Part shown: positions 1 to 32,102 of the stretch, piece after piece
Layout: the number at the start of each line of letters is the position of its first letter
Position numbering within the stretch: position 1 is the first letter of the stretch
From: Ruminococcus sp.
GTDB taxonomy: Bacteria > Bacillota > Clostridia > Oscillospirales > Acutalibacteraceae
Length of the DNA: 32,102 nucleotides
Direction: 5' to 3'
Assembly (NCBI GenBank): GCA_023665555.1
Contig: JAMPDR010000028.1
Coordinates: forward strand, 1-32,102
Position numbers and translations under genes: made by a program
The notes under the pieces: generated by a model
Databases searched by the model: none
What the model was told of the DNA's origin: nothing
What the model saw: only the letters and a program-made list of their open reading frames with translations

Positions 1-113
1 CATATTTTGAAGTTACTTCTCTTTTTATTGGGTCACATCATTTTATCACATACAAAATTATGAAAAAATCAAAATTGTTCAGACCGATTTTGCGGCAAAG
101 TGCAAATTGTGAC

Positions 114-142
114 TTGACATTTGCTGCGTATTCTGCTAGAAT
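114..142 (+). promoter_or_regulatory. Sigma-A promoter of tRNA-Ser
   Basis: TTGACA at 114-119 and TAGAAT at 137-142 with a 17-bp spacer, ending about 57 bp before the mature tRNA. The first 113 bases are AT-rich and show no gene or other signal that I can support. Confidence 0.8.
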
Positions 143-199
143 AAGTGGCAGTTGTTAAGCAGTGTTACAATATATTTTTCGTTGCTTAAGCCAATATAT

Positions 200-288
200 G
201 GAGACGTATCGAAGCGGTCATAACGGGGCGCACTCGAAATGCGTTTGCCTTAACGGGCACGAGAGTTCGAATCTCTCCGTCTCCGCCA
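200..288 (+). tRNA. tRNA-Ser(CGA)
   Basis: This is a complete class II tRNA. The acceptor stem GGAGACG (200-206) pairs with CGTCTCC (278-284), followed by discriminator G and an encoded CCA. The anticodon stem GCGCA/TGCGT closes the loop CTCGAAA, giving anticodon CGA, which reads UCG serine codons. A long variable arm and the T-arm GAGAG-TTCGAAT-CTCTC fit tRNA-Ser. The mobile-element scrap region begins soon after it, so it may once have served as an integration target, but I found no convincing repeat of its 3' end. Confidence 0.96.
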
Positions 289-317
289 TCAAGAGACAAT
301 AAAAAAGATATTGTCCC

Positions 318-346
318 CGAAAACCCCGATTTTATCGGGGTTTTCG
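318..346 (+). terminator. Terminator after tRNA-Ser
   Basis: The 13-bp perfect stem CGAAAACCCCGAT / ATCGGGGTTTTCG has a 3-nt loop and lies 30 nt after the tRNA. The T tract is inside the 3' arm rather than after it. Confidence 0.7.
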
Positions 347-454
347 CCGTTTTAGGCGACATTTTTTCGAGAGTCAATTTCGTAGATATAAAAAGGCTAT
401 TTTCCCTTTGCGTAAAGGTTCGAACTCTCACGACAACTGAATATCAACCAAATC

Positions 455-488
455 AGGCAGATAGAAGAAAAATCTATCTGCCTTTTTG
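455..488 (+). terminator. Intrinsic terminator
   Basis: The 11-bp perfect stem AGGCAGATAGA / TCTATCTGCCT is followed by TTTTTGTT. No coding gene ends just upstream, so it may be left over from a lost element gene or act as a second stop after the tRNA. Confidence 0.75.
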
Positions 489-510
489 TTGCCCGAAAGG
501 AGCTGACAGA

Positions 511-1242
511 ATGAAAAAACAAACCGATATGCTGTGCATAAAAGAATTGGCACGAACATTTTTGACTCTGGATATAGAAACAACTCCGCACAGTCCTATC
601 ATCGTAAAGCATCCGTTTACCGATACGGGTTTCGTAGGATTTAAAGACAAAGATTATCCGTCGAATCTGTTGGAAGATGAAAATGCCCTGCTCCGATGGC
701 GAGAGCAGATGAAAAGCTTCATCAACAAATGTGACTCGCCGCATCATATTTTTATGCTGCTGACAAAGGCATACCGCATGGTCTTTCTGAAATATGCCGA
801 GCCGTATATGTCGCAGAAAGACTTTTCCGAAATTCTCTCGGATGTATGGACGGAGACGGAAGCGCCGCACAACGATCCGAATTTTACGACAGCAGAGTTT
901 GTTCGTCTTTTCCGGCAAGCTGATCCCTCCTGCCTCATGGATGAGGACGAATATGAGCAGTTTCAGGGTTTGGACGATACGCTGACCGTCTACAGAGGCG
1001 TTACCTCATATAACGCAGACAATGTGAAAGCGCTGTCATGGACGCTGAATCCCGATACCGCTGAGTGGTTTGCCAACCGATTCGATGAGGACGGGACGGT
1101 CTATGAGGCGCAGATTGAGAAAGCTCACATCTATGCTCTGTTCAACGGCAGAAACGAATCCGAAATCGTTGTCGATCCAAAGTATCTGATGGATATAACC
1201 GAATATCAGGAGCAGACGAACGGTTTTGAGCAGACCATGTAA
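511..1242 (+). CDS. Accessory protein with ADP-ribosyltransferase-like C-terminus
   Basis: A 243-residue soluble protein with no signal peptide. The start is set by AAAGGAG (495-501), 9 nt before the ATG. I recognise no named family with certainty. The C-terminal third has the spacing expected of an R-S-E ADP-ribosyltransferase fold: VYRG (R162), LSWT (S176), then NESEIVVDP with E216/E218. The N-terminal two thirds give no domain clue. It is followed after 28 nt by another gene of conjugative-element type, and VirD4 remnants lie downstream, so it is probably ICE cargo. Whether it modifies a protein or nucleic acid cannot be told from sequence. The ART assignment rests on motif order only. Confidence 0.75.
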   Translation: MKKQTDMLCIKELARTFLTLDIETTPHSPIIVKHPFTDTGFVGFKDKDYPSNLLEDENALLRWREQMKSFINKCDSPHHIFMLLTKAYRMVFLKYAEPYMSQKDFSEILSDVWTETEAPHNDPNFTTAEFVRLFRQADPSCLMDEDEYEQFQGLDDTLTVYRGVTSYNADNVKALSWTLNPDTAEWFANRFDEDGTVYEAQIEKAHIYALFNGRNESEIVVDPKYLMDITEYQEQTNGFEQTM

Positions 1243-1270
1243 AATCTTAAAATCTGAAAGGAAAAAGAAA

Positions 1271-1927
1271 ATGACAATTTATCAGCGCGAACTGCTGCGG
1301 CAGTTACCCAAATTTGATTGCACGGGGCAAATGTACAATGAAAGCGGAAAGCTTCATATTTCGGCAAACGGAATCCCACTCGGCATTGCAGGCAAAAAGA
1401 ATGAATTGTATTGGAATCAGGACGGGCAGATCAGAGACAGCTATCGGTCAACACTTGCTTCCATCAGTGATGCAGCAAATTCCATTCGTGAATATGTATC
1501 CCTTTATGAAGCGTCCCCTCCGCTCGGTATTGTCGATCTTCCCGAATACCGCAGGCTTTCCGAATACGGCAATACCGTTCTCGGCGCAATGTACAGCGAG
1601 CAGCACGGATTTATGTTTTCAACATGGCATCAGAACAAAGAACGAAACTATGTAATACACGGAGATTACTCTGCCGATTATGCATACGCAAAAAAATCCT
1701 TTGTCATCCGATCGGGGCTTGTAGATGAAAATCTCATGATCACTTTTGAAGAAGCGGAAAATCTGTACCGATGCATTGATTATGTCAGAGAAAACTGCGA
1801 AACGCTCACCTACGATCAGGAACAGCAGCTCAAAGAACTCACGAGAAAATTGGAATACGGATATCCCCGGCTTGAAGAGAATCCGCCCTCATTCGAGCAG
1901 GACGAATCACCGCAAATGAATATGTAA
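1271..1927 (+). CDS. Conjugative-element accessory protein of unknown function
   Basis: A 218-residue soluble, acidic protein. The ATG at 1271 is chosen over the in-frame start at 1226 because GAAAGGAAAAAG lies just before it and the longer form would overlap the upstream gene. The first 45 or so residues, with repeated short hydrophobic beta-like stretches, are followed by a helical segment and a charged C-terminal tail rich in E, P and Q. I do not recognise an enzyme motif or DNA-binding domain. It is in tandem with the ART-like gene (28-nt gap) and ends at a strong terminator, so the two probably form an operon from an integrative conjugative element. Confidence 0.7.
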   Translation: MTIYQRELLRQLPKFDCTGQMYNESGKLHISANGIPLGIAGKKNELYWNQDGQIRDSYRSTLASISDAANSIREYVSLYEASPPLGIVDLPEYRRLSEYGNTVLGAMYSEQHGFMFSTWHQNKERNYVIHGDYSADYAYAKKSFVIRSGLVDENLMITFEEAENLYRCIDYVRENCETLTYDQEQQLKELTRKLEYGYPRLEENPPSFEQDESPQMNM

Positions 1928-1934
1928 TTTTATC

Positions 1935-1982
1935 AGCCTCCGGCTTTTGTTTTATCTTACTGCAAAAGTCGGAGGCTTTTTG
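1935..1982 (+). terminator. Terminator of the 511-1927 operon
   Basis: AGCCTCCGGCTTTTG pairs with CAAAAGTCGGAGGCT (one G-T pair), followed by a T run. It starts 8 nt after the stop codon. Confidence 0.85.
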
Positions 1983-2010
1983 TATTTACAGACAAAGGAG
2001 AGAAAGAACT

Positions 2011-2040
2011 ATGGCAAGGAAGGTGCAGAGATTATTGTAG
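2011..2040 (+). pseudogene. Truncated gene start (9 codons) at a chimeric join
   Basis: A good ribosome site (AAAGGAGAG, 1995-2003) precedes an ATG that opens a 9-codon frame, MARKVQRLL, then stops. The VirD4 reading frame takes over within the same 20-30 bases in another phase. The simplest reading is that the 5' end of an unrelated gene was joined to the interior of the VirD4 gene around 2020-2030. The stub is too short to identify. Confidence 0.35.
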
Positions 2041-2607
2041 ACAATACGCAGATCACGCTGTTCGGCGGTTTCGCTCCCAACAGCAGCTCGGCAGAGGTAC
2101 TCTCCAAAGCGCTCGGCAGTAGAACGGTAATGAGTGGATCGGTCAGCCGTTCAAAGAATGATCCCTCCCAATCCCTGCAAATGATAGAGCGACCGCTTAT
2201 GACTCCCGACGAACTCAAATCCATGCCGAAAGGACAATTCGTTGTGATGAAAACGGGATTCCATCCGATGAAGGTAAAGCTGAAACTGTTCTTCAAATGG
2301 GGCATCGAATTTAACGAGGATGATCCGTACACCGTAGAGGACAACGGCGGTAGAGAGGTAATCTACGCCGAGAAGAAGGAGATCATGGACGGAATCGTTC
2401 AAAAGTACCACGCCGATTGGCTCATCAAGGAAGAACCGCCGACGGACAGCGAATCCGCAGGCGGTCAGGCGCAGACAGAAAGTCAAAGCAACGAGCCGCA
2501 ACACACTCCGCCGAACAAACCAAAGAATAACGGCGGTGGTCAGGGTACGGCTTTGCGGACGAGCAGGCAGAAACACAACTCACCGCCGAAAGTGCAGGAG
2601 GTAAGCG

Positions 2608-2621
<14 letters not shown>
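2028..2621 (+). pseudogene. VirD4/TraG coupling protein, C-terminal fragment
   Basis: This fragment matches the last part of the type IV secretion coupling ATPase (VirD4/TraG) that links the relaxosome to the mating channel in Tn1549-like elements. The recognisable stretch runs LGSRTV, DPSQSLQ, RPLMTPDELKSMPKG, VMKTG and HPMK, followed by a hydrophilic Q/P/N-rich tail. The N-terminal membrane segments and the Walker A and B motifs are absent: full-length proteins are roughly 600 residues, and only about 198 codons remain. The frame is open further upstream to 1947, but that part has no VirD4 similarity and overlaps the terminator. It overlaps the start of the following helix-turn-helix gene, an order typical of these elements. 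Confidence 0.8.
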
Positions 2622-3322
<701 letters not shown>

Positions 3323-3324
3323 CC

Positions 3325-3390
3325 ATGAAAAGAATATTTGCGTTACTTTTAACCTGCGCACTGCTTGCTTGGATGCAGAACTCCCTCTGA
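3325..3390 (+). pseudogene. Signal-peptide stub of a lipoprotein or secreted protein
   Basis: AAAGGAATTTAACC followed by ATG opens a 21-codon frame, MKRIFALLLTCALLA, that has the Lys/Arg start and hydrophobic core of an export signal, then runs into foreign codons and stops. It starts 2 nt after the stop of the reductase half. The mature protein is missing, so it cannot be named. The join to the next fragment is near 3370. Confidence 0.45.
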
Positions 3391-3676
3391 CAGAGAAAAA
3401 AGCATCTGTGCAATGTTTGACTCGTTCTGCGTTACCGTTATACGGAATTGCAGCAGAAATCTAAAACGGGCAGCGGAAAACAGAAGAAAATACGACGCCA
3501 CCGGCGAGGATTCGGTGGACTACCTTATTGAACTGCTTTCCCACGAGGACACCTATGAGTCGGAGCAGTTGGTGTTTTATGCGGACGGCTACCCTTGTGT
3601 CGTAGAAAGCGAAAGAATGTATAAAGCACTACGATCCTTGCCGGATAATCAGCGATTGGTTCTGCTCTATTACTTT
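3389..3676 (+). pseudogene. Sigma-70-like regulator of a conjugative element, fragment
   Basis: The frame reads REKSICAMFDSFCVTVIRN, NLKRAAENRRKY, YLIELLSHEDTY, YADGYPCVV and LRSLPDNQRLVLLYYF. This matches the small sigma-factor-like proteins of Tn916/Tn1549-type elements: the MFDSFCxTVxRN start and the LP-x-x-Q-R region just before sigma region 4. Both ends are lost. There is no start with a ribosome site, and after YYF (3676) the sequence continues as unrelated AT-rich DNA although the frame stays open to 3811. The promoter-recognition helix-turn-helix is therefore missing and the fragment should be inactive. Confidence 0.65.
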
Positions 3677-3740
3677 TGTCCCTTCTCGTTTGCTTCCATT
3701 ATTTTCTGCTCGAAATTCAAAAAATATTTTCAATTATGTA

Positions 3741-3769
3741 TTGCTTTTGTCCGCACAATCGTGTATAAT
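3741..3769 (+). promoter_or_regulatory. Promoter of the toxin-antitoxin pair
   Basis: TTGCTT at 3741-3746 and TATAAT at 3764-3769 with a 17-bp spacer, 44 bp before the antitoxin start. Confidence 0.75.
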
Positions 3770-3812
3770 AGAGATGGATCAAGAAATCATAACTTTGAAA
3801 GGAGTTTTTGAT

Positions 3813-4115
3813 ATGGCAAAATCAGCAAATCTTTATGCACGAATCGAACCGGATTTGAAGGAACAGGCGGAGAGCATCCTTAACGCCCTCGGTATTCCTG
3901 CGTCTAACGCAATTACTATGTTTTACAGACAGATTATTTTGAACAAAGGTCTGCCTTTTGAGGTGAAGCTACCGAATCATCCGCTGGATATCAGTCTTAT
4001 GACCGCAGAGCAGTTCGACGCAGAACTATCGAAAGGATATGAGGATATCCGGGAGGGACGCACAATTCCCATGGAGCAGGCTTTTTCCGAAATCCGTAAG
4101 GAATGCGGCATATGA
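3813..4115 (+). CDS. relB: RelB/DinJ-family antitoxin
   Basis: A 100-residue antitoxin of a type II toxin-antitoxin pair. The N-terminus, LYARIEPDLKEQAESIL followed by NALGIPASNAITMFYRQI, is the ribbon-helix-helix DNA-binding and dimer module of the RelB/DinJ family. The acidic C-terminal half (from about residue 60) is the part expected to wrap and neutralise the toxin. The ATG at 3813 is chosen because GAAAGGAG lies 8 nt before it; the frame is open upstream but without a better start. It overlaps the toxin by ATGA, so the two are translationally coupled. Such pairs usually repress their own promoter, here at 3741-3769. Confidence 0.9.
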   Translation: MAKSANLYARIEPDLKEQAESILNALGIPASNAITMFYRQIILNKGLPFEVKLPNHPLDISLMTAEQFDAELSKGYEDIREGRTIPMEQAFSEIRKECGI

Positions 4116-4435
4116 CATATAGAATTGAAATTACCGCTACTGCGAAAAGAGATTTAATCGATATTTTTTCCTATATCGCAACCGATCTCGGTTCTCCGCA
4201 GACGGCGGCAGGACAGCTTGAGCGCCTGGAAAAAGCGATTTCGTCTTTGGATCAGATGCCGGAGCGGTTTCGCAAATATGAAAAAGGGATATGGCAGGAG
4301 CGAAATCTTCGCATTATGCCTGTTGACAATTACCTTGTCTTTTATATCCCGAATCATGATAAAGCTGTTGTTACCGTTATGCGTGTAATGTATGGCGGAC
4401 GGGATATTGACAGGCATTTGAGAGAGATGCAATAA
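4112..4435 (+). CDS. relE: RelE/ParE-family toxin
   Basis: A 107-residue basic protein of the RelE/ParE fold. It has MTYRIEITATAKRDLIDI at the N-terminus, a central helix pair with RLEKAI and LDQMPERF, RIMPVDNYLVFY in the core strands, and a C-terminal VMRVMYGGRDIDRHL, the usual ending of this family. RelE members cut mRNA on the ribosome and ParE members poison gyrase; the sequence does not decide which. The start is the ATG that overlaps the antitoxin stop. It appears intact and may be the only functional cargo left in this decayed stretch, consistent with the addictive retention of such pairs. Confidence 0.9.
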   Translation: MTYRIEITATAKRDLIDIFSYIATDLGSPQTAAGQLERLEKAISSLDQMPERFRKYEKGIWQERNLRIMPVDNYLVFYIPNHDKAVVTVMRVMYGGRDIDRHLREMQ

Positions 4436-4453
4436 CGATCTAAATAATCTATG

Positions 4454-4482
4454 AAAGAGTCGAGAAATCGGCTCTTTTATTT
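4454..4482 (+). terminator. Terminator of the toxin-antitoxin operon
   Basis: AAAGAGTCGA pairs with TCGGCTCTTT around a GAAA loop, followed by a T-rich tail. It starts 18 nt after the toxin stop. Confidence 0.85.
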
Positions 4483-4508
4483 TGCCCGGAAAGTCCGGGC
4501 ATTTTTTA
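4483..4508 (+). terminator. Second, GC-rich intrinsic terminator
   Basis: TGCCCGGA / TCCGGGCA with a 3-nt loop, followed by six T. It stands back-to-back with the previous terminator and probably came with the phage fragment that starts just after it. Confidence 0.88.
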
Positions 4509-4534
4509 TGCCGTTTTGAGGGAGGTGACACGGT

Positions 4535-5629
4535 ATGGCAGACAATTTCGGACTGAAAATCGGTCTTGAGGGCGAAAAGGAATTCAAGAAGGCGTTGTCT
4601 GATATCAACTCGTCCTTCAAGGTTCTCGGCTCGGAAATGAAACTGGTTTCTTCCCAGTTCGATAAAAACGATAACTCGGTGCAGGCACTCACCGCCAGGA
4701 ACACCGTCCTGAACAAGGAGATCGAAGCACAAAAGCAGAAGATCGAAACCCTCCGCTCGGCTCTCGAAAACGCCGCTTCCTCCTTTGGGGAAAACGATAA
4801 GCGGACGCAGAACTGGCAGATTCAGCTTAACAACGCAGAGGCCGCCCTCAACGGCATGGAGCGAGAACTCAAGCAGAACAACGACGCCCTGGACAAAGCC
4901 GCCGAGGAATTTAACGACGCCGAAAAACAGGCGGATGAATTCGGTGACGAGATCAAGGATACCGGCAGGGACGCCGATGAAGCGGGCGGAAAGTTTGAAA
5001 AGCTGGGCGGTGTTTTGAAGGGAGTCGGCGTCGCTGTCGGTGCGGCTATGGCAGCAATCGGCACTGCCGCCGCTGCCGCAGGAAAAAAGCTCTACGACAT
5101 GGCAAACGATGTGGCGGCAGTGGGCGACAACATCGACAAAATGAGCCAAAGGCTTGGTCTCTCCCGTGAAGCCTATCAGGAATGGGACTATGTCCTGTCC
5201 CAGAGCGGCGTGGATATTGACAGCGTGCAGACGGGTATGAAAACCCTGACGAACACCATCGACGACGCTAAAAACGGCACGGACAAGGCAATCGAAAAGT
5301 TCACACGGCTTGGTATCTCTACCGAAGACCTGGCAAACAAATCCCGCGAAGATATCTTTGCCATGACCATCGCAGGCTTGCAGCGGATGACGGACGATAC
5401 CGAAAAAGCCGCCCTCGCCAACGATATGTTCGGCAAAAGCGGACAGGAGATGATCCCGCTTCTGAATCAGACGGCCGAGTCTACACAGGAGCTTATCGAC
5501 AAAGCCAACGAAATGGGCATGGTCATGAGTGACGGCGCTGTGCAGGCGGCTGTGGATTACACCGATGCTATGGACACCTTGAAGCGCACCTTCTCCGGCG
5601 TAAAAAACAACATCGTTGGGAGTTTGTAA
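4535..5629 (+). pseudogene. Phage tail tape-measure protein, N-terminal fragment
   Basis: 364 codons from the start of a tail tape-measure protein, the ruler and DNA-channel component of siphophage tails. Residues 1-130 are helical and coiled-coil, with repeated heptads and many K, E and Q. Residues 165-190 form an Ala/Gly-rich hydrophobic segment (GVAVGAAMAAIGTAAAAAG). After that comes the typical start of the tape-measure core, ANDVAAVGDNIDKMSQRLGL and FGKSGQEMIPLL. The start is well supported by GGGAGGTGAC. Family members are usually over 700 residues; here the frame breaks near 5613, where serine-recombinase sequence begins in another phase. The base composition is visibly more GC-rich than the ABC-3C genes downstream. 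Confidence 0.85.
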
Positions 5630-7011
5630 AGGTATATACGGACGAAGGCATAAGCGGTACAAATACAAAGCACCGTGACGGCTTCAACCAAATGATAGAG
5701 GACGCTTTGGTTGGTAAAATTGATTTGATCGTCACCAAGTCGGTCAGCCGATTTGCAAGAAATACGGTAGACAGCCTGGTAACCGTCCGTAAACTCAGGG
5801 AAAAAGGCGTGGAGGTGTTCTTCGAGAAAGAAAACATTTACACCCTCGACAGCAAGGGCGAATTGCTTATCACCATTATGTCAAGTCTTGCACAGGAAGA
5901 AAGCCGCTCCATTTCCGAAAATGTCACCTGGGGTCAGCGGAAACGCTTCTCGGACGGTAAAGTGTCGCTGCCGTATAAGCAGTTTCTCGGCTATCGCAAA
6001 GGAGAAAATGACCTGCCTGAAATCGTGCCGGAGGAGGCAGATTTGGTGCGTCGAATCTACTCCATGTTCATGCACGGAAAAACAGCCTGCACCATAGCCG
6101 GTCAGCTTACCAAAGAAGGCATTCCGACGCCGGCCGGAAAAAGCAAGTGGCAGACGAGCACTATAAACAGCATTCTCACAAATGAAAAATATAAAGGCTC
6201 GGCTCTTTTGCAGAAAAAATTCACGGTCGATTTTCTTACCAAGACGATGAAAAAGAATGAGGGCGAAGTTCCGCAGTATTTTATTGAGCACAGTCACCCT
6301 GCGATTATCGACCCATTGGAATTCAAGCTGGTGCAGAACGAAATGGAGCGGAGAAAAGCGTTCGGTCGTAGATACAGCGGCGGCAGCGTGTTTTCCTGCC
6401 GAATCGTATGCGGTGATTGCGGAGAATATTTCGGCTCAAAGGTATGGCATTCAAACAGTAAATACCGCACGGTCATCTGGCAATGCAATGCGAAATTTGA
6501 CGGCGATAAAAAGTGCAAAACACCGCACTATACCGAAGAAGAACTGAAGGAGCGTTTCCTTGCCTCCTACAATTCCTTATATGAGAACCGAGAGGCTCTG
6601 CTTGAGGACTGCCGACTCATTCAACAGTCGTTTTCCGATTGTTCGGAGATTGACACCGAAATTTCGGAACTGCGGGCAGAAATTGAGGTAGTGACGGAGC
6701 TTACACACAAATGCATAGCCGAAAACTCCAATACGGCACTTAACCAGGAGGACTACACAGCAAGGTACGAAACCCTGGTGGAACGCTACAATCGGGCAAC
6801 CGATCGCCTTGAAACTCTTGAAAAATCAAAAGCGAAGCGGAGTGCAAAAGCGGACGCCATAGAGGCTTTCATGTTCCGGCTTTCGGAGCAAGACGAACCG
6901 CTCACGGAATTTGACGATGTGCTTTGGCTGACGGTGATTGACAAGGTCACAGCGCACGAGGACGGGCGGTTAGTTTTCAAATTTCAGAACGGTATGGAGA
7001 TAGAGGCGTAA
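5617..7011 (+). pseudogene. Large serine recombinase lacking its catalytic N-terminus
   Basis: This frame encodes about 464 residues of a large serine integrase/transposase of the TnpX/TndX type. It opens inside the resolvase domain at WEFVKVYTDEGISGT, then has KIDLIVTKSVSRFARNTVDSL, the Recombinase domain (about residues 150-250), a zinc ribbon with CGDCG and later C-x5-C cysteines (about 265-305), a long coiled coil, and a conserved C-terminal end. The first 50 or so residues, which carry the nucleophilic serine, are missing, so it cannot catalyse strand exchange. The first in-frame ATG is 5692, but similarity begins at 5617, directly at the join with the tape-measure frame. It may have been the integrase of a lost phage or ICE. 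Confidence 0.88.
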
Positions 7012-7029
7012 ACTATCATATAAAATAAC

Positions 7030-7072
7030 AACTCAAAACCGTCACAGTAACTTGCTGTGACGGTTTTGAGTT
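7030..7072 (+). terminator. Terminator after the recombinase fragment
   Basis: The 18-bp perfect stem AACTCAAAACCGTCACAG / CTGTGACGGTTTTGAGTT has a 7-nt loop. The arms are A- and T-rich at the base, so it could work in both directions. Confidence 0.8.
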
Positions 7073-7096
7073 TGAAGTGATTTTTTACTTTTAGTA

Positions 7097-7125
7097 TTGA
7101 AAATATCACGAACTCGTGATATAAT
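7097..7125 (+). promoter_or_regulatory. Promoter with palindromic operator in its spacer
   Basis: TTGAAA (7097-7102) and TATAAT (7120-7125) have an exact 17-bp spacer. A perfect inverted repeat, ATATCACGA-AC-TCGTGATAT (7103-7122), fills the spacer and runs into the -10 box. A dimeric repressor bound there would block RNA polymerase. The XRE protein encoded 32 bp downstream is the obvious candidate. Confidence 0.85.
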
Positions 7126-7157
7126 AGTTTTAATCTGTAATCTAGGAGAGTAGGTTA

Positions 7158-7379
7158 ATGGCAGTTAGCTATAAAAAATTGTTTCATCTAATGATAGAAA
7201 AAGAGATCTCCAATGTCCAATTACAACAAAGAGCCCAAATCAGTGCAAATGTAATTACTCGTATGAAAAGGAATCAATATATTTCTTTAGAAAGCATTGA
7301 ATATATATGTCGTGCATTAAATTGCGATATAAATGAAATTTTAGAATTCACTTCAGCAGACGAAAAGATTGAACATTAA
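7158..7379 (+). CDS. Small XRE-family repressor of the ABC-3C cassette
   Basis: A 73-residue protein that is almost only a helix-turn-helix (about residues 5-65), with VQLQQRAQISANVITRMKR as the helix-turn-helix and YICRALNCDINEILEF closing the fold, as in Cro/CI-like regulators. AGGAG (7143-7147) lies 10 nt before the ATG. It is the first gene after the palindromic promoter, and its stop is 20 nt before the nuclease-like gene, so it most likely represses the whole four-gene unit, including itself. Codon use is AT-rich like the next three genes and unlike the recombinase fragment upstream. Confidence 0.88.
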   Translation: MAVSYKKLFHLMIEKEISNVQLQQRAQISANVITRMKRNQYISLESIEYICRALNCDINEILEFTSADEKIEH

Positions 7380-7399
7380 AAAGTGAAAGGAGCATGACG

Positions 7400-8602
7400 A
7401 TGATTGAGCATAATATACACGATGCTTCAGGCCAACTATCGGGTTATCTGTATCAGGTGCTTTCTGCACTTCTACTCCTGTTAGGGAGCAGAAATCCCGA
7501 TTCGCAACTTTGCATTGAAAAATTTGATGATGTTACTTTTGTAGAAAAAGATACGCCTCAAATTATGATTCAAGTTAAGCACCAACTTTATCGACGAGGG
7601 AGTTTGAGTGATACTAGCATTGATTATTGGAGAACGATAAAAAGCTGGTGTGATTATATAAAAAACAACGGTCGCTCCAAAGACACAACTGATTTTGTTA
7701 TTATCACAACAGCGAAAGCGCAAAATAACTCAATAGCATTTTATTTGCAAAACATGAGTTCTCGTGATTGGAAAAAAGCACTTGATATTATGCGTCAAAC
7801 GGCAGATTTAAATGCATCAGAGACCAATAAGAGCTATTATGATGCTTTTAATTCATTAAACGATAAGCAACAAGAAACTTTGGTTAAGCATATTTATGTA
7901 TGTGATATGAGTCCTAATATTGGGGAAATAAAAGAAAGTATTATGCCGTATGTACGTGTTATAACACTTCAACCTTTTGAAGATCGTGTATACGAAAAAA
8001 TAGTAGGGTGGTGGATTGTTTCTGCAATTCAATGTTTAATTTCTGATGAACCAGTGTTTATTAGTTATCGACAATTGCAAAAAAAGATGAATGATATTGG
8101 TAGTGAATATAAAGCGGATTCTCTTCCAATAGATGTTGATCCATATTACCAACCGACAGATGATGAATTAGAACAGTTGCCACCTGAAAATAGAATATTC
8201 ATTGAGCAGTTAGGCTTAATAGCTATTTCTAACAGTCGTTTAAAGCGGTGTATTCGAGACTATTATAACGCCTACTGTCAAAGAAGTCAGTGGGTCAGAG
8301 AACAATTACTATTTATCAATGACTTGGAAAAATATGAAAGAAGGCTCGTTGATGAATGGAATAGATTATTCTTGATAATGAAAGAAGATTTGGAGGATTA
8401 TGGTGATCAGCTCACTGAAAATCAGAAGCAGTTTGCAGGAAAAAAGTTATTTGGCGAAATTGAAAATTTGTCATTGCCAATAAGAAGTAATGTTCCAGAT
8501 CCATTTATTATGCGTGGTACATATCATGAACTTGCTAATCAACTTTCCGTTGGATGGCATGTTGATTTTATGGATCGCTTATGTAAAATATTAAAGGGGT
8601 GA
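7400..8602 (+). CDS. ABC-3C system effector, nuclease-like N-terminus
   Basis: A 400-residue protein and first component of an ABC three-component (ABC-3C) system. The N-terminus, GQLSGYLYQVLSALLLL, then E40, D43/D44 and QVK at 58-60, follows the PD-(D/E)xK pattern of restriction-endonuclease-fold effectors related to DUF4297. The region SDTSIDYWRTIKSWCDYI is characteristic of these proteins. The C-terminal part (about 250-400) should be the ABC-3C C-terminal domain that docks with the partners. The start is ATG 7400, not 7394: AAAGGAG ends at 7392, leaving a workable 7-nt gap only to 7400. Expected role, by family and context: DNA cleavage triggered through the ATPase, perhaps during phage attack. 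No activity is shown by sequence alone. Confidence 0.82.
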   Translation: MIEHNIHDASGQLSGYLYQVLSALLLLLGSRNPDSQLCIEKFDDVTFVEKDTPQIMIQVKHQLYRRGSLSDTSIDYWRTIKSWCDYIKNNGRSKDTTDFVIITTAKAQNNSIAFYLQNMSSRDWKKALDIMRQTADLNASETNKSYYDAFNSLNDKQQETLVKHIYVCDMSPNIGEIKESIMPYVRVITLQPFEDRVYEKIVGWWIVSAIQCLISDEPVFISYRQLQKKMNDIGSEYKADSLPIDVDPYYQPTDDELEQLPPENRIFIEQLGLIAISNSRLKRCIRDYYNAYCQRSQWVREQLLFINDLEKYERRLVDEWNRLFLIMKEDLEDYGDQLTENQKQFAGKKLFGEIENLSLPIRSNVPDPFIMRGTYHELANQLSVGWHVDFMDRLCKILKG

Positions 8603-8606
8603 TGGT

Positions 8607-9098
8607 ATGATACAATGGAATAAACGCTCACCGGAAACAGCAAATTTATTGAATCCATCATTTTGTGCATTGCTGTTATATACAGTTACATCTGAATATC
8701 AAAAGAAAGCTCAAAGTGTTATGCCATTCCCATTACTTTATTTAGTCCTGCCTATTATATTACATAAAGGTACAAGGAATAGGGTTAATTCAAGAAATAA
8801 TATGGTTGTGTGGTTACAACGAAATCCTGATGTGTTAGTAGGGTTTGCGGATCGAACCAAGAGCCTAATTGGCTTTACAAATGAAGCTATAGAATTTTTA
8901 TTATTTCAAGGTAATTGCACAATTAACGACGGTGGTTTATCAATAATAAAACCGATTTCAAAGTCAAAGATTATTCATTATACCGCTAATGATCAAGAAA
9001 TTGCAGAATGTGTTCAAAAAGCGGAACGTGTTGGACGTTGGTTTTGTAATATGCACGCTGTTGAAAATATTTATACTGCTTGGGGGGTGAAACCGTGA
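8607..9098 (+). CDS. ABC-3C system middle component
   Basis: A 163-residue protein between the effector and the ATPase, where ABC-3C systems carry their Middle Component. Recognisable features are RSPETANLLNPSFCALLL at the N-terminus, PFPLLYLVLPIILH in a hydrophobic core, a C-terminal helix KAERVGRWFCNMH, and the ending IYTAWGVKP, which is typical of these proteins. It is thought to be an adaptor linking the ATPase to the effector, with no enzymatic motif. The ribosome site GGGGTGATG overlaps the effector stop. Its own stop shares one base with the ATPase start, so all three are translationally coupled. Confidence 0.82.
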   Translation: MIQWNKRSPETANLLNPSFCALLLYTVTSEYQKKAQSVMPFPLLYLVLPIILHKGTRNRVNSRNNMVVWLQRNPDVLVGFADRTKSLIGFTNEAIEFLLFQGNCTINDGGLSIIKPISKSKIIHYTANDQEIAECVQKAERVGRWFCNMHAVENIYTAWGVKP

Positions 9099-10999
9099 TG
9101 CAAATCAGTGCAATAGTGCTATACGGTATAAACGGAGAAAAACGTATCCTGCCATTTAATACAGGATCAGTAAATATCATTACAGGAAAGTCTAAAACGG
9201 GAAAGTCAGTAATTGGTGACATTATTGACTATTGCTTTGGCGGAACTTCTTGTAATATTGCAGAAGGGTTTGTGAGAGAACGGGTTGCGTGGTATGCTCT
9301 TCAATTAGTTCATAATGACGAATACCTTTTAATTGCTAGAGAAAATCCTCCTCATGGACAAGCCTCTACAAATAGTTGCTGTTATTTAGTAGGAGCGAAA
9401 AACATTCCCAGTGATTTGACGAGCGCTACGCCTATAGATAATAATGGTTTAGAAAAACTGCTTTCATCAAAATTAGGTATATCTGAAAATCTTTTCAATC
9501 CTCCTGAAAATCAAAGTCGTCTACCACTTTCTGCAAATATACGCCATAGTCTATATTATTGCTTACAAAACCAAGATGAGATTGCGTCTCAAAAATTCTT
9601 ATTTCATAGACAAGCAGAACCTTTTATGGCGCAAGCGATCAAAGATACCTTACCGTATTTCTTGGGGATAGTCGGCGAGGATACATTAATGCTTGAATCA
9701 GAAAGGACACAGCTTAAGCGTGAAGCTGCCATTCTAAGAAAAAATATTGATGAAGTAGAACAACTAAAAGGAAATGGTTTGGAAAGAGCGACAACTCTTC
9801 TTTCCGAAGCGAAGGAAGTCGGTATCCTTGCAGAAGATATTCAAATTAATTTAGCAGACTATGAAAGTGTTCGAAATGCAATGAACCTTGCGTGCACATG
9901 GCAATCGAATGATATAGCTACAAATGGTATGGATAGAATATCATTACTTCAGAGCCAATTATCACACACTCGAAATGAAATAGATCAAATAAGTATTGAT
10001 ATTCGGAATACAGAGGAATTTTTGGGCCAAATAAGAGGCTATAGCACCGAAGTGGAGCATCAAAAAAACCGTCTTGAGTCTATAGGGTTATTCGAGCAAA
10101 TCGATTTTGATCCAAACCATTGTCCATTATGTTCCAAGGCAATTGACACACCTTTGCCAGGAGCACAAGATATTCGAGATTCTATTACAAGGTTATCGAA
10201 TCGATTAGAGTCTGTCTCGCGTGAGCGTCCAGCGCTTAGAGAGCATTTAGACCAACTAAATAACAAACGCCAAGAGTTAATTAACCAATCACAAGCTCTA
10301 CAAGTTGAAATAAACGCTATATATGATGAAAACAAAGAAGCTCTTCACCTTAAAGACCTAAATGTCAGGCGCGGACGAGTAGTTGGCAGAATCAGTCTAT
10401 GGCTTGAAAGTGTTGTTATCTCCGATAATATGGCTGATCGTAGAGCCAAACTGTCAGATATTGAGTCTAGAATAAGTGAAATCAATAGCATATTAGATGC
10501 AGATGAGATTGAGGAACGAAAACAATCGATAATTAATCGAATTTCCACATTAATGTACCAGTGGGCAAAAATCCTTGATTTAGAACACAGTGAATTTCCA
10601 TACCGATTTGACCTAACAAAACTTACTGTAATGGTTGATCGTGATAGACCGGTTCCGCTGCAGCAACTTGGAAGTGGCTCCAATTGGTTAGGTTGTCACC
10701 TTATAACTTTATTTGCGTTACACACTTTCTTTATACAAAACAAACGTCCTGTTCCTGGATTCTTATTCTTGGATCAGCCATCGCAAGTATATTTTCCTCC
10801 AGAAACTAATGATGAAAATGTAGATAGCCAAGAAGTGAGAAAAATTTATGATTTTGTTTTCGAACGAATCAAGGAACTTGCTCCTAATATGCAAGTTATA
10901 ATTGTTGATCACGCTGATATAAATGAGAAGCGTTTTCAAGATTCAGTGGTTGAAAAGTGGTGGGATGGTACAAAACTTGTGCCTATTGACTGGGCATGA
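9098..10999 (+). CDS. ABC-3C system ATPase (DUF3732, Rad50/SMC-like)
   Basis: A 633-residue soluble ABC ATPase. Walker A is GKSKTGKS at residues 30-37. A long coiled-coil region (about 205-470) is interrupted by a zinc-hook-like CPLC (342-345). The C-terminal lobe has the signature-like LGSGSNW and a Walker B of the DUF3732 form, FLFLDQPSQVYFP, where the usual Glu after Asp is Gln, followed by the switch His in IIVDHAD. The ATG at 9098 overlaps the middle-component stop (TGATG) and has GGGGGGTGA upstream; the longer TTG start at 9080 would destroy that arrangement. By analogy with Rad50-type proteins it probably senses DNA ends or structures and licenses the nuclease-like partner. Confidence 0.9.
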   Translation: MQISAIVLYGINGEKRILPFNTGSVNIITGKSKTGKSVIGDIIDYCFGGTSCNIAEGFVRERVAWYALQLVHNDEYLLIARENPPHGQASTNSCCYLVGAKNIPSDLTSATPIDNNGLEKLLSSKLGISENLFNPPENQSRLPLSANIRHSLYYCLQNQDEIASQKFLFHRQAEPFMAQAIKDTLPYFLGIVGEDTLMLESERTQLKREAAILRKNIDEVEQLKGNGLERATTLLSEAKEVGILAEDIQINLADYESVRNAMNLACTWQSNDIATNGMDRISLLQSQLSHTRNEIDQISIDIRNTEEFLGQIRGYSTEVEHQKNRLESIGLFEQIDFDPNHCPLCSKAIDTPLPGAQDIRDSITRLSNRLESVSRERPALREHLDQLNNKRQELINQSQALQVEINAIYDENKEALHLKDLNVRRGRVVGRISLWLESVVISDNMADRRAKLSDIESRISEINSILDADEIEERKQSIINRISTLMYQWAKILDLEHSEFPYRFDLTKLTVMVDRDRPVPLQQLGSGSNWLGCHLITLFALHTFFIQNKRPVPGFLFLDQPSQVYFPPETNDENVDSQEVRKIYDFVFERIKELAPNMQVIIVDHADINEKRFQDSVVEKWWDGTKLVPIDWA

Positions 11000-11052
11000 C
11001 TTTAGATTAATAATATACAAACTTGCATATCTGCCTTGCACCCCTTACGAAA

Positions 11053-11084
11053 AATGCACCCCCTAAATCAAAAAGGGGTGCATT
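11053..11084 (+). terminator. Hairpin after the ABC-3C operon
   Basis: AATGCACCCC pairs with GGGGTGCATT around a 12-nt loop, beginning 53 nt after the ATPase stop. There is no T run after it, so it is a weak terminator alone and may protect the mRNA 3' end. Confidence 0.5.
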
Positions 11085-11112
11085 GTATCAATGAGTGCGT
11101 TCTCTTTCAAAT

Positions 11113-11150
11113 AAGAACGCTGATTTTGATACAAAGTCAGCGTTCTTTAT
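11113..11150. terminator. Bidirectional terminator between converging operons
   Basis: The 11-bp perfect stem AAGAACGCTGA / TCAGCGTTCTT has T-rich sequence on both sides. It separates the plus-strand ABC-3C operon from the minus-strand hyd operon, whose last gene ends at 11178. Confidence 0.75.
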
Positions 11151-11177
11151 TTCATGCCTATAGACACAAAATTCAAT

Positions 11178-12377
11178 TCATATCAGTTTCAGAATGCCCG
11201 CAAAAGGCTGTAGGCTGCGTTTAAGAATACCGTTCATCTGAGCAATTGCAATTCCGTAATTGACAATAGGGACACCTGCTGACTTTGCTTTGCCCATTCT
11301 GTGTTTCATCTCTTTTTCATTAAGCATACATCCGCCACAGTGAATAATAAGTGAAAAATTCGAAAGATCGTCAGGAAACTCACCGCCTGACGTGAAGATA
11401 TATTTCGGCTTTTCCCCTGTAAACTTTTCTATCCACATCGGAAGTTTCACCGTTCCAATATCACCGCATTGGCGATGATGTGTACAGCCTTCGGATATCA
11501 GTACTTTGTCGCCGGATTTTAACTGCGACAGCCGTGCAGCACCCTTTACAAGTTCTGAAAGTTCCCCCTTGTAACGTGCAAACAATATCGAAAAAGATGT
11601 GAGCATAACATCATCAGGTGTATCTTTTGATACTTTTTCAAATGCTTGCGAGTCGGTAATTATAAGTTTCGGCTTTACCGCAAGTGATTTCAAAGTCTGA
11701 CTCAACTCTGTTTCTTGGCAGGCAACAACAGAACAATGCGCATCAAGTATATCACGCATAGTTTGTTGCTGAGGGAGAATAAGCCTGCCTTTGGGAGCGG
11801 ATTCGTCAATTGGAATGACAAGAACAACTGTATCCCCTTGCGAGAGAAGATCGGAAACTATGTGTTTGGGCTTTTCTGTTCTCTTTGCGAAAGTTCCTAT
11901 CTTTTCTTTCAACTCGTTTATGTTTTCTCTTACGGCGGCACTAACATATATCTCATAATCCTTACATGGTTTTCGCTCAGAAATAAGATCCACCTTGTTA
12001 TACGCTACAATATATGGCTGATTCCTCTCTTCAAAGAGCGAAATAAGTTCTTTGTCGGCAGAATCAAGTCCTTTTGTACTATCCGTAACAAGCACAGCAA
12101 TATCGGTGATTGCAAGAATCTGCTTGGTTTTTTTGATGCGAAGTTCTCCCAAAGTTCCTTCATCGTCTATTCCGGGAGTGTCTATAATCACAACCGGGCC
12201 GAGCGGTAAAAGTTCCATCGCCTTTTTTACCGGATCCGTGGTCGTTCCTTTTACATCTGAAACCACCGCCAGTTCCTGCCCCGTAACAGCATTGACAAGG
12301 CTTGATTTGCCTGCATTTCTTATCCCGAAAAATCCAATATGAATTCTTTCGGCAGTTACGATGTCATTAAGTCCCAT
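11178..12377 (-). CDS. hydF: [FeFe]-hydrogenase maturation GTPase HydF
   Basis: A 399-residue scaffold protein on which the 2Fe subcluster is assembled before transfer to apo-hydrogenase. The GTPase domain has the P-loop GIRNAGKSS (18-26), the switch region GTTTD, DTPG (66-69) and NKVD. The C-terminal cluster domain has CTH (C298, H300) and HCGGC (H346, C347, C350), fitting the family pattern CxH-x(about 45)-HCxxC that holds a [4Fe-4S] cluster. Length is normal. The start is supported by GAAAGGAAC. It is the last gene of the maturation operon, 18 nt after hydG, and ends near a bidirectional terminator. No hydA structural gene is adjacent, so the client hydrogenase is encoded elsewhere. Confidence 0.96.
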   Translation of the reverse strand: MGLNDIVTAERIHIGFFGIRNAGKSSLVNAVTGQELAVVSDVKGTTTDPVKKAMELLPLGPVVIIDTPGIDDEGTLGELRIKKTKQILAITDIAVLVTDSTKGLDSADKELISLFEERNQPYIVAYNKVDLISERKPCKDYEIYVSAAVRENINELKEKIGTFAKRTEKPKHIVSDLLSQGDTVVLVIPIDESAPKGRLILPQQQTMRDILDAHCSVVACQETELSQTLKSLAVKPKLIITDSQAFEKVSKDTPDDVMLTSFSILFARYKGELSELVKGAARLSQLKSGDKVLISEGCTHHRQCGDIGTVKLPMWIEKFTGEKPKYIFTSGGEFPDDLSNFSLIIHCGGCMLNEKEMKHRMGKAKSAGVPIVNYGIAIAQMNGILKRSLQPFAGILKLI

Positions 12378-12395
12378 ATAATGTTCCTTTCAGCA

Positions 12396-13844
12396 TTAAA
12401 AGCGGAAATCTCTGCGATTAGAGTTTTTTATGTTATCTATATTCTGCTTTGCTATTGCCCTAACCTTTTCTTTTGGTATCTTCATTAGTTCCTTTTCAAC
12501 CATTTCATAGCCGACTTTTTTCGTTTCCGCCGATGCATAATCCTCCAGGTATTCGGAAAGTGTCATTAAAGCGTTGGGATGGCAACAGTTGAGTATCTGA
12601 CCGCTTTTGCAAAGACTCATAAAACGATCTCCCGTTCTGCCTTCACGATAGCAAGCGGTGCAAAAAGATGGAATATGTCCGTTTTCCATCAGCCAGCGAA
12701 CAACTTCGTCCAATGTGCGTTGGTCAGAAACATCAAACTGCTCTGTATCATGCGGACGCTCAGCTTCTGTATAACCTCCGACAGATGTGCGCGACCCTCC
12801 GCTTACCTGAGAAACACCTAAACGCAACAACTTTGAGCGAACCCGTTCGGATTCACGGGTAGAAATAATCATACCGGTATACGGTACAGCAAGTCGGATA
12901 CAGGCTGTGATTTTTGCAAAAGTTTCATCATCAATACCGTTATCAAATTCATCGGGATCAATGTCATCTGCATGTTTGAGCCTCGGAACGCTGATGGTAT
13001 GCGGCCCTACTCCGTGAACTGCTTCCAAATGCTCTGCGTGCATGATTAGTCCTGCAAACTCATATTTGTACATTTCAAGACCGAAAAGCACACCAAGACC
13101 GACATCGTCAATACCTGCCTGCATGGCCCTGTCCATAGCTTCTGTATGATAGCCATAATCGTGCTTTGGACCTGTCGGATGCAGTTCAAGGTAGCTCTGT
13201 TTGTGATATGTTTCTTGAAACAAAATGTAAGTTCCGATTCCTGCTTCTTTAAGCTTGCGGTAATTTTCAACCGTCGTAGCCGCAATGTTGACATTTACTC
13301 TGCGAATATCTCCATTCTTATGGTGAACGCTGTAAATCGTTTTGATGCAGTCCAAAATGTATTCAATCGGGTTGTTAGTCGGATCTTCTCCGGCTTCGAT
13401 TGCCAGTCGCTTGTGTCCCATGTCCTGAAGTGCAATAACTTCCGCACGGACTTCGTCCTGCGTCAGCTTTTTGCGAGGAATCGTTTTATTTTTCATGTGA
13501 TATGGGCAGTACACACAGCCGTTAACACAGTAATTGGACAGATAAAGCGGTGCAAAGATAACGATGCGGTTACCGTAAAACGCAAGTTTGATCTCCTCAG
13601 CTATCTCATACATTTTCTCGATTTTTTCAGGGAGTTCACAAGCAAGAAGAACCGATGCTTCTCTGTGGGTCAATCCTAAACAGATGCATCCTGTTTCTGT
13701 TTTCTTAGGACGCGCCTTTTCAAGAATTTCGTCAATCAGCTTCTCGTTATTCTTGTTCTGTTCGGCATATACCAGGGTTGCACGGATTTCTTCATCGTTT
13801 ATAAATTCCTCCGCTTTAAGTGATTTTGGGTTATAACCAGCCAT
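12396..13844 (-). CDS. hydG: [FeFe]-hydrogenase maturase HydG, tyrosine lyase
   Basis: A 482-residue radical-SAM enzyme that splits tyrosine to p-cresol plus the CO and CN ligands of the H-cluster. The SAM cluster motif CX3CX2C is at C106, C110 and C113. The C-terminal cluster motif CX2CX22C, where the dangler-iron cluster binds, is at C395, C398 and C421. Both are intact and the length is typical, so the enzyme should be functional. The N-terminal MAGYNPKSLKAEEFIND is family-like. AAAGGATT lies before the ATG. It sits second to last in the operon, 50 nt after hydE and 18 nt before hydF. Confidence 0.97.
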   Translation of the reverse strand: MAGYNPKSLKAEEFINDEEIRATLVYAEQNKNNEKLIDEILEKARPKKTETGCICLGLTHREASVLLACELPEKIEKMYEIAEEIKLAFYGNRIVIFAPLYLSNYCVNGCVYCPYHMKNKTIPRKKLTQDEVRAEVIALQDMGHKRLAIEAGEDPTNNPIEYILDCIKTIYSVHHKNGDIRRVNVNIAATTVENYRKLKEAGIGTYILFQETYHKQSYLELHPTGPKHDYGYHTEAMDRAMQAGIDDVGLGVLFGLEMYKYEFAGLIMHAEHLEAVHGVGPHTISVPRLKHADDIDPDEFDNGIDDETFAKITACIRLAVPYTGMIISTRESERVRSKLLRLGVSQVSGGSRTSVGGYTEAERPHDTEQFDVSDQRTLDEVVRWLMENGHIPSFCTACYREGRTGDRFMSLCKSGQILNCCHPNALMTLSEYLEDYASAETKKVGYEMVEKELMKIPKEKVRAIAKQNIDNIKNSNRRDFRF

Positions 13845-13894
13845 AATTAAATCCTTTCTTTGGGGCAGATTTCTCTTAACCTCAGATAAAAATT

Positions 13895-14944
13895 TTATTT
13901 TATTATATCTCCACGGTCGGTAACTATTTCATATCCAACCGAAAGAATTCTTCTTTCAAGGCAGCCTCTGCATTGAGCAGATTCTTCACCTGTACATATT
14001 TTGTTGTTATAAAGCTCATATTTTTTTCTGACTGATACAGGCGATAAATTCGGCATCACAACATTCGCTCCTGCAAGTATTCCTTTTTCTCTGCCGCTTG
14101 AATCAATCGTGCCGAGTGCCGTTGTTGACGGCAACAGAATTGAAGGATGAACAAGGCGGATTACAGACAAAAGATAACAGGTCAAGTCTACTGTTCCGGA
14201 TGGTTCATTCGCAAAGACAGTATCTTTATGCGGTATAAACGGACCAATTCCGCACATATCAGGCTTAAATGTTTCGATAAATTTAAGATCCTTTGCCAAA
14301 GTTCTATTGGTCTGAAACGGCGATCCTACCATAAATCCGCATCCAACCTGATAGCCGATTTTTCTAAGATCAAGCAGGCATTTCATGCGGTTATCAAAGG
14401 ACATGTCGGCAGGATGAAGTTTTTCGTAATGTGCTTTGTCGGCAGTTTCATGGCGGAGCAAATATCTGTCTGCACCTGCATCAAATAATCGTTGGTAGCT
14501 TTCACGGCTTCGCTCACCGACAGAAAGAGTTACAGCGCAGTCAGGGTATCTCTCTTTTATCTTACTGACAATACTGCATAGCACATCATCAGTAAAATAT
14601 CCGTCTTCTCCACCCTGCAAAACAAAAGTACGAAAGCCGAGCGAATATCCTTCGTCGGTGCAGGCAAGAATTTGTTCAGGTGACAGCCTGTAACGTTCGC
14701 AATTTCGATTACTCTTTCTTATTCCGCAGTAAAAACAATCGTTTTTGCAAATGTTGCTGATTTCAATCAGTCCACGAACAAAAACCGATTTTCCGTAGAT
14801 ATCATGCCTAACTTTAACCGCTCTTTCGGAAAGAACAGCCGTAGCTTTTTCGGAACGGTTTTCTATCAGATATTCATAATCTTCAAGCGAAAGCTGATGT
14901 TCTTCTGACAGCATTTCGATTATAGAAAACAGTTTATCAGTCAT
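13895..14944 (-). CDS. hydE: [FeFe]-hydrogenase maturase HydE
   Basis: A 349-residue radical-SAM TIM-barrel enzyme that acts on the HydG product to build the azadithiolate-bridged 2Fe precursor. The SAM cluster motif is ICKNDCFYCGIRKSN, with C66, C70 and C73. LQGGEDGYF, the LRHETAD region and GFMVGSPFQT are further family marks. C-terminal cysteines in QCRGC could hold the second, non-essential cluster seen in some HydE proteins. The start codon lies within the end of the upstream TM1266-like gene (8-nt overlap), so the two are coupled. Confidence 0.96.
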   Translation of the reverse strand: MTDKLFSIIEMLSEEHQLSLEDYEYLIENRSEKATAVLSERAVKVRHDIYGKSVFVRGLIEISNICKNDCFYCGIRKSNRNCERYRLSPEQILACTDEGYSLGFRTFVLQGGEDGYFTDDVLCSIVSKIKERYPDCAVTLSVGERSRESYQRLFDAGADRYLLRHETADKAHYEKLHPADMSFDNRMKCLLDLRKIGYQVGCGFMVGSPFQTNRTLAKDLKFIETFKPDMCGIGPFIPHKDTVFANEPSGTVDLTCYLLSVIRLVHPSILLPSTTALGTIDSSGREKGILAGANVVMPNLSPVSVRKKYELYNNKICTGEESAQCRGCLERRILSVGYEIVTDRGDIIK

Positions 14945-15194
14945 TGGTTTTAATTCCGGAAAATGCAGTTTTTACGCTTATGCCGTGAAGATTGCCTATT
15001 TTTCCTGCCAAGGTTGAAATAGTATTCTGAGGCGCATCAATTGCAATGCTTATGATATTAATATTTTTCTGTCTGTATGGAATTCCCATTCTTCCAATGA
15101 TGTATTCTCCGTATTCATGCAAAATCCCGTTAAGCTTTTCAACGGTTTCACTGTTTTCGACAATAATACTCATAACCGCTACTCTTGTTTCCAT
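14937..15194 (-). CDS. TM1266-like iron-only hydrogenase system regulator
   Basis: An 85-residue protein of the TM1266 family, a small ferredoxin-like (ACT/NikR-C-like) fold found beside hydE/F/G. It starts RVAVMSIIVEN, has ILHEYGEYIIGRMGIPY in the middle and INIISIAIDAP towards the C-terminus, all typical. Its exact job is not settled; it lacks a DNA-binding domain and is usually annotated as a putative regulator of the hydrogenase system. The ribosome site GAGGAAAT precedes the ATG. It is the first gene of the operon and the one directly behind the switch-like leader, so it should be the most tightly coupled to leader folding. Confidence 0.9.
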   Translation of the reverse strand: METRVAVMSIIVENSETVEKLNGILHEYGEYIIGRMGIPYRQKNINIISIAIDAPQNTISTLAGKIGNLHGISVKTAFSGIKTND

Positions 15195-15323
15195 ATATAT
15201 TTCCTCATTTCTTCAAAAAATGCTGCACCTGACAAAGGTACAGCATTAATAATCTATATAGCATAAATTAAGAAAGCCATACCTTTCAAGCAGACAAAAG
15301 TCTTAATGTCAGGTTGATTCTTG
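15195..15323 (-). promoter_or_regulatory. Switch-like 5' leader of the hyd operon
   Basis: The leader is about 128 nt from the predicted transcription start to the TM1266-like gene. Two exclusive folds are possible. One is the terminator at 15215-15247. The other is a three-way junction: ACCTGAC (15308-15314) with GTCAGGT (15227-15233), a small hairpin AGAC-TTTT-GTCT (15292-15303), and AAAGGTA (15280-15286) with TACCTTT (15234-15240). The first and third helices meet without a gap and use up the core of the terminator. This is the layout of a riboswitch or attenuator. I do not recognise it as a known class, and no ligand can be assigned. Confidence 0.55.
15215..15247 (-). terminator. Leader terminator of the hyd operon
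   Basis: In the minus-strand transcript AATGCTGTACCT pairs with AGGTGCAGCATT (12 bp, one T-G pair), with loop TTGTC and a following run of T. It ends only about 20 nt before the first start codon and after a good promoter, so it is placed to stop transcription before the operon. Upstream leader segments at 15280-15286 and 15308-15314 can pair with its core and would disrupt it. Confidence 0.75.
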
Positions 15324-15329
15324 TATACT

Positions 15330-15358
15330 ATTTTATCAAACAATAACATATAAGTCAA
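15330..15358 (-). promoter_or_regulatory. Sigma-A promoter of the hyd operon
   Basis: On the minus strand TTGACT (15358-15353) and TAAAAT (15335-15330) are separated by 17 bp. Transcription should start near 15323. Confidence 0.8.
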
Positions 15359-15452
15359 GTATGCGCAAACGCGGAAAGATAAGAAGTTTTACAATTCATG
15401 CATGGACTAAACCTGAAACTTAAACCTTTTTTACAAACCCAGCTGTAGCATC

Positions 15453-15482
15453 TTGACAAACCGTATTTCTTTGTGCTATATT
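15453..15482 (+). promoter_or_regulatory. Promoter of the ABC exporter
   Basis: TTGACA (15453-15458) and TATATT (15477-15482) with an 18-bp spacer, the only strong promoter between the hyd promoter and the ABC genes. Confidence 0.75.
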
Positions 15483-15490
15483 ATTGTTGA

Positions 15491-15506
15491 GTTAGCGAGC
15501 GCTAAC
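15491..15506. promoter_or_regulatory. TetR-like operator 1
   Basis: The perfect palindrome GTTAGCG-AG-CGCTAAC overlaps the expected transcription start of the exporter promoter. It is the size and style of a TetR-family operator. No TetR gene is in the window. Confidence 0.65.
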
Positions 15507-15537
15507 AAGCAGCGTTCGCTTCTTCTTATAAGCCAGA

Positions 15538-15553
15538 GTTAGTCTGTGCTAAC
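15538..15553. promoter_or_regulatory. TetR-like operator 2
   Basis: GTTAGTCTGTGCTAAC keeps the outer GTTAG/CTAAC arms of operator 1 and lies 47 bp downstream of it, so a repressor could bind both sites in the leader. Confidence 0.55.
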
Positions 15554-15642
15554 TTAAATTCAAATAAGTTATATAGTCTGAAATATGACAATTATTGCAA
15601 AAATATCATCTCGAATCAGAAGATAAGAAAGGGAAAACATTT

Positions 15643-16359
15643 ATGTTAAATACAGAGAAAAATTTTTTGGAAATTGTGGATTTAAAGAAATCTTTCGGCA
15701 ATGGTGAAACTCGTCAAGAAGTACTGCGAGGTATGAGTTTATCAGTAGCTAAAGGCGAGATTTGCGTGTTGCTCGGTCCATCCGGTTCGGGTAAATCTAC
15801 GCTGCTCAACATCATAGGAGGAATCGATAGTGCCGACTCAGGTTACATATCGATCGGCGGCGACAAGCTTGAAGATCTTGGTGAAAAGCGATTGACACAG
15901 TATCGCAGAAAGCACCTCGGATATGTTTTTCAGATGTATAATCTGATTGGAAATTTGAATGTAAAAGAAAACATTGAAGTCGGTGCATATCTATCTGACA
16001 CTCCCTTAGAGATAGATGAACTTCTTAATACTCTCGGACTTTACGAACATCGCCATAAATTGCCGAACCAGTTGTCAGGCGGACAACAACAAAGAGTATC
16101 TATTGGCAGAGCAATCGTTAAAAATCCTGATATTCTCCTTTGCGATGAACCTACAGGTGCTCTCGATTACACCACCTCAAAGGAAATTTTGAAACTAATT
16201 GAGGACATCAATCAGAAATACAAAAACACCGTTATCATGGTCACTCACAACGAGGCCATCAAAGGTATGGCCGATCATATCGTCAAACTGCGCGACGGCA
16301 ATGTTCGTTTGAATGAACTGAATCCAAACAAAATTTCAGCTTCGGAACTGGAATGGTAA
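15643..16359 (+). CDS. ABC transporter ATP-binding protein, MacB/LolD type
   Basis: A 238-residue nucleotide-binding subunit. It has Walker A GPSGSGKST (residues 46-54), a Q-loop in GYVFQMYNLI, the signature LSGGQQQR, Walker B ILLCDEPTGALD and the switch His in MVTHN, all intact. The wording around the Q-loop and EPTGALD is that of the MacB/LolD/FtsE group, which pairs with FtsX-like permeases and often exports peptides, lipids or antibiotics. ATG 15643 is chosen over the TTG at 15595 because AAGAAAGGGA is close upstream. It ends 14 nt before the permease and shares its regulation with it. The permease frameshift may leave this ATPase without a partner. Confidence 0.93.
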   Translation: MLNTEKNFLEIVDLKKSFGNGETRQEVLRGMSLSVAKGEICVLLGPSGSGKSTLLNIIGGIDSADSGYISIGGDKLEDLGEKRLTQYRRKHLGYVFQMYNLIGNLNVKENIEVGAYLSDTPLEIDELLNTLGLYEHRHKLPNQLSGGQQQRVSIGRAIVKNPDILLCDEPTGALDYTTSKEILKLIEDINQKYKNTVIMVTHNEAIKGMADHIVKLRDGNVRLNELNPNKISASELEW

Positions 16360-16373
16360 GGAGCGTGAAGTTT

Positions 16374-19104
16374 ATGAAAAAGCACAAAATAAAAAATCCC
16401 CTGCTTCGCCGTATTCCAAAAGAACTGCTCGGTGACTGGAGAAAATATCTTGTTGTAAGCCTGTTTTTAATTCTCGTTATCGGATTTGTATCCGGTATGT
16501 ATGTTGCAAATGAAAGCATGATGGCTTCTGCTGAAGAAAGTATTTCAAAGTATCAACTTGAGGACGGACATTTTGAACTCGAAAAAAAAAGCAAGCGATT
16601 CACTGCTTTCGGCTATCGCTTCGGGTGAAAAAGCTGACATAAAAACATACTATACCAATGAAGGGAAAGCGAAATTTGATGAAAAATTTGAAGCTGAATT
16701 CAAAGAAAAGTTCACTGAAGAATTCGATACTGAATTTCCAAAAAAGTTTGAAGAATCTTTTACGAACGAAATTCAAAACAACACAGCAATAAAAATTTTG
16801 GACAACACCATACTGTCATTTATGGTTCCTTTTACAATCGATCAAATAAAAAACAGCGAACAGTATAAATCCGCCTACAACACCGCTTACGCGCAAGCAT
16901 ATCAGCAAGCCTATGATGAAGCACATAAAAGTGCATATGATGAGGCATGGAACGAAATATTGACGGAAATTAATGAAAAGTATTCCGATGCTGAAGAAAA
17001 GTACCAATTGAATGACCCCGATTTTCAGCCTGTTGCAGTAAAGCTTTATGAGAATTTCTACCGTAACGAAAATGAGGACAATAATAATGACGCTACCATT
17101 GACGGCACAGTTCGTGTGTTTGTAAAAACAGAAAATATCAATCTTGCTTGTCTTATGGACGGACGCTTACCCGAAAAAGCTGACGAAATTGCCGTTGACC
17201 GTATGCATGCAGATAATGTTGGCATAAAAGTCGGCGACAGTATTACCGTTGGAAATGAAAGCTGGAAAGTTGTTGGTCTGATTGCATATGTCAACTACTC
17301 AACACTTCACGAAAAAAGCACGGATTTGATTTTCGACGCGCTCAAATTCAATGTAGCAATGGTAACACAGGACGGCTTTGACCGCCTTGACAGCGACATT
17401 CACTATTCCTATGCGTGGCAATATGAAAACAGACCTATCGATGCTGTTGAAGAAAAGAAACTTTCAGATAATTTTCTGCCTGCGCTATTGACTCAGACTG
17501 TTGTTGACGATAACGAAATTACGGATTACCTTCCCGCTTATGCCAATGAAGCAATCCATTTTGCCACTGATGACATGGGCAGCGACATGTCGATGGGCAG
17601 AGTAATCCTTGATATTCTGATTATCATTATAGCATTCATTTTTGCAGTAACCATCAGCAATACAATTTCGAAAGAATCTAAAACCATCGGTACATTGCGT
17701 GCCTCAGGTTACACAAAAGGCGAACTTATTCGTCACTACATGACAATGCCCATAATTGTTACGCTTATCTCAGCTGCAATAGGAAACCTTCTCGGATACA
17801 CGGTGTTTAAAAATGTCGTTGTATCAATGTATTATAACAGCTATAGTTTACCCGCCTATCAGACAATATGGAATCCAAATGCATTTATCAAAACAACAGT
17901 GATTCCCCTTGTTTTGATGTTCATTGTTAACTTGGCGATTATCGCAAAGAAAATGCAGCATACACCACTGCAATTTTTGCGTGCAGAACTTAAAAAAAGC
18001 CGTAACAAAAAATCAATTCGCTTGCCGGATTTGAGATTTTTCCATCGTTTCCGCATGCGCATAATTTTCCAGAATGTTCCTAATTACCTAATTTTATTTT
18101 TCGGTATATTTTTTGTTTCGGTAATGCTTGCCATGGCAGTTGGTATGCCGAACACATTGGACTATTATAAGGCAAATGCAAGTGATATGATGCTTGCAAA
18201 ATATCAGTATGTTCTGAAATCCTATAGCGATGAAAACGGCAATACTATCATTACCGGCAATGATGCGGCTGAGCAGTTTTGTATTGAATCTCTGCAAAAA
18301 AAGAGCGACGCATTTGATGAGGAAATTACTATTTACGGGACAATCCCTAACAGTAAATATGTGGCTATAGACGGTTTAGAAACTCTCAAAGACGGTGAGG
18401 TTTATATTTCGAACTCATTTAGAGATAAATATCATATTTCTGTTGGTGATACTGTTACTCTTGACGAAAAATATGAAAACAAACAATACATTTTTAAAGT
18501 AGCAGGTTTTTATGACAAAGCAGTAAGTATTTCTGTTTATATGCCAATCGAACAGTTCCGCTCAGTCTTTGACCGGAAGGAAAACGAATTCAGCGGATAT
18601 CTTTCGGATACAGAACTCACTGATATAGCAAAAGACAATATTGCCACGGTAATTACCGAACGGGATATTACAAAAATGTGCGATCAACTCGATCACTCCA
18701 TGGGAGCATATATGCAGTACTTCCAAGTTTTGTGCATACTCCTGTCAGCGGTAATGATATACCTACTTTCAAAAATAATCATTGAAAAAAATGAAAACGC
18801 TATCTCGATGACAAAGATACTCGGTTATGAGAACAGCGAAATCGCACGGCTTTATCTGATGGCTACTACAATCATTCTGTTAATTGCAGATTTAGTCTGC
18901 GTAATTCTCGGCTCACTTGTCATGGGCAAGGCATGGGAGATGATCATGTCAACCTACAGCGGCTGGTACACCTTCAAAATAAGTCCGTTTGGATACGGAA
19001 AGATGTTCCTGTTCGTGCTGATTGCATATCTCATCGTAATGTTCTTTGATTTCAGACGAATCAAAAAGATTCCTATGGACGAGGCGCTGAAAAACGCGGA
19101 GTAA
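16374..19104 (+). pseudogene. FtsX/MacB-like ABC permease with A9 frameshift
   Basis: The partner membrane protein of the ATPase, broken into two frames. From ATG 16374 (AAGGAG 10 nt upstream) the frame gives a basic start, a membrane helix (KYLVVSLFLILVIGFVSGMYV, about residues 25-45) and QLEDGHFELEKK, then stops at 16628. The rest continues in another frame from about 16591 to 19104. Removing one A from the A9 run at 16582-16590 restores a protein of about 909 residues. The large extracytoplasmic domain has Lys/Glu/Phe-rich and Ala/Tyr-rich repeats (AYAQAYQQAYDEA). Two FtsX domains follow, the first with TIGTLRASGYTKGELIRHYM. Possible causes are a true mutation, phase variation, transcriptional slippage or a sequencing error. 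Confidence 0.85.
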
Positions 19105-19145
19105 GTCAAAGTCTAAGTTCAGTTGTACATGTTCATTAGATAAAT

Positions 19146-19190
19146 AAAAGCACATTGAAACTCTCTGTTAGAAGTTCAATGTGCTTTTTA
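19146..19190 (+). terminator. Terminator of the ABC exporter operon
   Basis: AAAAGCACATTGAA pairs with TTCAATGTGCTTTT around a loop of about 14 nt, then a T run. It begins 42 nt after the permease stop. Confidence 0.85.
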
Positions 19191-19210
19191 ATCACAAATT
19201 AATCATTTTG

Positions 19211-19303
19211 CTATGTCAGCTTTTCCAAACGCAGAATAAGTATCATTCCTTCTTCCGTCAGGGTTATTTTACGATTTCCTCGTGTGAAAAGTTGTTTACC
19301 ATC
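19211..19303 (-). pseudogene. LysR-type regulator, remnant of the DNA-binding domain
   Basis: About 30 codons read DGKQLFTRGNRKITLTEEGM, which matches the wing after the recognition helix in LysR-type regulators (LGxxLFxRxxRxxxLTxxG). The recognition helix itself (upstream in the protein) and the whole effector domain are missing, and the frame runs to a stop at 19211. The fragment points away from the aldo/keto reductase half that begins at 19325; LysR genes divergent to such reductases are common, so this may be the remains of its regulator. The fragment is short, so the family call is moderate. Confidence 0.45.
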
Positions 19304-19324
19304 AGTGCAATAGTACAACTTTTG

Positions 19325-19672
19325 ATTCATGCAGGTAATACACCTTTCGATTTGATTAAATATTCCGAGAGCAAAGGAATGACAGTGGAAGCATATTCCC
19401 CTGTTGCGCATGGCGAAATGCTAAAAAATCCAACCGTTACTGAATTGGCGAAAAAGTACCGTGTAACAACGGCACAGCTTTGTATCCGATACACATTGCA
19501 GCTTGGCACAGTTGCACTGCCGAAGACAGCAAATCCTGCACATATGCGTGAGAATTCCTCAGTAGATTTTGTAATTAGTGATGATGATATTATGCTTTTA
19601 AACACCATGGAACAGATCAAAGACTACGGTGAATATAGCATTTTCCCTGTATTCGGCGGCAAAAAAAATTAA
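19325..19672 (+). pseudogene. Aldo/keto reductase, C-terminal half
   Basis: 115 codons with the second half of an aldo/keto reductase barrel: VEAYSPVAHGEM, KYRVTTAQLCIRYTLQLGTV, LPKTANPAHMREN (the cofactor-binding K-T/S-x-N/R region), FVISDDDIMLLN and a C-terminal YSIFPVFGGKK. It has no start codon or ribosome site of its own; similarity begins at IHAGNTPFDLI. The N-terminal half at 2840-3310 ends at VNQ, so the two halves lack only about 2-4 residues between them and sum to the normal length. They look like one gene split by about 16 kb. Inactive as it stands. Confidence 0.88.
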
Positions 19673-19870
19673 TAAACACAGTAAAAATTGAAAAATTTTT
19701 AAGTTTTCTTTTCACACTATTCCGATTTAACCAAAAATATAATTTACTATATATCAAGCGGACTGGGAATTTTAGAAAAAATATTTTTTACAGTCAGTTA
19801 TGAAAAAAAACGGCATCAATCAAAACCAATCTGTCTTTGCAACTCAAACCGATTTCACGTCACTTCACAA

Positions 19871-20278
19871 TCATCCATTTTGAATATTAAAACCGACAAA
19901 AGCATCTGTAACCTTTTTGACATATCCGCTACCGTGATAGTGCACACGACTATATACCGCTTTGTTCTCATCTTTGTTGACATAAACAAAATGAATAATA
20001 TTTCTGCCGTTTTGTGTAATATATGTGCAGAAATCTTCTGTCATATTCAAATCGGTATGGCACAAAACAACAGGAATCGCTTTTGAATTATTGATATTGC
20101 TTGCGATCTTTTGGATATCATCCATGCAGTGTATTTCTCTGAATAACACGGTCAATCTTGCATAAAAAATTCCGGAAATGTTTTTGCTTGCGTTTATTTC
20201 ACCGCTGTCATAATCACAAATGCAGTTGAATTTTTCTTTTTCCAAGCAATCAAGAACTGTTTTCATATCATCCTGCAC
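19871..20278 (-). CDS. Hypothetical protein, third gene of membrane-XRE operon
   Basis: A 135-residue soluble protein with no family I recognise. It looks alpha/beta, with alternating hydrophobic strands such as FYARLTVLF, AIPVVLCHTDL and NIIHFVYVN, and a basic, glycine-containing end (HYHGSGYVKKVTDAF). The start is taken as GTG 20278 because GAGGTGAG lies 6 nt upstream; an ATG four codons later is possible. It begins 11 nt after the gene before it, so they are co-transcribed. The 198 bases between its end and the reductase fragment are AT-rich and show nothing I can support. Confidence 0.7.
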   Translation of the reverse strand: MQDDMKTVLDCLEKEKFNCICDYDSGEINASKNISGIFYARLTVLFREIHCMDDIQKIASNINNSKAIPVVLCHTDLNMTEDFCTYITQNGRNIIHFVYVNKDENKAVYSRVHYHGSGYVKKVTDAFVGFNIQNG

Positions 20279-20289
20279 TTCATCTCACC

Positions 20290-20880
20290 TCACACAACAA
20301 ACTCATCAACATCAAAGCGGTCACGCTCTTCCTCAATGTAATCATAAGAATTATTAAGCGGCAAACCGAACAATTCCGACAGTCTTTCACCTGCTTCAAA
20401 CAAATCTTCGGTATCAACGGCGTCTTCTATTTGCTGCTGCGTGATTCCGAAATACCACTCAAAAGCCTTGCAATTTTTCCAACAAGGTTCAAAGTCATAT
20501 CCGTTATCTTCCTCAGTCAACATAATTTCACTTATGATTCTAACGTCTTTGATTATTGAAAGCTGCAACGCATCTTCATCAAACAAACCGTAGGTTAATA
20601 TGACAGGTGAATTAATAAAGCCAAAATATTCACACGCATCATCGTTGATTGATTCCAAGCCGAATTTGTCGCAAAATATGCTGTATGCCTTATTGCTTTT
20701 CATCCCGAAATAGTGATTTCTGAAAATGTCCTCACCCATCACACTTATGGATTCTCGAATAAGTTTGGATTCACGCAATGCCTTGTCCTCAAGAACCGAC
20801 TTTGCATTCTTTTTTATCACATTCTGAACGTATTCACCATCCATACCCAGAACATGCATTGACGCTAAACTTGTACCCAT
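20290..20880 (-). CDS. Hypothetical protein, second gene of membrane-XRE operon
   Basis: A 196-residue acidic protein, very rich in D and E, with no signal peptide, membrane helix or enzymatic motif I can identify. The first 60 residues are helical and charged (NVIKKNAKSVLEDKALRESK). The C-terminal half has several aromatic-acidic motifs (CKAFEWYFGITQQQIEDA). ATG 20880 is chosen because AAAGGA sits 12 nt upstream; the TTG at 20898 overlaps that ribosome site and is unlikely. It follows the membrane XRE gene after 27 nt. The acidic character resembles small immunity or inhibitor proteins, but that is only a comparison of composition. Confidence 0.7.
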   Translation of the reverse strand: MGTSLASMHVLGMDGEYVQNVIKKNAKSVLEDKALRESKLIRESISVMGEDIFRNHYFGMKSNKAYSIFCDKFGLESINDDACEYFGFINSPVILTYGLFDEDALQLSIIKDVRIISEIMLTEEDNGYDFEPCWKNCKAFEWYFGITQQQIEDAVDTEDLFEAGERLSELFGLPLNNSYDYIEEERDRFDVDEFVV

Positions 20881-20907
20881 ATCATCATTTCCTTTCAATA
20901 TTAATAA

Positions 20908-22176
20908 TTACCGTGAGTTCTCACACACGTAAACATAGTGTTCATCAAAATCCCACCAATCAAGTTCTTCACCATTTTCATCATGGACCGTGTCAAAATA
21001 ATCCTCAACAAGCCACAAATATTTTGTTCCGTCACTGCCTTTATAGCATTTGACTCTTTCATCCTGACTTGACTGGTTCCATTTTGAAAGTCCATCGGTT
21101 CTTGCGTTCTCCCACATTGACAGCGAGCTGAATACAGACTCGGTTGCATCCTCAGGCAAATTATCTATACGTACATATACATCATCATAAAGAGTAATTG
21201 TTGAATAGTCCGCCGCAACTAACGCAGGCCTTCTGCTATCTACAAAAATAACGTCAAGCACAAGTGCATCAAAAAGGAAGAAAATAACAATCATTGCAAT
21301 TGATATCAGCACTGTACCAAGACAGCCTACTTTCCTGCCATTATTCCGTTTTTCTGATTTTTGCTTGTGTTTATCGGCATTGATGATGTTCTTCTTCAGC
21401 ACCCTCGGCTTGCAAAGATGCTTGAAATACATACCTCTGAGCGGATATGAAAGAAGCATTGTGACAAATCCCAAACCTAAATCAGAAAACAGACCTATCC
21501 GTTTATATTTTTTAATAACCTCTTTAGTGTTTTGTCCTCTTGCGTGCAGAAGTTCAATTTTTGTGTCGCCGGTTGAGGTTATTTTCGGATATGCCACCAT
21601 AAAATCGACACCTATCAATGTTTTATCACCCAAATCAAAACCATCCAAGTCAACCGAAAGCAAAATATCAGACGTAATGTTCGATATTCTGTAAGTGCAA
21701 TCAGTTTGAAGCACTAAGGATGTTAAGCTATTGCTGAATTTTTTAATCAGACCGACCGTGATTCTGTCCTTTAAAGTTTCAACGCTTTCATCAAGTTCGT
21801 TGTAATCATCTTCAGTCAGAATTTTGCCCATGAGTTTAATCACTGCGGTGTCGGAATCAATCTCAATCCATTTTGACTCATCTGCTCTGATGCTGTAAAG
21901 CTGACCGTTTATGTCAATATGCATTATCGAATAAAAATTATTTGCAATGCATATTCTTTTGATACCGTCTTTACTTGCAAGATAAATATCTTCAACGGTT
22001 GTGTCAAGTTCATGTGCGAGTTTTTCAAATGTTTCGATTCGCGGGAAAGCCTGTCCGTTTTCCCATTTTGAAACTGCCTTATCAGACACACCTATTTTCT
22101 CAGCAAGTCCTGCTTGAGTCATGTTATGTTCTTCACGAAGTTGACAGATATAATTTCCGAATTTGTAATTATTCAT
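20908..22176 (-). CDS. Membrane-anchored XRE-family regulator
   Basis: A 422-residue protein with an N-terminal XRE helix-turn-helix (about 5-65; MTQAGLAEKIGVSDKAVSKW and FPRIETFEKLAHEL). A middle cytoplasmic beta-rich domain (70-270) contains SIMHIDINGQLYSI and DLGDKTLIGVDF. One membrane helix follows (about 297-325; GTVLISIAMIVIFFLFDALV). About 100 residues on the far side are rich in acidic and aromatic residues. It could therefore sense something outside the membrane and act on DNA without a phosphorelay, as ToxR-like one-component regulators do. GAGGTGATTGC precedes the ATG. It is first in a three-gene minus-strand operon and may regulate it. The sensed signal is unknown. Confidence 0.85.
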   Translation of the reverse strand: MNNYKFGNYICQLREEHNMTQAGLAEKIGVSDKAVSKWENGQAFPRIETFEKLAHELDTTVEDIYLASKDGIKRICIANNFYSIMHIDINGQLYSIRADESKWIEIDSDTAVIKLMGKILTEDDYNELDESVETLKDRITVGLIKKFSNSLTSLVLQTDCTYRISNITSDILLSVDLDGFDLGDKTLIGVDFMVAYPKITSTGDTKIELLHARGQNTKEVIKKYKRIGLFSDLGLGFVTMLLSYPLRGMYFKHLCKPRVLKKNIINADKHKQKSEKRNNGRKVGCLGTVLISIAMIVIFFLFDALVLDVIFVDSRRPALVAADYSTITLYDDVYVRIDNLPEDATESVFSSLSMWENARTDGLSKWNQSSQDERVKCYKGSDGTKYLWLVEDYFDTVHDENGEELDWWDFDEHYVYVCENSR

Positions 22177-22193
22177 GCAATCACCTCAAGATA

Positions 22194-22222
22194 ATTCTAT
22201 CAAAATCGACATATATTTTCAA
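22194..22222 (-). promoter_or_regulatory. Promoter of the membrane-XRE operon
   Basis: On the minus strand TTGAAA (22222-22217) and TAGAAT (22199-22194) have a 17-bp spacer. The -10 box ends 18 bp before the start codon, so the untranslated leader would be very short. Confidence 0.7.
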
Positions 22223-22303
22223 TAAAAACGAGGTAGAATTTAAGTAGAAATAGTGATATGCCCTATCTCATGACAAAATTCATCGCAATTTTCAAAAAAA
22301 CTC

Positions 22304-22332
22304 TTGACAACAAATAAAAATGGTGATATAGT
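22304..22332 (+). promoter_or_regulatory. Promoter of tRNA-Leu
   Basis: TTGACA (22304-22309) and TATAGT (22327-22332) with a 17-bp spacer, 31 bp before the mature tRNA. Confidence 0.85.
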
Positions 22333-22363
22333 ATATAAGCACTTGTGAGAACAAGTTAAATAT

Positions 22364-22448
22364 GCGAGAGTGGCGGAATCGGCAGACGCGCACGTTTGAG
22401 GGGCGTGTGGGGCGACTCGTACGGGTTCAAGTCCCGTCTCTCGCACCA
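22364..22448 (+). tRNA. tRNA-Leu(GAG)
   Basis: A complete class II tRNA. The acceptor stem GCGAGAG pairs with CTCTCGC, followed by discriminator A and an encoded CCA. The anticodon stem CACGT/GCGTG closes the loop TTGAGGG, giving anticodon GAG for CUC/CUU leucine codons. The long variable arm and the T-arm with GGTTCAAGTCC are normal. Confidence 0.96.
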
Positions 22449-22452
22449 AGAA

Positions 22453-22483
22453 ATCCCGGATACGAAGGTATTCGGGATTTTAC
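22453..22483 (+). terminator. Terminator of tRNA-Leu
   Basis: The 13-bp hairpin AAATCCCGGATAC / GTATTCGGGATTT has a GAAG tetraloop and a following T, starting 5 nt after the tRNA. Confidence 0.88.
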
Positions 22484-22570
22484 TTTATTACTTCTTAACT
22501 ATTCACTTTTAACTAAAACGTAAATAGAGTACAATGATTATAAAGAAGTACGAAATACCGAATAAACAAT

Positions 22571-22603
22571 CACAGCCGCGGCAAGATAATTGCTACGGCT
22601 GTG
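22571..22603 (-). terminator. Terminator of the large secreted-protein gene
   Basis: CACAGCCG / CGGCTGTG, extended inward by GGCAA/TTGCT after one mismatch. In the minus direction it is followed by ATTGTTTATT. It lies 30 nt beyond the stop of the 22633-26817 gene. Confidence 0.65.
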
Positions 22604-22632
22604 AAATTATTATCACTTAGTTATTTCTTAAC

Positions 22633-25600
22633 TCAAACCGGTTGTCTGTGCAGACAATGAACAAGTTTGTGACAGAAATAAAGTATGGTGCTGAGAACCG
22701 GAACATCAATGTATTTATTATAGGTTCTGCATAAGCCTGTAATATAATTTGTGCAAAGATCCTGATTGGATGCTGACAATGCAGGTATCGGAATCACATA
22801 TGTATCTCCGCAGTTTGCACAAGTGTATGTTGTACTGCCTTCTTCTTCCATTGTCGGCAAAACAACTGTAGATTCATATTTGTGTCCGAGTTTTTCAATT
22901 ATAGCCTGTGCTTCAAGTACTTCATCACATACGGAGCATTTAACACCAGCTGTAATACCCTGTGCAGTACATGTCGGAGCTATCGCTCTGCCAATTGCAA
23001 CCTCTGTGTGTCCTGTTGCGTCAACTACTTCCTGAGCAACGAGAGTTGCACCACAATCTCCGCAATGTGAACCCTCTGTGAGTCCTGTTTCAGTGCAGGT
23101 TGCTGCTTTTGCTTCGTCTGTCACAATGTTAACATGATTATTTTCATCAATATCGCCATATGCATTTCCGCAAATGTCGCATACTGCTTTTGCTGTGCAG
23201 GTTGCTGTTCCGCCGATGTGATCAATCATCGGAATAACTTCCTGAGCAACGAGAGTTGCACCGCAATCTCCGCAATGTGAACCTTCTGTGAGTCCTGTTT
23301 CAGTGCAGGTTGCTGCTTTTGCTTTGTCTATTACAACGTTAACATGGTTGATTTCATCAATATCGCCATATGCATTTCCGCAAACGTCGCATACTGCTTT
23401 TGCTGTGCAGGTTGCTGTTCCACCGGTATGGGCAATCATCGGAATAACTTCCTGAGCAACGAGAGTTACACCGCAATCTCCGCAATGTGAACCTTCTGTG
23501 AGTCCTGTTTCAGTGCAGGTTGCTGCTTTTGCTTTGTCTATTACAACGTTAACATGGTTGATTTCATCAATATCGCCATATGCATTTCCGCAAACGTCGC
23601 ATACTGCTTTTTCAATGCATGTTGCTGTTCCGCCGGTGTGAGCAATCATCGGAATAACTTCCTGAGCAACGAGAACTTCGTTACATACGGAGCAGTGGCT
23701 ACCCTCGGTAAGACCTGTTCCCGTACAAGTAGGAGCAACTGCTTCATCAACTACAACTGTATGTCCCAAATTATCAATTGTTTTCTGTGCTTCAAAAACT
23801 TCGCCGCAAACATCGCATTTAACACCTGCTGTGATACCGTCCTCTGTGCAGGTAGGTGCCTTTGCTTGACCGATTGCAACTTTTGTATGTCCGGTTGCAG
23901 GAACAACTTCTTGAGCGTTGAGAACTTTATCGCATACGCTGCAATGGCTGCCTTCGGTAAGACCTGTTTCTGTACATGACGGTGCAACGGCTGCATCAGT
24001 TACAGATTTGTGACCAAGTGCTTCTGTTACTTCCTGTGCAACGAGTTCTGTGTTGCAAAGTCCACAATGTGAACCTTCTGTGAGTCCTGTGTTTTCACAA
24101 TCAGCAGCAACGGCATAATCAGTAACAACTGAATGATATTTAAGTTCAACTGCATATGTTGCTTCGTGATCGTTAATAACAAGAGTTTCTGATGATGAAT
24201 CATCTGTTAATACATAGTCACCCTCAGTTGTAATTGAGAATGTGTATGTTCCATATGGGAGAACTGCTTTGCCGTCTGCAATATCCCATGCATTGCCCTT
24301 TGCGTCTGAAACAGTTACATCAACCTTATTACCAAGGCAATCTGTTGAGGAAACAGAAACATCAAGGAAATATCTTTGGTTAGTGTATGTCCAATCTTCA
24401 GTAAGATCATCTTTTATCGAACTGTTGAAGTTAACAATTGCTTCCTTAAGTGCAACTGACAAATCGTCATACTTTTCATAAAGTTCGTTAACTTCGTTTC
24501 TGAAATTCTCAAATGAATCAAAGTTAACATCAGCACCGATATCATCTCTTATAAAGCCTTCAACAAGATCAAGAATGAAGTTATAGTAATCATAGAAATC
24601 ACCGAATACGTCTTTAACCTTATCGCTTGCATTTTCAAACTCTTTTTCATTGATGAGAATATCATAGATATCAAAGTCAAATCTTTCATTGATTACTTCT
24701 GCAATAACAGGAAGAAGTATGCCTGCGCTGGTGGTAGCGCTGCCGTCTTTTGAAACTTTGATTGTGTACATAACAGCGTTTCTTTCATAACCTTCGGGAG
24801 CAGCACTTTGGAAAAGAACAAAGTTGCCTGCCGGGATACCGGTATGTACATCAAGAACATCAATATATTTTACAAGCATCAAAAGAACGTCAATATATTC
24901 TTCGGGGATGGTTGAACCAACAAGGTTTTTGATCGTGTCTGCAATGGTGTCCGCATTAAGTGCATCACCAAGGTTTGCAATTGTTTCAAGAACGTTCATC
25001 ATATTGGATGAATTGTTGAATTTAACCAAACCGTTTTCATCTGATGAAGCAGAAAGAATTGCGGGGATTGTAAGAACAGTGCCTTCAGGAAGTTCGGGCA
25101 GAACTTCAATAACTGCATTGAGTATGGCGACAATTGTGCTTGCATCCATATTTGAGAAGTCAAGACCCTGCAAAGTTTCAAGAATTGCACTTAAATCAAG
25201 GTTACCAACGCTGTTAATGCCAAGCTTTACAAGCTGGCCGACAAGGTCTATGATTCCATCTCTGTCAAGCATCATGAAATCAGCATCTTCAACCGGTTCT
25301 TTGTTCTGGTCTTTAACATTGAAACTTAGTGAAAAGCTTTCATTCATGTAAAGATAAAGCTTAATTTTTGTAATAAGTATATTGATTGATTTATCTGCGT
25401 TATAAAGACATGGAATATCACTGTTGATAGCACTTGTATCAAAGTTCTCGCCTGTCACAGTGCCGTTTTCTCTTGCAACATTGAATGTATATTCAGCTGA
25501 TTCATCAAACTTATAGCCGTTTTTAGTTGATTTTTGTGAAACTGTATATGTGCCTGCCTTGATGCCTGAGAAGGTATAGATGCTCAGACCCCATTTAAGG

Positions 25601-26817
25601 ACACCTTTGGTCAACTCTTCCAAGCTGAACGGACTAACCTCAAGATTGTAGTCAACACCCTCAGTGAGTACATTGCCTGATGCATCTTTAATTTCAAAGA
25701 CTGCATTGTCATAGCCGGTGGGGATAGTATCATCAAGTGCAAAGTTTATCTGGAATGTACCTGTAGGTGCAGGTGTAAGAGTTACATCAAATGAAGCAAT
25801 CTTATCCGGCTCACCTGCTTCAACTCTGTATGTATATGTTGTGATGTCTTCTGTCAGGGTGAAAGCTGCAATATTAACATCTGCTGTTTGTCCGCCGTTT
25901 TCAGTGTAACTGAAACTTCCAAATGCAAGAGCAGAAGCTTTATTATCATAAACTACTTTTTTACCTGTTTCTGACTCGATTGAATCAAAGCATTTCTGAA
26001 CATACTCATTAAATTTAGAACTCAAGTTTGTAATAGCAAGACCTGTTGCACCTGAGGATACAAGCGGTGCACTTCCTGTTGCCTCACCGCTTTCGGGTTC
26101 AAAGCCTTCGCATGTGAATATATACTTCGCAACAGCTGAGTAAGTTTTTTTAAAGCCGCTGCCTGATGAGGTTACTTTTGCGTATTCAACTGCAGCAGAT
26201 ACCTTAAATGTTTCAACGGAATTCAAAGCGTGTGCATAATTACCGGAAGATGTATCACCCAGGCTGGTATATCCTCCTCTGTAACCTACTTCATCTTCAC
26301 TGTAAGCATTGCCGTCAGTATCCTTGTAAACGGTGTAACTGAGTTTTTCACCGCCATTTGTGCCGTTATTAAACTCTTCTTCAGAAACAATAACTTCAGG
26401 GGCTTCATTGACAGTAAGATAGTATGTGTTTTCAGCAACCTTACCTGTTACTGCATCGGACTCACCGACAAGTGCATACTTTTCATTATCGTAGCTGAGT
26501 CTTTTTACACTGTAAGCAGAACCTGCAGCAATGTTGCTGATTGTTGCACTTACATTGTACGGCAGTGTGAGCATACCGGCTTCAACGTTATATGTATTAC
26601 CGTCGTTACCGAGAGCAGTGCCATTGAATAATTCATCGTTGATAGTAACTTCATAAGTCAATGAAACATTACTGTCAATGTCGATACCTTCCGAGTTTAC
26701 ATCTGACTTGATTGTAAGAGTACCTTCGTTAACTGCCAAGGCAAAAAACGGTACACCGGACACAATCATGAGCAGAGAGAGCAAAATCGCAAGGATTTTC
26801 TTCGCTTTTTTGTTCAT
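22633..26817 (-). CDS. Large secreted protein with SpaA/Cna-B-like and CxxC repeats
   Basis: A 1394-residue exported protein. Residues 1-28 are a clear signal peptide (MNKKAKKILAILLSLLMIVS, cleavage expected after FFALA). Residues of roughly 350-460 have the look of a prealbumin-like Cna-B/SpaA domain (FEIKDASGNVL and FSGIKAGTYTVSQKS), and a second split one follows (GIPAGNFVLFQSAAPEGY). The last third, from about residue 880, is a series of CTETGLTEGSHC, CxxC and AQEV modules typical of Clostridia surface proteins; the paired cysteines could bind metal or form disulfides. No LPxTG motif ends the protein, so its anchoring is unclear; the hydrophobic, Cys-containing last 25 residues are unusual. 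GAGGAG lies before the ATG. It is monocistronic. Confidence 0.9.
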   Translation of the reverse strand: MNKKAKKILAILLSLLMIVSGVPFFALAVNEGTLTIKSDVNSEGIDIDSNVSLTYEVTINDELFNGTALGNDGNTYNVEAGMLTLPYNVSATISNIAAGSAYSVKRLSYDNEKYALVGESDAVTGKVAENTYYLTVNEAPEVIVSEEEFNNGTNGGEKLSYTVYKDTDGNAYSEDEVGYRGGYTSLGDTSSGNYAHALNSVETFKVSAAVEYAKVTSSGSGFKKTYSAVAKYIFTCEGFEPESGEATGSAPLVSSGATGLAITNLSSKFNEYVQKCFDSIESETGKKVVYDNKASALAFGSFSYTENGGQTADVNIAAFTLTEDITTYTYRVEAGEPDKIASFDVTLTPAPTGTFQINFALDDTIPTGYDNAVFEIKDASGNVLTEGVDYNLEVSPFSLEELTKGVLKWGLSIYTFSGIKAGTYTVSQKSTKNGYKFDESAEYTFNVARENGTVTGENFDTSAINSDIPCLYNADKSINILITKIKLYLYMNESFSLSFNVKDQNKEPVEDADFMMLDRDGIIDLVGQLVKLGINSVGNLDLSAILETLQGLDFSNMDASTIVAILNAVIEVLPELPEGTVLTIPAILSASSDENGLVKFNNSSNMMNVLETIANLGDALNADTIADTIKNLVGSTIPEEYIDVLLMLVKYIDVLDVHTGIPAGNFVLFQSAAPEGYERNAVMYTIKVSKDGSATTSAGILLPVIAEVINERFDFDIYDILINEKEFENASDKVKDVFGDFYDYYNFILDLVEGFIRDDIGADVNFDSFENFRNEVNELYEKYDDLSVALKEAIVNFNSSIKDDLTEDWTYTNQRYFLDVSVSSTDCLGNKVDVTVSDAKGNAWDIADGKAVLPYGTYTFSITTEGDYVLTDDSSSETLVINDHEATYAVELKYHSVVTDYAVAADCENTGLTEGSHCGLCNTELVAQEVTEALGHKSVTDAAVAPSCTETGLTEGSHCSVCDKVLNAQEVVPATGHTKVAIGQAKAPTCTEDGITAGVKCDVCGEVFEAQKTIDNLGHTVVVDEAVAPTCTGTGLTEGSHCSVCNEVLVAQEVIPMIAHTGGTATCIEKAVCDVCGNAYGDIDEINHVNVVIDKAKAATCTETGLTEGSHCGDCGVTLVAQEVIPMIAHTGGTATCTAKAVCDVCGNAYGDIDEINHVNVVIDKAKAATCTETGLTEGSHCGDCGATLVAQEVIPMIDHIGGTATCTAKAVCDICGNAYGDIDENNHVNIVTDEAKAATCTETGLTEGSHCGDCGATLVAQEVVDATGHTEVAIGRAIAPTCTAQGITAGVKCSVCDEVLEAQAIIEKLGHKYESTVVLPTMEEEGSTTYTCANCGDTYVIPIPALSASNQDLCTNYITGLCRTYNKYIDVPVLSTILYFCHKLVHCLHRQPV
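23031..23660 (-). repeat. Three tandem 210-bp repeats inside the secreted-protein gene
   Basis: The marker CCTGAGCAACGAGA recurs at 23031, 23241, 23451 and 23661, an exact period of 210 bp (70 codons), with very few differences between units. Each unit codes for one pair of CxxC modules. Older, more diverged copies continue on both sides. The near identity at DNA level points to recent duplication or ongoing homogenisation. Confidence 0.9.
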
Positions 26818-27112
26818 GGTTATACTCCTCTTATAAATAATTTATTATAAAAAACCTCACTACGGTTCATTATAACCTGCATATAAAAATGAATTGCTAT
26901 ACTTATAGTTAGTTATTGTTTGATATTATATATCGCAAAATTGTTCTATACAGTGAATTTATATTAATATTTTATTAACGTGTTCACATTCTACTACATA
27001 TAATGCTGAATTGTCAAGAATTTTATTACAATTTAATATTAATTTGTTAAGAAATATTATTTTTATTAATATCTGATTAAAAAACTTACCTTTTTGTTTT
27101 TGTGCTTTTCTC
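26818..27112. other. AT-rich divergent intergenic region
   Basis: 295 bases between the two divergent secreted-protein genes, very rich in A and T. The first 20 hold the ribosome site of the minus-strand gene. A minus-strand promoter must lie here, but the many TATAAT-like words make a choice arbitrary. A 61-codon minus-strand frame (26959-27144) has no ribosome site and crosses the opposing promoter; I do not regard it as a gene. Confidence 0.6.
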
Positions 27113-27141
27113 TTGATTTTGATAAAAAGATATGATATAAT
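27113..27141 (+). promoter_or_regulatory. Promoter of the cobalamin-riboswitch operon
   Basis: TTGATT (27113-27118) and TATAAT (27136-27141) with a 17-bp spacer; the riboswitch P1 stem begins 23 bp after the -10 box. Confidence 0.82.
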
Positions 27142-27163
27142 CATGCAAATTTAATAGATTGTG

Positions 27164-27344
27164 AAATACGGTTTGAAAAGTTGTTAACTGAGTAGATGAA
27201 AAGGGAAATCCGGTTCGAATCCGGAGCAACCGCCATTACTGTATTTGATATGGTTAAGCCGAGCACCTATGCATTGTTCATTTATAGCAGAAAGCATATG
27301 ATGCAGCTTACCTAAAATCATAAGTCAGAACACCTGCCGTATTT
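27164..27344 (+). promoter_or_regulatory. Cobalamin riboswitch
   Basis: A P1 stem AAATACGG (27164-27171) / CCGTATTT (27337-27344) encloses the class hallmarks: AAAAGGGAA, CCGG-x-GAATCCGG-AGC, an ACCGCCATTACTGTA segment matching the usual CCCGCAACTGTA core, and AAGTCAGAACACCTGCC just before P1 closes. The order and spacing fit the B12 riboswitch family, with some departures from the common form (for example ACCGCC for CCCGC and no clear GCCACTG box), so it may be a variant subclass. It should lower expression of the two genes downstream when cobalamin is plentiful. Confidence 0.88.
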
Positions 27345-27398
27345 TAAGGAAGCTATGATTTGATTCTGAGTTTCCTTTAGGTTTAACACAACTTTGGT

Positions 27399-27465
27399 GA
27401 GAAGAGTGCAACCGATTTATCAGATGCCGCATAGTCGTCTTTGAATTGCACCTTTCTCTTTTATT
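27399..27465 (+). terminator. Long hairpin in the riboswitch leader
   Basis: GAGAAGAGTGCAA pairs with TTGCACCTTTCTC (one mismatch, one G-T pair) around a 34-nt loop, followed by TTTTATTTAT. The T-rich tail suggests a first termination point in the expression platform. Confidence 0.55.
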
Positions 27466-27520
27466 TATGTGCCGCGTTCAAAGCTTTGTGTTTGTGCATT
27501 TATTTCTGATAGTCTGTTGT

Positions 27521-27550
27521 ACTCTTTCGCCTAAAGCGGAAGAGTTTTTT
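27521..27550 (+). terminator. Riboswitch-proximal intrinsic terminator
   Basis: ACTCTTTCGC / GCGGAAGAGT with loop CTAAA and six T, ending 5 bases before the ribosome site GGAGGG. It is placed to be the output of the cobalamin riboswitch. Confidence 0.82.
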
Positions 27551-27567
27551 ATTTGGAGGGATCGTTA

Positions 27568-27810
27568 TTGATTGCAGACAACAAAAAGAATTGGGCTATT
27601 GAAATGCTTAAAGAAAAAGCAGACGAACTTGAACGTATACCAAAAAAAGATGATTTTGATGAGGTTACGCGTTCAAGAATCAAAGCTTATTTAGGTCCAT
27701 GGCCGCGCGCGTTGGAAACAGCAGGACTTAAGCCGCCAAAAGAGCCTAGAAACACAACAGAACATAGAAGAAAGAAGCGAAACAAAATTATTACTCAGGA
27801 GGAAAACTAA
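27568..27810 (+). CDS. Small homing-endonuclease-associated-repeat protein
   Basis: An 80-residue basic protein with one HNR-like repeat: helix (NWAIEMLKEKADEL), RIPKKDDF, RSRIKAYLGPWPRALETAGL, then a Lys/Arg-rich tail. Such repeats bind DNA in homing endonucleases and in stand-alone small proteins. No nuclease motif is present. The start is TTG 27568, 7 nt after GGAGGG; the in-frame TTG at 27553 overlaps the ribosome site. It lies between the cobalamin riboswitch and the giant secreted protein (1-nt gap), so it is under B12 control. It may be a small regulator, but its role is unknown. Confidence 0.75.
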   Translation: MIADNKKNWAIEMLKEKADELERIPKKDDFDEVTRSRIKAYLGPWPRALETAGLKPPKEPRNTTEHRRKKRNKIITQEEN

Positions 27811-27811
27811 C

Positions 27812-30800
27812 ATGAACAATACAGTAAAACGAATATCAGCATTTTTTGTGACGGTTGTCATGGTGCTTTCCATGCTGTCAACAATGGCTTTGGCCGTGGA
27901 AAATGATACAATAGTATCAGTCAGCGATGCCGCCGAACAGCAAAATGTACCGGATGAAATCATCACAACCTATGAACAACTCAAAACTTTTGCCGATAAG
28001 GTCAACAACGGTGATACATACGAGGGTAAGCTTGTTCGCCTTGATGTTAACATCGAACTCGGCGGCGAAGCTAATCCGTGGATGGCAATAGGTCAGCCAT
28101 ACAAATCAAAAGAAGAGCCTGAGAAACCGTTCAAAGGTACTTTTGACGGAAACTATCACGTTATCAGCGGCCTGTATATCAACGCATCCACAACGCAGCA
28201 AGGCTTGTTTGGTATCATCGGAAACGGCGGAACAGTCAAAAATGTTTCCGTAAAAGGACAGATTATAACTTCAAGCGGTTACGCTGCGGGAATCGCAGGA
28301 ACAAACAAAGGTACAATCGAAAACTGCTTAAGTGAAGTAAACATTACCTGCACAAAGGGCGGTGTACATTTTCATGGAGGGATTGCAGGAGGCAACAGCG
28401 GAACGATAACCGGTTGCGCAAACGTTGGTTCATTAAACATTTCTTTAGCAAACAGTGCCACCGGCGGAATTGCAGGTCAGAACACAGGAATTGTGAGCAA
28501 TTGCTATAACGTTGGAGAAATCAGCAATCCATCCGGCTCGCACGTTGGCGGTGTTGTCGGTCAAATGCGCTCATCAGGTGCAACTGTTGAAAGTTGTTTT
28601 AATATCGGAAAAGTAACAGGTTCAACCAATGTCGGCGGTGTTGCCGGACAACTGCAATCAAAAGCAGTAAAAAATTGTTTTAATCTCGGCATTATCAACG
28701 GAAAAACTTGTGTCGGCGCAGTTATCGGTCAAAGCTATTCCAGCACTGAAAACGAAAACAACTATTACCTCATAGGCACTGCAACTTACGGCATCGGAAG
28801 CAGTTCAAACACTGACGGCGCAAAGACATCCGATGAAATGAAAGCAGTTGACTTCGCCGCTCTGCTCGGATCTTCATTTGAATCAGGCAGCGACTACCCT
28901 GTTCTGGCATGGGAGAAGAACATCAGCACAGCTAAACCTGTACGTCCTGCATTTAATGAAAAGACTGAACTTTCGGCAAAACTTGCAAGCTATATCAGAC
29001 TGGCCGTTAACAGTACGAAAACAAATTACGAATTGAATTCCGCTGATTCACTGCTCGGAAATGAAAAGTATCTTTCGGACGCAAGTTCAACCGCGACCGA
29101 CTGGATGGCTCTTGCAATGGGCCGTTTCGGATATCGCGATATTGACGATACTTATCGCTATATGATTGATGACGGCGAAGGATATGAAAAATACCTTGCC
29201 GCAATGAAAAGTTATATCGAAGAAAGATATACTGAAAATAATGGTCATCTAAACGATTTCAAAGCAACTGAATGGCACCGTGCGGCTGTTGCTATTGCCG
29301 CTTTACAAGGTGATCCGCTCAACTTCGGCACTTATAACGACCAACCTATAAACTTAATTGCAGACGGCAGCTACAGCTGTGTTGTTGATGGCGGTGTTGC
29401 AAAACAGGGCATCAACGGACTTATCTGGGGACTTATTGCGTTGGATGCAGGTTTTTATGATGTACCCGATGACGCAAGTCTTACAAGACAAGGCTTCATC
29501 GAAGAACTTCTCAAACTTCAATTAACAGACGGTGCTAACGGTAACGAATACGGCGGTTGGGTTCTCAGCGGCTACGGCAGCAGTTCAGATGTTGATATCA
29601 CTGCAATGGCAATCCAGGCGCTTGCACCGTATTATAATGATGATACAGTTTATACTTACACAAATGAAAGCAGTAAAAAGCAGGTTGCAAAAACAGTCAG
29701 ACAATGTGTTGACGAGGCATTGGACAGACTTGGCTCAATGTTCAGCAGTGATGCGGCATTTTCTTCATGGGACACCCAAAACGTTGAATGTGCGGCTCAG
29801 GTTCTCGTGGCTTTGTGCAGTCTTGGAATCAATCCTGCAAATGATGGACGCTTTATCACCGAAAAAGGTGAAACCTTGCTTGACGGAATTATGAAATTCC
29901 GTGTTGAAAACGGCGGTTTCTCACATACGTTGAACGGTGGTTGGAACTCAATGGCAACCGATCAGGTAACTTATGCTTTGGTTGCATATTGGAGATTTGA
30001 AAACGGACTTCGCTCACTCTATGACATGAGAGAAGAACACACAAAAGACTTTGATGAAAAAATCGCATCTGTTGAAGCAGCAATCAGTGAAATCCCGAAT
30101 CAGCCGACAAACAAGGAATACAAAGAAAAAATCAAAGCCGCTCTTGAAAAAGCCGACAGCATTAAGTTTGATGAAAGACGCTATATCGGAAATTACGAAA
30201 AACTCGCAACCGCACTTTCGATTATCGGCGGCAGAGATAAGGCTGATACGGATGAGCCGTTTATCACTTCAATAATAGTGACAAGAAATCCGAATGTAAC
30301 GACCTATTTTGCAGGCGAAAAATTCAATAAAACAGGTATGATAGTAGCCGCAAGATACAGTGACGGCAGTGAAGAGGAAATAAGCGATTACAGAATCTCA
30401 CAAACCGATGAACTTAAACTCGGAGTTGATACAGTTTATGTTATCTACGGTTTACTCAAAACTACAGTTACTATCACCGTACTTGATAAACTTCCTTGGA
30501 GCGGTGAAGGCACTGAAAACAATCCGTATTTGATCACAAACACATATGAACTTACGGATCTTGCAAGACGCGTTAATGACGGCAACAGCTTTGAGAACAG
30601 AGTATTTGTCTTGGCTGATAACATTGATTTGAGCGATATTCAATGGACACCCATAGGATTATATTCTTCAAGACAGTTTGATGGTATCTTTGACGGACAA
30701 GGCTATGCAATTGACAACCTTAGTTCGGAACGCGGCGGACTGTTTGGATATGTCGGCTCTAACGCTGTTATAAAAAATGTTGGTGTTGCAAGCGGTATCA

Positions 30801-32102
30801 TCAAAAGTCCGTATGACAACTTAACATTCGTCGGCGGCATCGCAGGTTGGAGCAACGGTGCTGATTTCATTAACTGCTGGAACGGTGCAGATGTTTACAG
30901 CTTGGGTTATTCAGCAGGTATTGTCGGAACAGTACGTGACGGCGGCAGCAGCAAAATTGAAAACTGCTATAACATCGGCAATGTTTACTCATCATATAAA
31001 ACAGAAAATGGCGTATACGGCGGCACGCACATCGGCGGTATAGTCGGACATCTTGCAACAACGGCTGACGGAAGAGAAGTTAATGTTATCGTTGAAAACT
31101 GCTATAACACAGGAAAAATAGTCGGACTTAACACTGTCGGCGGAATTGCAGGTATGCTTCAGGATGGTCACAAAGTGCTTAATTGCTATAATACCGGTGA
31201 AGTTATGGTTGTCACGGAAAATGAGAACATGATCGACACTTATGGTGCAGTTATCGGAGGGGCAACAAGCAAGAACATAATCGAAAATTGTTATTATGAC
31301 AACACAAATATCAACAAAGGTGTCTGCGATAATTTTGGCATTACAGACACAACAATCGGTAAAACTGCTGACGAAATGAAATCAGCTGAATTCCTTGCTT
31401 TGCTCGGTGATTCATTCAAGCAGGATAAATACTGTCTTGTGAACAGCGGCTATCCCCTGCTCTCCTATCAGAAAACATATGATGCCGATGATGTTGACGT
31501 TGTAGCTGATGCAATTTCAGCCTTCGGAACAAACCTCACCGCACAAAGCGAAACAATTATTATCGCCGCAAGAAAAACATATGACGAACTTGATGATTCG
31601 CTGAAAGAATATGTTCCGAATTATGATGTTCTTGTTTCAGCAGAGAAAGCAACAATACATAACTTCGGTGCATGGAAAACAATCAAAAACGCAACCTGCA
31701 CCACAAACGGCTCAAAATCTCACACTTGCTCTGTATGCGGAAAAACCGAAACACAGGCAATCGCCAAACTCGGTCACAACTACAGCAAAACATGGACAAC
31801 CGACAAAAAAGCCACATGTACATCAGCAGGAAGCAAATCGCACCACTGCACACGCTGCAATGCCAAAACAGATGTAACAACAATAAAAGCAACAGGTCAT
31901 AAACCAAAAGTTACAATCACCAAAGCAACCGCAAGCAAGGCCGGCAAAACAGTGACGACATGCACTGTTTGCAATAAGACAATTTCAACCGTCGCAATTG
32001 CTAAGATTGCAAGCGTTAAACTCTCTAAGACATCATATGTCTATGACGGTAAAGCAAAAACACCGTCAGTAACAGTAAAAGACAGCAACGGCAAAACGCT
32101 GA
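27812..32102 (+). CDS. Giant secreted protein with GLUG repeats and alpha/alpha toroid (partial)
   Basis: 1430 codons are in the window and the frame is still open at the edge. Residues 1-28 are a signal peptide (VKRISAFFVTVVMVLSMLST, ending MALA). GLUG beta-helix repeats (about 90-330; GGIAGQNTGIVSNCYNVGEI) are followed at about 385-740 by a helical prenyltransferase/squalene-cyclase-like toroid with TDWMALAMGRFG, GGWVLSGYGSSSDVDITAMA and GGWNSMATDQVTYALVAYW. Then come a Big_3-like Ig domain (about 820-890), more GLUG repeats (895-1170) and Cys modules (1285-1391). The toroid is the fold of intrinsic factor and transcobalamin, and expression is behind a cobalamin riboswitch, so cobalamin capture is a reasonable inference. 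AGGAGG precedes the ATG. No DUF4430 domain is seen in the visible part. Confidence 0.9.
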   Translation, partial: MNNTVKRISAFFVTVVMVLSMLSTMALAVENDTIVSVSDAAEQQNVPDEIITTYEQLKTFADKVNNGDTYEGKLVRLDVNIELGGEANPWMAIGQPYKSKEEPEKPFKGTFDGNYHVISGLYINASTTQQGLFGIIGNGGTVKNVSVKGQIITSSGYAAGIAGTNKGTIENCLSEVNITCTKGGVHFHGGIAGGNSGTITGCANVGSLNISLANSATGGIAGQNTGIVSNCYNVGEISNPSGSHVGGVVGQMRSSGATVESCFNIGKVTGSTNVGGVAGQLQSKAVKNCFNLGIINGKTCVGAVIGQSYSSTENENNYYLIGTATYGIGSSSNTDGAKTSDEMKAVDFAALLGSSFESGSDYPVLAWEKNISTAKPVRPAFNEKTELSAKLASYIRLAVNSTKTNYELNSADSLLGNEKYLSDASSTATDWMALAMGRFGYRDIDDTYRYMIDDGEGYEKYLAAMKSYIEERYTENNGHLNDFKATEWHRAAVAIAALQGDPLNFGTYNDQPINLIADGSYSCVVDGGVAKQGINGLIWGLIALDAGFYDVPDDASLTRQGFIEELLKLQLTDGANGNEYGGWVLSGYGSSSDVDITAMAIQALAPYYNDDTVYTYTNESSKKQVAKTVRQCVDEALDRLGSMFSSDAAFSSWDTQNVECAAQVLVALCSLGINPANDGRFITEKGETLLDGIMKFRVENGGFSHTLNGGWNSMATDQVTYALVAYWRFENGLRSLYDMREEHTKDFDEKIASVEAAISEIPNQPTNKEYKEKIKAALEKADSIKFDERRYIGNYEKLATALSIIGGRDKADTDEPFITSIIVTRNPNVTTYFAGEKFNKTGMIVAARYSDGSEEEISDYRISQTDELKLGVDTVYVIYGLLKTTVTITVLDKLPWSGEGTENNPYLITNTYELTDLARRVNDGNSFENRVFVLADNIDLSDIQWTPIGLYSSRQFDGIFDGQGYAIDNLSSERGGLFGYVGSNAVIKNVGVASGIIKSPYDNLTFVGGIAGWSNGADFINCWNGADVYSLGYSAGIVGTVRDGGSSKIENCYNIGNVYSSYKTENGVYGGTHIGGIVGHLATTADGREVNVIVENCYNTGKIVGLNTVGGIAGMLQDGHKVLNCYNTGEVMVVTENENMIDTYGAVIGGATSKNIIENCYYDNTNINKGVCDNFGITDTTIGKTADEMKSAEFLALLGDSFKQDKYCLVNSGYPLLSYQKTYDADDVDVVADAISAFGTNLTAQSETIIIAARKTYDELDDSLKEYVPNYDVLVSAEKATIHNFGAWKTIKNATCTTNGSKSHTCSVCGKTETQAIAKLGHNYSKTWTTDKKATCTSAGSKSHHCTRCNAKTDVTTIKATGHKPKVTITKATASKAGKTVTTCTVCNKTISTVAIAKIASVKLSKTSYVYDGKAKTPSVTVKDSNGKTL

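Follow-up and report, generated by a model that had tools for sequence, protein, structure and literature searches.

A candidate transcription-terminating riboswitch in the leader of H-cluster maturation genes

The products of the hydEFG genes act in the assembly of the active site (H-cluster) of the hydrogen-making [FeFe]-hydrogenase. In the 32,102-nucleotide stretch of Ruminococcus sp. DNA analysed here (the window), these genes lie behind a short gene for a TM1266-like protein, and the maturation operon has a job in this genome, since the [FeFe]-hydrogenase large subunit is represented by two PF02906 matches. The leader of the operon raises the question of whether its transcription is governed by the nascent RNA itself and, if so, what the RNA responds to. 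As the best explanation, to which we assign a probability of about 0.6, the leader represents a new class of transcription-terminating OFF riboswitch for H-cluster maturation genes, matching nothing in Rfam 15.

Switch elements in the leader of the maturation operon

A promoter match, an intrinsic terminator, two segments complementary to that terminator, and a small hairpin had been pointed out in a preliminary description of this DNA, and all of them are confirmed in the minus-strand leader of TM1266–hydE–hydG–hydF (Table 1). The promoter match alone means little, because its 10-kb stretch contains 25 such sites versus 27.8 expected from shuffles; the start of transcription is expected near position 15322. 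As described, ACCTGAC (15308–15314) is the exact complement of GTCAGGT (15227–15233), which is located in the loop and 3′ arm of the terminator, and AAAGGTA (15280–15286) is the exact complement of TACCTTT (15234–15240), with no gap between the two pairings. The second pairing is longer than the 7 bp that had been noted, comprising 11 bp between 15276–15286 and 15234–15244, the latter being the 5′ arm of the terminator and the target of the antiterminator. The hairpin between the two segments (15292–15303) is AGACUUUUGUCU, and the three-way junction suggested for the alternative fold is the minimum-energy fold predicted for the leader. Its folding energy of −35.3 kcal/mol, compared with −20.6 ± 3.3 kcal/mol in 200 shuffled sequences (z = −4.47), was reached by none of the shuffles, which argues that the fold is not due to chance. 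A fold combining the terminator with an enforced P1 helix (Table 1) is nearly equal to the minimum (−32.7 vs −33.0 kcal/mol; −31.6 vs −33.0 kcal/mol in a shorter slice).

Table 1. Elements of the leader and genes of the operon in the window
Feature	Position	Strand	Remarks
Promoter match	15330..15358	−	−35 TTGACT 15358–15353, 17-nt spacer, −10 TAAAAT 15335–15330; 10/12
Conserved sensor element (putative aptamer)	15281..15314	−	Covariation on 81 sequences; model matches
Sensor helix P1	15311–15314 with 15281–15284	−	
Sensor internal loop	15304–15310 and 15285–15291	−	
Sensor hairpin P2	15292–15303	−	
ACCUGAC	15308..15314	−	P1 5′ strand and loop; complements GUCAGGU 15227–15233
Antiterminator 3′ strand AAAGGUAUGGC	15276..15286	−	Overlaps P1 3′ strand; 11 bp with 15234–15244
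Linker hairpin	15249..15268	−	Between sensor and terminator; from predicted fold
Intrinsic terminator	15214..15246	−	Hairpin 15220–15246 and U run; −15.8 kcal/mol
TM1266-like protein, first operon gene	14937..15194	−	85 aa; PF21699, TIGR03959; related to PDB 2NZC
hydE	13895..14944	−	TIGR03956, 585 bits
hydG	12396..13844	−	TIGR03955, 914 bits
hydF	11178..12377	−	TIGR03918, 561 bits

Other regulatory features were observed on the plus strand of the window. A strong divergent promoter match (15453–15520; TTGACA-18-TATATT, 11/12) is followed by a hairpin and lies ahead of plus-strand ABC transporter genes. A cobalamin riboswitch (RF00174, 53.2 bits) at 27152–27355 is followed by a short ORF with an HNH_repeat match (27553–27810), and then by a 3′-open reading frame (27812–32101) for a protein of 1430+ residues that matches Big_3 and, weakly, GLUG; such a gene is unusual behind a B12 riboswitch.

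The putative sensor in related leaders

Among the matches listed by a DNA similarity search with the 164-nt leader, none was a homologous leader from another genome; leaders were therefore collected by way of the TM1266 protein, which was found in 56 of 98 relatives and whose upstream regions carry a common element. The consensus of about 35 nt consists of P1 (ACCU:AGGU), an internal loop (GACANNA / G(A/C)GUGAA; GACAUUA/GCUUGAA in the window), and the variable hairpin P2, and the layout in relatives is ACCUGACANNAAG, the hairpin, CUGMGUGAAAGGUGCGG, a variable linker, and a terminator whose 5′ arm is often GCCGNACCUU. The comparison of the relatives' TM1266–hydE leaders and with Rfam, proposed earlier as a check, thus yielded a recurring covarying motif and no significant Rfam match. 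While the preliminary description had delimited no sensor, the candidate switch that it put forward is borne out, and its sensor can be placed in the P1–loop–P2 region around 15281–15314. The covariance models match at 15270–15320, the only match in this genome at the thresholds used, with E-values of 7.8e-6 (model R1) and 7.8e-7 (R2), the window sequence being a training row of both.

Covariation was evaluated in a MAFFT alignment of 32 relatives, with 3 of 35 segments left unaligned, and in a model-based alignment of 81 distinct sequences (80 upstream of TM1266 and one of hydG), which by its construction favours the model. Among the 81 sequences, 75 cells of P1 and P2 were changed on both sides, compared with 30.4 in shuffled alignments and at most 29 with slid partners, and the covariation score was 0.282 versus 0.137 and at most 0.134, respectively. 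The alignment of 32 gave the same picture, with RNAalifold recovering P1 and P2 unaided. The variable position of P1 is C–G in 60 and U–A in 12 of the 81 sequences, while one pair of P2 occurs as A–U (41), G–C (14), C–G (9), and G–U (6). P2 is variable; in the loop, ten positions are 79–100% conserved and four others vary. Two of the five covariation measures, those more resistant to relatedness, were weak: among the 81 sequences, doubly changed pairs numbered 7 versus 5.1, a value reached in 9 of 500 shuffles, and there were 17 further pair types versus 17.9 (435 of 500), with 216 and 90 of 500 shuffles as high, respectively, in the smaller set of 32. The outermost pair of P1 is unpaired in 49 of the 81 rows. 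On the strength of these alignments, the 5′ leader appears to contain a conserved, covarying sensor domain, as does a transcription-terminating riboswitch.

The window leader had no Rfam 15 match at the gathering threshold, and relaxed thresholds gave no significant match in 60 loci (including that of the window; not all with a recognised copy of the element); the same scans gave no match to a T-box family in the window or the 60 loci. Known riboswitch classes have rare variants, and the element could be a divergent member of one of them, or a T-box, that the Rfam models miss. Sub-threshold Rfam matches do overlap single loci (L10_leader in L083, 29.9/44 bits, E = 0.16; anti-hemB in L070, 20.0/49.5 bits), but they differ between loci and look like chance, and the only three matches of the window leader at E ≤ 10 all lie on the other strand, so that we consider such a divergent member very unlikely.

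Within 38 nt before P1, a −10 box (≥5/6) was found in 70 of 93 leaders, against 42% in a mononucleotide-shuffled control, and in 50 of those 70 it lies 6–11 nt before P1. From this position of the −10 box, the sensor probably starts with the first nucleotides transcribed or immediately behind them. The often similar distance would also suit a DNA operator for a redox or iron repressor near the start site, with the terminator being a plain leader terminator, and an excerpt of PMC6391272 reports control of hydG by Rex in Caldicellulosiruptor. However, P2 varies in length and sequence yet keeps its pairing, and the 3′ strand of the element covaries with a terminator 2–118 nt away, as described in the following section; an operator is the least probable of the alternatives weighed here, and a highly improbable one.

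Coupling of the sensor helix to the terminator

According to a rule-based search, 84 of the 93 leaders (a set holding two loci twice, L212/L236 and L177/L242) have an intrinsic terminator behind the element, with a linker of 2–118 nt. Excluding the nine leaders without such a terminator and L024, in which a hairpin inside the gene was picked, 83 leaders were left, and 80 of these have P1 at the fixed columns. Two alternative partners are open to the 3′ strand of P1, namely the 5′ strand of P1 and the 5′ arm of the terminator. Pairing of the 3′ strand with the leader's own terminator amounted on average to −12.35 kcal/mol, in comparison with −9.65 kcal/mol for swapped terminators and −6.52 kcal/mol for shuffled strands, and none of 20,000 permutations equalled this advantage of own over swapped partners, either in the 83 leaders or in a thinned set of 30, although the own terminator is the best or tied in only 8 of the 83 and in the top tenth in 30. 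At the level of single bases, an A in place of G in P1 tracks a U in place of C in the terminator arm (9 of 14 vs 2 of 64, p = 5e-7, with 5 of the 83 leaders unclassified), as counted in the terminator only, an earlier version of the test having run into coding sequence. In L012 and L143, an inserted base is compensated on both sides of the pairing.

Stepwise folding of the 83 leaders predicted P1 in 62 before the terminator emerges; once the 5′ arm and loop of the terminator are out, the antiterminator forms in 73 and P1 in none, whereas swapped terminators gave the antiterminator in 38–55. When P1 was enforced, the full transcript stayed within 2 kcal/mol of its minimum in 73 of the 80 leaders and folded the terminator in 78. 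The equilibrium prediction for full leaders gave the antiterminator as the minimum-energy fold in only 9 of 80, so that most species must reach the ON state kinetically. According to these folding models, a mutually exclusive terminator and antiterminator are linked to the sensor helix, P1 being the helix that cannot coexist with the antiterminator. Of the two pairings on which the preliminary description was built, that between 15280–15286 and 15234–15240 is general, while that between 15308–15314 and 15227–15233, though real in the window, is an elaboration in this lineage and a few others, present in a minority of relatives. For the latter type, own and swapped partners pair at −6.94 and −6.29 kcal/mol, respectively, a difference matched by 2 of 20,000 permutations in the full set and by 157 of 20,000 in the thinned one. 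Of the 83 terminators, 14 contain GTCRG, compared with a mean of 6.2 and a maximum of 13 in shuffles.

For the OFF riboswitch thus envisaged, comparison and predicted folds indicate that the first ~35 nt of the transcript fold as P1, a conserved purine-rich internal loop, and P2, and that the 3′ strand of P1 (AAAGGUGCGG-like) doubles as the partner of the terminator's 5′ arm. The three helices exclude each other, and P1 is predicted to form first during elongation, followed by the antiterminator and then the terminator. In the ligand-free state, the antiterminator of ~10 bp may displace the short P1 and allow read-through into TM1266–hydEGF; a ligand on the internal loop would lock P1, block the antiterminator, and let the terminator fold, by which the operon would be shut.

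Associated genes and the nature of the ligand

In the 98 relatives, all 34 matches with E < 0.003, which are mostly the 32 training sequences of the first model, are located just upstream of TM1266, and no other genomic place scores as well. In wider scans, in which E-values are rough, about one false match per scan is expected, and downstream genes were mostly named from translations and few by profile, the matches with E ≤ 0.0028 in 391 genomes of the class precede TM1266, hydE, hydG, aspA–hydF, or a TM1266/FecCD operon in 27 of 31 cases (16 of 20 without 11 training-identical rows), the remainder being one match cut by a contig end and three unrelated. Likewise, the scan of the order, covering 394 genomes, gave 56 matches with E ≤ 0.002, of which 50 (38 of 44 without 12 training-identical rows) precede H-cluster or TM1266/FecCD genes, three are cut by contig ends, and three are unrelated. 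Weaker matches are largely unrelated: such genes follow none of nine examined in the scan of relatives, 4 of 10 further ones in the class scan, and 5 of the last ten rows of the order scan. The phylum-level scan gave 23 rows, and among nine loci examined (L258–L266) the element is followed by TM1266, hyd, FecCD, or ECF-S genes in six and by unrelated genes in three. Cultured carriers include Mobilitalea sibirica and Holdemanella porci, with model matches of 25.6 and 28.8 bits, respectively. TM1266 is encoded in 240 of the 391 class genomes and the motif is found in at most 50, suggesting that many relatives regulate the genes otherwise or have forms that the model misses. The element stands before aspA–hydF in two genomes (G389 and G186). 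This pairing is understandable, since the nitrogen in the bridge of the H-cluster can come from ammonia-lyases; aspA supplies it and sits near hyd operons, according to an excerpt of PMC11736057.

Several loci show further matches. One cluster (L354 in G1071) carries two copies, before TM1266 and before hydG. In L240, L243, L253, and L260, an apparent divergent second copy, recognised by eye, follows the first in the same leader, scoring weakly in L240 (13.5 bits) and L260 (11.1 bits) and not listed by the model in the other two; these leaders may be tandem switches, while the window has one copy. Weak matches 1.3–1.6 kb after the TM1266 start (L010, L018, L132, L135, L142, and L175), which from this distance lie near the expected end of hydE, were set aside as ribosome-binding-site look-alikes. 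Motif-like matches before the actual or expected start of hydG were seen in L353, L354, L291, and weakly in L010, L018, L132, and L135, where AAAGG could be a Shine–Dalgarno sequence; such matches might be translational versions of the switch or chance. Behind a possible tandem element in L299, positions 937–1431 encode an ECF transporter S component (PF12822, just above the cut-off), which may be a clue to the ligand.

An uncharacterised second operon is found under the same leader RNA (L298, L303, and L304). It encodes TM1266, a FecCD permease, an ABC ATPase with a C-terminal TM1266 domain, a NifH-like protein, two nitrogenase-component-1-like (Oxidored_nitro) proteins, and a likely solute-binding lipoprotein. 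Profiles were used to identify these proteins in L298 (G533; 1–7847) and the permease and ATPase in L303 (G089), the others being named by eye. HydE is encoded inside this operon in G533, adjoins it in G469 and G1125, and lies elsewhere in G089, G461, and G961; in G961, which belongs to the same genus as G089, the operon was read as far as TM1266. No HydG above its cut-off was found in these six genomes, while it is present in G389 and G186. Two gene sets thus share the RNA, TM1266–hydE–hydG–hydF–aspA on the one hand and TM1266 with the FecCD importer and nitrogenase-like proteins, in genomes with HydE and without HydG, on the other. Since the genomes with the second operon have no HydG above its cut-off, its product is probably not the common ligand, and the HydG-made Fe–CO–CN intermediate is unlikely in this role. 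Of the signals named in the preliminary description (SAM, iron, tyrosine, or a cluster intermediate), the present results speak only against a cluster intermediate derived from HydG.

The lack of HydG, together with the location of HydE within the second operon in just some of the genomes, slightly lowers the odds of a riboswitch and slightly raises those of an attenuator of the PyrR kind, in which the same helices would operate but P1–loop–P2 would be bound by a protein, most simply by TM1266, perhaps after TM1266 has bound a ligand. The gene shared by the two operon types is TM1266, which usually comes first and is annotated as 'putative regulator'; its domain is fused to the importer ATPase in L298 and L303, suggesting that it senses a ligand, namely the transported compound. 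The predicted fold of the window's protein (mean pLDDT 93.3) is β-α-β-β-α-β. This topology is common to ligand-binding ACT domains and RNA-binding RRM domains, and the modelled fold would fit a small-ligand sensor and be compatible with RNA binding as well. As a TM1266-dependent attenuator predicts, TM1266 is encoded by each of the 15 genomes checked that carry the motif ahead of a different gene, and two genomes with HydE and without TM1266 have no motif at hydE (one has a weak match, on the other strand). This co-occurrence says little, because HydE nearly implies TM1266, occurring in only 2 of 20 genomes that lack it. Simple autoregulation by TM1266 is not indicated, since the motif is downstream of TM1266 in G642 and G533. 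A further point against a bound protein is that conservation is concentrated in an internal loop whose bases are fixed, a feature of small-molecule aptamers. We regard the protein-bound attenuator as a possible but rather unlikely explanation.

Transcription attenuation by a leader RNA is known as a kind of control; here, the class and its regulon look new, and the ligand is probably new as well. No description of RNA control of hydEFG or of an RNA motif ahead of hyd genes was found in the literature searched, the 2017 catalogue being outside its scope. That study reportedly described 224 candidate RNAs. The search included PMC8632094 and PMC10418091, both as excerpts. The pyr attenuators of PyrR resemble the present system in that an upstream hairpin, when bound, prevents the antiterminator and so favours the terminator, with three exclusive helices, but no pyr genes are downstream in the loci examined and a binding protein is here only a candidate. 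The HMP-PP riboswitch (thiS motif; PMC6478431, in excerpt) likewise has a small sensor, a terminator sharing bases with the switch, and a cofactor pathway downstream; its aptamer, however, is embedded in the terminator, whereas ours is a separate upstream hairpin sharing a strand with the antiterminator, and the genes differ. RNA control tied to metal cofactors is also known from the tungsten/molybdenum cofactor riboswitches, tandem Wco copies ahead of hydrogenase genes being mentioned in an excerpt of PMC9481103, but our leaders have no Rfam match and precede other genes. A weak riboswitch candidate upstream of Geobacter nifV, as excerpted from PMC11109978, similarly precedes a gene for an organometallic cofactor, yet it concerns an unrelated host group and gene, has four representatives, and contains the Shine–Dalgarno sequence within its structure.

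Altogether, the undescribed riboswitch or attenuator suggested at the outset is supported by the covarying P1 and P2, the conserved loop, the tracking of the terminator, the strong association with one pathway, and the lack of a significant Rfam match. Because the RNA is common to both gene sets, the most probable ligand is a small molecule or a metal species belonging to the chemistry shared by HydE and TM1266. An RNA that is switched OFF by a compound of this chemistry, bound directly or via TM1266, is the interpretation that needs the least forcing. A more specific version, in which the element would be the first riboswitch for an iron-bearing or organometallic HydE/TM1266 species, shared by both systems and with TM1266 sensing the same compound, is doubtful and put forward as a speculation. 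The covarying motif and the defined gene set would make the control of H-cluster synthesis an orphan riboswitch, and a ligand-gated switch of hydrogenase maturation, if true, would serve biohydrogen strains. The same RNA ties the TM1266/FecCD/nitrogenase-like system to the chemistry of HydE and points to a shared ligand, which could reveal what the TM1266 protein senses.
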